Origin: Candidatus Omnitrophota bacterium
GTDB taxonomy: Bacteria; Ratteibacteria; UBA8468; B48-G9; JAFGKM01
Reading direction: 5' to 3'
Assembly (NCBI GenBank): GCA_023819375.1
Contig: JAMWDI010000003.1
Location: 186,001 to 250,000 of the forward strand
DNA length: 64,000 bases
Positions 1-64,000 of this stretch are shown here, one piece after another. Position 1 is the first letter of the stretch; every line of letters begins with the position of its first letter. Below the pieces are notes generated by a model, which saw only the letters and a list, made by a program, of their open reading frames with translations, did not search any database and had not been told where the DNA came from. The translations under genes were made by a program, and so were the position numbers.

Positions 1-312
1 ATAATAAAAACCTCGATAAAAAACTGGATTGGAATTGAAGAAATAGAAGAAAAACTTTATTCTCTTATAATGGAAGGTTTTGGGGAGATGAAAGGAGACG
101 AATTATTTTTGAATTTGAGGCAAGAAAAGAAAATCAATACGGCCGGATTCTATATAGAAGAAGCACTTAAAGAAATAGAAAATGAGAATATGCTTGAACT
201 TGTAGCAGAAAATTTAAAAAATTGTTTGAATGAAATTGATGAATTAATAGGGAATAAATATAGTGAAGAGATTTTAAATGAGATATTTTCAAATTTTTGT
301 ATAGGTAAATAA
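1..312 (+). CDS. mnmE: tRNA modification GTPase MnmE, C-terminal fragment (5' end outside window)
   Basis: Frame is open from base 1; C-terminus ...LELVAENLKNCLNEIDELIGNKYSEEILNEIFSNFCIGK matches the MnmE terminal FCIGK signature. Confidence 0.85.
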   Translation: MIKTSIKNWIGIEEIEEKLYSLIMEGFGEMKGDELFLNLRQEKKINTAGFYIEEALKEIENENMLELVAENLKNCLNEIDELIGNKYSEEILNEIFSNFCIGK

Positions 313-315
313 TTT

Positions 316-849
316 TTATTTTGGTAACTGAATTCCTCTTGCTTTGTTGTATTTTCCTGATATGTCTTTATAAGATTTTTCACAGATTTCTTCTGAAGAA
401 AGAAATATGACCTGCCCTATTCCTTCACCAGCATAGACTTCTGCAAAAACTGGAGTCAAATTTGCTATTTGAATTGTAATATATCCTTCCCATTCAGGTT
501 CAAGAGGTGTGACATTTATAACTATTCCACATCTTGCATAAGTTGATTTCCCAAAACATACACCAATTACATCTCTTGGAATTTTGAAGTATTCTATACT
601 TCTACCAAGAACAAAACTATTAGGAGGAATTCTGCATATCTTACCTTTAAATTTTTCAAAATCTTCTTTTTTTATTTTCTTTGGAGATGTTATTTCTCCT
701 TTAAATATTAAAAATTCATCAGAAAGGGTAAAATCATAACCATAGGAAGACAAACCAAAAGAAATTCCCTTTTTAATCTTTTCTGGAAAAAAGGGTTTTA
801 TCATTCCCTTTTCGGCCATCTTTTTAATCCATCTATCTGACTTAACCAT
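316..849 (-). CDS. dcd: dCTP deaminase / dUTPase family
   Basis: CFGKSTYARCGIVINVTPLEPEWEGYITIQIAN and AGEGIGQVIFL motifs. Confidence 0.93.
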   Translation of the reverse strand: MVKSDRWIKKMAEKGMIKPFFPEKIKKGISFGLSSYGYDFTLSDEFLIFKGEITSPKKIKKEDFEKFKGKICRIPPNSFVLGRSIEYFKIPRDVIGVCFGKSTYARCGIVINVTPLEPEWEGYITIQIANLTPVFAEVYAGEGIGQVIFLSSEEICEKSYKDISGKYNKARGIQLPK

Positions 850-869
850 TTTTAAGGGGGAAATTGAAA

Positions 870-940
870 GCCACCTCGGGGATTTGAACCCCGGACCTGA
901 GCATTACAAGTGCCCTGCTCTACCGCTGAGCTAAGGTGGC
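870..940 (-). tRNA. tRNA-Thr (anticodon TGT)
   Basis: Reverse complement folds as a cloverleaf: GCCACCT/AGGTGGC acceptor, GGGCA-CTTGTAA-TGCTC anticodon arm, CGGGG-TTCAAAT-CCCCG T arm; no encoded CCA. Confidence 0.95.
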
Positions 941-1019
941 TTCCTTTTAAATATTATAGTAAAAATTGAATATTTCTGTCAATAAATTATGATAAAATTA
1001 AAGAAAAAGGAGGATAAAG

Positions 1020-1256
1020 ATGGAAGAAATAAAAGAAATAAAATTAAAAATTGATGGATATACTAAGTTTCTTCTTACTTTAATTGCTATTGCTTTATGG
1101 GGCTTACTTATCAATTTTATATGTAGTTATCAAATTGCTAAAGCAGCTCCGGAGACAATAAATGTGAACATTGAGAAAGTTGGAGGGAGAAGTCTTCCAA
1201 CAGGTAGAATAGATGGGCTTTTGAGAGATGTTATTCCTGTAAAAATAACAAATTGA
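1020..1256 (+). CDS. small single-TM hypothetical protein
   Basis: 78-aa ORF with upstream aaaggagg SD and one hydrophobic segment; no family recognised. Confidence 0.6.
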   Translation: MEEIKEIKLKIDGYTKFLLTLIAIALWGLLINFICSYQIAKAAPETINVNIEKVGGRSLPTGRIDGLLRDVIPVKITN

Positions 1257-1326
1257 AATAAATTTTAGAGAATTGACTGGATTCTAAAAAGATTATAAAT
1301 TATATTTTTAAAAAGAAGGAGTTTAA

Positions 1327-2964
1327 ATGAATTCTTTATTTGTTGCAGGAATTGCTTTATTTTCCTTCTTATTTTTCTATGTTGTTTATGGAAAATACCT
1401 TGAAAAATTATGGGAGATTGATGAAAATAGAAAAACACCTGCTTGGGTAAAAACAGATGGGGTAGATTATCTTCCTGCAAAACACTATCTTATCCTTTTT
1501 GGCCACCATTTTGCTTCAATTGCTGGTGCAGGCCCAATTTTAGGACCTGTTATTGCTGTATGTTTATGGGGATGGGGACCTGCTTTTTTATGGATAGTGC
1601 TTGGTTCAATTTTTCTTGGTGGAGTTCATGATTTTTCTTCTCTTGTTTTAAGTGTAAGAAATGAAGGGCAAACAATAGGAGAATTAACAAAAAGAATTTT
1701 AGGAGAAAAAAGTAAAGTCTTATTTTCTTTATTTTTATGGTTTTCCTTAAGCCTTGTCATTGCTGTTTTTTCAGCAGTAACTGCTAAAACATTCATTGAA
1801 GAACCTGAAATTGTTTTACCAACTTTTTTTCTTATTATTAATGCAATAATTTTTGGTTATCTTGTTTATAAAAAAAATCTACCATTTTTACTTGTAACAA
1901 TTTTCTGCCTTTTTTTGCTTTTCGTGTTTTTCCTTTTTGGTAAAGAAGTTCCTGTAGTTTTAAAATTCAAATCAGGAATCAAAATCTGGATAAGTATTCT
2001 TTTAATTTATTCCTATGTTGCCAGTGTTTTACCGGTTAACTTACTTTTGCAACCAAGAGATTATCTTTCTTCCTTTATTCTTTTTTTTGGAATCTTTCTT
2101 GGATATCTTGGACTTTTAACTTCTCATCCCAAAATAAATGCTCCATTTTATATTTCCTTTAGGTCAGAAACAGGGTTTTTATGGCCTATTATGTTTGTCA
2201 TTATTGCTTGTGGTGCTATAAGTGGCTTTCACGGACTTGTTTCAAGTGGAACAACTTCAAAACAAATTGCAAATGAGAGAGATATAAAAAAAATCGGTTA
2301 TGGGGCAATGTTAACAGAAGGATTTCTATCAATTCTTGCTTTATTATGTGTTTCAGCAGGGCTTTTTTGGTGTTCTCAGAATTACGAGTTAAATTATCCA
2401 GATTTAATGAAAAAAGGCGATTGGATTGGAACTTTTGCGAGAGGTTATGGACAAATCTTAAAAAGATTATTCAATCCTGAAATTGGTAAACTTTTTGCAA
2501 TTATAATGATTAATAGTTTTGTCTTAACCACCCTTGATACAGCAACAAGAATATCAAGATATATAACGGAGGAACTTTTTGGAGAAGCATTTAAAATTAA
2601 ATTTTTGAAAAATAGATTTATCGCAACACTCTTTGTTATACTTTTTGCAGGCTATCTGGCTTTTGGAAATTGGCAAAAAATCTGGCCTGTTTTTGGTGCC
2701 TCAAATCAACTTGTTGCCGGAATTACTTTATTTATATGTGCAACCTATCTTATTATTAAAGGAAAAAATTCAATCTCTGTTATGATCCCGACCATTATTA
2801 TGTTTTTGACAACAATAACTGCTTTGACTATTCAAATGAAAAATTTTTATATTAAAAAACAGTTTTTACTTGGAAACATAAGTTTAATTTTGATAATTTT
2901 ATCTTTTTTCATGATTAATGAAGGAGTGAGAATCTTATTTTCGCTAACTGAAAAAAGGAGATAA
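1327..2964 (+). CDS. cstA: carbon starvation protein CstA family transporter
   Basis: FGHHFASIAGAGPILGPVIA and GGVHDFSSLVLSVRNEGQTIGEL motifs; many TM segments. Confidence 0.93.
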   Translation: MNSLFVAGIALFSFLFFYVVYGKYLEKLWEIDENRKTPAWVKTDGVDYLPAKHYLILFGHHFASIAGAGPILGPVIAVCLWGWGPAFLWIVLGSIFLGGVHDFSSLVLSVRNEGQTIGELTKRILGEKSKVLFSLFLWFSLSLVIAVFSAVTAKTFIEEPEIVLPTFFLIINAIIFGYLVYKKNLPFLLVTIFCLFLLFVFFLFGKEVPVVLKFKSGIKIWISILLIYSYVASVLPVNLLLQPRDYLSSFILFFGIFLGYLGLLTSHPKINAPFYISFRSETGFLWPIMFVIIACGAISGFHGLVSSGTTSKQIANERDIKKIGYGAMLTEGFLSILALLCVSAGLFWCSQNYELNYPDLMKKGDWIGTFARGYGQILKRLFNPEIGKLFAIIMINSFVLTTLDTATRISRYITEELFGEAFKIKFLKNRFIATLFVILFAGYLAFGNWQKIWPVFGASNQLVAGITLFICATYLIIKGKNSISVMIPTIIMFLTTITALTIQMKNFYIKKQFLLGNISLILIILSFFMINEGVRILFSLTEKRR

Positions 2965-2966
2965 AA

Positions 2967-4877
2967 ATGGGATTTGAAAAAGAAAAATTGACTTTTGATG
3001 AGATAAAAAAACTTGAAAATTTGAGAAAAGAATGTATAAGAGATATTTTAACAATGACAACTCTTGCAAATTCAGGTCATCCTGGAGGAGCAATTTCTTC
3101 TCTTGATATTTATCTTGTTATTTTTTCATATGCCAATGTTTCTCCCTCAAAATTAGATGATCCAGAAAGAGATAAAATTATTATAAGCCATGGACATACA
3201 TCAGCAGGTGTTTATTCAGTTCTTGGAAGACTTGGATTTTTTGATATAGAAATGGCAATAAGTACTTTTAGAAAAGCAGGAAGTATTTTTGATGGTCACA
3301 TTGTAAGAAAGGTTCCTGGTATTGAATGGGGAACCGGTAATTTAGGGCAGGGTCTTTCTGCTGGTTGTGGCTTTGCACTTGGAGATAAATTACATAACAG
3401 AAATTCATATACTTTTGTTCTAATGAGTGACGGAGAACAGACAAAAGGACAGGTTAGTGAAGCAAGAAGATTTGCTGTTAAATATAGATTGAATAAGTTA
3501 AAAGTTATCATTGATTATAATAGATTGCAGATAAGTGGAAAAATAGATGATGTAATGCCATGCAGAATAAAAGAAAATTATCTTGCAGATGGATGGGAAG
3601 TTTTAGAATGTGATGGACATAATTTTTCAGAAATATATGAAAATTTAAGAAGAGCAATATTGATTGATAAACCAGTTTGTATAATTGCTCATACTGTTAT
3701 GGGAAAAGGGATTTCTTTCATGGAAAATCAGCATAAATATCATGGTAAACCTTTAAGTGAAGAAGAATATAAAAAAGCAATGGAAGAACTTGGACTTGAA
3801 CCAGTTCTTGAAAAATATAAAGAGTTAAGAAAAAAAGATTGGACATATCCAGAAAGAAAATTTTGTTTTTCTCCTAAAATAAATAAAGGGAAACCAATAT
3901 TGTATAAAAAAGAAGAAAAGATAGATAATAGAACTGCTTATGGGAATGCTCTTGTTGATCTTGCAAGAGAAAATAAAGAGAATAAAGAATATCCTATTAT
4001 TGTTTTTGACTGTGATCTTGCAACAAGTGTTAAAACTGATTTGTTTGAAAAAGAATTTCCAGAAAGATTTTTTCAAGTTGGTATTCAGGAACATAATGCT
4101 GCAACAATAAGCGGAGCAATTTCAACAGATAAATTTATTACTTTCTTTTCTGATTTTGGTGTTTTTGGTATTGATGAAACATATAACCAGCAAAGACTTA
4201 ATGACCAGAATTTTACAAATTTAAAACTTGTTTGTACACATCTTGGTCTTGATGTAGGAGAAGATGGTAAGACACATCAATGTATTGATTATATCGGGAT
4301 TTTACGAAACCTGTATGGATTTAAAATTATAATACCAGCAGATCCAAATCAAACAGATAGAGTTATAAGATATATTATTGATAAAGAAGGGAATTGGTTT
4401 GTTGGAATGGGAAGAAGCCGGGTTCCTGTAATTTTAAAAGAAAATGGAGATATCTTTTTTGATGAGAATTATAAATTTGAATATGGAAAAGCAGATATTA
4501 TACGAGAAGGGAAAGAAGGATATATTTTGACTTATGGATGTATGGTTTATAGAGCAATTAAAATATATGAAGAACTTAAAAAAGATGGCATAAGCATAGG
4601 TGTAATGAATATTAGTTCTCCAACAGTCATAGATGAAGAAAAAATTGAAATAGCCATTAATACAGGGCTTATTATTACCTATGAAGACCATCATATTGAA
4701 ACAGGTCTTTCTTCAACTATAGCACTTTATCTTGCCGAAAGAAATAAAAATGTAAAATTTTTAAGGTTTGGTATTAAAAATTATGGCGCTTCAGGAACTC
4801 CAGATGAATTATTTAAAAAAGAAGGACTTGATCCAGAAAATTTAATTCAGAGAATTAAAGAAACTCTTAAAAAATAA
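2967..4877 (+). CDS. tkt: transketolase (single-chain)
   Basis: ANSGHPGGAISSLD, GNLGQGLSAGCGFALG, SDGEQTKGQ, QEHNAATISGAIS motifs. Confidence 0.92.
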   Translation: MGFEKEKLTFDEIKKLENLRKECIRDILTMTTLANSGHPGGAISSLDIYLVIFSYANVSPSKLDDPERDKIIISHGHTSAGVYSVLGRLGFFDIEMAISTFRKAGSIFDGHIVRKVPGIEWGTGNLGQGLSAGCGFALGDKLHNRNSYTFVLMSDGEQTKGQVSEARRFAVKYRLNKLKVIIDYNRLQISGKIDDVMPCRIKENYLADGWEVLECDGHNFSEIYENLRRAILIDKPVCIIAHTVMGKGISFMENQHKYHGKPLSEEEYKKAMEELGLEPVLEKYKELRKKDWTYPERKFCFSPKINKGKPILYKKEEKIDNRTAYGNALVDLARENKENKEYPIIVFDCDLATSVKTDLFEKEFPERFFQVGIQEHNAATISGAISTDKFITFFSDFGVFGIDETYNQQRLNDQNFTNLKLVCTHLGLDVGEDGKTHQCIDYIGILRNLYGFKIIIPADPNQTDRVIRYIIDKEGNWFVGMGRSRVPVILKENGDIFFDENYKFEYGKADIIREGKEGYILTYGCMVYRAIKIYEELKKDGISIGVMNISSPTVIDEEKIEIAINTGLIITYEDHHIETGLSSTIALYLAERNKNVKFLRFGIKNYGASGTPDELFKKEGLDPENLIQRIKETLKK

Positions 4878-4917
4878 TTTTAAATCCCAAAATAAAAATT
4901 CAAAATATAAAATTTAT

Positions 4918-4946
4918 TTGACAAAAAAAACAAAAAGTTTTAAAAT
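4918..4946 (+). promoter_or_regulatory. sigma70-like promoter (TTGACA-17-TAAAAT) upstream of the GntR-type regulator
   Basis: Hexamers and 17-nt spacing read directly. Confidence 0.6.
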
Positions 4947-4966
4947 AAATATAAAGTAATATAAAA

Positions 4967-6022
4967 ATGAAAATAAAATACATAGCAATTCAAGATTATA
5001 TCCAGAAACTGATAGAAAAAGGAAAGCATGGAGATATTCTTCCATCTGAGAAAGAATTATCTAAAAAATTTAATGTTTCTCATATGACTGTGAGAAGAGT
5101 TTATGAATATTTTGAGAAAGAAGGGCGTGTATATAGAAAAAAAGGTAAAGGCACGTTTATAAGAAAAATAAATTTCAGGAAGGATGATTTACATTTTTCC
5201 TTTTTAATCCCGCACTATATGGATTACCAAAAAAATCCATTTTACATAGAAATATTTAAAGGAATTTTAGAGAAGGCTTCTTTATTTAATATAAAATTAC
5301 ATCTTTTTAATTTTACAGAAGATTATTTTTCAATTTTGAAAGAATTGGAGAGAAATAAATGTGATGTGATAATTAGTTTTATACCTGAAAAAAGGCATTA
5401 TAAATTTCTTGAAGAGTTGTCAGATAGAGGCTATATAGTTTTTGCAATAAACAGAATTATAAAAAATTACAACATAAATTATATTTCAGCAGACCATGTA
5501 AACGATGCATATAAATTGACAAAAAATTTAATTGAGAGAAATAAAAGAAAAGTAGGATTTATAGGACTCTGGGAAGGCCATGAATTTTCAAGATATAGAT
5601 TTGAAGGTTATAAAAAGGCACTGCAAGAAGAAAAAATAAAGATAAATAATAATTTGGTTATTCATTTGCCCTTTTTATTTCCAATTGAAATATTAATCCC
5701 TGAAAAAACGATAGAGTTAATTATAAAAAGAAATATAGATGCTATTATCTGCACAGGAGGTTCATTTCTTCCTTACATTTTGAAAGGAATAAAAGATATA
5801 GGGGCAAAAATACCAGATGATATAGAGATTGCGACATTTGATAAAGTTCAAGAAGATATAGAAGAAAAAGAAGTAATTCATGAAGTTATACAGCCACTTA
5901 AAAAAATTGGTGAATTGACAATTGAAAACGCTTTAAAAGTATTAAAAGGAGAAAAAGGGAAAATTGAAATATTAATACCTTCTGAAATAGTTATGAAAGA
6001 ATTTGAAACAGTGAAGATATAA
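4967..6022 (+). CDS. GntR-type HTH regulator with LacI/periplasmic-binding-protein-like sensor domain
   Basis: N-terminal ILPSEKELSKKFNVSHMTVRRVYEYFEKEGRVYRKKGKGTFI wHTH; C-terminal PBP-like sensor. Confidence 0.88.
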   Translation: MKIKYIAIQDYIQKLIEKGKHGDILPSEKELSKKFNVSHMTVRRVYEYFEKEGRVYRKKGKGTFIRKINFRKDDLHFSFLIPHYMDYQKNPFYIEIFKGILEKASLFNIKLHLFNFTEDYFSILKELERNKCDVIISFIPEKRHYKFLEELSDRGYIVFAINRIIKNYNINYISADHVNDAYKLTKNLIERNKRKVGFIGLWEGHEFSRYRFEGYKKALQEEKIKINNNLVIHLPFLFPIEILIPEKTIELIIKRNIDAIICTGGSFLPYILKGIKDIGAKIPDDIEIATFDKVQEDIEEKEVIHEVIQPLKKIGELTIENALKVLKGEKGKIEILIPSEIVMKEFETVKI

Positions 6023-6066
6023 AAAATGAAAAAAAATATTCTAATAAATAAAAAGGAGGTGATAAT

Positions 6067-6825
6067 ATGAAAAAGAAAGGATTTACATTAATAGAATTGC
6101 TTGTTGTAGTAGCAATAATTGCAATTTTGGCTGCTATGCTTTTGCCTGCATTAAGCAAAGCGAGAGAAAGAGCACGTGCTTCTGTGTGTATGAATAATTT
6201 AAAGCAACTTGGACAGGCAATATTAATGTATGCTAATGATTATGATGGTAAATGGATGTGTTATCATTGGGTAACAAATGTAACAACTTATTATTGGATA
6301 TGTTTTTTAACACCGATAAGTTTTAAATCTGTACCAGCATATATTCCTGTGCCCAAAGCTAATAAACCACATGTAAGTGTTTGTCCAAGTGAATTTCCGA
6401 GAGTTTATGTTGATAGATGGAAAATATATGGAATTAATTATTCTTCTTATATAAATGTGTCTCCTGATGATACAAATGTTGTATTTTTAGGTTCTTATCC
6501 AGGATATGGAGATTATAGATGGATATACATAGGAAGAATTAAAAATCCTTCAAATTTTGTTCTTCTTGGAGATAGTTTTTATTTGTCAGCAGGTAGTCAA
6601 TATGGTTTTCAACTTAATTATAATGCAGGTGGAACAAATTATAGTGGGATACATTTTAGGCATAATGGAGTTGCCAATATATTATTTGCAGATGGTCATG
6701 TAGAAGCATGTAACCCATCAAGATTGAAAGTATGTTTTAAAGGAGGACAAACAAATACATGGCCTTATTATATTTTGGGTGTAAATTATGGACTTACAAA
6801 GGAAAGAGTACCATTTAATTTTTAA
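6067..6825 (+). CDS. pseudopilin, DUF1559 / H-X9-DG type
   Basis: [32 protein letters not shown] prepilin leader; [15 protein letters not shown]-terminal motif; strong SD aaggaggtgataatATG. Confidence 0.93.
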
Positions 6826-6826
6826 A

Positions 6827-8587
6827 ATGCAGAAATTAATATTATTTTTATTTTTATTTTCTTATTTTTTGTTTTCAGAAATTTTTTCTATAGATAAAAA
6901 AATTATTCATCACGGGTGGAGTTGGCTTACTCCTGAGATTTTGAGAGAAAAAATAAGAAATATTGAGAATTCAACACCCTTTTTTGATGGAGTTGTTATA
7001 AGGTTGAAAGATATACTTCCTTTTAAGAAGAAAAAAATAAATGAAGGTATTTACAAAGAAGACATAGAGAACTTAAAGAATACTGATTTTAAAATTTTTA
7101 AAGATAATTTTTTAATTGTTTTTAGTGGTGGGATTAAAGACGAAAAAGAAGAATGGGACTGGTTTAATGAAAAGGATATAGAATCTTCAGCATATAATTG
7201 GGGTTTACTTGCTAAAATTGCTAAAGAGGTAGGATGTAAAGGATTGATTTTTGATCCTGAAGTTTATTATGGAATAAAAATTTTTAATTACAATTCTTTA
7301 ATAAATAAAAATGAAAAAACTTTTGAGGAATATTATAACCAAGTGAGAAAAGCAGGAAGAAAAATAATGAGTTCAATTCAGAAAGAATATCCTAATATTG
7401 TACTTTTTTTTCTTTTTGGAAATAGTATCTTTACTGGAAATGTTTATTCAATGGATGTCAAAATTTTGTCCCAACATCCTTATGGATTATTACCTGCTTT
7501 TATAAATGGAATTTTAGATGTTATTAATCCAGAAGTTTTACTTATTGATGGGAATGAACCTTCTTATTGGTATAGAAAACCCGAAGATTTTTATACCGCT
7601 TATCACATTATTAAGGAAGGTTCTATTTTACTTGTTGCTCCTGAAAATAGGGAAAAATATAAGAGACAGGTAAGAGTGAGTTTTGGTATTTATCCTGATT
7701 TATATTACGGTTTTTATAAATCTTTTGTTGGTGGTTCTATTCCAGGGGAAATGGAAAGAGCAAAGTGGTATGAACACAATATTTATTGGGGATTAAAAGT
7801 TTGTGATGAATATATTTGGAATTATGCAGAAAAGATTGATTGGTATGGAATTCAAGAAAAGCAACCGTGGTGTAATTATGTCCCCAAAGGAGCAAAAGAT
7901 GCAATAATAAGTGCCAAGAGGAAGATACAAACTGGAAAAGAACTTGAATTTAATATATTAGAGGTTTTAAAAAATAAATTAATGATAAGAAATATGAAAG
8001 TGGAAAAAATTGATAGACAGATTGAAATAGATGGAAGACTTGAACCATTTATTATGGAGAAAATAAAAAGTCTTCCTGATTTTGTTGGGAGATTTAGTGA
8101 AGTGGAAAAGGGAATACAATGTCAAACAAAAGTTTGGTGTGGTTATGACGAAAAATATCTTTATATATGTTTTTATAATGAAGAACCATCTATCTCAGAG
8201 GTTCAAGTTTATGGTGAAGAGAGAGACGAAGATATTTGGAAAGGAGATTGTGTAGAGATTTTTATTACAAAATATAATTTTTTGTATCCTTATTATCATT
8301 TTATAGTCAACCTTTCAAATATTCAATATGATGCTATTAATATTAACGGAAATGAAGATAAAGCATGGAACGGAAAATGGGAAAGTGCTGTTTTTAAAGG
8401 AGAGAATTACTGGACAGTAGAGATAAAAATACCTTTTGCAGAGATTGGAGGGTTTATTTCTGAAAGAAGAGCCAATTTTTGCAGAGTGAGAAAAACCAAA
8501 AAGGAATCAAGTCTTGCAACGTGGTCTCAAATTATATCATGGTTTAATGAGCCTGAAAATTTTGGAATTTTAAATTTTAAAGAATGA
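6827..8587 (+). CDS. secreted glycosidase-like protein with C-terminal CBM9-like domain
   Basis: Signal peptide MQKLILFLFLFSYFLFSEIFS; C-terminal IDGRLEPF...YDEKYLYICFYNEEP...DEDIWKGDCVEIFI CBM9-like pattern. Confidence 0.65.
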   Translation: MQKLILFLFLFSYFLFSEIFSIDKKIIHHGWSWLTPEILREKIRNIENSTPFFDGVVIRLKDILPFKKKKINEGIYKEDIENLKNTDFKIFKDNFLIVFSGGIKDEKEEWDWFNEKDIESSAYNWGLLAKIAKEVGCKGLIFDPEVYYGIKIFNYNSLINKNEKTFEEYYNQVRKAGRKIMSSIQKEYPNIVLFFLFGNSIFTGNVYSMDVKILSQHPYGLLPAFINGILDVINPEVLLIDGNEPSYWYRKPEDFYTAYHIIKEGSILLVAPENREKYKRQVRVSFGIYPDLYYGFYKSFVGGSIPGEMERAKWYEHNIYWGLKVCDEYIWNYAEKIDWYGIQEKQPWCNYVPKGAKDAIISAKRKIQTGKELEFNILEVLKNKLMIRNMKVEKIDRQIEIDGRLEPFIMEKIKSLPDFVGRFSEVEKGIQCQTKVWCGYDEKYLYICFYNEEPSISEVQVYGEERDEDIWKGDCVEIFITKYNFLYPYYHFIVNLSNIQYDAININGNEDKAWNGKWESAVFKGENYWTVEIKIPFAEIGGFISERRANFCRVRKTKKESSLATWSQIISWFNEPENFGILNFKE

Positions 8588-11238
8588 AAAAGATGAAAAA
8601 AATTCTATTAACTTTGTTTTATTGGTTTTTATTTAACTTAAATAGTTTTTCTCAAATAAAATCAATAGTAGAAACAGAAAATTTTAAAGTCATATGGAGT
8701 TCAGATAAGCCAATTACAATAATTTCAGAAGATAATATAACGAAATATAAAATTGAATTTCCAGCAGTGAAAAAAGAAAAAGGACAAGTTTTATGTATGA
8801 GGTTTAAGGCATATTTAACTCATCCAACTCCAGGTGGCTGGAATCCATATCTTGGAATAAGTTTAAATGAAAAGTATCTTGGCAAATTTACAGAAACTGG
8901 TAGATATAGATTGTTAAATAGAACAGGTACTTTTAAAACAACAATTGGAGAAAGAGAGTGGTGGGGAACCCAATTTTCAATTCCCACAGTTATAACATTT
9001 TTTGGAGATGGAATTATTCTTGACAGCAGAGTTATAAGTTGCAAAGAAGAAGGTTATTGGTATTTATTTGATATTTCTGACTATGTTAATTATATTGAAA
9101 TAGGTCCTGATGAAAGAATTGAAAGCACAAAACCAAATGAATTAACGTTTTACAATACATATCTTAAGAGATATGTTAAAGAAAAAGAAATAAATCTTGT
9201 GATTGAAAATTTAGAAATAGGATATTTGCCTGAAGATTTCGTTAAAAATCTTGCGATAGGTGTGATGGCAGAATACAAAATAGATACAAAAAAAATAGAT
9301 TTTAAAACAAAAGAATATGAGTTGAATATAGGGGAAAATGGTTCTATTGAAATAATAATAGAAAAAGAAAAATATCAAATTTCAACATTTTTTTCATATC
9401 CAGGAGATAAAATTGGATTTAATTCCTTTTCTTCTGAAAAAGATTGGGATGTTAAGATTGAGAAAATAGATAAAGATAAAGTTAAAATAGAAGGAGAGAA
9501 TAATTTTTATAAAGTTGAAAGAGTTTTAACATTAAAAGGAGAAAAAATTGAAATAGAGGATAATTTAAAAAATAAACTTGATAGTGAGATAGGTGTGATA
9601 ATAAAGAATAAAATTTTAACTCCAGTGCCACCTTCTTACTATCGTCTTGCAGGAGTTGAAAAAGTAGAATATTTAGATGTTGTTGCTCCAAATCCTACTA
9701 TTTTTATTTCTCAAGATAAAAGCAGTTTAGGTTTTGTTGCAGAAGACAATATTTTGAGATTGCAAGGAGAAATGAGGAAATGGGGAGGTAATAGTTTTGA
9801 ATATTACACAAGACATTTTGGTCTTGATAAAAATAAAGAGTATAAATTTTGTTTTTCACTTTACCCAATAAAAAACAAAGGACCAAAGAAAAGTAATGAT
9901 TATTTTGCATTTATTAATAAAGTAAGAAGGGATTGGGATACTAATTTTACTATTGAAGGGCCTATTATAATGGGAGCAACTGTGATTCCAGAAAGAAAGG
10001 CAAAAGGCTATATGATATATCCCTGGTTAAGCACTAATGCCTATAATCCTAAAACAGACAAATTTTATACAATGGAAGAGATTGAAAACCAGTGGAAATC
10101 ATTAAAAGATAAAATAAGAAAATCAGATCCAAATGCGTATGTTCTTGGAGTTATTGAGGGGAATCTTTATGCAATTGATAAAAGAGAAATACCGGGTGGA
10201 GAAAAAATAGGACAAGGAAGAATTAATTATGGCACAATCCTAACTAAAGAGGAAACAAAATTGGTTGAAGATTACATAGGTCCATTAAAAGATTCTGTGT
10301 TGAGAACTGAAGATGGGAGAATGATAGTTGATACTTATTATCCTTCTACAACAACATATCTTAAAAATCTTTGGCTTTATGTAATGGTTTATTATATAGA
10401 AGGCAATTACAGATATAAACAGATGCTTGAATATTTAGATTTTATTTTTGATAAGATAGGATGTGATGGTGTTTATATTGACCAGTTTGAATTATCTTAT
10501 TCAGGATTAGGAACCATTAGAGATAGATGTACATATGAAAAATGGGATGGATATACAGTTGATATAGATGAAAATACTGGGAAGATTAAAAGGAAATATA
10601 CTGATTTAGGTTTGGTAAGTATTCCAGCAAGAAAGAAAATTTTAGATTATGCTTTATCTAAAGGTAAAATAGTTGTATTAAATGGTTATGCCTGTGCGAG
10701 AGAACTTCAAAATTTGAGAAATGTTTTTAGATTTGCTGAGATGGAAAATGACTTTCCTAATCCATTAAATTATATAAATCAAGAACCACCGGTATTAAGA
10801 TGGTGTGCCATGGGCCATTTATCAACTCCTATTATCTATGGATTAGAACCTGCAAAACTTGGAAAAGAAGGTAGTAATAGATATGCAGAAGTAGTAATAA
10901 AAGGGATAATCACTGCTTTAAAAAATGGACTTTTATATTATCCACATGCAAAAGGAGCAATAATCCCAAAAGAAGGAGAAGGAGCAGGAGAATATGGGCC
11001 AATGAATCATATGTTTCCAATAACAATAGAAGAGATAAATGAAGGATATATAATAGGGAAAGAAAGGATAATAAGTTGTGTTTCAAAAGTTTTCAAATTT
11101 AATAAAGAGCCAAAGGTATATTTATTTGATTTAAAAGGCAGAGAAAAAGAGCATAATTTTAAGATAGAAAAGAAAGGTAAAGAATGGGAGATAGATGTTA
11201 AATTAAATGACTGGAATGAAATATGTATAATTGAATAA
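8584..11238 (+). CDS. secreted TIM-barrel glycosidase-like protein, unclassified
   Basis: N-terminal hydrophobic signal; [15 protein letters not shown] barrel-like motif; 4-nt overlap with previous CDS. Confidence 0.55.
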
Positions 11239-11257
11239 GAAAAGGGGGGGTAATAAT

Positions 11258-12001
11258 ATGAAAAAGAAAGGGTTTACATTAATAGAATTGCTTGTTGTAG
11301 TAGCAATAATTGCAATTTTGGCTGCTATGCTTTTGCCTGCATTAAGCAAAGCGAGAGAAAGAGCACGTGCTTCTGTGTGTATGAATAACTTAAAACAACT
11401 TGGACTTGCAGTTTATCTTTATACACAGGATTATGAAGAATGGTTACCTGTTGCTGATGGTTTTATATTGTGCGGTTTTGGAACTCATTATAACTGGGTA
11501 ACTATGCTTTTACCTTATTTGATGAGGGGTAAAACATATGGGATGACGCCTCCTTCTCAAACTCCTTATTTTGACTTATGGGGTGGTTGGTATAATACAC
11601 CGAATAATATAAAAAATATTTTCTGGTGTCCCTCTGGAATGAAAGAAAGAATGATTTCTTCAAATGGTTTAAGTAAAGATGGGCCAAATTATGGATATAA
11701 TGGGTACTGTGGATATTGTAGAGGACAATGGGGATGGCCTACATATCCTGAACAGGGAATGAAAAAAATAAGCAAGGTGAGAGAGCATTCAAAAGCATTT
11801 TTAATTGCAGATGTAAGAGCCAATGTTGATATAAGACATATTTTTCCCAGATATAAAATTTATGTTGGAGAAAATTTCAGTAGAAGACATAACAATGGTG
11901 TTAATTTTCTTTTTGTTGATAATCATGTAGAATGGAGAACATGGGAAAAAATTCCTGACCCATCAAAAGATATTATCTTCTGGATTAACTATGCGCAGTA
12001 A
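11258..12001 (+). CDS. pseudopilin, DUF1559 / H-X9-DG type (second copy)
   Basis: Same prepilin leader as the 6067 gene; [19 protein letters not shown]; start placed at ATG 11258 after ggggggtaataat. Confidence 0.92.
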
Positions 12002-12018
12002 AAAAAGAGGGAAAACTT

Positions 12019-15000
12019 ATGAAAAAATTGTTGATATTATTTGGTATTATAATTTCTGTTTTTGAATGTAGTGGTTTAAACTGGCAAGAAAAAGATGATG
12101 TATATATATTAAATAATGGGACTATAGAACTTACCATATCAAAAAAAAGACCAGGAGAAATAATAGAAATTAGTGTAAGTGGGTTTGAGAGTAGGAATTT
12201 TTTTAATAATTACCTTTCCTTTTCACCAAAAGAGAAGGAATATTTATCAACATGGAAATTTTTAAATAAAACAGATACAAAAATTTTTAAAGAAGGCCCT
12301 TTTCTTATTTATAGAATTCAACAAGATTGGGGATTTTTAGAGTTGATTGAAGAGATAAAAATGGAAGAGAACAAAGATTACTTCTTTTTTTCTTATGTTT
12401 TTTTACCAAAGACCAAATACTATGTAAAAAGGATAACAATTCAAATTGGGTCTTCTTTAAAATACAGAGTATTCAGAAGTATTTATGGTCCTTACAAAAA
12501 ATTGGAAAATACAAAAGAAGGCAAATGGTACACTTATGGATATGATTTGTGGAAAGGGAACAGGTTTGCAGAGAATAAATGGTTTGCTTTTGAAGGAGAA
12601 AATGGAGAAGGAGTATGTTTTGTTTTCCCTGAAATAGGTAACTGGAATACATTTATAGGAAAATGGAAATATATCTGGGGTTGTGATCTTCAAGATGGCA
12701 GATTTACAATAGAATTTGATACACCTGTTTTATACGAAAGAGAAATAGAAGATGAGATAGGTATAATGGATATGTGTATAGGATTTTATAAGAATAATGC
12801 AGAAGAATATGCTTTAAATTTGCTAAAAAAATTTGAAAAAAAGAAAGAAGAGAAAGTTTTGCCAATTCTTAAAATTAATAAAAAAATAAATATAGATGGA
12901 GAGTTAAGTGAAGAAGATTGGACTAAAGGATTCATTTTCAAGAATTTTATAAATACACAATTTTTAAGAAAACCTAAAAATGAAACAGAAGTAATTTTTT
13001 TATATGATGAAAAAGGGATATATGTAGGATTTAAATGTTATGATGAAAGAATTGAAGAATTAAAAATGACAAAAACAGAAAGAGATTCAGATATATGGGA
13101 GGATGATGATATAGAATTTTTCTTTTATCCAGAAGGTAAATATTATTATCAGATAGCAATAAATCCAAAAGGAACGATATATGATTCAAAAATAGATAAA
13201 GAAACAAGAAAACATGATAAGAGTTGGAATGCGGATATAAAAGCAAAAACAAAAATAGAAAAGAACTTTTGGCAGGGAGAACTATTTATACCGTGGAAAG
13301 ATTTAGGCATTGATTACAGAATGTTGGAAGATGGAGAAATTTTATTAAAAGGAGATGTAGGAAGAGACAAAAAAGAGAAATTTGAAAGTCCAAGGGAGAT
13401 TTCAAATATTTTCTACAGCCCTGAAAAAAAATGGCATGAAGTTAAAAATTATGGCTTATTTAAACTGACAAAAGAAGAAGTTTTATCAATGAATATAAAA
13501 AATCAAGATAAAGTAATGAATTTACAGGAAAAAATTGTTAATATTGAGTTAAAAGGAGGAAAAGACAGATTTTATAATATATTTGTTATGTTTTTAGATG
13601 GGAATGACAATGAAGTATTTAGTGGAAATAGAATAATAAAAGGTGGCAAAGAAAGACAGATAGATATTCCATTTGAGATACAGAAAGGAGAGGTTGAAAA
13701 ATTAATATTTGGCATAAAAGATTTTGAAAAAGAAGAATTAATTTTTAGTTCTATATTACCTGTAATAAGTCCTAAAAAACAAATTCATCAAGCACAACTT
13801 TTAAAAAGCGAAAAAAGTTTTGATGTGTTTTTTGTAAGTCCTAATGTTAAAATAAGGCCTGATGATAATTTTGTTGCAGAAAAGACATCTCCAGAAATAA
13901 AAATTTATTCAGCAAAGAATGAATATGAACCATTTCAAATTGTGATAAATCCAAAAGAAAACTTAAAGTTAGAGAATATAAATATAAAATTTACAGACCT
14001 TGTTGGGAAAGATGGGAAAATAGAAAATAAAAACATAAACTGGAGATTGGCAGGATATATAGACATAAAAACACCATCGCCAGTAAAAGGAACATATCCA
14101 GGGAAATGGCCAGATCCATTGTTTGTAAAGGAGAGTTTTTCAATAGAGGAAAGAAGAAATTACCCAATATGGTTTACAATATATGTTCCAAAAGATACTA
14201 AAGAAGGCGAGTATAAAGGAGAAATAGAAATATTATCAGGAGATAAATCTCTGGTTAAATTTTTCCTTACTGTGAATGTTTGGAATTTTGTCTTACCTGA
14301 TATTGCTAATTTAAATGTAATTGCAGGTGCTGACTTTTTAGGCAAATTAAGGCAGAATATGAAATTTGATAAATTGCTTGAAAACTATAAAAATCATAGA
14401 ATAGCAAGTTCAAGTTATTTTCATTATGGAGTTAAACCAGAGGATTATTTTGAAAAGTATAAATTTAAAGAGGGGTTTCTACCTCTACCACTTATGGGTA
14501 ATAATGTTACGCGAGGTCCAGGACAAACACAATTTTCTATTTTTTATGGTAAACCCGTTGATGTAGAAAATGAAGAATTTAAAACTTTTTTCAAGACAAA
14601 AGTAAAAGAAGTGGTGGAGGAGATAAAAAGTAAAAGATTGCTTGATAAATGTTATTTTTATTTGTGGGATGAGCCAGCATGGAATCAATCTGAATGGGTA
14701 AGAAAAACATTGGTAGGTCTTGCAAAACTTGTAAGAGAAGTTGACCCAGAAATAAAGATTTTTATATCATATCCAGAAGGGGTTCCAGGGGAAGAAGGAG
14801 AGTTACCGATTGATTTAATAGATATTTGGTGTCCACCTGTTTCCTGGGGAGTTGGTCCAACAAGATTAAATGAAAAACTTATAACTGATTTTAAAAGCAA
14901 AGGCAAGAAATTTTATGTTTATTATAATCGTATTTTTCTTGTAGATTTACCTGCAATAAGTTCAAGAGTAGTACCTTTAATGATGTTTAAATATGGAATA

Positions 15001-15372
15001 GATGGACTACTTATATGGAGTACAAATTATTATACTTATGCAAAAAATGTAGACCCATGGGACCCAGAAACATGGTATTATATGAAAGGAGATGGAATAT
15101 TATTATATCCAAATGAGAAATGGGATGATGTTATAGATAGTATAAGATGGGAACTATTGAGAGAAGGACTTGATGACTATGATTATTTATATTATTTAAA
15201 AGGAGTATTAGAAAAGAAAAAGTTGATAGAAAAAGAGAAAAAGGAAGGAGAAAAACTTTTAAAAGAAGCATTAAATTTAGTTAAAGATTTCTGGAATTAT
15301 GAACTTGACTATAAAAAATATGAAGAAATAAGATATAAAATAGGAGAATTTTTGAATAAAATAGGGATGTAA
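12019..15372 (+). CDS. secreted protein with CBM9-like domain and DUF4091 / GH123-like catalytic domain
   Basis: IDGELSEEDW...DDDIEFFFYPEG (CBM9-like); YFYLWDEPAW...GDGILLYPNEKWDDVIDSIRWELLREGLDDYDYLYYL (DUF4091 pattern). Confidence 0.75.
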   Translation: MKKLLILFGIIISVFECSGLNWQEKDDVYILNNGTIELTISKKRPGEIIEISVSGFESRNFFNNYLSFSPKEKEYLSTWKFLNKTDTKIFKEGPFLIYRIQQDWGFLELIEEIKMEENKDYFFFSYVFLPKTKYYVKRITIQIGSSLKYRVFRSIYGPYKKLENTKEGKWYTYGYDLWKGNRFAENKWFAFEGENGEGVCFVFPEIGNWNTFIGKWKYIWGCDLQDGRFTIEFDTPVLYEREIEDEIGIMDMCIGFYKNNAEEYALNLLKKFEKKKEEKVLPILKINKKINIDGELSEEDWTKGFIFKNFINTQFLRKPKNETEVIFLYDEKGIYVGFKCYDERIEELKMTKTERDSDIWEDDDIEFFFYPEGKYYYQIAINPKGTIYDSKIDKETRKHDKSWNADIKAKTKIEKNFWQGELFIPWKDLGIDYRMLEDGEILLKGDVGRDKKEKFESPREISNIFYSPEKKWHEVKNYGLFKLTKEEVLSMNIKNQDKVMNLQEKIVNIELKGGKDRFYNIFVMFLDGNDNEVFSGNRIIKGGKERQIDIPFEIQKGEVEKLIFGIKDFEKEELIFSSILPVISPKKQIHQAQLLKSEKSFDVFFVSPNVKIRPDDNFVAEKTSPEIKIYSAKNEYEPFQIVINPKENLKLENINIKFTDLVGKDGKIENKNINWRLAGYIDIKTPSPVKGTYPGKWPDPLFVKESFSIEERRNYPIWFTIYVPKDTKEGEYKGEIEILSGDKSLVKFFLTVNVWNFVLPDIANLNVIAGADFLGKLRQNMKFDKLLENYKNHRIASSSYFHYGVKPEDYFEKYKFKEGFLPLPLMGNNVTRGPGQTQFSIFYGKPVDVENEEFKTFFKTKVKEVVEEIKSKRLLDKCYFYLWDEPAWNQSEWVRKTLVGLAKLVREVDPEIKIFISYPEGVPGEEGELPIDLIDIWCPPVSWGVGPTRLNEKLITDFKSKGKKFYVYYNRIFLVDLPAISSRVVPLMMFKYGIDGLLIWSTNYYTYAKNVDPWDPETWYYMKGDGILLYPNEKWDDVIDSIRWELLREGLDDYDYLYYLKGVLEKKKLIEKEKKEGEKLLKEALNLVKDFWNYELDYKKYEEIRYKIGEFLNKIGM

Positions 15373-15387
15373 AAAAGAGGAGGGGAT

Positions 15388-18300
15388 ATGAAAAAAATAA
15401 TGTTTTTTTGTTTTGTAATTTTTTCAAGTATGTTTATTTCTACTTCAAATTCTCAGGAAAATTTATTGAAAAATGGTAGTTTTGAAATAGATGAGAATAA
15501 TGATGGAATACCTGATGGATGGAGAATTCGTAGTGTTCAAGGTTCAACCTGTAAATATGAACTTGATGAAAAAGTTTATCATTCAGGTAAAAGGTCTGGG
15601 AAAATTATTTTTGACCCTAAAAGAGAAAGTTATGATGAAGGTTATTATGTTTGTGATTTTAAGAATTTTGAAGTAGGTAAAACATATTTATTTTTTGGAC
15701 ATGTAAAGGCAGAAAATTTCAATGGAAGAGCAACTTTAAGTATTTCATTTCTGGATAAAAGTAATAAAAGCATTCAGAGTATATCCAAACAAGTAACAAT
15801 AAAAGACAATCTTGACTGGAAGAAGTTACAAGTAAAAGGAATTGTTCCTGAAGGTTGTGTAAATATAAGAATTTTTACAGATACATTTGGAGGGCCTGGT
15901 GGGATTGTATGGTGGGATAGTTTAGGCATTTATGAGATATCTGAAGAAATGAAAGAACAAATAGCAATGGTGATATCTAATTTTGAGAAAGAGGAAGATA
16001 TGAAATTGTGGAGTCCACAAGGAGTAAAAGTAGAAAGAACAAAAGAAAATGCTTCAGAAGGCCAATATGCTATAAAAGTTTTTTTTCCTGGCTCTGAAAT
16101 AGATACTTGGCCTGGAATTTATAAAGAATTTTTTGTAAAAGAAAGTGATTGGACAAATTTTGATGGATTTGCTTTTGATGTATATAATCCTTCAGATGAA
16201 ATTGTGAATGTTTATTTAAGAATTGACGATAGAGATGGAAATAAGACATTTCTCAGTTATGGTTGTCTTCCTCAAAAAGTTACGAAAGTAATTGTTGAAA
16301 CAGATTCTTTAAGTGACATAAATTTAAAAAGATTAAAAGGTATTTTAGTTTATTTAAGAATGCCAAGAAAGGATTATACTTTATTCTTTGATAACTTTAG
16401 ATTCCTTGGTAAACCTGTTGAAGAAAAGCAGGATAAAAAAGTAACAAAACTTGATTTAGAAAAAAAAATTCTTGTTGAAAAAGATTTTACAGAATTGTTC
16501 TTTTTAGATAATTTTGAAGACAAAAAAATAAATGAAAAATTGTGGCAATTTACAGATGAAGGGATTGAAATTGTAAATAATAAATGTATTTTAAAAGAAA
16601 ATAGTCAATTAATGAGTAATTTTGTTTATCCTTATGGTATTCTTGAAGTAAAATCTGCATTTGAAAAACAACCAACAACTGGAGCCCTTGCTTTTGGCTG
16701 GAGAGAAAAATTTGGGGCAAAACCAAGAATAACAATTTCAGTTGAAGAATCAAATCCTCAGAAAATAAGATGTTCTATTTACGATGATGAAGGAAATATT
16801 AACTGGTGGTATGATTTAATTCCATTTGATACAAATTACCATATTTACAAAATTGTTTGGGAAAGCAATAATGTTATCAAATTTTACGTTGATGGAGAAT
16901 TGAAAGTTAAAAATGAAATAAAGGAGAAAATATCACCCAGACCAATTACATTTTACAATTTTGATTCAGATGGAATTTTGAGTATTGATTATGTCAGGTT
17001 TTATACAAGCAAAGAGATAAAAGAAAATATAGATATATTTCAAGTTCAAAAATTTGAAATTCCAAAGTTAAAATTTATTGAGGTTAAATATGTAGACGAA
17101 AAACCAATGCCCAAATTGAGTTCAGAAGAAACTAAAAGGGGTTACATTTTTTTCAAAAGGCCTTATATAGATTTAATTTTTCCTAATACTATTCCTTATG
17201 AAGAGGAAATAATGAGGGATAATATTCTGGAGGTTTTTGTTTCTCCAGGAGAATATGAACCTGTAACGTTTGCAATAAGAGCATTAAAAGATTTGAAAAA
17301 TTATCAAATTGATGTAAGTGACCTTGTATCAAAAGAAAGAAATAAAATAACGAAGGAAAATATAAGGATAGGAATTGTGAGGACATTAAACAAAAGAAGG
17401 CTTTATAATATCAATTGGTCAAATGAATATATTAATATTCCTGTTTATATTGAAGAAAGAAATTTAGTTGATATCCCAAAGGATACAAATAAACAAATAT
17501 GGTTAACAATTAAAATTCCTGAAAATGCAAAAACAGGAGTTTACTTTGGAGAAATAAATTTTGCTCCAATTTTAGGTTCAGAAGCAGGAGAAAAAGCAAC
17601 ACTTTACTTGAAAGTTAATGTATTGCCTATAAAACTTGAAGAACCAAAAGGGAAACTTTATGGGATGTATTATACATGTAAAAGAAATTCAAAAGCAGAA
17701 ATACTTAATGATTTTAAAAACATGAAGGAATATGGAATGACTACTGTCGGTTTATGTATTCCTTTTAGTCCTGAAGAAGTAATAGAGGAAAAAGATGGTT
17801 TTAAGTTTAAATTTAAAGATAATGACAGGTTTATTTGGTGCCTTGAATGTTACAAAGAAGTTGGTTTTACTGAACCAATTTTATTATTGAGTGGACCAGA
17901 TCAATATGCTTACAACTATTTAAGTAGAAGTTATTCAGATACCTCTAAAGAGTTTGAAGATAAATTTAAGAAATTCATGCTATCATTTATGGAGGAAGCG
18001 AAGAAAAGGAATTGGCCTAAAATGATATTTCAACCATTTGATGAGCCATCTTGGCAGTCTCAGGAATTAATGAGAAAAACTTTAAGAGCACTTGTTTTAT
18101 TAAAAGATTTGGGACTTCCAACAGAAACAGATGGTCCATTTGATGAATTCATGAAAAAAGCAGAACAGTACTCAGATTATTTGAATATAAATGGTGGGCT
18201 TGCACCTTTGGATATATTAAGAGAATTAAAAAAGAAAGGAAAATTCATTTTAATGTACAATAATGATGTTGAAGGTTATAGACCAGAAGTTATGAGATAT

Positions 18301-18798
18301 TCTGCTGGATATTATATGTGGATTACAGAAATAGATGGAGTTTTTAATTGGGAATATCAGGGAATTGGTAAAGATCCATATAATGATTTAAAACATATAA
18401 ATCCAAACTTTATTTATTGGTATCCGAAAACAGAAAGAGAGACAGGAGGACCAGCAATAACTTATGAAGCATTTAGAGAAGGAATAGATGATTATAGATA
18501 TTTATTGACATATAAAAATCTTGTTGAAAAACTTAAAAACCAATTATCTAAAAATGCTGAATATGCTAACTTTGTGATAGAATCAGAAAGAAAAATAAAA
18601 GATCTTTTAAGTAAGATAAAATTTACAACAAGGATAAGAGAACAGGCAAAATGGACAGAAGAGTTATTGATAGGCCCAGGAGAGAAAATAATAACAGGTT
18701 CATTAAAACTCCCTAATGGTTTAGATTTTAAAGATTATGATGAAATTAGAAAAAAAATTATTGATGAAATTATAAAACTACAAAATATTTTGAAATAA
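15388..18798 (+). CDS. secreted multidomain protein: CBM4/9-like, GH16/LamG-like jelly-roll and DUF4091-like domains
   Basis: NLLKNGSFEIDENNDGIPDGWRI; LDNFEDKKINEKLWQF...; MIFQPFDEPSWQ...PAITYEAFREGIDDYRYLLTYKNL. Confidence 0.72.
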   Translation: MKKIMFFCFVIFSSMFISTSNSQENLLKNGSFEIDENNDGIPDGWRIRSVQGSTCKYELDEKVYHSGKRSGKIIFDPKRESYDEGYYVCDFKNFEVGKTYLFFGHVKAENFNGRATLSISFLDKSNKSIQSISKQVTIKDNLDWKKLQVKGIVPEGCVNIRIFTDTFGGPGGIVWWDSLGIYEISEEMKEQIAMVISNFEKEEDMKLWSPQGVKVERTKENASEGQYAIKVFFPGSEIDTWPGIYKEFFVKESDWTNFDGFAFDVYNPSDEIVNVYLRIDDRDGNKTFLSYGCLPQKVTKVIVETDSLSDINLKRLKGILVYLRMPRKDYTLFFDNFRFLGKPVEEKQDKKVTKLDLEKKILVEKDFTELFFLDNFEDKKINEKLWQFTDEGIEIVNNKCILKENSQLMSNFVYPYGILEVKSAFEKQPTTGALAFGWREKFGAKPRITISVEESNPQKIRCSIYDDEGNINWWYDLIPFDTNYHIYKIVWESNNVIKFYVDGELKVKNEIKEKISPRPITFYNFDSDGILSIDYVRFYTSKEIKENIDIFQVQKFEIPKLKFIEVKYVDEKPMPKLSSEETKRGYIFFKRPYIDLIFPNTIPYEEEIMRDNILEVFVSPGEYEPVTFAIRALKDLKNYQIDVSDLVSKERNKITKENIRIGIVRTLNKRRLYNINWSNEYINIPVYIEERNLVDIPKDTNKQIWLTIKIPENAKTGVYFGEINFAPILGSEAGEKATLYLKVNVLPIKLEEPKGKLYGMYYTCKRNSKAEILNDFKNMKEYGMTTVGLCIPFSPEEVIEEKDGFKFKFKDNDRFIWCLECYKEVGFTEPILLLSGPDQYAYNYLSRSYSDTSKEFEDKFKKFMLSFMEEAKKRNWPKMIFQPFDEPSWQSQELMRKTLRALVLLKDLGLPTETDGPFDEFMKKAEQYSDYLNINGGLAPLDILRELKKKGKFILMYNNDVEGYRPEVMRYSAGYYMWITEIDGVFNWEYQGIGKDPYNDLKHINPNFIYWYPKTERETGGPAITYEAFREGIDDYRYLLTYKNLVEKLKNQLSKNAEYANFVIESERKIKDLLSKIKFTTRIREQAKWTEELLIGPGEKIITGSLKLPNGLDFKDYDEIRKKIIDEIIKLQNILK

Positions 18799-18839
18799 AT
18801 TATTTACAAATTTCCATTAAGATGGGTAAAATTTAAATT

Positions 18840-18915
18840 GGAAGGGCACTTATAGTTAAAAGTTGGGTTTTTAAAACCCATACCTGAAAGGGTGGAAACC
18901 CGAAAGTGCCCTTCC
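18840..18915 (+). ncRNA. compact three-way-junction RNA structure of unknown function (could instead be a complex terminator)
   Basis: 12-bp closing stem GGAAGGGCACTT/AAGTGCCCTTCC enclosing hairpins TGGGT(TTTTAAA)ACCCA and GGGT(GGAA)ACCC; followed by ttaatttttt. Confidence 0.55.
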
Positions 18916-18933
18916 TTAATTTTTTAGTATTAG

Positions 18934-18962
18934 TTGACATAACTTTAATCATAAGGTAAAAA
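18934..18962 (+). promoter_or_regulatory. possible sigma70-like promoter for the ABC exporter gene (TTGACA-17-TAAAAA)
   Basis: -35 consensus exact, -10 weak. Confidence 0.4.
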
Positions 18963-18988
18963 TCTTTTAAAATTTTTAGAATTTAAAA

Positions 18989-21148
18989 ATGGAAACAGAT
19001 GAAATAAAAATAGAGGTAGAAGCAGATTTAGATTTATTTGGTAATCCTGCAAAAATAAAAGTATTAGCAACATCTGAAAAATTATATATAATTCCTGAAA
19101 AAGGATTTCAAGAAAGAATTTCTTTTGACTTAAATAGAATTGAAGGATTTAATATAAGACAAGTTGTTGGTAGTGCCTTTTTACAAATCAAGTTAAATGG
19201 AAATTTTATTGATGTTGTTAGATTTACAAATTCCCACAGATATATTTTTTCTCGCTTTATAATCCAACTTCAAAATTTAAAAGAAGGACTTCCAGTTTCA
19301 GAAGAAATTTTAAAACAACCCCATCCTTTGTTATGTGAAAAATGTGGTTTCCCTTTACAATCAGAAAATTCAAAATGTCCTAATTGTCTAAAACAGGGAG
19401 CTATATTGTCAAGAGTTTTTGAATTACTATCAGAACATATGAAATGGATTTTTATAATTTTCTTTTTGATGATTATCGGAGTTGGTTTAAGTTTAGTTCC
19501 ACCAAGGATAACAAAAATTCTTGTAGATGAAGTTTTAACAACAAAAAGACATGTAGAATGGCTCCCTTATCTTGTTATTATTTTAGTTACTGCAGAATTT
19601 TTAAGGGCACAGATAAATATGCTGGTTGGAACAATTTCTGCTTCTGTTGGAACTCTTATAACAAACAGTTTAAGAAAAAAGTTATTTAAAAAACTTGAAG
19701 AATTATCCTTAAACTATTATGATGTGAATTCTGTTGGAACAATTATGACAAGATTTTCATCAGACGTTGAAGCATTTCACGGTTTTGTTACTCAAGCAGG
19801 ACAGGGTTTTCTTCTTAATTTATTCACAATAATTGGGATTGGTATTATGCTTTTTTCAATAAATTATCTTCTTGCCTTTTATGTTTTAATCCCAATTCCT
19901 TTTGTTGTTTTTGGTACAATATTTTTTTGGAGAAACATTTATCCAAAGTATTTTATGGTCTGGGATAGTCAGGCTAAACTTTCCACTTTTTTAAATAATG
20001 TTCTTTCGGGTATAAAAACAGTTAAAGCATTTGCGCAGGAAGAAAAAGAGTTTAAAAGGTTTGAATCTTATGCCGATAGTTTAAAAGAAACTGTGAGGAC
20101 AGTAAATATTAATATTTCAATTTTTAATCCTCTTATGAGTTTTTTCTTTGGACTTGGTGGTTTAATTGTATGGTATATTGGAGGAAAAAATGTTCTTGCA
20201 GGAAAATTAACCCTTGGTGAATTGATGGCATTTTTAGGATATATAGGAATGTTTTATGCTCCTTTAACTAACCTTACACTTTTGTCAACCTGGTTTAGTA
20301 ATTTTACATCAGCAAGTCACAGGATTTTTGAAGTTCTTGATACAGAACCACAAGTTAGAGAGCCAGTTAAAATTATTAAATTAGACAAAATAAAAGGAGC
20401 AATAGAATTTAAAAATGTTACTTTTGGCTATGATCCTTATCAACCAATTTTAAAAGATGTAAGTTTTAAAATTGAGCCTGGGGAAGTGGTTGGTATTGTT
20501 GGAAAAAGTGGGAGTGGTAAAACAACAATTATAAATCTTTTATGTAAATTTTATGAAGTTCAAAAAGGACAGATTTTAATCGATGGAATTGACATAAAAG
20601 AGATACCATCTTCAGAATTGAGAAAACATATAGGTCTTGTTTTACAGGAGCCATTTTTATTTAGAGGAACAGTTCTTGAAAACATACTTTATGGTAAACC
20701 TGATGCTACACTTGAAGAAGTAATATATGCAGCAAAAATTGCCAATGCTCATGATTTTATTATGAAACTGCCTAATGGATATGACACATTGCTTGGAGAA
20801 AGAGGAGCAGGGCTTTCTGGAGGAGAAAAACAGAGAATAACAATAGCAAGAGCAATTTTGTGTAATCCTGCAATTTTAATTCTTGATGAAGCCACATCTT
20901 CAGTTGATACAGAATCAGAAAAGAAAATTCAGGATGCTTTATCTTCCTTATGGAAAAACAGGACAACGATTATAGTTGCTCATCGTCTCTCAACTTTAAA
21001 AGATGCTGATAAAATAATAGTTGTTGATAATGGAAGAATTGCAGAGATTGGAACTCATACACAACTTATGGAAAAGAAAGGAATTTATCATAATCTTATT
21101 GTTATGCAGACACAACTTGCAAGTATTGATGAGTCCTTGATAAAATGA
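18989..21148 (+). CDS. MsbA-like ABC exporter (TM + ATPase) with N-terminal PH-like region and zinc ribbon
   Basis: GKSGSGKTT Walker A, LSGGEKQRITIARAIL signature; N-terminal CEKCGFPLQSENSKCPNC zinc ribbon. Confidence 0.9.
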   Translation: METDEIKIEVEADLDLFGNPAKIKVLATSEKLYIIPEKGFQERISFDLNRIEGFNIRQVVGSAFLQIKLNGNFIDVVRFTNSHRYIFSRFIIQLQNLKEGLPVSEEILKQPHPLLCEKCGFPLQSENSKCPNCLKQGAILSRVFELLSEHMKWIFIIFFLMIIGVGLSLVPPRITKILVDEVLTTKRHVEWLPYLVIILVTAEFLRAQINMLVGTISASVGTLITNSLRKKLFKKLEELSLNYYDVNSVGTIMTRFSSDVEAFHGFVTQAGQGFLLNLFTIIGIGIMLFSINYLLAFYVLIPIPFVVFGTIFFWRNIYPKYFMVWDSQAKLSTFLNNVLSGIKTVKAFAQEEKEFKRFESYADSLKETVRTVNINISIFNPLMSFFFGLGGLIVWYIGGKNVLAGKLTLGELMAFLGYIGMFYAPLTNLTLLSTWFSNFTSASHRIFEVLDTEPQVREPVKIIKLDKIKGAIEFKNVTFGYDPYQPILKDVSFKIEPGEVVGIVGKSGSGKTTIINLLCKFYEVQKGQILIDGIDIKEIPSSELRKHIGLVLQEPFLFRGTVLENILYGKPDATLEEVIYAAKIANAHDFIMKLPNGYDTLLGERGAGLSGGEKQRITIARAILCNPAILILDEATSSVDTESEKKIQDALSSLWKNRTTIIVAHRLSTLKDADKIIVVDNGRIAEIGTHTQLMEKKGIYHNLIVMQTQLASIDESLIK

Positions 21149-21660
21149 ATGATAAATTAAAATTTTTGACTTCTAAAAATACAAAAATTTTGAAAGGAGA
21201 ATTTGAAACAATGGATGTATATTTTGTTGAAACAGAAACTTTATATAAAAATGTTTTTGCGATTTCCTGTTTTCCAATTAGAGAACCTTTAAAATTTATA
21301 TCCCTGTTTTATCAGAAGGAAAATGGAGAATTTGAGGAAATAGGGATAATTAAGGATATTTTTGATTTTTCAGAAAATGAAAGAAGATTAATTTTAAAAA
21401 CACTGAATAAACATTATTTTTCCTATAAAATAATTCGTATTTTTGACATTAAATGGAAATTCGGATTTCTCCTTTTTCATGTATTGACAGACAAAGGGGA
21501 AAAGGAATTTTATTTAAAGTGGGAAAGAAGCAAAACTATTGATTTTGGGAAGAAGGGGAAGATTTTGATAGATGTTTTTGAAGATAGATATTTAATTGAA
21601 GATATAGAGTCGTTCTCTCCTATGGAAAAAAATATGTTTAAGAGGTTTATTTATTGGTGA
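21145..21660 (+). CDS. DUF1854 family protein
   Basis: [13 protein letters not shown]...[35 protein letters not shown]; 4-nt overlap with the ABC exporter gene. Confidence 0.75.
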
Positions 21661-21674
21661 AAGGAAAAAAAAAT

Positions 21675-22091
21675 ATGAAATCATATACAGAATATTTATG
21701 GTTTTGTACAGAAAAAAGGATTGAGTTTATAAATATTACAGAGAAAGTTGAGGAAGCAGTTAGAAAAAGTGGAGTGAAAGAAGGTATATGTCTTGTTAAT
21801 GCTATGCATATAACAAGTAGTGTTTTCATAAATGACGATGAGAAAGATCTTCATTTTGATTTTATTGAATTTCTTGAAAAACTTGCTCCATATAACCCCT
21901 CAAAATATAAACATAATCTTACAGGAGAAACAAACGCAGATGCACATTTAAAAAGAACTATAATGGGAAGAGAAGTAGTTGTAGCAATAACAAATGGTAA
22001 ACTTGATTTAGGACCTTGGGAACAAATATTTTACGGTGAATTTGATGGTCAGAGAAAGAAAAGAGTTTTAATAAAAATAATTGGAGAATAA
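21675..22091 (+). CDS. YjbQ / UPF0047 (secondary thiamine-phosphate synthase) family protein
   Basis: [64 protein letters not shown]; start placed at internal ATG. Confidence 0.85.
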
Positions 22092-22277
22092 TTCTTTTAA
22101 TATGTTGATCTTATAAATAGAAAAAAAATTCTTTCAAAAAGGTAATATCTTTTTTAATCATGAATTTTCAAAGAGTAAGTGCCGGTCATCAAAATCTCTT
22201 TTTTCAAATCAAAAATTAATGTAACATAATTGTAAATATTGGTAAAAAGATATAAAATAAAATTTAAGACAAGGATA

Positions 22278-23219
22278 ATGAGAGATAAATTTGGAAGAGA
22301 AATTGATACATTAAGGATTTCAGTTACAGATAGATGTAATTTCTCTTGTCTTTACTGTTCAAAAGAATTCAATAAAATAGAAAAGGAAAAAATCCTTTCT
22401 TATGAAGAAATAATAAATATTGTGAAAGTTTTCACAAAGTTAGGAATAAAAAAGATAAAATTGACTGGAGGAGAGCCTCTTATTAGGGAAAATATAACAT
22501 ATCTTATAAAAGAAATTTCAAATCTTCCAGAGATTGAGGATATTTCATTGACAACAAATGGTTTTTTTCTTTTTGAAAATGTTGAAAAAATTAAAGAGGC
22601 AGGGATTAAAAGGATAAATATAAGCCTGGATACACTTGATGAGAAGAAATTTGCAAGAATAACAGGTTTTAAACATCTGGATAGAATAAAGAGAGTTGTT
22701 GAAGAAAGTTGTAAAACTTTTAGTTCTGTAAAATTGAATGTGGTTATTATAAAAAATATAAATCTTGATGAAATAGAAGATTTTTTGAATTTTGCCAGAG
22801 AAAATAAAATGATTTTAAAGTTTATAGAACTTATGCCTGTTTATAAAAATCTTTCTTTCTGGAAAGAAAATTTTGTACCTTATAAAGTTGTTAAGAATAT
22901 TATTGAAAGTTTTGTTTCCATTTTTAAGATTGAAGAAAGAAGAATAAAAGTTTATAAAGGTGAAAATTTGATTGTAGAATTTGTCTCCCCAGTTAGTGAA
23001 CCATTCTGTGGAAAGTGTGATAGATTGAGAATTGATTGTAAAGGTGATCTGTTTTTATGTTTATATGGAAAGCCTGTTTTGAATTTGAAAAAGTTTAATG
23101 AAGAGATTTTAAATTTGATTCAGTTTTATATTTTTAACAGAGAATATAGTTTTAATCCATTTGCTCAAATTTCAGTTAAAAATTATAGGTTTCCAGTTAT
23201 GAATTGTCTTGGTGGGTAA
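22278..23219 (+). CDS. moaA: GTP 3',8-cyclase MoaA
   Basis: RISVTDRCNFSCLYC radical SAM motif, LTGGEPLIR, C-terminal FCGKCDRLRID cluster and terminal GG; ORF may begin further upstream at 22239. Confidence 0.92.
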   Translation: MRDKFGREIDTLRISVTDRCNFSCLYCSKEFNKIEKEKILSYEEIINIVKVFTKLGIKKIKLTGGEPLIRENITYLIKEISNLPEIEDISLTTNGFFLFENVEKIKEAGIKRINISLDTLDEKKFARITGFKHLDRIKRVVEESCKTFSSVKLNVVIIKNINLDEIEDFLNFARENKMILKFIELMPVYKNLSFWKENFVPYKVVKNIIESFVSIFKIEERRIKVYKGENLIVEFVSPVSEPFCGKCDRLRIDCKGDLFLCLYGKPVLNLKKFNEEILNLIQFYIFNREYSFNPFAQISVKNYRFPVMNCLGG

Positions 23220-23911
23220 TGATTAAAGAGATAGAAATTTTGAGATATAGAAATAGAGGATTTGAAAAAGTAAATGATAAAGTTGTTGAAGAAATAAATT
23301 TTAAAATTTTTGTTAATAAAAAGGAATTTGCAGTTTTAACAATTTTGCCTGAAAAAATAGAAAGTTTCATTTATGGTTTTCTTTTTACGAATAGTTTAAT
23401 TGAAAGTGTGAGAGATATTAAAAAACTAAAAATTTCTGGAAATATATGTAAAGTTGAAGTTTATAATAAAAGAAAAATAAGTTTTTCTAAAAATTTTGAA
23501 AAAGATGATGTTAAAATTTCATCTAAAAAAATTTTTTCAATTTTGAAGAAATTTCAAAATATGTCAAAAATTTACAGGGATACAGGCGGAGTACATTCTT
23601 GTGGAATTTCTGATGGTAATGATATTCTGGTTTTTGCTGAAGATATTTCAAGACATAATGCTTTTGATAAAGTTGTAGGTGAAGCCATTTTGAAGAATAT
23701 AAATTTAAGGGATAAGATTGTTTTAACATCGGGAAGGATTACCTCTGACACTGTTTTTAAAGGGATAAGAATAAAAGTTCCTGTAATTGTTTCAATTTCT
23801 GCCCCGAGTTTTTATGCAATTGAGTTAGGGAAGTTAAATAATATTACATTGATTGGTTTTGCAAGAGGTAAAAGATTTAATGTTTATACTTGTGAATGGA
23901 GGATTTTATGA
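23219..23911 (+). CDS. fdhD: formate dehydrogenase accessory sulfurtransferase FdhD
   Basis: DTGGVHSCGISDG, EDISRHNAFDKVVGEA, LTSGRITSD motifs. Confidence 0.93.
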   Translation: MIKEIEILRYRNRGFEKVNDKVVEEINFKIFVNKKEFAVLTILPEKIESFIYGFLFTNSLIESVRDIKKLKISGNICKVEVYNKRKISFSKNFEKDDVKISSKKIFSILKKFQNMSKIYRDTGGVHSCGISDGNDILVFAEDISRHNAFDKVVGEAILKNINLRDKIVLTSGRITSDTVFKGIRIKVPVIVSISAPSFYAIELGKLNNITLIGFARGKRFNVYTCEWRIL

Positions 23912-24309
23912 TAGATATAGGAAATAAAAAGATTTCAAAGAGAAAGACAGTTGCAGAAGGTGAGATTATACTTGATGAAAAAATTATTAAAGATATAAGA
24001 GAAGGTAAGGTTGAAAAGGGAGATGTTTTGAACTGTGCAAAGATTTCAGGAATTTTGGCAGTTAAAAATACACCATATTTAATTCCTTTTTGTCATCCTG
24101 TAAAAATAACAAAAGCAAAAATAGATTTTAAATTTTTTTCTAATAAGATTAAAGTTATCTGTGAAGTTGAAGGAATTGATAGGACAGGTTTTGAAATGGA
24201 GGCATTAACAGGAGTTTCCATTTCATTGTTAACTATTTATGATATGTGTAAAGTTTATAAAAGAGAAATGAAAATAGGTGAAATAAAATTGATTGAGAAG
24301 AAAAAATGA
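23908..24309 (+). CDS. moaC: cyclic pyranopterin monophosphate synthase MoaC
   Basis: KTPYLIPFCHP-like NTPYLIPFCHPVKITKA; GIDRTGFEMEALTGVSISLLTIYDMCK. Confidence 0.95.
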   Translation: MIDIGNKKISKRKTVAEGEIILDEKIIKDIREGKVEKGDVLNCAKISGILAVKNTPYLIPFCHPVKITKAKIDFKFFSNKIKVICEVEGIDRTGFEMEALTGVSISLLTIYDMCKVYKREMKIGEIKLIEKKK

Positions 24310-25223
24310 AAGGTTTTGTTTATTCTGTAAATGTTGGAAAAAGGAAGGGAGAGGGTAAAGTGCAAATGGAAAGAATTATTCTTGTTGAAAATTATGGGGT
24401 AGAGGGTGATTGTCATGCTGAAAAAAATTCTTATAGACAGGTGAGTTTACTTTCCTGGGAAAGAATGAATGAGGAATTTTTCTGTTTGAAAAGAAAGGGA
24501 GAGTTGAAACCTGGAATGTTTGCTGAAAATATAACAACAGAAAAGATTGATTTAAGGAAACTTGAAATTGGAGATAGGTTAAAAATTAATGAGGTAATAA
24601 TTGAAATTTCAGAAATTGGGAAGAAATGTCATAATTGGTGTGATATATATAAAAAAGTTGGTAAATGTTTGATGCCAAAGGAGGGAATATTTGGAAGAGT
24701 AATTAAAGGTGGAGAAATAAGAAAAGGTGATATTATTGAAGTTATACCAAAGATAGATGCAGGGATTTTAACTATAAGTGATGGTTGTTATTTTGAAAAA
24801 AGGGAAGATAAAAGCGGAAGATATCTGATTGAGAAGTGTAAAGAAAGAGAATGGAAGGTTTTGAAATATGAAATTGTGCCGGATGAAAAAGATGTTATAA
24901 AAGAGAAGTTGATAGAGTTTTCAAAGGTATGTGATTTGATTTTGACGACTGGAGGGACAGGAATAACAGAGAGAGATGTAACTCCTGAGGCGACAAAAGA
25001 AGTTATAGAAAAGGAAATTCCTGGAATATCTGAAATTTTAAGGATTAAGGGCTTTGAAAAAACAAAGTTTTCGGTTATTTCAAGAGGAATTTGTGGTATT
25101 AAGGGAAAAACACTTATAATAAATTTGCCGGGTAGCCTAAATGCAGTTTCTTATTCTTTTGAAATTTTAGATGATATAATAACACATTCAATTGAAATGA
25201 TAAGGGGATTTCCTCATGAGTGA
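24306..25223 (+). CDS. fusion of MOSC domain and MogA/MoaB-type molybdopterin-binding domain
   Basis: MOSC: GVEGDCHAEKNSYRQVSLL...GMFAENITTE; MogA: LTISDG...LTTGGTGITERDVTPEAT...LIINLPGSLNAV. Confidence 0.88.
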   Translation: MKGFVYSVNVGKRKGEGKVQMERIILVENYGVEGDCHAEKNSYRQVSLLSWERMNEEFFCLKRKGELKPGMFAENITTEKIDLRKLEIGDRLKINEVIIEISEIGKKCHNWCDIYKKVGKCLMPKEGIFGRVIKGGEIRKGDIIEVIPKIDAGILTISDGCYFEKREDKSGRYLIEKCKEREWKVLKYEIVPDEKDVIKEKLIEFSKVCDLILTTGGTGITERDVTPEATKEVIEKEIPGISEILRIKGFEKTKFSVISRGICGIKGKTLIINLPGSLNAVSYSFEILDDIITHSIEMIRGFPHE

Positions 25224-25668
25224 AAAGGATGTAAGAGAAATTGTTGGAGAAATTAAAAGGAAGAATTTGTCATACCTTGAAATATTGCAGTATATTCAAG
25301 AAAAATATAATTATGTTCCTGTTGATTTGCTTAAAAAAATATGTAAAGAACTTGAAATTCCAAAAAGCAAAATTTTTGGAATTTTAACTTTTTATGCTCA
25401 ATTTTCAACACAGGAAAGAGGGAAATATTTAATAAGAGTCTGTGATGGAACTGCTTGTCATGTGAAAGGAGGAAGTAAAATCATTAATATGTTGAAAAAG
25501 GAATTTGATCTTGAGGATGGGAAGACAACAGCCGACAAAAAATTTACATTACAGATTGTTGCTTGTCTTGGTAGTTGTTTTATGGCTCCTGTTTGTATGG
25601 TGAATTCAAGTTATTATGGAAATATGGATGAGAATAAATTTAAAAAAATACTTAAAAATTTGAAATGA
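25216..25668 (+). CDS. NuoE/HylA-like [2Fe-2S] subunit of NAD-linked oxidoreductase
   Basis: VCDGTACHVKGG...VACLGSCFMAPVCMVN; LTFYAQFST. Confidence 0.9.
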   Translation: MSEKDVREIVGEIKRKNLSYLEILQYIQEKYNYVPVDLLKKICKELEIPKSKIFGILTFYAQFSTQERGKYLIRVCDGTACHVKGGSKIINMLKKEFDLEDGKTTADKKFTLQIVACLGSCFMAPVCMVNSSYYGNMDENKFKKILKNLK

Positions 25669-28667
25669 GGTTTAAAAAATTATCTGAATTCAAGGATTAT
25701 TGTGAAAAATTAAAAAAAGAAGAGAATGAAATTCCCAAAATAAAAGTTTGTATAACTGGTTGTAGAGCTGCTGGTTCTATTGAAATTTTTGAAAAGTTTA
25801 AAGAGAAAATAGAGAATTCAAAAAAAATAAAACTTGTGCCAACTGGATGTCAGAAGTTTTGTTCTGGGGGACCTGTTGTTAAAGTTGAGTTTGATGGTAG
25901 TTCTGTTTTATATGAAAAAGTTTCATTGAAGGATGTTGATAAAATATTGAAAAAGACAGAAAAAAAAGAAATAGTTGATGAATTAGTTTTAAAGAATGAA
26001 AATTTTTTAAAAAATCAAACATTTAAAGTTCTTAAACTCTGTGGTGAAATAAATCCTCTTGATGTTGATGATTATATAAAAAATGGGGGTTTTTCTTCTT
26101 TTCTTAAAGTTATTGAAGAATATACACCTGAAAAAGTTATTGAAGAGTTAAAAAAATCAAAATTGAGAGGAAGGGGAGGGGCTGGTTTTCCAACCTATTT
26201 AAAATGGGATATTGTTAGAAGAAAAGAAAGTGATGAAAAATTTGTAATTTGTAATGGAGATGAGGGAGATCCAGGAGCTTTTATGGACAGGACATTACTT
26301 GAAGGTGTTCCGTTTCAAGTTATTGAAGGGATGCTTATATGTGCTTACACAATTGGTGCTAAAAATGGTTATTTTTATGTAAGGGCAGAATATCCAATTG
26401 CTATTGAACATATTGAAAAAGCAATTAATATCTTATATGATATTGGCCTTTGTGGAAAAAATATCCTTGGAACTTCCTTTTCTTTTGATATTGAACTTAA
26501 AAAAGGAGCAGGTGCTTTTGTTTGTGGTGAAGAGACTGCTTTAATTGCCTCTATTGAAGGAAAAAGGGGAATGCCAAGACCGAGGCCACCATTTCCTGCT
26601 GAAAAAGGATTGTTTGAAAAACCGACATGTATAAATAATGTTGAAACATTTGCAAATATTCCGATTGTTATAAAAGAGGGTGGCGAAAATTTTTCAAAAA
26701 TAGGAACAGAAAGAAGTGGTGGAACAAAAATATTTTCACTTGCAGGAAAAATAAAAAATACTGGACTTGTAGAAGTTCCTCTTGGGACTCCTTTATGGAA
26801 AATTATATATGAAATAGGAGGTGGCCCTCTTGAAGGAAGAAAAATAAAAGGGGTTCAGACAGGTGGCCCTTCTGGAGGATGTATTCCAATTGAACTATTT
26901 AACACTCCTGTTGATTATGAAACATTTGCCTTCCTTGGTTCAATTATGGGTTCTGGTGGGATGATTGTAATAGATGATAAGGTATGTATTGTTGAACTTG
27001 CAAGATATTTTCTCGACTTTGTTCAGAAAGAATCATGTGGAAAGTGTATTCCTTGTAGAATTGGAACAAAAAGAATGCTTGAAATATTTGAGAAAATTAT
27101 AAGTGGAAAAGGTGAAAAAGAAGATTTAGAAAAACTTGAAGAATTAGGAAATTATATAAAAGAAAATAGTTTATGTGGACTTGGTCAAACAGCGCCTAAT
27201 CCTGTATTAACCACTATCAAATATTTTAGAGATGAGTATCTTGAACATATTTATCTTAATTATTGCAAAAGTGGACAATGTAAAAATTTAACTTATGCTC
27301 CATGTACAAATTCATGTCCTGCTGGAGTTGATGTTCCTGCATATATTGAAGCGATTGAAAATGGCGATTTTATTAAAAGTTATGAAATTATATGTAAGGA
27401 TTTACCATTTCCATCCATTTGTGGTAGAGCATGTTATGCTCCATGTGAAAATATGTGTAGGAGAAAAGATATAGATAAAGAGGTTGGCATAAGAATTCTT
27501 AAAAAATTTGTTTGTGATTATGCATGGGAAAAAGGGTTATCTGTTAAGAATTTTACAAAATTTAAACCACAAATAAACAAAAAAGTTGCAGTTATAGGTG
27601 GAGGGATTTCTGGTTTAACCTGTGCATATTTTTTATCAAGAGAGGGAATTAGAGTTGATATATATGAAAAAGAAAAAGATTTAGGAGGTGTGGTTAAAAA
27701 TTGCATTCCAGAATTCAGATTGCCAGAAAAAATTGTAAAAAAAGAAATAGAGGATATTTTGAATGACAGGATAAAAGTTTATTTTAATAAAATTCTGGGG
27801 AAAAATATTGAAATTTCAGAACTTGAAAAGAAATATGATGCCATTTATATCTCTATTGGAACAGAAACAAGAAGTATTGAAAAATTAAAAAATGTCTATG
27901 ATGGTGTTGAATTTTTAAGAAAAGTAAAAAGTGGCAAGATTAAAAAGTTGAAAGGAAAAATTGGTATTATTGGTGGAGGGAATGTTGCTATTGATTGTGG
28001 CAGAACTGCTAAAAGATTGGGAGCAAAAGATGTTTATATAATTTATAGAAGAACTGAAGAAGAAATGCCTGCCCATAAGTTTGAAATAATTGAAGGTAAA
28101 ATGGAAAAAATCAAATTTTATTATCTTCTTTTACCTGAAAAAATGGAAAATGAAGATGGGAAAGTTAAAGTTATATTAAGAAAAATGAAAATAGCAGATG
28201 AATTGGATAAAGACGGAAGAAGAAAAATAATGCCTACAGAAGAAAAAATTGTTCAATATTTTGATTGTTTGATTTATGCTATTGGACAGAAAACAGAATT
28301 AAATAAATTTTTTGAGTATAATGAGATAAATAAATTTTATAATAGAGTTGAAGGAAGGAAAATATTCATTGGAGGTGACTTTTTGAGGGGTCCTTCTTCA
28401 ATAATTGATGCAATTGGAGATGGGAAAAAAAGTGCTTTTTTAATCATAGAATATTTAACAGGAAAGAAAATGGAAAAATTTTGGATGAAAAAAATTGAAA
28501 AGGAGATGATCAAACCAGAAAAAATAGAAGAGTATCCAAAACAAAGTGCAAAATTTTTGAGTTTAAAAGAAAGATTGAAAAGTTTTAAAGAAGTTGAGAA
28601 GAATATTAGTAAAAAACAGGCAATAATTGAAGCAAAAAGGTGCTTAAAATGTCATCTGGAAAAATAA
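25665..28667 (+). CDS. NuoF-like flavoprotein fused to GltD-like NAD(P)/FAD oxidoreductase
   Basis: RGRGGAGFPTYLKWD, CNGDEGDPGAFMDR, ESCGKCIPCRIGTKRM; then GltD-type CTNSCPAGVDVPAYI, GGGISGLTCAYFLSREG, IGGGNVAIDCGRTAKRLGA. Confidence 0.92.
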   Translation: MRFKKLSEFKDYCEKLKKEENEIPKIKVCITGCRAAGSIEIFEKFKEKIENSKKIKLVPTGCQKFCSGGPVVKVEFDGSSVLYEKVSLKDVDKILKKTEKKEIVDELVLKNENFLKNQTFKVLKLCGEINPLDVDDYIKNGGFSSFLKVIEEYTPEKVIEELKKSKLRGRGGAGFPTYLKWDIVRRKESDEKFVICNGDEGDPGAFMDRTLLEGVPFQVIEGMLICAYTIGAKNGYFYVRAEYPIAIEHIEKAINILYDIGLCGKNILGTSFSFDIELKKGAGAFVCGEETALIASIEGKRGMPRPRPPFPAEKGLFEKPTCINNVETFANIPIVIKEGGENFSKIGTERSGGTKIFSLAGKIKNTGLVEVPLGTPLWKIIYEIGGGPLEGRKIKGVQTGGPSGGCIPIELFNTPVDYETFAFLGSIMGSGGMIVIDDKVCIVELARYFLDFVQKESCGKCIPCRIGTKRMLEIFEKIISGKGEKEDLEKLEELGNYIKENSLCGLGQTAPNPVLTTIKYFRDEYLEHIYLNYCKSGQCKNLTYAPCTNSCPAGVDVPAYIEAIENGDFIKSYEIICKDLPFPSICGRACYAPCENMCRRKDIDKEVGIRILKKFVCDYAWEKGLSVKNFTKFKPQINKKVAVIGGGISGLTCAYFLSREGIRVDIYEKEKDLGGVVKNCIPEFRLPEKIVKKEIEDILNDRIKVYFNKILGKNIEISELEKKYDAIYISIGTETRSIEKLKNVYDGVEFLRKVKSGKIKKLKGKIGIIGGGNVAIDCGRTAKRLGAKDVYIIYRRTEEEMPAHKFEIIEGKMEKIKFYYLLLPEKMENEDGKVKVILRKMKIADELDKDGRRKIMPTEEKIVQYFDCLIYAIGQKTELNKFFEYNEINKFYNRVEGRKIFIGGDFLRGPSSIIDAIGDGKKSAFLIIEYLTGKKMEKFWMKKIEKEMIKPEKIEEYPKQSAKFLSLKERLKSFKEVEKNISKKQAIIEAKRCLKCHLEK

Positions 28668-31372
28668 AGATATATATTGATGGAAAATTGATTGAGTGTG
28701 ATAAAAACAAGACAATACTTGAAGTCGCTCTTGAAAATAATATAGAAATTCCACATTTGTGTTATGATAAAAGATTACTACCAAATGGAAGTTGTAGGTT
28801 ATGTATTGTTGAGGTTGAAGGTGAAAAAAGACCTGTTGCTTCTTGTACTTACCCTGTTTTTGAAGGGATGAAAGTTTATACAAATACAGAAAAAATTATA
28901 AATTTTAGAAAATTAACATTACAACTTATTGTTTCTGATCATCCACTTGATTGTATGACATGTGAAAAAAGTGGAGATTGTTTACTTGAAAAATATGCTT
29001 ATGAATATGGGATTAAAGAAGTAAAGTATTATGGTGAAAAAGCAAAAAGAAAAATGAAAGATGGAAGTCCTTTTATTGTAAGAGATTATGAGAAATGTAT
29101 ATTGTGTGGTAGATGTATAAAGGTATGTGAAGAAATAGTTGGAGTAAATGCGATTGATTATAAAAATAGAGGATTTGTAACTGAAATAAATAGTGGATTT
29201 GATGAATCACTTAAAGATACAGAATGTCTTTTCTGTGGAAATTGTATAGATATTTGTCCTGTTGGTGCTTTAAGAGAAATAAGTGCAGAAAGAAAGGGAA
29301 GGGATTGGGAATATAAAAAAATTAAAACGATATGTCCTTATTGTGGAGTTGGATGTGGAATAGTTGTATATGTAAAGAATAATGAAATTGTGAAAATAAA
29401 AGGAGATAAAGAAAGTCCTGTAAATAACGGTTTTTTGTGTATTAAGGGAAAGTTTGGATTTGATTATGTTAACTCAAAAGATAGATTAAAAAAACCTCTC
29501 ATAAAAGAAAATGGGAATTTTAAAGAAGTAGATTGGGAAAAAGCAATTGATTTTATTTATGAAAAATTAAAATTTTATAAAGACAATTATGGCTCTGATT
29601 CAATTGCAGGACTTTCATCTGCAAAATGCACAAATGAAGAAAATTATATCTTTCAGAAGTTTTTTAGATGTGTTTTAAAATCAAATAATATAGATCATTG
29701 CGCTCGTCTTTGTCATTCCTCAACAGTTGTAGGACTTTCTCAAACAATTGGTTCTGCTGCCATGAGTAATTCACTTGAGGAAATAGAAAAATATTCTGAT
29801 TGTATAATTATAACAGGAACAAATATCACAGAGACACAACCAGTTACATCTTACAGAATAAGAAAAGCAAAAGAAAGAGGAGCCAAAATTATTGTTATAG
29901 ATCCAAGAGAGATAGAAATTTCAAAGATAGCAGACATATATATTCAACCGAGATATGGGACAGATGTAGTTTTATTTAATGGTATTGCGAAGATTATAAT
30001 TGATGAGAAACTTTATAATGAAGAATTTATTAAGGAAAGAGTTGAAAATTTTGATGAATATAAAGAATTTATTGAAAAATTTGATTTATCTCTTGTTGAA
30101 AAAATTTCAAATGTAAAAATAGAGGATTTGAGGAAAGTTGCATATCTATATTCAAAATCAAAAGCAAGTGTAATTATCTGGTCAATGGGCATTACTCAAC
30201 ATATAACAGGAACTGAAAATGTTTTTTGTTTATCAAATCTTGCTTTATTAACAGGTCAAATTGGCAAAAAAGGTTCAGGCCTTGCTCCTTTAAGAGGGCA
30301 GAATAATGTTCAGGGTGCTTGTGATATGGGTTGTCTTCCTGAGTTTTATCCTGGATATAATTCAGTTAATAACAGGAAAACAATTGAGAGGTTTGAAAAT
30401 TTATGGAATGAAAAAAATTTGCCAGATAAAGTTGGACTTACAGTTGTTGAAATTTTTGAAAACATTTTGAAAGGAAAAATTAAATGTCTTTATATTATGG
30501 GAGAAATGCCTTTAATTTCGGAACCAGATATTTTGCATATCAAAGAAGCATTAGAAAAAGTTGAATTTTTAATTGTTCAAGATATTCTTTTTACCGAGAT
30601 ATGTGAATATGCTGATGTAATTTTACCTGCACTTTGTTCTTTTGAAAAAGAAGGTACATTTACAAATACAGAAAGAAGAGTTCAAAAGATTACAAAATGT
30701 ATTGGAAATTTTACATGTGCAAAACCAGATTGGTGGATAATAAATGAAATTGCAAGAAAATTTGGATATGAGTGGGGATATAATGATGTTTGGGATATTT
30801 TAAAGGAAATAAATAATGTTGTTGAGATTTACCAAGGAATTACGCCTGAAAGAGTTAAAAATGATGAAAAAATTCAATGGCCTTGCTTTTCAAAAGAAGA
30901 TAAAGGGACAGAAACACTTCATATAGGAAGATTTAAGAGAGGAAAAGGCCTTCTTAAAATTGTTGAATATAAAGAACCTTTTGAATTGCCAGATAAGGAT
31001 TATCCATTTCTTTTGACTACAGGCAGAATACTTCAGGAGTATCATTCAAGAACTATGACAGGTAAAGTGAAAGGTATAGAAGAAATTGTTGGTGAGGAAT
31101 TTTTGATGATGAATGAAGAAGATGCAAAAGAGAATAATATTAAAGAAGGGGAAAAAATTAAAGTTGTTTCAAGAAGAGGAGAAGTTGTATTAAAAGTAAA
31201 ATTGAGTAAAAAATTGCAAAAAGGAACAATATTTATTCCATTCCATTTTTATGCAAATATATTGACTCATACAAAACTTGATCCATACTCAAAAATCCCA
31301 GAATTTAAAATATGCAGTGTCAAAATAAAAAAATTTGAAAAATTAAAAAATTCACGTATAATAAATGTATAA
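28640..31372 (+). CDS. fdhA: molybdopterin formate dehydrogenase alpha subunit (Cys-type, FdhA/FdhF-like) with N-terminal ferredoxin domains
   Basis: N-terminal 2Fe-2S, HPLDCMTCEKSGDC, two 4Fe-4S motifs, CPYCGVGCG, ARLCHSSTVVGLSQTIGSAAMSNS active-site region with Cys. Confidence 0.9.
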   Translation: MLKMSSGKIKIYIDGKLIECDKNKTILEVALENNIEIPHLCYDKRLLPNGSCRLCIVEVEGEKRPVASCTYPVFEGMKVYTNTEKIINFRKLTLQLIVSDHPLDCMTCEKSGDCLLEKYAYEYGIKEVKYYGEKAKRKMKDGSPFIVRDYEKCILCGRCIKVCEEIVGVNAIDYKNRGFVTEINSGFDESLKDTECLFCGNCIDICPVGALREISAERKGRDWEYKKIKTICPYCGVGCGIVVYVKNNEIVKIKGDKESPVNNGFLCIKGKFGFDYVNSKDRLKKPLIKENGNFKEVDWEKAIDFIYEKLKFYKDNYGSDSIAGLSSAKCTNEENYIFQKFFRCVLKSNNIDHCARLCHSSTVVGLSQTIGSAAMSNSLEEIEKYSDCIIITGTNITETQPVTSYRIRKAKERGAKIIVIDPREIEISKIADIYIQPRYGTDVVLFNGIAKIIIDEKLYNEEFIKERVENFDEYKEFIEKFDLSLVEKISNVKIEDLRKVAYLYSKSKASVIIWSMGITQHITGTENVFCLSNLALLTGQIGKKGSGLAPLRGQNNVQGACDMGCLPEFYPGYNSVNNRKTIERFENLWNEKNLPDKVGLTVVEIFENILKGKIKCLYIMGEMPLISEPDILHIKEALEKVEFLIVQDILFTEICEYADVILPALCSFEKEGTFTNTERRVQKITKCIGNFTCAKPDWWIINEIARKFGYEWGYNDVWDILKEINNVVEIYQGITPERVKNDEKIQWPCFSKEDKGTETLHIGRFKRGKGLLKIVEYKEPFELPDKDYPFLLTTGRILQEYHSRTMTGKVKGIEEIVGEEFLMMNEEDAKENNIKEGEKIKVVSRRGEVVLKVKLSKKLQKGTIFIPFHFYANILTHTKLDPYSKIPEFKICSVKIKKFEKLKNSRIINV

Positions 31373-31384
31373 AAGGAATTTAAA

Positions 31385-32533
31385 GTGAAAGAAAAGATAA
31401 TAGAAATTTTAAAAAGTGGACTAAAGAGAAATATCCCTATTCCCCTTTATTATCAAATAGAAAAGACGATAAAAGAATTAATTTTGGATGGAAAAATTAA
31501 AGAGATGGACTTTCTTCCTGGAGACTTAGAATTATCAAAACAATTAGGTGTAAATTCAAGGACCGTTTGGCGCGCCTATCAAAATTTACAAAAAGAAGGA
31601 TACATAAAAAGGATACCAAGGAAGGGAACTTTCGTAATTTATAAAAGGAATAAAATTTCTCATTCAATTGGTTTCTTTTATTTTTCAGAAGCAGAAGAGA
31701 TTATGGTAAAAAGGGCAGAATATATGCAGAGATTTTTATCACAATATGGATATGACTTAAAAATTTTCCCTTTTGATTATAATTTCTATAAAGAAGTTAA
31801 TTTACCAAAATTTATAGAAGAGAAGGATTTAAAAGGTGGTATTTTTGTAGCACTTGATTATGTTGAATGTAGAGATAATTTTTTAAGGTTAGAGGAGATT
31901 AAATTCCCTCATGTTAGATTGGGGAATATGTATTTTTTAGAGGAACTTAAGTATCCTCTTATATGTGGGAATGAAGGTAAAAAGGTTAAAGATGTTCTTA
32001 ATTATTTAAATAAATTAGGTCATAAAAAAATAGGATATGTATCATCAAAGGAAAAAGGAGCAGGTGTAGAAGAATATTTCAAATTTTATGAAAAAAGAGA
32101 TTTTAAGCAAAATTGGTTTTTAAATTTAAATTTTTCAGGTTCTAAAAAAGATTATAAAAAATTACCAACTTCTCACATAGCGAGAGGTTATCTTGAAACA
32201 AATATAGATTTAACAGCAATTATAGTAGAATACCCTTTATTTGCGATTGATTTGATAGAAGAATGTAAAAAAATAGGGATTAAAGTTCCAGAAGATATTT
32301 CAATAATAGCATTGAGAGATACAGAAGAAATTTTATATTATAGTCCATCAATAACAACTATGAAGTTGTCTGATAAAAAACAGGCAGAAAAGGCGTGTGA
32401 GATATTATTAAAGGTAATGAATAATGAATGGGATTTTAAAAGAAAAATTATTATGGTTAATTATGAATTTGTAGAGAGAGAAACATCAACGAAAAAAGAA
32501 AAATTATTAGAAAAAGAGGGAGTGGAAGCATAA
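31385..32533 (+). CDS. GntR-type HTH regulator with LacI/PBP-like sensor domain
   Basis: FLPGDLELSKQLGVNSRTVWRAYQNLQKEGYIKRIPRKGTFV; C-terminal sensor ...VPEDISIIALRDT. Confidence 0.87.
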   Translation: MKEKIIEILKSGLKRNIPIPLYYQIEKTIKELILDGKIKEMDFLPGDLELSKQLGVNSRTVWRAYQNLQKEGYIKRIPRKGTFVIYKRNKISHSIGFFYFSEAEEIMVKRAEYMQRFLSQYGYDLKIFPFDYNFYKEVNLPKFIEEKDLKGGIFVALDYVECRDNFLRLEEIKFPHVRLGNMYFLEELKYPLICGNEGKKVKDVLNYLNKLGHKKIGYVSSKEKGAGVEEYFKFYEKRDFKQNWFLNLNFSGSKKDYKKLPTSHIARGYLETNIDLTAIIVEYPLFAIDLIEECKKIGIKVPEDISIIALRDTEEILYYSPSITTMKLSDKKQAEKACEILLKVMNNEWDFKRKIIMVNYEFVERETSTKKEKLLEKEGVEA

Positions 32534-32619
32534 AAAAGTTTTACTTTAATAGAACTCTTTTTATAATGCGAGATAGTAAAAAATATTTGAAAGTGAAAAT
32601 TTGTTGTTGAAGGGTAATT

Positions 32620-33432
32620 ATGAAACATATTCTTTTAACCTCAATTTTATTAATTATTTCAGTTTTTGGGGGAGAAAATTATAAATTGGGATATATACAA
32701 TATCCTGTAAATGGTAATATATCTGAAGAGGAAGGTACAGTAGAAATGTGGATAAAGCCAAAGAAAGATCCATATTTACCTGCATTCGGAAAAAATAATT
32801 CTTGGTATTCAATATTAATTTTTCAGGTCGTTCCAAGTAAAAAATATGGTTCCCCTGGTTTTTCATTCATATGGTCTCCTACACTTGGACTTAACTTTTA
32901 TGGTTCATATCTTGATGAAGAGGGAAAATCAATTTCTTACAAAAACTCACCAAATACAGAAAATTTAAAACCTAAGTGGAATGTAGATGAATGGAAACAT
33001 ATAGCGGTAAGATGGAAGGGAGAAGAAATAAGTTTGTTTGTAGATGGTGAAAAACTTGTATCAAGAAAAATTGATAGAAAACTTATTATTGATAAAAATG
33101 GCTGGATTATAATTGGCAGAGGAGTGCATGATTTTGTTATAGATGAATTTTGTATATCGGGAAAGGCAAGAAGTGATGAAGAAATAAGAGAAAGGATGAA
33201 AAAGCCATTAGTAGTTGATGAATATACTCTTTTGCTTGATAATTTTGAAAAATTTGAAGAGAAAAATACAGTGGCAGTAACAATATCTGGTTTTTCAGGA
33301 GAAAAAGGAGGCAAATTAGATGAAATGATAATAAGGGAAGATAAAGAAAAACAAGTACCAATAGAAAAAAGTTATGAAATAGTTGAGGGGAAGTTTGGTA
33401 AAGGTTTAAGGTTTAAAACAATTGAATTTTAA
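32620..33432 (+). CDS. secreted LamG/concanavalin-like domain protein, probably truncated
   Basis: Signal peptide MKHILLTSILLIISVFG; EEGTVEMWIKP...DEWKHIAVRWKGEEISLFVDGEKL; ends at GKFGKGLRF, the usual start of a further LamG unit. Confidence 0.7.
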   Translation: MKHILLTSILLIISVFGGENYKLGYIQYPVNGNISEEEGTVEMWIKPKKDPYLPAFGKNNSWYSILIFQVVPSKKYGSPGFSFIWSPTLGLNFYGSYLDEEGKSISYKNSPNTENLKPKWNVDEWKHIAVRWKGEEISLFVDGEKLVSRKIDRKLIIDKNGWIIIGRGVHDFVIDEFCISGKARSDEEIRERMKKPLVVDEYTLLLDNFEKFEEKNTVAVTISGFSGEKGGKLDEMIIREDKEKQVPIEKSYEIVEGKFGKGLRFKTIEF

Positions 33433-33644
33433 TTATAAAAAAATTTAAAAATGCAAAAGCCAAAAAACATATTTAGGTTGTTTGAGACGGTATAAATATG
33501 AAGTATTTTTAGAATTTAAAGAAGAAGGATATGACCAAATTCCAATTGGAAGTATTTACAGTTTTAAAAAAATTTCAAAAACTCAGGATAGAATATTTAA
33601 TAGTTATTAAAGAAGGTAAAAATTTCTTTTATTCCTTAACATAA

Positions 33645-34238
33645 ATGGATGCAATCATTTTGGCGCGTGGTAAAAAAAGTAAGAGATTAAATTTAAATAA
33701 AGCATTTATTAAGGTGGGTAGTAAAAAAATTATTGAGATAATACTTGAGAAAATAAATCCAATTTTTGAAAATGTTTATATTGTATCTTTAAAACCTGAA
33801 AAATTTGAGGTTTATCAAACGAGAAAAATTAAAATTTTAAAAGATGAAATAAAATGTGGACCTCTTGGAGGAATATATATAGGACTTTTAAACTCAAATT
33901 CCCGATATAACTTTGTTTTTGCAGTTGATATGCCTTTTATAAATGTTGATTTCGTAAAATATGTAATGAAAATTAAGAAAAACTATGATGTTCTTGTTCC
34001 TGTTTATAATGGAAAAATTCAGGTTTTACATGCAATTTACAGTAAAAAAATAATTCCTGTTATTCAAGAAACTTTAAATGAGGGAGAATATGAAGTGAAA
34101 ACAATTTTATACAGAGTTAAAGTAAAATATATACAGGAAACCGAAATTGAAAAATTTGGGGATCCTCAAATTTTGTTTTTTAATTTGAATACATATAAAG
34201 ATTATGAGTTTATTCAAAAGTACCTAAAGATTTCTTAA
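33645..34238 (+). CDS. mobA: MobA-like molybdenum cofactor guanylyltransferase
   Basis: MDAIILARGKKSKRL (degenerate LAGGxSxRMG), CGPLGGIYIGL, FAVDMPFIN; adjacent to moeA. Confidence 0.75.
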   Translation: MDAIILARGKKSKRLNLNKAFIKVGSKKIIEIILEKINPIFENVYIVSLKPEKFEVYQTRKIKILKDEIKCGPLGGIYIGLLNSNSRYNFVFAVDMPFINVDFVKYVMKIKKNYDVLVPVYNGKIQVLHAIYSKKIIPVIQETLNEGEYEVKTILYRVKVKYIQETEIEKFGDPQILFFNLNTYKDYEFIQKYLKIS

Positions 34239-35447
34239 ATGGAAAATTTATTAACAATAGAAGAGGCAAGACAGATTGTTTTAAAAGAAACAAGGATTTT
34301 AGGAGTTGAAAAAATAAAGATATTAAATGGAATAGGAAGAGTTATTGCAGAAGATATCATTTCACCCTTTGATATGCCACCTTTTAGAAGAAGTGCAATG
34401 GATGGATATGCAATTAGATTTGAAGATTTGGAATTTACAAATATATTTGAAGTGATTGATGAAATAAAAGCAGGAGAAGTTAAAAATATAAAATATGAAA
34501 GAGAAAAATGTGTATCTATAATGACAGGAGCAAAAATTCCAGATTGCTTTGATACAGTTGTTAAGTTTGAAGATACAGAAGAGTTTTTTGAGGATGAAAA
34601 AAGAAAAATAAGGATTTTAAAGAAAATAAAAAAAGGAGAAAATATTGCTGAAAAGGGAGAGGATTTTAGGAAAGGAGATATTCTTATAAAAAAGGGTTCA
34701 ATTGTTGATAGTGCTAGTATTGCTATTATTGCTTATTGTGGAATTGGAGAAATTTTGGTTTATAAAAGACCAAAAGTTGGAATTATTGCGACAGGAGATG
34801 AGATTAAAAAAATTGGGGAAGAATTGAAAGAAGGGGAAATATATGATTGTAATTCCTATTCAATTTATGGACTTGTTTTAAAATATGGGGGTGAAGGTGA
34901 AATACTTGGAATAGCAAGAGATAATAAGAAATCATTAAAGTATTATATAAAAAGGGGATTAAATAAAGATATTTTAATCCTATCTGGTGGAGTAAGTGAA
35001 GGCAAATATGATTTTGTTGTTGATGTTTTTAATGAAGTTGGTATTGAGATGAAATTCTGGAAAGTTGCTGTAAAACCAGGAAAACCTACATTTTTTGGGA
35101 AGAAAGATAATTGTCTAATTTTTGGACTTCCTGGGTATCCTGTTTCTGCATACATTAATTTTGAAAATTTAATTAGACCTGCAATTTTAAAAATGCAAGG
35201 AGCAAATAATATTGAAAGGTTTAAATTATGCGGAATTTTAACAGAAGATGTGGAGAATAAAGGAGATAGAGATGAGTTTTTAAGAGTGATAGTTAAAGTT
35301 GAAAATGGAGAGAATATTGTAGTACCTTATAAAAAACAGAAATCAGGAACTTTTACATCAATTACAGAGACAAATGGGATTTTGTTTTTGAAAAAAGGAG
35401 GAAAGATAAAAAAAGGAGAAAAAGTAATCGTTGAAATTTACAGATGA
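34239..35447 (+). CDS. moeA: molybdopterin molybdenumtransferase MoeA
   Basis: PFRRSAMDGYAIR, IMTGAKIPDCFDTVVKFEDT, ILSGGVSEGKYDFV, GLPGYPVSA. Confidence 0.95.
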   Translation: MENLLTIEEARQIVLKETRILGVEKIKILNGIGRVIAEDIISPFDMPPFRRSAMDGYAIRFEDLEFTNIFEVIDEIKAGEVKNIKYEREKCVSIMTGAKIPDCFDTVVKFEDTEEFFEDEKRKIRILKKIKKGENIAEKGEDFRKGDILIKKGSIVDSASIAIIAYCGIGEILVYKRPKVGIIATGDEIKKIGEELKEGEIYDCNSYSIYGLVLKYGGEGEILGIARDNKKSLKYYIKRGLNKDILILSGGVSEGKYDFVVDVFNEVGIEMKFWKVAVKPGKPTFFGKKDNCLIFGLPGYPVSAYINFENLIRPAILKMQGANNIERFKLCGILTEDVENKGDRDEFLRVIVKVENGENIVVPYKKQKSGTFTSITETNGILFLKKGGKIKKGEKVIVEIYR

Positions 35448-35465
35448 AGTAAATTGATTTTTTTA

Positions 35466-35822
35466 TTAACAAGTTAGATGGAAAGCCCCAATAATTATTT
35501 TATCTGGATATTTCTCTATATATTCATTCCATAATTTAATAGCAGAACTTGTTGGTAAAATGTGAAATTCAATATTTTTATCAGTTAGAATTTTTTTTAC
35601 TTCTTCTGATACTTTCATAAGACCTGGGGTTCCTTGACCAAAGATTATTATTTCAGGATTAAACTTCCAGATTTTTTCAAGGTCTTCCAAGCATACATTA
35701 TGGCCTTCTTTTCTCCACCATTTTTCTATGCCAGTTGGAAGAACTAATACATCATGATGATAAACTTTATCTTCAATTTCAATAGACCCAAAAAAATATT
35801 TTTTGACTTTCATCTTTTTCAT
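35466..35822 (-). CDS. Mth938/NDUFAF3-like domain protein
   Basis: FGSIEIEDKVYHHDVLVLPTG...PEIIIFGQGTPGLMKVSEEVKKIL...GAFHLTC. Confidence 0.8.
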   Translation of the reverse strand: MKKMKVKKYFFGSIEIEDKVYHHDVLVLPTGIEKWWRKEGHNVCLEDLEKIWKFNPEIIIFGQGTPGLMKVSEEVKKILTDKNIEFHILPTSSAIKLWNEYIEKYPDKIIIGAFHLTC

Positions 35823-35929
35823 TTTACCTTAAAACATATTTGAAAAGCAATGTATAATATAATTTTATTGCAGGAAATATCTGTTCAGAAGTAAAATATT
35901 GAAATTTAAAAAACAACATAGGGGGTAAA

Positions 35930-38134
35930 ATGGAAAAAAGGTATCAACTTGTTGTATGTGGAGGAGGATTGGCGGGAGTTTGTGCTGCTATTGCTGGAAA
36001 ACGGCTTGGACTTTCTACATGTATAATTCAGGATAGACCTGTTTTTGGTGGAAATGCAAGTTCTGAAATAAGAGTAAATATTGGTGGTGCTTGTTCTTTT
36101 AATGCTTGGGCAAGAGAAACAGGAATTATAAGTGAGATTTTTCTTGAGGAAAGAAAAAGAAATTATGAATATCATAGAACAACCTGGAACAATGGAATTC
36201 TTGATATTGTTTTGTATGAATTTTTGAGAAATGAAGGTGTTGATATGTATTTAAATACTTCGGTTCGTAAAGCAATTATGAAATCAAAAGAAGAAATTGA
36301 AGGAGTTTTCTGTGTTCAACTTGGGACTGAAAAGGAATTTATTATTTATGGTGATTATTTTGTTGACGCAACTGGTGATGGAGTTGTTGGATTTAGTGCT
36401 GGAGCAGAATTTAGAATAGGAAGAGAGAGTAAGTATGAATTCAATGAAGAACTTGCACCAGAAAAGGAGGATATGGGTATAATGGGGAATTCTTTACTTT
36501 TTTTTGTTAGAGATGTTGGAAGACCTGTTAAATTTATTCCTCCTGAATGGGCAGTAAAATATGAAAAGGATGATATATGCTTGAAAATGAGATATCATGA
36601 AGATTTACCTGGATACTGGTGGATTGAAATAGGATATCCTTTTGATCCAATTTATGATAATGAAAAAATAAAGCATAATTTAGTTTCACATGTTTTAGGT
36701 GTATGGGACCATTTAAAAAATTCAGAAGAACATAAAGAAAAATTTAAAAATTTTGTTCTTGAATGGGTGAGTATGGTTCCTGGAAAAAGAGAATCAAGAA
36801 GATTTATAGGTGATTATATTTTAAATGAAAATGATATTAAAAAAAGAAAAAAATTTGAAGATGCTATTGCTTATGGTGGATGGTTTATTGATTTACATAT
36901 ACCAGGTGGGATTTTGGCAAAAGACCAACCACCTGAACCTTCACATGTCTTTGATATGGAAAAACATAATGAAGAAATGGATAAAAGATTTGTATATGTT
37001 TACCAAATACCTTATAGATGTGTTTATTCAAAAAATATTAAAAACTTGTTTTTTGCAGGAAGAAATATAAGTGTTACTCATGTTGCTCTTGGAACAACGA
37101 GACTAATGGGAACTTGTAGTATAATTGGGCAGGCAGTTGGAACATCTGTTTATTTATGTGAGAAATATAATTTGAAACCAAGAGAGATTTATGAAAAAGG
37201 TTATTTTAAAGAATTACAACAAATTCTATTGAGAGAAAGTTGTTTTATTCCTGATGTTAAAAATGAGGATAGAAATGATTTATGTTTAAATTCAAAAATT
37301 TATTCTTCATCACAGAGACCTTTAAAATTTGAAAAAATAAATGGTGAAATTAAACTTGAAATGCCTATTGGCGAAAAATTACCACTTATTGGAAATGTTG
37401 AAAAGATAAAGTTAAAAGGGAAAATTTTAAAAGATACAGTTTTGAAATTTCATTTAAGAAGTTCTTATGATCTTTGGGATTTCAGTTCAGAAGAGGATAT
37501 TCTATATAGAGAAGTTAAAGTGAAAAAAGGAGATGAAGATATTGTTATTGATATAAATAGAGAGTTTGATAAAGGAATATACTGGTTTTATTTTGAAAAG
37601 AATGAGGATGTAATTTTAAAAATAACAGATGAAACTCTACCAGGTGTTTCTTTAATTTTTAAACCAAGACAATTATGGAGATTTAGGACTTGGACTATAA
37701 GTAGAAGTTTATATTTTGAAATTATTCCAGAAATTTATCCTTTTGGGCCTGAAAATATAATAAGTGGTGTCTCAAGACCTGAAAAATGGACCAATGTTTG
37801 GATATCAGATAAAAATATGCCTCAATGGATTGAAATTGAGTTTGAAGATGAAAAAGAGTTTAATTTTATTCAATTTATTTTTGATGCTGATATTGATAAA
37901 GAATATACTCACATACCACCTTTTTACATTCCAGCAAATCTTCCTGAAAGATTTAAAGTTTATGTTGAAAAGGAAGGAAAATGGAAGGAAATTTTAAATG
38001 TAAATGGAAACACTCAGTATTTTTGTAAATTTAAATTTGAAAATCAAAAAAGTAAAAAAATTAAAGTTGAATTTCTTTCAACTAATGGAAGCCAGTATGT
38101 CTATGTTTATGAAATAAGAGTTTATAGAAAATAA
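35930..38134 (+). CDS. FAD-dependent oxidoreductase (FAD_oxidored type) with C-terminal discoidin-like domain
   Basis: LVVCGGGLAGVCAAIAGKRLGLSTCIIQDRPVFGGNASSEIRV; FAGRNISVTHVALGTTRLMGTC; C-terminal F5/8-like region. Confidence 0.85.
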   Translation: MEKRYQLVVCGGGLAGVCAAIAGKRLGLSTCIIQDRPVFGGNASSEIRVNIGGACSFNAWARETGIISEIFLEERKRNYEYHRTTWNNGILDIVLYEFLRNEGVDMYLNTSVRKAIMKSKEEIEGVFCVQLGTEKEFIIYGDYFVDATGDGVVGFSAGAEFRIGRESKYEFNEELAPEKEDMGIMGNSLLFFVRDVGRPVKFIPPEWAVKYEKDDICLKMRYHEDLPGYWWIEIGYPFDPIYDNEKIKHNLVSHVLGVWDHLKNSEEHKEKFKNFVLEWVSMVPGKRESRRFIGDYILNENDIKKRKKFEDAIAYGGWFIDLHIPGGILAKDQPPEPSHVFDMEKHNEEMDKRFVYVYQIPYRCVYSKNIKNLFFAGRNISVTHVALGTTRLMGTCSIIGQAVGTSVYLCEKYNLKPREIYEKGYFKELQQILLRESCFIPDVKNEDRNDLCLNSKIYSSSQRPLKFEKINGEIKLEMPIGEKLPLIGNVEKIKLKGKILKDTVLKFHLRSSYDLWDFSSEEDILYREVKVKKGDEDIVIDINREFDKGIYWFYFEKNEDVILKITDETLPGVSLIFKPRQLWRFRTWTISRSLYFEIIPEIYPFGPENIISGVSRPEKWTNVWISDKNMPQWIEIEFEDEKEFNFIQFIFDADIDKEYTHIPPFYIPANLPERFKVYVEKEGKWKEILNVNGNTQYFCKFKFENQKSKKIKVEFLSTNGSQYVYVYEIRVYRK

Positions 38135-38215
38135 ATGAGATAGAACCAAGTGACTTTTTCTTATTAAAAAGATTGTAAAAAAATAATATTGATTTTTTTG
38201 AGGGAAGGGAAAATA

Positions 38216-38245
38216 TTGACAGATTGACTATAAAAAGTATATAAT
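38216..38245 (+). promoter_or_regulatory. sigma70-like promoter TTGACA-18-TATAAT for the tRNA-tuf operon
   Basis: Exact hexamers 11 nt upstream of tRNA-Gly. Confidence 0.75.
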
Positions 38246-38256
38246 ATTTTAATAAA

Positions 38257-38328
38257 GCGGGAATAACTCAGCGGTAGAGTGCGACCTTGCCAAGGTCGAA
38301 GTCGCGGGTTCGAATCCCGTTTCCCGCT
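38257..38328 (+). tRNA. tRNA-Gly (GCC)
   Basis: Cloverleaf with GCGGGAA/TTCCCGC acceptor, CGACC-TTGCCAA-GGTCG anticodon arm, CGGG-TTCGAAT-CCCG T arm. Confidence 0.96.
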
Positions 38329-38365
38329 CTTTTTGACTTTTGTTTTTTTTATTTTATAATATTAT

Positions 38366-38437
38366 GCTGCTGTGGCTCAGGGGTAGAGCACGTCCTTGGT
38401 AAGGACGGGGTCATGGGTTCGAATCCCATCAGCAGCT
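38366..38437 (+). tRNA. tRNA-Thr (GGT)
   Basis: GCTGCTG/CAGCAGC acceptor, CGTCC-TTGGTAA-GGACG anticodon arm, GGTTCGAATCC T arm. Confidence 0.96.
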
Positions 38438-38461
38438 ATTTAACAAAAAGGAGGTATAGAT

Positions 38462-39664
38462 ATGGCTAAGGAGAAATTTATAAGGACCAAGCCTCATGTG
38501 AATGTAGGTACGATAGGTCATGTAGATCATGGTAAGACGACGTTAACCAGTGCGATAACTTTAGTATTAGAGAAAGCGAACAAAGCCAAGTTTATGAAGT
38601 ATGAGGAGATAGACAAAGCGCCGGAGGAGAGGGAGCGTGGGTTAACGATAAACATAGCGCATATAGAGTATGAGACGGAGAAGAGGCATTATGCGCACAT
38701 AGATTGTCCTGGGCATGCTGATTATATAAAGAACATGATAACGGGTGCAGCGCAGATGGATGGAGCGATATTAGTAGTTAGTGCGCCTGATGGTCCTATG
38801 CCTCAGACACGAGAGCACATATTATTAGCCAGGCAAGTAGATGTTCCTTATATGGTAGTATTTATGAACAAGATGGACATGGTAGAGGATTCAGAGCTTG
38901 TTGAGTTAGTTGAGTTAGAGGTGAGGGAGTTATTAAGCAAGTATGGATTTCCTGGGGATGAGATTCCCATAATAAAGGGTAGTGCATTAAAGGTATTAGA
39001 GTGTGGATGTGGAAAGAGGGAGTGTCAGTGGTGTGGTAGGATATGGGAGTTAATGGATGCGATAGATAATTACATACCTGAGCCAGTTAGGATAATAGAC
39101 AAGCCATTTTTACTTGCTGTAGAGGATGTATTCAGTATAACAGGGAGAGGGACTGTAGCGACAGGCAGGATAGAGAGGGGTAGAGTGAAGGTAGGAGATG
39201 AGGTAGAGATAGTTGGTTTAAGTCATGAGATAAAGAAGAGTGTAGTTACTGGGCTTGAGATGTTTAGGAAGGAGTTAGATGAAGGTGTAGCAGGGGACAA
39301 TGTAGGTATTTTATTAAGAGGGATAGAGAAGGATGAGGTAGAAAGGGGTATGGTTGTAGCTGCGCCTGGTAGTATAACACCGCATACACATTTTAAAGCG
39401 CAGGTATATGTATTAAAGAAAGAGGAAGGAGGTAGGCACACTCCGTTTTTCAGTGGGTATAGGCCACAGTTTTATATAAGGACCACTGATGTGACAGGAG
39501 AGATAAAGTTGCCAGAAGGGGTTGAGATGGTTATGCCTGGTGATAATCTTGAAATGGAAGTGAAATTAATATATCCTGTTGCGCTTGAGAAAGGACAGAG
39601 ATTTGCTATAAGAGAAGGAGGAAAAACAGTAGGTGCAGGTGCTGTAACTGAAATAATTGAGTAA
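38462..39664 (+). CDS. tuf: elongation factor Tu (copy 1)
   Basis: [45 protein letters not shown]. Confidence 0.99.
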
Positions 39665-39677
39665 TAAGGTAAAAAAA

Positions 39678-39827
39678 ATGAGAGAAATAGTTTCTCTTGT
39701 GTGTTCAGAGTGTAAAAATAAAAATTATTATACAACAAAAAACAAAAAGGTAAAAAAGGAGAAATTGCAGTTAAATAAATATTGTCCATCTTGTAAAAAA
39801 CATACTTTACACGTAGAAGGAAAATAA
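39678..39827 (+). CDS. rpmG: 50S ribosomal protein L33 (49 aa, missing from supplied ORF track)
   Basis: [49 protein letters not shown], two CxxC motifs; conserved position tuf-rpmG-tRNA-Trp-secE. Confidence 0.95.
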
Positions 39828-39840
39828 AATTTTTAAAATA

Positions 39841-39869
39841 TTGACATTGAAAAATAAAAAAAGTATAAT
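39841..39869 (+). promoter_or_regulatory. sigma70-like promoter TTGACA-17-TATAAT upstream of tRNA-Trp
   Basis: Exact consensus hexamers and 17-nt spacing. Confidence 0.75.
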
Positions 39870-39896
39870 ATTTTTTTGTCAGATAGTTATCAAAAT

Positions 39897-39970
39897 AGGC
39901 CTGTAGCTCTAATTGGAAGAGCGGCGGACTCCAAATCCGTAGGTTGGAGGTTCGAGTCCTCCCAGGCCTG
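39897..39970 (+). tRNA. tRNA-Trp (CCA)
   Basis: AGGCCTG/CAGGCCT acceptor, GCGGA-CTCCAAA-TCCGT anticodon arm, GGTTCGAGTCC T arm. Confidence 0.96.
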
Positions 39971-39986
39971 TTTGACAGAAATTTTA

Positions 39987-40172
39987 ATGAGAGATAAAAT
40001 AAAAAATTATTTAAATGAAGTAAGAGGAGAATTAAAAAAAGTAACCTGGCCAGAAAAAAGAATTTTGAGAAATTCAACAATTATTATTGTTGTTTTTATG
40101 ATTATAATGGGAATTTATTTTGGAATTGTTGATGTTATTTTTGCAAAATTAATAAGTTTAATAATAAGGTAA
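39987..40172 (+). CDS. secE: preprotein translocase subunit SecE
   Basis: MRDKIKNYLNEVRGELKKVTWPEKRILRNSTIIIVVFMIIMGIYFGIVDVIF; track ORF overextends 5' through tRNA-Trp. Confidence 0.95.
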   Translation: MRDKIKNYLNEVRGELKKVTWPEKRILRNSTIIIVVFMIIMGIYFGIVDVIFAKLISLIIR

Positions 40173-40177
40173 AAAAA

Positions 40178-40711
40178 ATGGGCAGATGGTATATTTTACA
40201 CGTAAGAACTGGGCAAGAGGAAAAAATAAAAAAATTGCTTGAAAATAGAGTTAACGAAGATACACAGAAGATAAAACAGATTATTATTCCTACTGAAAAA
40301 ATTCTTGAAGTAGAAAAAGGTGAGAAGAAATCCAAAAATAAAAGATTTTGGCCAGGATATATATTGATAGAAATTGAGGATGAATTTGATAATGAAATTG
40401 TATGGCACAAAATAAGAACTACACCAGGTGTTTTTGGATTTCTTGGGGCAGGTGAAACCCCAGTTCCACTTAAAGAAGAGCAGGTATCTGCAATTTTAAA
40501 GGAAATAGAAGAAAGAAAGAGTAAACCAGCACCAAAGGTTGAATTTAAAGTAAATGATAGAATTGAAATAATAGATGGACCATTTGTTGGTTATACAGGT
40601 ATTGTAGAAGAAGTTTATCCTGATAAGGAAAGAATTAAAGTTAGTGTCTCAATTTTTGGAAGATCTACCTCTCTTGAATTAAATTACTGGCAGGTAGAGA
40701 GGATTACTTAA
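40178..40711 (+). CDS. nusG: transcription termination/antitermination factor NusG
   Basis: [69 protein letters not shown] domain. Confidence 0.97.
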
Positions 40712-40724
40712 AGGAGTTAATAAT

Positions 40725-41153
40725 ATGGCAGAAAAAAAAGTTAAAGCAGTTGTAAAATTACAAATTCCTGGTGGACAGGCAACCCCTGCTCCTCCAGTTG
40801 GGCCTGCACTTGGGCAGCATGGAGTGAACATTATGGAATTCTGTAAACAGTTTAATAATGTTACAAAAGGTAAAGAAGGAACAACAATTCCAGTAGTAGT
40901 GACTATCTATGAAGATAGAAGTTTTACATTTATTACTAAAACTCCTCCAACCTCTGAATTAATAAAAAAAGCAGCAAAGATTGTAAAAGGTTCATCTGCA
41001 CCTAACAGAGAAAAAGTTGCTAAAATAACGAGAAAACAGTTAGAGGAAATAGCAAAAATTAAACTACCGGATTTAAATACAAAGGATTTACAAAAAGCAA
41101 TTAAAATAATAGAGGGGTCATGTAAAAGTATGGGAGTAGAAGTTGTCGATTAA
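40725..41153 (+). CDS. rplK: 50S ribosomal protein L11
   Basis: [34 protein letters not shown]. Confidence 0.98.
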
Positions 41154-41164
41154 AAGGAGAGTAT

Positions 41165-41872
41165 ATGTCAAAAAGATATAATGCATTACTTGAAAAAGTT
41201 GATAGAACAAAACTTTATACTTTAGATGAAGCAATTACGGTTTTAAAAGACTTACATTCTGCAAAATTTGATGAAACAGTAAATCTTTCAATAAAACTAG
41301 GGATTGATCCTAAAAAACTACAACAACCAGTTAGAGGAACAGTTGTTTTACCACATGGAACTGGGAGAAATGTGAGAGTTCTTGTTTTTGCTAGTGGAGA
41401 AAATGTAAAAAAAGCACAGGAAGCAGGTGCAGATTATGTTGGTGGTAGTGAACTTGTTGAGAAAATAAAAAATGGATGGCTTGATTTTGATTATGTAATT
41501 GCAACTCCTGATATGATGAAAATTGTTGCACCATTAGGAAAAATATTAGGACCACGCGGTCTTATGCCAAATCCTAAAACTGGAACTGTGACTGAAAATG
41601 TAGATATAGTTGTAAAAGAAGCAAAAAGAGGAAAAGTTGATTTTAAAATGGATAAAGATGGCAATATACATATGGGAGTTGGAAAAATTTCTTTTCCTGA
41701 AAAGGCATTGAAAGAAAATATCCTTTCTGCTCTTTCTGCAGTTTTAAGTGTGAAACCACAAGGTGTAAAAGGAACATATATAAAAACAATTCATTTGTCA
41801 CTTACAATGTCCCCATCTGTAAAACTTAATGTCCAAAAAGTCATTCAAGAATTGAAAGGGAGTATTGTATGA
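41165..41872 (+). CDS. rplA: 50S ribosomal protein L1
   Basis: VRGTVVLPHGTGRNVRVLVFA; GPRGLMPNPKTGTVT. Confidence 0.98.
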   Translation: MSKRYNALLEKVDRTKLYTLDEAITVLKDLHSAKFDETVNLSIKLGIDPKKLQQPVRGTVVLPHGTGRNVRVLVFASGENVKKAQEAGADYVGGSELVEKIKNGWLDFDYVIATPDMMKIVAPLGKILGPRGLMPNPKTGTVTENVDIVVKEAKRGKVDFKMDKDGNIHMGVGKISFPEKALKENILSALSAVLSVKPQGVKGTYIKTIHLSLTMSPSVKLNVQKVIQELKGSIV

Positions 41873-42390
41873 AGAAATGGACAAAGAAAAGAAAAAGAGA
41901 AGTTGTTGAAATGTTGACAAAAGAGATAAAAAATAGTAAAATAAGTATTTTAGGTAATTTTTCTGGTCTAAATGTAGCAGAGATGGAAAAAATAAGGGAT
42001 GCAGTTAAGCAAAATGGTGGGAATATAATGGTTTTGAAAAATAACTTGCTTGAAATTATTTTCAAAAATTTAAGTAAAGATGAGAGTATATCTAAATTTA
42101 TAAGTGGTCCTACTTTTATTGTCTGGAGCAAAGAAGAAAAAGAAATTGAAATAATAAAGTCATTACTCAATTTTCAGAAAGACACAGGAAAAATTGAAAT
42201 TAAAGGGGGTTTGTTGTATAATGAAATAGTTGATAAAGCAAAAATAGAAGAAATAAGTAAATTGCCAGGTAAAAAAGAACTGGAAGCAAAAGTAATTTAT
42301 TTACTAAAAAGCCCTTCTGTAAGGTTAATTTATTCACTTAAAAGTCCAATTTTAAGAGTTATAAACGTTTTAAAAAATTTAAACAAATAA
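41869..42390 (+). CDS. rplJ: 50S ribosomal protein L10
   Basis: Position and L10 fold sequence; 4-nt overlap with rplA. Confidence 0.93.
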
Positions 42391-42403
42391 GAAAGGAGTA
42401 AAA

Positions 42404-42793
42404 ATGGAAAGAAATATTGTAGATGAAATTGTTGAAAAAATTGAAAAATTGACAGTGGTGGAAGTGGCAGAACTTGCAAAAAAACTTGAAGAAAAATTTG
42501 GAGTAAGTGGAATGGTTCCTGCTATGGGTATGGTTCAAGCAGTTACTACTCAACCAGAAGCAACAGTTCAGAAAGAAGAAAAAACAACGTTTGATGTTAT
42601 TTTGAAAAGCGCAGGATCAAATAAAATACAGACAATAAAAGAAGTAAGAGCAGTAACAAATCTTGGATTAAAAGAAGCAAAAGATTTAGTTGAGTCATTG
42701 CCCAAGCCTATAAAAGAAAAAGTTAGTAAAGAAGAAGCAGAGGAGATTAAGAAAAAGTTTGAAGCAATAGGTGCAGAGGTAGAAATCAAATAA
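42404..42793 (+). CDS. rplL: 50S ribosomal protein L7/L12
   Basis: [47 protein letters not shown]. Confidence 0.98.
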
Positions 42794-42863
42794 AATTATC
42801 TTAATAAAAAATTGATAAAAAGAAAGGGTTTTCTAAAAAATTTATTTTTAAATAGGAGAAAAA

Positions 42864-45800
42864 ATGGAAAGGAAGGATGTTTTTGTAGAAATTCCTGACC
42901 TTTTATATATTCAAAAGAAATCTTATGAAGAATTTTTACAGAAAGATGTTCCTCCTGAAAAAAGAAAGATAAAAGGTTTAGAGGAAGTTTTTAGGAAGGT
43001 ATTCCCTATAGAAAGTGATGATAACCTTTTGAAATTAGAGTATGTTTCTTATTCTCTTGATGATCCAGCACATACGATTAAAGAGTGTGTAGAAGAAAAA
43101 CTTACTTATGAGGCAAAACTTAAAGTTAAATTTAGACTTCATATAAATAGAAAAACAGAGGATGGGAAAATTGAAAATGTTCGTATAAAAGAGCAGGATG
43201 TATATGTTGGTGGAATACCTTTGATGACAGAAAATGGTAGTTTCATTATAAATGGAGTTGAAAGGGTTGTTGTAAACCAACTTTTAAGATGTCCAGGGGT
43301 TTATTTTAAAGAAGAAGAGGAAATAATTGGTCAGAAAACATTATATTCAGCAAAGGTTTATCCATCAAGAGGTATTTGGATTGAGATATATATAGACCAT
43401 CATGAAACACTTTGGGTTCTAATAGGTAAAAAGAAAATTCTCTTAACTACATTTTTGAAAGCACTTGATGCTGAAGAAGAAACAATAAAAGAAGTTTATG
43501 GTGACATTAACAATATGCCTGAAAATTCACCATTAAGAATAACACAGTTGAAAGATTCAACAAAAGATAGAGAGGATGCATTAAAATATATTTATACAGA
43601 ATTGAGGCCTGGGTATTCTCCAATTTTAAGAGAGGCAGAAAAATTTTTTAAATCATTATTTTTCACTGATGAAATATATGACCTTTCTGAAGCAGGAAGA
43701 TCTCAGATTAACAGAAAACTTGGACTCAATCTTAAAGAAAGACATCTTACAAAACTTGATATTATTAAAATAGTGAAATATCTCCTTTCACTTTATGAAA
43801 AAAAGGAAGGTGAAGTTGATGATATTGACCATCTTAAAAATAAAAGAGTAAGGACTTCAGCAGAAATTATTAGAGAACATGTATATGAGGGTTTAACCAG
43901 ATTAGCAAGATATTGTAAAGAAAAAATGGCACTTGTTGATAAAACGAAGATAGAGGATGTCACGCCTCAGGAATTAATAAATTATAGAATTTTTGCTAAT
44001 GTTGTAAATGATTTCTTTGCAAGAAATCAACTTTCTCAATTTTTAGACAAAACAAATCCACTTGCAGAGATAACACATAAGAGAAGAGTTACTGCAGTTG
44101 GAGAAGGTGGAGTTAAGGAAAGAAAAAGAGCAGGCTTTGAAGTAAGAGATGTTCATTATACTCATTTCGGGAAAATATGCCCAATTGAAACACCTGAAGG
44201 TGCAAATATTGGATTGATAAATTCACTTACAGTATATGCAAAAGTTGATGAATTAGGATTTTTGAGATCTCCCTATTATAAAGTTGAAAATGGTTATGTT
44301 AAAACTGATGAAGTAGTTTATTTAAGTGCAGATGAAGAAGAAGAATACAACATAGCACCTTCAGATGTTCCATATGATGAAAAGACAAAAAGAATAATTC
44401 CTGAAAAGGTAATGGTAAGAAGTAAAGGAGGAGATTTTATAGAAGTAAAAAGAGAAGAAATCCATTATATTGGAGTTTCTCCAATTCAGACTGTTGGAGT
44501 AAGTGCTTCTTTAATTCCATTTCTTGAACATGATGATTCAAACAGGGCTTTAATGGGTTCTAACATGCAAAGGCAAGCAGTTCCACTTATTAGACCTGAA
44601 AGTCCAATAGTTAAAACTGGTATGGAAAAATATGTTGTTAGAGATGCAGGAGTTGTAATAAGAGCGAAAAATCCAGGAGTAGTTGAATATGTTGATGCAG
44701 AGAAAATAATCATTAAAAGAGATAATCCTGGAATATTCCCATGGGAAGAAAAAGATATCTATTATTTGAAAAAATTTGTTAAAACAAATCAGGATACCTG
44801 TTTCCATCAGAGACCACTTGTAAATGTTGGAGATAGAGTTGAAGAGGGGCAGATTTTGACAGATGGACCTGCTGTTTCAAGAGATGGAGAACTTTCACTT
44901 GGTAGAAATTTACTTGTTGCTTTTATGCCGTGGCATGGATACAATTATGAGGATGCAATTTTGATAAGTGAAAGGTTGGTTAAAGATGATGTTTTCACTT
45001 CAATACATATAAAAGAATTTGAAGTTGAGGCTAGGGACACAGAACTTGGTCCAGAAGAGATTACAGCAGATATTCCTAATGTTCCAGAGGAACAACTTGC
45101 AAATTTAGATGAAGAGGGAATAGTGAAAATAGGTACAGAAGTAGAACCAGATGATATACTTGTTGGAAAAATTACACCGAGAGGAGAAGCAGAACTTACA
45201 CCAGAAGAAAAACTTTTAAGAGTAATTTTTGGTGAAAAATCAAAAAATGTATTGAATACATCTGAAAAAGTTCCTCCGGGGATAAAAGGTGTAGTCATAA
45301 ATGTAAGGAAATATAAGAGAAGAGAAGACATGTCTGAAGAGGAAATCAAAAAAGAGATTGAAAAAGTTCAGAAAAACTTTAAAAACAAGGAAAAGATTGT
45401 TAGAGAAATCATAACTGCAGAGATAAAAAAACTTCTTGAAGTTTACAAAATCAATCTTAAAGTTACTTCAACTGTAAGTGGATGGAAAAAGTTAATAAAT
45501 AAAGTTCCAGATGAAGTAAGGGAAAAACTATTGAAAATAATTGAAATTGGAGAAAAAGAAATTGAAAAGATTGAAACCCAACTTCAAGAAGAAGAGGCAA
45601 AAATAAAGAAAGGAGTTGAATTAGAACCAGATGTAAGAATGAAAGTAGTTGTTGAGGTTGCAATAAAGAAGAAGATAGCAGTTGGAGATAAGATGAGCGG
45701 AAGACATGGAAATAAAGGTGTTATTGCAAAAATTTTACCTGAAGAAGATATGCCTTTCCTTGAAGATGGAACTCCTGTTGATATTGTTTTAAATCCTCTT

Positions 45801-48800
45801 GGAGTACCTTCAAGAATGAATGTTGGACAGATATTAGAAACTCATCTTGGGTGGGCTTTAAAGACATTGGGATACAGTTTGGAAGTCCCTGTTTTTAAGG
45901 GTTTAAAAGAATTAGAAATAAAACATCTCTTGAAGTCTGCAGGATTACCTGAAAGTGGAAAAACAATACTTTATGATGGACAAACTGGAGAACCTTTTGC
46001 ACAACCAGTTACTGTTGGTTATATGTATATGATGAAGTTAATACACCTTGCAGATGAAAAAATTCATGCAAGATGTACAGGTTCATATTCTCTAATTACA
46101 CAACAGCCTCTTGGTGGAAGAGCACAATTTGGAGGCCAGAGATTTGGAGAAATGGAAGTTTGGGCTCTTGAAGGTTATGGTGCTGCTTATACCTTAAGAG
46201 AAATGTTAACTGTTAAAAGTGATGATACTGAAGGAAGAAAATTGATGTATGATGCAATTGCAAAAGGGCTTGATTATAAAGGAGAAAATATTCCAGAATC
46301 CTTTAAGGTTTTAAAGAAAGAACTTCAAGGCCTTGGTTTTGATTTGAAAGAAACAGAAAAGATATTTGAGGATGGAAAGAAAAGACCTGTTGTAAGTATA
46401 AGAATTGCTACTCCAACAACTATTCGTTCCTGGTCTTACGGAGAGGTAAAGAAAGCAGAAACATTAAATTATAGAACTTTAAGGCCTGAAAGAGATGGCC
46501 TTTTCTGTGAAAAGATTTTTGGGCCTGAAAGAGATTATGAATGTGCTTGTGGAAAATATAAAAAATTGAGATATAAAGGAATTATTTGTGATAGATGTGG
46601 AGTAGAAGTGACAACAAGAAAAGTAAGAAGAGAAAGAATGGGACATATAGAACTTGCTACTCCTGTTTCTTATGTTTGGTTATTTAAGAGCACTTCTAAC
46701 TGGCTTGGACTTCTTCTTGATCTTTCTCAGGCAGAACTTGAAATGGTTATTTATTATGAGAGATATATAGTTGTTGATCCTGGCAATGTGCCTGAATTGA
46801 AAGAAAAAATGTTACTTACTGAAAAAGAATATCAGGAATATAAAGAAAAATATGGAAATAAGTTTAAGGCTGGGATTGGTGCAGAAGGTCTTCAGGAATT
46901 ACTTAAAAAGATAGATCTTGTAAAACTTGAAGAGGAAATTAAAGAAGAATTGAAGAAAAAGAAAAATTATGAAAAAAGAAGTGAACTTATTAAAAAATTG
47001 AGAATGGTACAGGGATTAATAAAGACACAGGTGAAGCCAGAATATCTTGTAACCAATATTATTCCTGTAATTCCACCAGATTTAAGACCACTTTTACCAC
47101 TTGATGGTGGAAGATTCGTTGCTTCTGACTTGAATGACCTTTATCAGAGGGTAATTAATAGAAATAACCGTCTTAAGAAACTTATTAAATTACAGACACC
47201 AGATATTATTGTAAGAAATGAAAAAAGACTGCTTCAAGAAGCAGTTGACGCATTAATGGATAATGGAAGACATGGAATGCCAGTTTTGGGTAAAGGGAAA
47301 AGACCGTTGAAATCTCTTGCTGATGCTTTGAGAGGTAAACAAGGAAGGTTTAGACAAAATCTTCTCGGTAAACGTGTTGATTACTCTGGTAGGGCCGTAA
47401 TTGTCGTCGGTCCTGAGCTGAAATTAAATGAATGTGGAATACCAAAAGAAATGGCTTTGGAACTTTTCAGTCCATTTGTTTTAAGAGAATTTAGAAAGAA
47501 AGAATATTTCCATACTCCTGGAAGCGCAAAAAGAGCAATAAGGGAAAATAGACCTGAAGTTTGGGAAGTTCTTGAAAAAGTTATTAAAAACCATCCAGTC
47601 CTTTTAAATAGACAACCAACTTTACATAGATTAAGTATTCAGGCATTTGAGCCAAAGTTAATTGAGGGAAATGTAATAGCAATTCATCCACTTGTTTGTC
47701 CTGCTTATAATGCTGATTTTGATGGAGATACTATGAGCATTCATGTTCCTCTAACACCAGAAGCAATACTTGAAGCAGAACTTCTAATGAAAGCGACAAC
47801 TCATATACTTTCTCCAGCAAATGGTAAACCCGTTGTTACACCTACAAGAGATATAGTGATGGGTTGTGCTTATCTGACATATATGAGTGAAGAAGCAGAA
47901 TATCCTAAGGTTATTTCAAGTTTTGATGAGGCAAAATATTTGAACTATATAGGTGAAATTGAATTGCATAGACCAATTAAAGTTAAAAATGAGTATGGAA
48001 GAATTATAACAACAACTGTTGGTAGAATAATCTTTAATGAGATTATACCTCCAGAAATTCCATTTAAAAATGAAGTGTTTGAATCTTCAGGACTTGAAAA
48101 ACTTATAGATGAAATATTTACAAAATGTGGATATGAAAAAACAGTAGAGTTTTTAGATGCTTGTAAAGAACTTGGATTTTACTATTCAACAATAAGTGGA
48201 GTAACAATTGGAATAGATGATCTTATAGTTCCTGAAATAAAATGGGAATTGATAAAGGAGGCGAAAGAAGAAGTTGAGAAAATAGAAAAGATTTATAAAA
48301 AAGGGATAATTTCAGAAGGTGAAAAATATAATAGAAAAATTGATATATGGACATCTGTAACAAATGAATTGATGGAACAGGTTATGAATACAATTAAAAA
48401 TGATACAGGAATAAGTCCATTTAGAATTAATCCAATCTTCTTAATGGTTTCATCAGGAGCAAGAGGTAACAAAACCCAAGTTGCACAATTGATGGGAATG
48501 AGAGGATTAATGATAAGACCAACAAAGAAACTTACAGGTGGTATAGGAGAAATTATAGAAACTCCTGTTATATCTAATTTCAAAGAAGGACTTTCTGTTC
48601 TTGAATATTTCATTTCAGTTCATGGGGGCAGAAAGGGACTTGTTGACACTGCATTAAAAACTTCTGACGCAGGATATTTAAGCAGACGTCTTGTAGATGT
48701 TGCTCATTCTGTAATTGTTAGAGAAGAAGATTGTGGAACATTAGAAGGTATATATGCAAGTCCTTTAATTGAAGGTGATGAAGAAATAATTTCATTGAAG

Positions 48801-50399
48801 GAAAGAATCGTTGGAAGAGTTGCTTTTGATGATATTACAACAATACTTGGAGAAGTTATTGTTAAAGAAGGCGAAGTTATAGATGAAGAAAAGGCTGATA
48901 GAATAATAAAAGCAAAAGAAGAGGGTCTTTTACTTACTGATAAAATAAAAATTAGATCAGTTTTGACATGTAAAACTGAAAAGGGAGTGTGTGCGAAATG
49001 TTATGGATGGGATTTATCAAGAAAGAAACTTGTTAATATTGGAGAGGCAGTAGGTGTTATAGCAGCACAATCTATTGGTGAACCTGGAACACAATTAACT
49101 TTGAGAACTTTCCATACAGGTGGAGCAGCATCAAGAGGTGTTGGTCCATCATCTATAAGAAGTAAATCAGAAGGAATAATTAAATATTGTGAGGATTTAA
49201 AAGTTGTTAAAAATAGGGATGGTAAAAATGTTGTATGTCAAAGAGAAGGAAGTATTGTTATAGTTGATGAAAAAGATAGGGAACTTGAGAGATATACTTT
49301 AAGAGTTGGTTCCATAATTAATGTAGAAAACAATAGTAAAGTCAAAAAAGGACAAATAATTGCTGAATGGGATCCTTATTCTATCCCTGTAATTGTTGAT
49401 AAAGGTGGAATAATTAAGTTTAAAGATGTAGAAATAGGAAAAACAGCAAAAGAAGAAAGGGATTCTCAAACACAAATAGAGAGGCTGGTTATTATTCCAC
49501 ATAAAGAAGAAAAGGAACCTCAGATTATTCTTGTAGATGAAAAAGGAGAAAAAGTTGGTATTTATCACTTACCAATAGGAGCACATATAATTGTAAAGGA
49601 AGGAGACAAGGTTTTACCTGGAGACATTGTCGCAAAAACACCAAGAACAGTAAGAAGGGTTCAAGATATAACAGGAGGACTTCCAAGGGTTTCAGATTTG
49701 TTTGAAGCAAGGACTCCTAAAAATCCAGCAATATTAACAGAAATAGATGGATATGTAAAAATTGAGACAGAAAAAGGAGGTAGAAAAGTTAAAGTTTATA
49801 ATCCAGAGACTAAGACGGAAAAAGAGTATTTAATTCCTTATGGTAAAACACTTGTTGTGAGTGATGGTGATTATGTTTTGGCAGGGACAGAATTGACAGA
49901 TGGATTTAAAGTTTTATCAGATATTTTAAGAATCCAGGGAGAAAAGAAAGTTATGGAATATCTTTTGAATGAAATACAGAAAGTTTATAGAGTTGAAGGT
50001 GTAAAGATAAATGATAAACATATTGAAATAATAATCAGACAAATGTTATCAAAAGTCAGAGTTGAAGACCCAGGAGATACATTTTTACTTGAAGGAGAAG
50101 AAAAGAACCGTTATGAAATTGAAAAAATAAATGAATCTTTACCAAAGGGTAAAAAACCTGCAACTTATAAACCTCTTGTTTTGGGTATTACACGTGTTGC
50201 TTTGAGTAGTGATAGTTTCATTTCTGCTGCCTCTTTCCAAGAAACCATGAAAGTTCTTACAGATGCAGCAGTTTTAGGGAAAGAAGATACGCTTGAGGGT
50301 TTGAAAGAAAATGTAATACTTGGTAGACTAATACCAGCAGGAACAGGGATTATTGAAAAGAAAGAGGAAGCAGTTGAAGAAAAAATTTATGCAAAATAG
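42864..50399 (+). CDS. rpoBC: fused DNA-directed RNA polymerase beta/beta' subunits (RpoB-RpoC, 2511 aa)
   Basis: RpoB motifs (ITHKRRVTAVGEGG...CPIETPEGANIGLINSL; GDKMSGRHGNKGV) in the N-terminal half; RpoC motifs (RSWSYGEVKKAETLNYRTLRPERDGLFCEKIFGP, YNADFDGDTMSIHVPL) in the same frame. Confidence 0.97.
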   Translation: MERKDVFVEIPDLLYIQKKSYEEFLQKDVPPEKRKIKGLEEVFRKVFPIESDDNLLKLEYVSYSLDDPAHTIKECVEEKLTYEAKLKVKFRLHINRKTEDGKIENVRIKEQDVYVGGIPLMTENGSFIINGVERVVVNQLLRCPGVYFKEEEEIIGQKTLYSAKVYPSRGIWIEIYIDHHETLWVLIGKKKILLTTFLKALDAEEETIKEVYGDINNMPENSPLRITQLKDSTKDREDALKYIYTELRPGYSPILREAEKFFKSLFFTDEIYDLSEAGRSQINRKLGLNLKERHLTKLDIIKIVKYLLSLYEKKEGEVDDIDHLKNKRVRTSAEIIREHVYEGLTRLARYCKEKMALVDKTKIEDVTPQELINYRIFANVVNDFFARNQLSQFLDKTNPLAEITHKRRVTAVGEGGVKERKRAGFEVRDVHYTHFGKICPIETPEGANIGLINSLTVYAKVDELGFLRSPYYKVENGYVKTDEVVYLSADEEEEYNIAPSDVPYDEKTKRIIPEKVMVRSKGGDFIEVKREEIHYIGVSPIQTVGVSASLIPFLEHDDSNRALMGSNMQRQAVPLIRPESPIVKTGMEKYVVRDAGVVIRAKNPGVVEYVDAEKIIIKRDNPGIFPWEEKDIYYLKKFVKTNQDTCFHQRPLVNVGDRVEEGQILTDGPAVSRDGELSLGRNLLVAFMPWHGYNYEDAILISERLVKDDVFTSIHIKEFEVEARDTELGPEEITADIPNVPEEQLANLDEEGIVKIGTEVEPDDILVGKITPRGEAELTPEEKLLRVIFGEKSKNVLNTSEKVPPGIKGVVINVRKYKRREDMSEEEIKKEIEKVQKNFKNKEKIVREIITAEIKKLLEVYKINLKVTSTVSGWKKLINKVPDEVREKLLKIIEIGEKEIEKIETQLQEEEAKIKKGVELEPDVRMKVVVEVAIKKKIAVGDKMSGRHGNKGVIAKILPEEDMPFLEDGTPVDIVLNPLGVPSRMNVGQILETHLGWALKTLGYSLEVPVFKGLKELEIKHLLKSAGLPESGKTILYDGQTGEPFAQPVTVGYMYMMKLIHLADEKIHARCTGSYSLITQQPLGGRAQFGGQRFGEMEVWALEGYGAAYTLREMLTVKSDDTEGRKLMYDAIAKGLDYKGENIPESFKVLKKELQGLGFDLKETEKIFEDGKKRPVVSIRIATPTTIRSWSYGEVKKAETLNYRTLRPERDGLFCEKIFGPERDYECACGKYKKLRYKGIICDRCGVEVTTRKVRRERMGHIELATPVSYVWLFKSTSNWLGLLLDLSQAELEMVIYYERYIVVDPGNVPELKEKMLLTEKEYQEYKEKYGNKFKAGIGAEGLQELLKKIDLVKLEEEIKEELKKKKNYEKRSELIKKLRMVQGLIKTQVKPEYLVTNIIPVIPPDLRPLLPLDGGRFVASDLNDLYQRVINRNNRLKKLIKLQTPDIIVRNEKRLLQEAVDALMDNGRHGMPVLGKGKRPLKSLADALRGKQGRFRQNLLGKRVDYSGRAVIVVGPELKLNECGIPKEMALELFSPFVLREFRKKEYFHTPGSAKRAIRENRPEVWEVLEKVIKNHPVLLNRQPTLHRLSIQAFEPKLIEGNVIAIHPLVCPAYNADFDGDTMSIHVPLTPEAILEAELLMKATTHILSPANGKPVVTPTRDIVMGCAYLTYMSEEAEYPKVISSFDEAKYLNYIGEIELHRPIKVKNEYGRIITTTVGRIIFNEIIPPEIPFKNEVFESSGLEKLIDEIFTKCGYEKTVEFLDACKELGFYYSTISGVTIGIDDLIVPEIKWELIKEAKEEVEKIEKIYKKGIISEGEKYNRKIDIWTSVTNELMEQVMNTIKNDTGISPFRINPIFLMVSSGARGNKTQVAQLMGMRGLMIRPTKKLTGGIGEIIETPVISNFKEGLSVLEYFISVHGGRKGLVDTALKTSDAGYLSRRLVDVAHSVIVREEDCGTLEGIYASPLIEGDEEIISLKERIVGRVAFDDITTILGEVIVKEGEVIDEEKADRIIKAKEEGLLLTDKIKIRSVLTCKTEKGVCAKCYGWDLSRKKLVNIGEAVGVIAAQSIGEPGTQLTLRTFHTGGAASRGVGPSSIRSKSEGIIKYCEDLKVVKNRDGKNVVCQREGSIVIVDEKDRELERYTLRVGSIINVENNSKVKKGQIIAEWDPYSIPVIVDKGGIIKFKDVEIGKTAKEERDSQTQIERLVIIPHKEEKEPQIILVDEKGEKVGIYHLPIGAHIIVKEGDKVLPGDIVAKTPRTVRRVQDITGGLPRVSDLFEARTPKNPAILTEIDGYVKIETEKGGRKVKVYNPETKTEKEYLIPYGKTLVVSDGDYVLAGTELTDGFKVLSDILRIQGEKKVMEYLLNEIQKVYRVEGVKINDKHIEIIIRQMLSKVRVEDPGDTFLLEGEEKNRYEIEKINESLPKGKKPATYKPLVLGITRVALSSDSFISAASFQETMKVLTDAAVLGKEDTLEGLKENVILGRLIPAGTGIIEKKEEAVEEKIYAK

Positions 50400-50408
50400 G
50401 AGGTTAGA

Positions 50409-50798
50409 ATGCCGACAATAAATCAATTAATAAGAAAAAAGAGAAAGCCAAAAAAGAGGAAATCAAAGTCAACTGCTCTTGAAAAAAATCCTTTTAAAAA
50501 AGGTGTATGCCTTTATGTAAGGACAATGACGCCCAAAAAACCAAATTCTGCTTTAAGAAAAATAGCAAAAGTTCGTCTTACAAATGGAAAAGAGGTTATT
50601 GCTTACATCCCAGGAATAGGTCATAATCTTCAAGAACATTCAATTGTTCTTGTAAGAGGAGGAAGAGTTAAAGATTTACCAGGTGTAAAATATCATATAG
50701 TAAGAGGTGTATATGATGCAAGTGGAGTTGAAAATAGAAAAAAATCAAGATCTAAATATGGAACTAAAAAGCCAAAAGAGACAAAAAAGGAGGGTTAA
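50409..50798 (+). CDS. rpsL: 30S ribosomal protein S12
   Basis: [35 protein letters not shown]. Confidence 0.98.
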
Positions 50799-50801
50799 AC
50801 A

Positions 50802-51272
50802 ATGCCAAGGAGGAAAAGAGCAGAGAAAAGAGAGATAAAACCAGATCCTAGATATAATGATTATGAAGTCGCAAAATTTGTGAATAAATTAATGTGGGAT
50901 GGCAAAAAATCTCTTGCTTATAAAATCTTTTATACTGCAATGGATATAATAAAAGAAAAAACAAAAGAAGATCCTCTTGTTGTATTTAAAAGAGCCCTTA
51001 ATAATGTTAAACCAAAACTTGAGGTAAGACCGCGAAGAGTTGGAGGTGCTACTTATCAGATACCTATGGAAGTTCCACCCCATAGAAGTTTGTCTTTGGC
51101 AATTAGATGGATTGTTGAATCTGCTCGGGCAAGAAAAGGAAAGCCTATGGCACTTCGTCTTGTAGACGAAATTTTAGAAGCCGCAAGAGGTGAAGGTCCA
51201 AGTGTGAAAAAGAAAGAGGATACCCATAAAATGGCAGAAGCCAATAGAGCATTTGCACATTATAGATGGTAA
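50802..51272 (+). CDS. rpsG: 30S ribosomal protein S7
   Basis: [39 protein letters not shown]. Confidence 0.98.
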
Positions 51273-51284
51273 TAAATTTTTTTG

Positions 51285-51316
51285 ACCCGGTTCTTAAATG
51301 AACCGGGTTTATTTTT
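51285..51316 (+). terminator. intrinsic terminator after rpsG
   Basis: ACCCGGTTC-TTAAAT-GAACCGGGT perfect 9-bp stem then TTATTTTTT. Confidence 0.85.
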
Positions 51317-51327
51317 TGGAATAAAAA

Positions 51328-53385
51328 ATGATAGATAAAATTAGAAATATCGGGATAATAGCGCATATAGATGCAGGTAAAACTACAACAACAGAGAGAT
51401 TTCTTTTTTATACAGGAAAAACATACAAAATAGGAAGTGTTGATGAAGGAACTGCTGTGATGGATTGGATGGAATTAGAAAAAGAAAGAGGCATAACTAT
51501 TACAGCAGCATGTACTACTTGTTTTTGGAAGGGCTATAAGATAAATATAATTGATACTCCAGGACATGTTGATTTTACTGTTGAAGTTGAAAGATCTTTA
51601 AGAGTTCTTGATGGAGCAATAGGTATTTTTTGTGCAGTTGCAGGAGTTCAGCCACAGTCTGAAACTGTATGGCGTCAGAGTGAGAAATATAAAGTTCCAA
51701 GGATTATTTTTGTTAATAAAATGGATAGAATTGGAGCAGACTTTTTTAGAGTACTGGAAGATATTAAAAAGAAACTTAATTCTAATCCATTAATACTTGT
51801 TGTTCCAATAGGAAAAGAAGATGAGTTTTCAGGTTTGATAGATCTGGTAGAGGGGAAAGTTATTAAATATAATTCTGAATTTGAAACAGATGCTGAGGTA
51901 AGTGAAGTAGATGATGAATTTAAAGAAATTTTTGAAAAGTATAGAAAAGATATGATTGAGCAACTTGCAGAAATAGATGAAAGAATTATGGAAAAATATT
52001 TAAATGGAGAAGAAATTTCAAAAGAATTATTAAAGGAAGCAATAAGAAAGGCAACTCTTGAAAGGAAAATCTTTCCTGCTTTTTGTGGATCTGCTTTGAA
52101 AAATAAAGGTGTTCTTCTGCTTCTTGATGCAATATGTAATTATTTGCCTTCTCCACTTGATAGAGGAGAAATCCCTTGTGTAAATCCTATAACTGGAAAA
52201 AGAGAAACAAGAAAACCATTGACTGATGAAAAATTTTCAGGGCTGATTTTTAAAGTTTACAATGATATCTATTTTGGAAAAATTTTATATACAAGAATTT
52301 ACTCAGGGAAAATTAAAAAGGGAGAAACTGTTTTAAATTCAACAAGAGATAAAAAAGAAAAAATTTTAAAAATTCTTGAAGTTCATGCAAATAAATATTC
52401 AGAAAAAAGTGAAGCATCAATTGGTGAAATTGTTGGTTTGATTGGTTTAAAAAATACATTTACTGGAGATACTATTTGTGATGAAAATTATCCAATTATT
52501 TATGAATCAATAAATTTTCCAGAACCTGTAATTTATTCGGCAGTTGAACCAAAAGTGAAAAGTGATTATGAGAAAGTTTATGAAACACTTAAAAAAATCC
52601 TTGAAGAGGATCCAACTTTAAAAATGAAAATTGACGAAGAGACAGGACAGATTATTCTTATGGGAATGGGAGAGTTACAGATAGAAATTGTTGTAGAAAG
52701 ATTAAAAAGAGAATATAAAATACCTGTTCGTCTTGGGAAACCCGAAGTTGCTTATAGAGAAACAATTAGTCAGATATGCGAAGGAGTGGGTGAATTTTCT
52801 GGAATTATTGGTGAAAAACTTAATTATGGGTACGTTGTTTTAAGACTTGAACCAGGGGAAAAGGGAGAAAAATTTAAATTTTTTAATCTTGTTGATAAAT
52901 CAAAATTGCCACTTGAATTTATTCCAAGCATAGAAGAAGGAATAAGGGAATGTTTAGAAGTTGGTATTTATGGATTTCCTATAATAGACATTAAGGTTTT
53001 TCTTGTAGATGCTATTTATAATAAAGAAAACTCAACATCCATAGGATATAAAATTGCATCTTCAATTGCTTTTAAAAATGCATATAAAAATGGGGCTCCT
53101 GTTATTCTTGAACCAATTATGAGAATTGAAATATTGACTCCTGAAGAATTTATTGGTGATGTATTAAATGATTTTGTGATGAGAAACGGAAAAGTTTTAA
53201 ATGTTGAAATTCATGGAAATACAGGTATTATAAATGGTAATGTCGCCTTGAAAAAAGTTTTTGGTTATTCAACTGTGTTGAGATCGTTGACACAGGGACG
53301 TGGAAGTTTTATAATGGAACCATATTATTATGAAGTTGTTCCTGAGGAGGAATTTAAAAAAATAGTTGGCATTACAACCCATTAA
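51328..53385 (+). CDS. fusA: elongation factor G
   Basis: [70 protein letters not shown]. Confidence 0.95.
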
Positions 53386-53412
53386 ATTCTATAACAAAAA
53401 GGAGGTATAGAT

Positions 53413-54615
53413 ATGGCTAAGGAGAAATTTATAAGGACCAAGCCTCATGTGAATGTAGGTACGATAGGTCATGTAGATCATGGTAAGACGACGTTAACCA
53501 GTGCGATAACTTTAGTATTAGAGAAAGCGAACAAAGCCAAGTTTATGAAGTATGAGGAGATAGACAAAGCGCCGGAGGAGAGGGAGCGTGGGTTAACGAT
53601 AAACATAGCGCATATAGAGTATGAGACGGAGAAGAGGCATTATGCGCACATAGATTGTCCTGGGCATGCTGATTATATAAAGAACATGATAACGGGTGCA
53701 GCGCAGATGGATGGAGCGATATTAGTAGTTAGTGCGCCTGATGGTCCTATGCCTCAGACACGAGAGCACATATTATTAGCCAGGCAAGTAGATGTTCCTT
53801 ATATGGTAGTATTTATGAACAAGATGGACATGGTAGAGGATTCAGAGCTTGTTGAGTTAGTTGAGTTAGAGGTGAGGGAGTTATTAAGCAAGTATGGATT
53901 TCCTGGGGATGAGATTCCCATAATAAAGGGTAGTGCATTAAAGGTATTAGAGTGTGGATGTGGAAAGAGGGAGTGTCAGTGGTGTGGTAGGATATGGGAG
54001 TTAATGGATGCGATAGATAATTACATACCTGAGCCAGTTAGGATAATAGACAAGCCATTTTTACTTGCTGTAGAGGATGTATTCAGTATAACAGGGAGAG
54101 GGACTGTAGCGACAGGCAGGATAGAGAGGGGTAGAGTGAAGGTAGGAGATGAGGTAGAGATAGTTGGTTTAAGTCATGAGATAAAGAAGAGTGTAGTTAC
54201 TGGGCTTGAGATGTTTAGGAAGGAGTTAGATGAAGGTGTAGCAGGGGACAATGTAGGTATTTTATTAAGAGGGATAGAGAAGGATGAGGTAGAAAGGGGT
54301 ATGGTTGTAGCTGCGCCTGGTAGTATAACACCGCATACACATTTTAAAGCGCAGGTATATGTATTAAAGAAAGAGGAAGGAGGTAGGCACACTCCGTTTT
54401 TCAGTGGGTATAGGCCACAGTTTTATATAAGGACCACTGATGTGACAGGAGAGATAAAGTTGCCAGAAGGGGTTGAGATGGTTATGCCTGGTGATAATCT
54501 TGAAATGGAAGTGAAATTAATATATCCTGTTGCGCTTGAGAAAGGACAGAGATTTGCTATAAGAGAAGGAGGAAAAACAGTAGGTGCAGGTGCTGTAACT
54601 GAAATAATTGAGTAA
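53413..54615 (+). CDS. tuf: elongation factor Tu (copy 2)
   Basis: Protein identical to copy 1 at 38462-39664. Confidence 0.99.
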
Positions 54616-54617
54616 AC

Positions 54618-54646
54618 TTGACATTAAATTTAAATTAAGGTAAAAT
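54618..54646 (+). promoter_or_regulatory. sigma70-like promoter TTGACA-17-TAAAAT for the S10 operon
   Basis: Directly after tuf copy 2, upstream of rpsJ. Confidence 0.6.
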
Positions 54647-54679
54647 AAAAATTTTAAGAAAAATTCTATAGGTGTAAAA

Positions 54680-54991
54680 ATGGAAGGGAAGAAAATTAGA
54701 ATAAAATTGAAATCTTATGACCATAGATTGCTTGATAAGTCGGTAAAGGAAATTATAGAGATTGCAAAAGCAACAGGAGTAAGAATTAATGGACCTGTTC
54801 CTTTACCGACAAAAAGAGAAGTTTATACAGTTTTAAGATCTCCACATGTTAATAAAAAAAGTAGAGAACAATTTGAACTTAAGATACATAAAAGATTGAT
54901 TGATATAATTGAACCAACGCCAAGAACTGTTGATGAACTAAGTAAGTTAAGTTTACCTGCTGGAGTAGAAGTTGAAATGAAGTTGAGTTAA
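54680..54991 (+). CDS. rpsJ: 30S ribosomal protein S10
   Basis: [20 protein letters not shown]...[29 protein letters not shown]. Confidence 0.98.
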
Positions 54992-55001
54992 GGAGTGTAA
55001 A

Positions 55002-55643
55002 ATGACTATCGGAATTTTAGGTAAAAAATTGAAGATGACACAAATTTTTAAAGAAGACGGAGAAGTAATTCCAGTTACTTTAATTGAATTTAAAGAGGGA
55101 TATGTTGTTGATTTAAAAACTCCTGAAAGGGATGGTTATACAGCATTAAAAGTTGGGTTTGAAGAAGTGAGTGAAAAAAAATTAACAAAGCCACAACTGG
55201 GTTATTTGAAGAAAAGGAATTTACCACCATTAAAAATTTTAAAAGAATTTAGGGTAGATAATGAAGAAATAAACAACTACAAAATTGGAGATAAAATCAC
55301 AATAGATATTTTTAAAGAAGGAGAACTTGTTGATGTAACTGGCAAGAGTATAGGAAAGGGATTTCAAGGAGTTGTAAAAAGACATGGATTTCATGGAGGA
55401 CCTGCAACTCATGGTTCAATGTCTCACAGAGCACCTGGTTCAATAGGTTCTACAACACCACAAAGAGTTCCAAAAGGTAGAAGAATGGCAGGGCATATGG
55501 GAAATGAAACAGTTACAATTCAAAATCTTCAAATAGTTAAAATATTAAAAGATGAAAAAATATTAATGATAAAAGGAAGCGTTCCAGGACCTTCTAACGC
55601 GTATCTGATTATTAAAAAAGCAAAGAAGGTGAAAAATGGCTAA
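55002..55643 (+). CDS. rplC: 50S ribosomal protein L3
   Basis: GILGKKLKMTQIF; GKGFQGVVKRHGFHGGPATHGSMSHRAPGSIG. Confidence 0.98.
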   Translation: MTIGILGKKLKMTQIFKEDGEVIPVTLIEFKEGYVVDLKTPERDGYTALKVGFEEVSEKKLTKPQLGYLKKRNLPPLKILKEFRVDNEEINNYKIGDKITIDIFKEGELVDVTGKSIGKGFQGVVKRHGFHGGPATHGSMSHRAPGSIGSTTPQRVPKGRRMAGHMGNETVTIQNLQIVKILKDEKILMIKGSVPGPSNAYLIIKKAKKVKNG

Positions 55644-56283
55644 GATAAATATTTATGATTTGGAAGGAAATATTGTTGGTGAAAAAGAAATTAGTGACGA
55701 CATTTTAAAAGGTCCAATTAATAAAGATGTTTTGTATTATTATACTGTAAGTTATCTTGCAAATCAGAGACTTGGAACACATTCAACAAAAACAAGAGGA
55801 GAAGTTAGTGGTGGTGGAAGAAAACCATGGAGACAAAAGGGAACAGGAAGAGCAAGAGTTGGTTCAATCAGGAATCCAATATGGCGTCATGGTGGAATTG
55901 CTTTTGGTCCAAAACCGAGAGATTATTATATACGGTTGCCTAAAAAGGTAAGAAGAAAAGCACTTATAGAATCTTTAAGGGACAAATTAATGGAAAATAA
56001 AATTGCATTTTTAAAACTTAAAAATATAGAAATTCCTAAAACGAAAATATTTGACAACTTTTTGAAAAAAGTTGGTTTCAAAAATGAAAAAATTTTGTTC
56101 ATTTTTAAAAATTCAGATGACAGAAAAAATTTTATTCTATCGGTTCGAAATTTGCCACTCGTTAAATATGACTATATAAATAGAATAAATGCATATGAAA
56201 TACTTGAAAGTGACAGATTGATTTTTGAAGAAGAACTTGGTGAAGATTTGAAAACTTATTTAGAAGGAGGGAAAATTGTTTGA
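55636..56283 (+). CDS. rplD: 50S ribosomal protein L4
   Basis: THSTKTRGEVSGGGRKPWRQKGTGRARVGSIRNPIWRHGG. Confidence 0.98.
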   Translation: MAKINIYDLEGNIVGEKEISDDILKGPINKDVLYYYTVSYLANQRLGTHSTKTRGEVSGGGRKPWRQKGTGRARVGSIRNPIWRHGGIAFGPKPRDYYIRLPKKVRRKALIESLRDKLMENKIAFLKLKNIEIPKTKIFDNFLKKVGFKNEKILFIFKNSDDRKNFILSVRNLPLVKYDYINRINAYEILESDRLIFEEELGEDLKTYLEGGKIV

Positions 56284-56557
56284 TCCGTATAAAATAATTA
56301 AACATCCAATAATAACAGAAAAATCTACTCTTTTAGAGAAGGAAAATAAATATGTTTTTTGTGTGGATAGCAAAGCCAATAAAAATCAGATTAAAAAAGC
56401 AATAGAGGAGATATATAAAGTAAAGGTGGAAAAAGTTTTTGTTATAAATGTTCCACCTAAAAAAAGAAGATATAGATTTTTTATTGAAGGTTATAAGTCA
56501 GGATTTAAAAAAGCAATTGTTAAATTGAAAGAAGGAGAAAAAATTGCCATTACGTAA
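56276..56557 (+). CDS. rplW: 50S ribosomal protein L23 (TTG start)
   Basis: [50 protein letters not shown]. Confidence 0.97.
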
Positions 56558-57368
56558 ATTAAAACCGGTTACTCCTGGACAAAGACATACTATTTTGCAG
56601 GATTTTTCTGATATTACAAAAAAGGAACCAGAAAAATCACTTGTTTTTGGTTTGAAAAAAACTGGTGGAAGGAATAATACAGGAAGAATAACTGTAAGAC
56701 ATAGAGGTGGTGGCCATAAAAGACTTTATAGAATAATTGATTTTAAAGGAAGAATTGGATATGAGGCTATTGTTAAAAGTATAGAATATGATCCAAATAG
56801 AAATGCAAGAATTGCTCTTATAACATATACAGATGGAGTAAAAAGTTATATCATAGCACCTCTTGGTCTTAAAGTTGGTGATAGAATTAAATGTGGAGAA
56901 GATGCAGAAATAAAAGTTGGAAATAGATTACCGTTAAAGAATATTCCAGAAGGAACACAAATTTATAATATAGAATTAATCCCGGGGAAAGGTGGACAAA
57001 TTGCAAGAAGTGCAGGAACATTTGCAACTTTGATGGTAAAAGGAGAAAAATATGCACAAGTTCGTTTGCCATCTGGAGAAATAAGACTATTTGATTTAAG
57101 ATGTTATGCTTCAATAGGACAGGTTAGTAATCCTGAATATAAATATATTTCTTTAGGAAAAGCAGGAAGATCAAGGTGGCTTGGTATAAGACCAACAGTT
57201 AGAGGAGTTGCAATGAATCCTGTTGATCATCCTATGGGAGGAGGGGAAGGAAAAGGTAAGGGTCATCAATCACAAAGTCCAACAGGCGTTCCTGCAAAAG
57301 GATATAAAACAAGGAAAAAGAGGAAACCATCTGATAAATTTATAGTTCAAAGAAGGGGAAAGAAATGA
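56544..57368 (+). CDS. rplB: 50S ribosomal protein L2 (TTG start)
   Basis: [51 protein letters not shown]. Confidence 0.98.
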
Positions 57369-57646
57369 GGTCTAAAAAGAAAGGCCCTTATGTAGATAGT
57401 AAACTTTTAGAGAAAGTAATGAAACTTAAAGAAAAAGGGAAAAAGGAGATAATAAAAACTTGGTCAAGAGCAAGTACAATTATTCCTGAATTTGTTGGAC
57501 ACACTTTTGCAGTTCATAATGGAAGAACTTTTGTAAATGTATATGTGACAGAAAATATGGTAGGTCATAGACTTGGAGAATTTGCACCTACAAGAACTTT
57601 TAGAGGCCATGGTGCTCATACTGAAAGAGCAAGAGAAAAGAAATAA
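57365..57646 (+). CDS. rpsS: 30S ribosomal protein S19
   Basis: [61 protein letters not shown]. Confidence 0.98.
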
Positions 57647-57659
57647 AAAGGATTAGAAA

Positions 57660-57995
57660 ATGGAAGTGACTGCAATTGCAAGATATGTAAGAATTAGTCC
57701 AAGAAAATTAAGAACAATAATTGAACTTGTAAAAGGGAAAGAGGTAAATGATGCAATTGGTATTTTGAAGAATCTGCCTAAAAAAGGAGCAAGAATTCTT
57801 GAAAAAGTTATAAAAAGTGCAGAAAATAATGGTAAACAGAAAGCAGAGGGAGTTGAATGGAAAATAAAAAATATAATAGTTGATGGTGGTCCAATGCTTA
57901 AAAGATATAGAGCCGCACCAATGGGTAGAGCAGTGATGGTAAGAAAGAGAACATCCCATATAAAAGTAATTCTTGAAAGTAAAGGAGAAAAATAA
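57660..57995 (+). CDS. rplV: 50S ribosomal protein L22
   Basis: YVRISPRKLRTIIELVKGKEVNDAI; YRAAPMGRAVMVRKRTSHIKVIL. Confidence 0.98.
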   Translation: MEVTAIARYVRISPRKLRTIIELVKGKEVNDAIGILKNLPKKGARILEKVIKSAENNGKQKAEGVEWKIKNIIVDGGPMLKRYRAAPMGRAVMVRKRTSHIKVILESKGEK

Positions 57996-58661
57996 ATGGG
58001 ACAGAAGGTTAATCCTATTGGCTTAAGAATAGGAATTGTTGAAAACTGGAGAAGTAATTGGTTTGCTAATAAAAAAGAATTTAAAGAGATGCTTAAAGAG
58101 GATATTTTGATAAGAGATTACATAAAAAAGAGATATCCGAGAGGATCTATTTCAAAAATAGAAATTGAAAAAACAGATAAAATCAGAATAAGAATTTACA
58201 CACCAAGGCCGGGAGTTGTTCTTGGAAGAAGAGGGGCAGAAATAAATCGTTTAAGAGATGAATTATACGAAATGTTTAAAAAACAAATTACCATTGATTG
58301 TATAGAAGTTAATCCTCCTGGACTTTCTGCACAATTTCTTGCAGATTCAATAGTATTGCAGTTGGAAAAGAGAGTGCCACACAGACAAGCAATAAAAAAA
58401 GCAATGGATCTTGCAATACAATCAGGAGCAAAAGGCGTAAAAGTTAGAATTTCTGGTAGAATAGGTGGAGTTGAAATTGCGAGAAGTGAACAATATATTG
58501 TTGGAAAGGTTCCTTTACATACATTGAGAGCAAAAATTGATTATGCTACATCTACTGCCTTTTTAAGAAGTGGAACAGTTGGAGTGAAAGTTTGGGTCTA
58601 TCTTGGAGAAATATTAGAAGAAAAGGAGGAAAAGGATGCCGTTGATGCCCAAAAGAGTTAA
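57996..58661 (+). CDS. rpsC: 30S ribosomal protein S3
   Basis: [52 protein letters not shown]. Confidence 0.98.
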
Positions 58662-59055
58662 ATATAGAAAAATGCAAAGAGGCAGAACAAAGGGACAAGC
58701 AAGTAGAGGTAATAAACTTTTTTATGGTGAATATGGATTGAAAATTCTTGAACCTGGTTGGCTTACTGCTCAACAAATAGAAGCAGCAAGAATTGCTATA
58801 ACTCATTATTTGAAATCAAGAGGAAAATTGTGGATAAGAGTTTTTCCTGATAAACCTGTTACTAAAAAACCAGCAGAAAGCAGAATGGGGAAAGGAAAAG
58901 GAGATGTTGAAAAATGGGTTGCTGTTGTTCTCCCTGGAAGAATAATTTTTGAAATATCTGGTGTTTCAGAAGAACTTGCAAAAGAAGCCTTAAGAAGAGC
59001 ATCTCATAAAATTCCATTTAAATCAAAGATTGTTTCTCGTTCTTTAATTAGTTAA
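58636..59055 (+). CDS. rplP: 50S ribosomal protein L16
   Basis: [51 protein letters not shown]. Confidence 0.98.
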
Positions 59056-59058
59056 TTT

Positions 59059-59087
59059 TTGCAATTATTTTAAAACTATGTTATAAT
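59059..59087 (+). promoter_or_regulatory. internal sigma70-like promoter TTGCAA-17-TATAAT between rplP and rpmC
   Basis: Located in one of the few real intergenic gaps in the ribosomal gene run. Confidence 0.6.
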
Positions 59088-59117
59088 AATTTTTTGTCTT
59101 TTAAAAGGGTAAAATCA

Positions 59118-59327
59118 ATGAAAAAGGAAGAAATTAAAAAATGGAGAGAAGCGTCAAAAGAAGAGATAGAAAATAAAATTTTAGAACTTAAAAGGAAACT
59201 TTATGAATTAAAAAATCAACTGCTTATAGGGCAGTTGAAAAACTATTCACAAATTAAAGAAATAAAAAAAGATATTGCGCGATTAAAAACTATTTTAAGA
59301 GAAAGAGAATTAGGGGTTAAAAAATGA
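59118..59327 (+). CDS. rpmC: 50S ribosomal protein L29
   Basis: [35 protein letters not shown]. Confidence 0.95.
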
Positions 59328-59641
59328 AAAAATATATAGAAAAAATTGGAGTTGTTGTCAGTGATAAGATGGATAAGACAAGAGTTGTTATGGTTGAGTT
59401 TATGACACAACATCCACTTTATAAAAAAACAATTAGGAAGAGAAGAAAATTTATGGCACATGATGAAGATAATGCTACAAAAGTAGGAGATATAGTAAGA
59501 ATTATTCAAACAAGACCATTGAGTAGACATAAAAGATGGAAAATTCTTGAAATTTTGGGCAGGAAAGAAGATATTTTAGAAAAGGTGAAAAAAGAAGGAG
59601 AGCCAAGTGGTACAACTGAGAACAATGCTTCAAGTGGCTGA
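59324..59641 (+). CDS. rpsQ: 30S ribosomal protein S17
   Basis: [42 protein letters not shown]. Confidence 0.97.
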
Positions 59642-59975
59642 TAATACAGGGGCTAAAAAAATAATGGTTATAGGATTTATTGGTAGTTCTAAAAAAAGAT
59701 ATGCTTATGTAGGAGATATTGTTGTTTGTAGTGTTAAAGATGCAATTCCTGATGGTATAGTGAAAAAGAAAGAAAAAGTAAAAGCAGTTATTGTTAGAAC
59801 AAAAAAAGAAATAAAAAGAAAGGATGGCTCTGTAATAAGATTTGATCACAATTCTGCAGTTATAATAGATAATGAAGGAAATCCGAGAGGAACAAGAGTT
59901 TTTGGGCCTGTTCCGAGAGAATTGAGAGAGAAAAACTTTACAAAGATAATTTCTCTTGCGCCGGAGGTTCTATAA
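59607..59975 (+). CDS. rplN: 50S ribosomal protein L14 (GTG start)
   Basis: [49 protein letters not shown]. Confidence 0.98.
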
Positions 59976-59976
59976 A

Positions 59977-60306
59977 ATGAAATATAAATTAAAAAAGGGT
60001 GATATTGTTCAGGTAATTAAAGGTAAAGATAAAGGGAAAAAAGGCAGAATTTTAAAGATCTTTAGAGAAGAAGGAAGAGTCCTTGTTGAAGGTGTAAATT
60101 TTGTTAAGAAACATATGAAACCCAGATCTGTTGATAAACAAGGTGGAATAATTTTAGTTGAGAAACCAATTTCAATTTCAAATGTAAATTATTTCTGTTT
60201 GAAATGTAGCAAACCGACAAGATTAGGTATTAGGTTTCTTGAAGATGGAACAAAGGTAAGATATTGTAAAAAATGTAAAGAAGTTGTTGAGGAGAAGGAG
60301 AAATAG
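59977..60306 (+). CDS. rplX: 50S ribosomal protein L24
   Basis: KLKKGDIVQVIKGKDKGKKGRILKIF; CLKC...CKKC C-terminal motif. Confidence 0.97.
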   Translation: MKYKLKKGDIVQVIKGKDKGKKGRILKIFREEGRVLVEGVNFVKKHMKPRSVDKQGGIILVEKPISISNVNYFCLKCSKPTRLGIRFLEDGTKVRYCKKCKEVVEEKEK

Positions 60307-60308
60307 TT

Positions 60309-60857
60309 ATGGAGGAACCAAGATTGAAAAAATTGTATAAAGAGGAAGTTATTCCAAAATTGATGGAAAAATTTAAATACAAAAATAAATTACAGGTTCC
60401 AAAAATTTTAAAAATAGTTTTGAATATGGGAATTGGAAGAGATGGAAAAGACGCAAAAGCAGTTGAGGCGGCTCAAAGAGAATTAACTTTAATTGCTGGA
60501 CAAAAAGCAGTTTTGACAAAAGCAAAGAAATCAATAGCAGGTTTCAATGTAAGGAAAGGGAACATTGTTGGGGTTATGGTAACTTTAAGAGGGAATAGAA
60601 TGTATGAATTTCTTGATAGATTAATAACAGTTGCTTTACCAAGGATAAGAGATTTTGAAGGTTTACCAAAAAGTTCTGTTGATGGGAGAGGTTCATATAC
60701 TATAGGGATAAAAGAACATGTTATATTCCCAGAAGTTGATTATAATACAATATATAAAGTTCAAGGTATGAATGTAACAATAGTAACTTCAGCAAAAACA
60801 CCAGAAGAAACAATTGCACTTCTCAAAGAAATTGGTTTACCCATAAGGGAGGGTTAA
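60309..60857 (+). CDS. rplE: 50S ribosomal protein L5
   Basis: [55 protein letters not shown]. Confidence 0.98.
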
Positions 60858-60858
60858 G

Positions 60859-61044
60859 TTGGCGAGAAAATGTTTTTTTGAAAAGATGAAAAAAGAGCCG
60901 AAATATAAAGTAAGAAAAAGAAATAGATGCTGGAGATGTGGAAGACCAAGAGGTTATTTGAGGAAATTTGGAATATGTAGAATATGTTTTAGAGAACTTG
61001 CTGGAAAGGGTGAAATACCAGGAGTAAAAAAGGCAAGTTGGTAA
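60859..61044 (+). CDS. rpsZ: 30S ribosomal protein S14, type Z (TTG start)
   Basis: [41 protein letters not shown] zinc motif. Confidence 0.97.
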
Positions 61045-61055
61045 AGGAGGAATCT

Positions 61056-61451
61056 ATGACAATGACTGATCCAATTGCAGATATGCTTACAAGGATTAGA
61101 AATGCAAATGCTGTTTCAAAAACTTATGTAGATGTTCCTTATAGTAAGTTTAAAGAAGAAATATTGAAAGTTTTAAAAGAAGAAAAATATATAAAAGATT
61201 ATGAAGTAATTCAAGAAAATTCAAAAAAAATCTTGAGAGTTTATCTACTTTATTATGGTAAAAGAAAGGCAATAACAGAAATAAAAAAAATAAGTACACC
61301 TGGAAGAAGAATTTATGTTTCAAAGGATAAGATACCAGTTATAAAAAATAATTATGGTATTGCAGTTTTAACAACTTCAAAAGGCGTGATGAGTAACAAA
61401 AAAGCCAAAGAACTTGGAATTGGTGGAGAATTGTTATTTTATGTCTGGTAA
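61056..61451 (+). CDS. rpsH: 30S ribosomal protein S8
   Basis: MTMTDPIADMLTRIRNANAV; STPGRRIYVSKDKIPVIKNNYGIAVLTTSKGVMSNKKAKELGIGGELL. Confidence 0.98.
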   Translation: MTMTDPIADMLTRIRNANAVSKTYVDVPYSKFKEEILKVLKEEKYIKDYEVIQENSKKILRVYLLYYGKRKAITEIKKISTPGRRIYVSKDKIPVIKNNYGIAVLTTSKGVMSNKKAKELGIGGELLFYVW

Positions 61452-61463
61452 AAAGGACCAAAA

Positions 61464-62030
61464 ATGGCAAGATTAGGTAAAAAGCCAGTTGAAATTCCAG
61501 AAGGAGTAAATGTAAAAATTGAAAATGGCATTATTTATGTTGAAGGAAAAAATGGCAAACTTTCACAAAAAATATTTCCTAATTTAAGTGTTGTTATAGA
61601 AGATAAAAAAATTTTTGTTAGGAATGAAGTAGATCCAAAAAACAAAAAATTATATAGAAAAACAGATCAACTACATGGACTTTTGAGAAGTTTAATTTTT
61701 AATATGGTAAAAGGTGTAACTGAGGGTTATGAAAAAATACTTGAAATTCATGGAGTTGGTTACAAAGGAGAAGTTAAGGGGAACAGGCTTATTCTTACAC
61801 TTGGATTTACTCATCCAGTAGAAGTAGAGATACCAGAAGGTATAAAAGTTGAAGTAAGTAAAAATACTGTAATTTTTGTTAGAGGAGCGGATAAACAAAA
61901 AGTGGGAGAATTTGCTGCAACAATAAGGAGAATTTGTCCACCTGATTCATATAAAGGAAAAGGAATAAGATATAGAGGAGAATATGTAAGATTGAAACCA
62001 GGAAAAGCAGCAGTAGGAGCAACAAAATGA
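61464..62030 (+). CDS. rplF: 50S ribosomal protein L6
   Basis: [43 protein letters not shown]. Confidence 0.98.
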
Positions 62031-62410
62031 AATTGACAAAAGAGGAAAGAAGAAAAAGAAGACATTTGAGAGTAAGGAAAAAAGTGAAAGGAACACCTGA
62101 GAGACCGAGATTATGTGTCTTCAGAAGTTTGAAACATATATATGCATCTTTGATAGATGATACAGTTGTTCCTAACAGAGTAATTACAACAGTTTCAAGT
62201 TTATCAAAAGAGTTTAAAGAAAGAACCAAGGATTTAAAGGGTGTACATGGTGGAAACGTTAAAGGAGCAGAAATTGTTGGTGAAATTGTTGCCAAAAAAG
62301 CATTAGAACTTGGTATTGAAAAAGTAGTTTTTGATAGAGGAGGTTATAAATATACTGGTAGAGTAAAAGCACTTGCTGAATCTGCAAGAAAAGGAGGTCT
62401 AAAATTTTAG
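62027..62410 (+). CDS. rplR: 50S ribosomal protein L18
   Basis: [57 protein letters not shown]. Confidence 0.98.
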
Positions 62411-62424
62411 AAAAAGAAACTTTA

Positions 62425-62898
62425 ATGGAGGGAGTTGAAGAAAAACAGATTGTTATTGAAATTAGGAGAGTTACAAAAGTTACTAAAGGTGGCAAAAATT
62501 TAAGTTTTAGAGCAGTTGTAGTTGTTGGTAATGGAAAAGGGAAAGCGGGATTTGGTGTTGGTAAAGCAAACGAAGTTCCAGAGGCAATAAGAAAAGGTAT
62601 TGAACAGGCAAGAAAGAATATGATAGAAGTTCCATTAAAAGGTTCAACTATACCGCACAGTGTAGAAAGTAAATTTGGCGCTTCTAAAGTCATTTTAAAA
62701 CCTGCAAGTAAAGGTCATGGTATGGTTGCAGGGAGAACAATAAGAGCATTTTTAGATGTTTGTGGTATAAGGGATATCATATGTAAATGTCTTGGTTCAA
62801 CAAATCCAATAAATGTTCTTAATGCAACAGTTAAAGCATTACAAAAAATAAAAATTAAAGGAGAAGAAGATGAAACTTCATCAGTTGAAACCACCTAA
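62425..62898 (+). CDS. rpsE: 30S ribosomal protein S5
   Basis: RRVTKVTKGGKNLSFRAVVVVGNGKGKAGFGVGKANEVPEAIRKGIEQA. Confidence 0.98.
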   Translation: MEGVEEKQIVIEIRRVTKVTKGGKNLSFRAVVVVGNGKGKAGFGVGKANEVPEAIRKGIEQARKNMIEVPLKGSTIPHSVESKFGASKVILKPASKGHGMVAGRTIRAFLDVCGIRDIICKCLGSTNPINVLNATVKALQKIKIKGEEDETSSVETT

Positions 62899-63319
62899 AG
62901 GAGCTAAACATAAGAAAAAACGGCTTGGGAGAGGTGATTCGTCAGGGCATGGTGGAACTTCAACAAGAGGTCATAAAGGACATAAAGCAAGAAGTGGTTA
63001 TAGGTTACCATTTAATTTTGAAGGTGGCCAGATGCCTCTTGTAAGAAGATTGCCAAAAAGAGGCTTTACTCATTTAAAACCATATAAAATAGAAATAGTT
63101 AATTTAGGACAGATAGAAAAAAAATTTAATGAAGGAGAAGAAGTAAATCCAGAAACTTTAAAAAATAAAGGACTTATTAAAAAAGGAGAATTTGTTAGAA
63201 TTCTTGGCGAAGGTACTTTAACAAAAAAACTTATATTTTTTGCTCATCATTTTTCTAAAAAAGCAAAAGAGAAAATTGAAAAAGTTGGAGGGGTTGCTAA
63301 TTTGATAAAGGATAAATAA
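62870..63319 (+). CDS. rplO: 50S ribosomal protein L15
   Basis: KKRLGRGDSSGHGGTSTRGHKGHKARSGYRLPFNFEGGQMPLVRRLPKRGFTH. Confidence 0.98.
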   Translation: MKLHQLKPPKGAKHKKKRLGRGDSSGHGGTSTRGHKGHKARSGYRLPFNFEGGQMPLVRRLPKRGFTHLKPYKIEIVNLGQIEKKFNEGEEVNPETLKNKGLIKKGEFVRILGEGTLTKKLIFFAHHFSKKAKEKIEKVGGVANLIKDK

Positions 63320-63320
63320 A

Positions 63321-64000
63321 ATGTTTGAAGGTTTTAGAGATACTTTTAAAATACCTGATTTAAAAAGAAGAATAGGAATTACTATTTTGCTTTTAACAGT
63401 TTATAGATTTGGTTGTTATATTCCTGTCCCAGGAATTAATGGTAAAGAACTTGCTAAAATTTTTGAAGGCTCAGGAAATACTTTATTTGCTCTTGCCGAT
63501 CTTTTTTCAGGAGGGGCATTAAGTCAGGCAACAATTTTTGCTCTTGGGATTATGCCATATATAAGTGTTTCAATTGTTTTAGAACTTCTTGCTTCTATAG
63601 TTCCATATTTTGAAAATATGTTAAGAAGTGGAGTTGAAGGAAGAAGAAAACTTACACAACTTACAAGAATTGGCACAGTTGGTTTATGCATTTTTCAGGG
63701 GATGGCGGTAAGTATTTTACTTGAAAATCCTGAACATTTTGGTGGCGTAGTGATAGTTGCAAATCCAGGATGGTTATTCAGAGTAGTTACAACTTTAACT
63801 TTAACTGCTGGAACTGTTTTTCTTATGTATCTCGGAGAACAGATAACAGAGAAAGGAATAGGAAATGGTATTTCTCTTATCATAACCACAAGTATTATTT
63901 CTAGGATGCCGGTAGCCTTTCATAGAATGGCTGGACTTGTTGTTTCAGGTGAAGTCAATTTTTTAGTTGTTATAATTCTTTGTGCTTTAATTTTTGGAGT
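63321..64000 (+). CDS. secY: protein translocase subunit SecY, 5' part (truncated by window end)
   Basis: MFEGFRDTFKIPDLKRRIGITILLLTVYRFGCYIPVPGING...FALGIMPYISVSIVLELL...GEQITEKGIGNGISLII; open to end of window, so absent from ORF track. Confidence 0.97.
   Translation, partial: MFEGFRDTFKIPDLKRRIGITILLLTVYRFGCYIPVPGINGKELAKIFEGSGNTLFALADLFSGGALSQATIFALGIMPYISVSIVLELLASIVPYFENMLRSGVEGRRKLTQLTRIGTVGLCIFQGMAVSILLENPEHFGGVVIVANPGWLFRVVTTLTLTAGTVFLMYLGEQITEKGIGNGISLIITTSIISRMPVAFHRMAGLVVSGEVNFLVVIILCALIFG

Follow-up and report, generated by a model that had tools for sequence, protein, structure and literature searches.

A probable small RNA gene with a covarying three-way junction in an uncultured candidate bacterial phylum

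The window, the 64,000-nucleotide stretch of DNA analyzed here, contains a conspicuous palindromic element, flanked by a gene with a GH123-like domain (15388-18798) on one side and by an ABC exporter gene (18989-21148) on the other. A sequence-only reading of the locus had proposed a small structured RNA, a ligand-sensing element or an elaborate terminator. The parts on which these proposals were built are present exactly as described (Table 1): a perfect 12-bp closing stem (P1), two GC-rich hairpins and a U-rich tail followed by a TTGACA motif at position 18934. The stated background of approximately 30% GC agrees with the value of 30.1% determined for the window. P1 encloses an interior of 52 bases and is the sole perfect inverted repeat of the window with arms of at least 12 bases and at least 7 G/C within 100 bases. 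No comparable inverted repeat occurred in 40 dinucleotide shuffles of the window. For both strands of the element, folding gave z-scores of approximately -5 to -6. In the minus-strand reading, hairpin 1 additionally resembles a small terminator of 7 pairs followed by ACTTTTAACT.

Table 1: Features of the element and its surroundings in the window.
Feature	Position	Strand	Description
Putative sigma70-like promoter of the RNA	18803-18832	+	TTTACA (18803-18808), 18-base spacer, TAAAAT (18827-18832)
Three-way-junction element	18840-18915	+	76 bases
P1 closing stem, 5' strand	18840-18851	+	GGAAGGGCACTT; perfect complement of 18904-18915
Hairpin 1	18864-18880	+	TGGGT-TTTTAAA-ACCCA; in 5 of 6 copies
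Hairpin 2	18890-18901	+	GGGT-GGAA-ACCC; paired in 6 of 6 copies
P1 closing stem, 3' strand	18904-18915	+	AAGTGCCCTTCC; pairs with 18840-18851
U-run, presumed terminator tail	18916-18925	+	TTAATTTTTT; directly after P1
Predicted RNA body and terminator tail	18840-18925	+	~86 nt; covariance-model homologues in 5 other genomes; compensatory changes
Separate promoter of the ABC exporter gene, outside the RNA	18934-18963	+	TTGACATAA...GGTAA, conserved before the orthologous exporter in G001 and G004

Homologues were searched for among related genomes; the candidate phylum is small, with 35 genomes in the collection used. Direct DNA comparison starting from the window copy revealed no convincing homologue, and BLASTN in 60 relatives gave only chance matches of A/T-rich sequence. 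A covariance model was built from the one sequence and the three-way junction and was refined in two steps. The single-sequence model gave a full-length match in G005 (E=0.0012), which belongs to the same genus as the window genome (G000). Using the G005 copy as BLASTN query, a third copy was found in G003 of the same genus (E=9e-5). The model of these three copies then matched the sister-genus genome G014 at E=8e-8 without having been built with it, as well as G015 and G012, also of the sister genus, at E=0.03 and 0.05, respectively. A six-copy model run over 40 genomes yielded no further full-length copy, and the search of its own genome for further copies showed the window element to be single-copy. 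The total is thus six full-length copies, one per positive genome and distributed over two genera. The sequence-only reading had named a lack of covariation or of copies in relatives as what would speak against it; five homologues with compensatory changes were found instead. A point against the small RNA gene is that no copy was detected in the incomplete assemblies G001, G002, G004, G010 and G013, so that the gene would be either accessory or hard to detect.

No family of Rfam 15 matched at the gathering threshold, and at relaxed thresholds (E up to 10 and E up to 2, three copies in all) only non-riboswitch matches at chance level were obtained. Searches of phage and plasmid collections gave no useful match, and pattern scans of viral contigs gave no homologue. 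Several low-scoring model matches (L148-L151, L153-L164, L306 and L318) were judged non-homologous on inspection. Three further sites in order- or family-level relatives (L303, L304 and L305) were rejected as plain terminators; they carry P1-like stems (GAGGGCGG/CCGCCCTC and AGGGCGCT/AGCGCCCT) with T-runs behind or flanking them. The hammerhead ribozyme, whose core reads CUGANGA ... GAA, was also considered and discarded: the window copy has CUGAAA-stem-GAAA without the required GA step, and this core is not kept in the homologues.

The automatic MAFFT alignments A2, A4 and A5 misplaced the stems. Therefore, the structural alignment was written by hand with N as gap filler. In this six-copy alignment, which was guided by the structure of the first copy and comprises few and related sequences, 93.9% of the cells pair. 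Compensatory changes were observed at 10 of the 27 pairs (14 cells), and none of 500 shuffles attained these figures. When the pairing partner was slid by 1-3 columns as a control, 0-2 compensatory pairs resulted. RNAalifold applied to the hand-made alignment yields the same structure. Both sides had changed across the homologues in 7 of 16 P1 pairs. Hairpin 1 is altered to TGTGG/CCACA in G015 and broken in G012, and the top pair of hairpin 2 is U-A in three copies, C-G in two and a C-A mismatch in one. Judged from this alignment, the three-way junction is maintained by compensatory change.

The proposed three-way junction is consequently borne out by its preservation in the homologues, but it is not the minimum-energy fold of the window copy. 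On the + strand the predicted minimum-energy fold (-34.7 kcal/mol) swaps partners between the two GGGT/ACCC pairs, and the junction lies 1.6 kcal/mol above it. This alternative fold speaks against a small RNA gene; for four of the five homologues the junction is the predicted fold. The unpaired strands, which had looked conserved in the single sequence, turned out to be mostly variable: among the six copies almost every unpaired position changes, the loops included, and AUAG, shared by three copies, is the sole recurring stretch.

The putative promoter in front of the window copy matches the consensus at 10 of 12 positions (shuffle p ~0.01), and its -10 hexamer ends 7 bases before P1. In G000, G003, G005 and G014 alike, the distance from the end of a sigma70-like promoter to P1 is 6-7 bases. 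The site stands out clearly in G000, G003 and G014, is less marked in G005 and G012 and is weak or absent in G015. When the six copies were combined and each was compared with shuffled versions of the sequence upstream of it, the signal reached p ~2e-4 to 3e-4 on the strand of the element; on the reverse strand the same test gave p ~0.5. The 38 bases upstream of P1 are alike between several copies even at unrelated loci, with 26/38 identities between G003 and G005 and 24/38 between G003 and G014 (both p ~0.0005), whereas the stretch from -80 to -40 is not alike between copies (all p >=0.17). Behind P1 a U-run follows in four of the six copies; it is identical in G000 and G003 and similar in G005 (TTCTTATTTTTC) and G014 (TTTTGTTATT). 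The shared unit thus spans approximately 42 bases before P1 through the U-run, the layout to be expected of a small RNA gene.

The TTGACA motif downstream of the element has a different owner. It is also present in front of the orthologous exporter of G001 and G004, where the element is missing, and therefore belongs to the exporter's own promoter. None of five same-genus genomes (G001, G002, G003, G004 and G005) carries the element at the orthologous exporter site. In the window a block of about 14 kb (4878-18922), with genes for a GntR/LacI-type regulator, DUF1559 proteins and glycoside hydrolases including two GH123-like ones, stands between the transketolase and ABC exporter genes; in G001 the exporter follows the transketolase directly.

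The recurrence of the element in five relatives, with paired base changes that preserve its fold and in most cases with a promoter in front and a stop signal behind, indicates that it is probably a hitherto undescribed small RNA gene. More specifically, we assign a probability of about 0.58 to the reading that it forms the body of a stand-alone small RNA gene with a predicted transcript of approximately 86-90 nt, whose closing stem doubles as terminator. This reading is favoured because it accounts for the covariation and the U-run as well as for the strand-specific promoter and the limits of the upstream similarity. Of the three options first offered, the small structured RNA is accordingly the best supported. 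From its position, the promoter would place the transcription start on the first base of P1 or directly beside it. The 5' end of the RNA would then pair with its 3' end as P1 and enclose the two hairpins in the three-way junction, a fold that the covariation demonstrates. The form of the 3' end suggests that the transcript ends at the U-run, so that P1 would serve as base of the fold and as intrinsic terminator. In the window genome the position of the element may also allow it to keep transcripts of the glycosidase operon from running on into the exporter gene. The stems are kept while the loops vary, which makes sensing of a small molecule less likely than a role as structured RNA, for instance as the binding partner of a protein.

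The strongest competitor of the small RNA gene is an elaborate, possibly bidirectional intrinsic terminator serving transcripts of the neighbouring genes on one or both strands. It would consist of a G/C-rich stem between an A-rich and a T-rich side, and the inner hairpins would have no function. P1 of the window copy, with 58% GC and the U-run directly behind it, has this form, and so do stem and U-run in the other three copies mentioned above. G015 and G012 count against the small RNA gene: promoter and U-run are weak on the strand of the element, and strong U-runs are found on the opposite strand (TTTTTCTATCTA and TTTTTTAATTAT). Moreover, the G015 copy is placed between the 3' ends of two convergent genes, encoding a GDT1-type transporter and homoserine dehydrogenase, and the plain terminators L303-L305 of relatives have similar GAGGGCG-type stems. 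However, ordinary terminators show neither compensatory upkeep of two inner hairpins nor 38 upstream bases common to unrelated loci, and the promoter signal is strand-specific. The G014 copy is located immediately upstream of a start codon and not behind a gene end. The large interior with two hairpins is not the single compact hairpin with a short loop expected of a terminator, and a consensus terminator scan of the + strand did not call the element. The proposal of an elaborate terminator was thus partly right, since closing stem and U-run have terminator form, but it leaves the conserved inner hairpins and the upstream region unexplained. As a complete account of the element it seems unlikely to us.

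We consider it distinctly less probable that the element is a dispersed MITE- or REP-like palindrome, maintained in the form of folded single-stranded DNA and carried from locus to locus by movement of its copies. The imperfect pairs of the alignment (A-C in three cells, G-U in one) do not favour the + strand as the selected RNA and point to no single RNA strand. The orthologous exporter sites without the element are also in line with movement, as are the different neighbours of four copies. The G000 copy follows the GH123-like gene. In G003 the element is found after a D-lyxose-isomerase-like and before an O-antigen-ligase-like gene, and in G014 it is followed directly by the start codon of an HI0933-like flavoprotein gene. 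The G005 copy, on the opposite strand, is located where a glycoside hydrolase family 2 gene ends and adjoins a UPF0047 (YjbQ-type) gene. This family 2 gene (L325 1728-3439) is split over two frames, by a frameshift or an assembly error. On the other hand, there is one copy per genome instead of several, and near-identical copies were not found. G012 and G015 share one locus, with LemA-type and GDT1-type upstream genes in common. Inspection by eye revealed no target-site duplication, and the comparison with G001 and G004 as possible clean empty sites is ambiguous owing to the A/T-rich flanks. Finally, UPF0047 and a moaA-fdhD-moaC block follow the element at a distance of a few genes in both G000 and G005, and rearrangement around one old gene may explain part of the apparent movement.

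The regions concerned are 3431-14198 of L325 (G005:C65) and 18840-28667 of the window, and the block reads more fully as moaA-fdhD-moaC-MOSC/Mog-nuoE-nuoF-like; the arrangement has opposite orientations in the two genomes and different intervening genes. A second dispersed repeat (GCATCGGAATTTCAATCCGATGCGGGATTAGGGGGTGAACGGGGGAAACAATCTGGTTGC...) was observed in G012, both beside the element and upstream of the exporter (L044 ~1300-1430 and L182 ~1590-1660).

A more speculative extension of the small RNA gene holds that promoter, three-way-junction RNA and terminator form a compact, phylum-specific unit of ~130 bp that relocates as a whole and regulates via a bound protein; three of its copies lie beside sugar-related genes. 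We regard this extension as improbable. A riboswitch or attenuator in the leader of the downstream gene, corresponding to the ligand-sensing element first suggested, is very improbable: although a three-way junction with terminator form would suit it and the G014 copy stands behind a promoter directly in front of a gene, the unpaired positions are not conserved, no Rfam riboswitch matched, each copy, with the possible exception of G012 and G015, is followed by a different gene, and in the window a conserved promoter belonging to the exporter itself is situated downstream of the element.

If transcribed, the element would add a new family of structured RNAs from a candidate phylum without cultured members, for which a limited literature search found no small-RNA work. 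The six-copy alignment and the models are a resource that others can test. The case also illustrates that covariation among relatives can validate a structure first spotted by eye in a single genome, and that the same follow-up can correct which reading is favoured, here a free RNA over a ligand sensor.

Known systems resemble the element to different degrees. Purine (RF00167) and TPP (RF00059) riboswitches likewise have a three-way junction at which a closing stem meets two hairpins. The element differs from them in lacking conserved junction and loop nucleotides and in not occupying the leader of a common gene, and the window copy has no Rfam riboswitch match at E up to 10. With palindromic repeats of the REP/MITE type it has in common that it is an intergenic imperfect palindrome at different loci in different genomes; unlike these it is single-copy per genome and highly diverged between genomes, yet kept by compensatory changes. 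Intrinsic (rho-independent) terminators also combine a G/C-rich stem with a U-run, but they are normally one compact hairpin, whereas the element has a 52-base interior, two covarying hairpins and a conserved promoter-like region upstream. Stand-alone bacterial small RNA genes, the 'sRNA' type of Rfam, have their own promoter, a structured transcript of 70-100 nt and an intrinsic terminator as last stem and are restricted to certain lineages. The element, with its putative promoter and predicted transcript, would share these properties. It departs from that type in matching no Rfam 15 family and in its terminator stem, which pairs the 5' with the 3' end and encloses the other hairpins.
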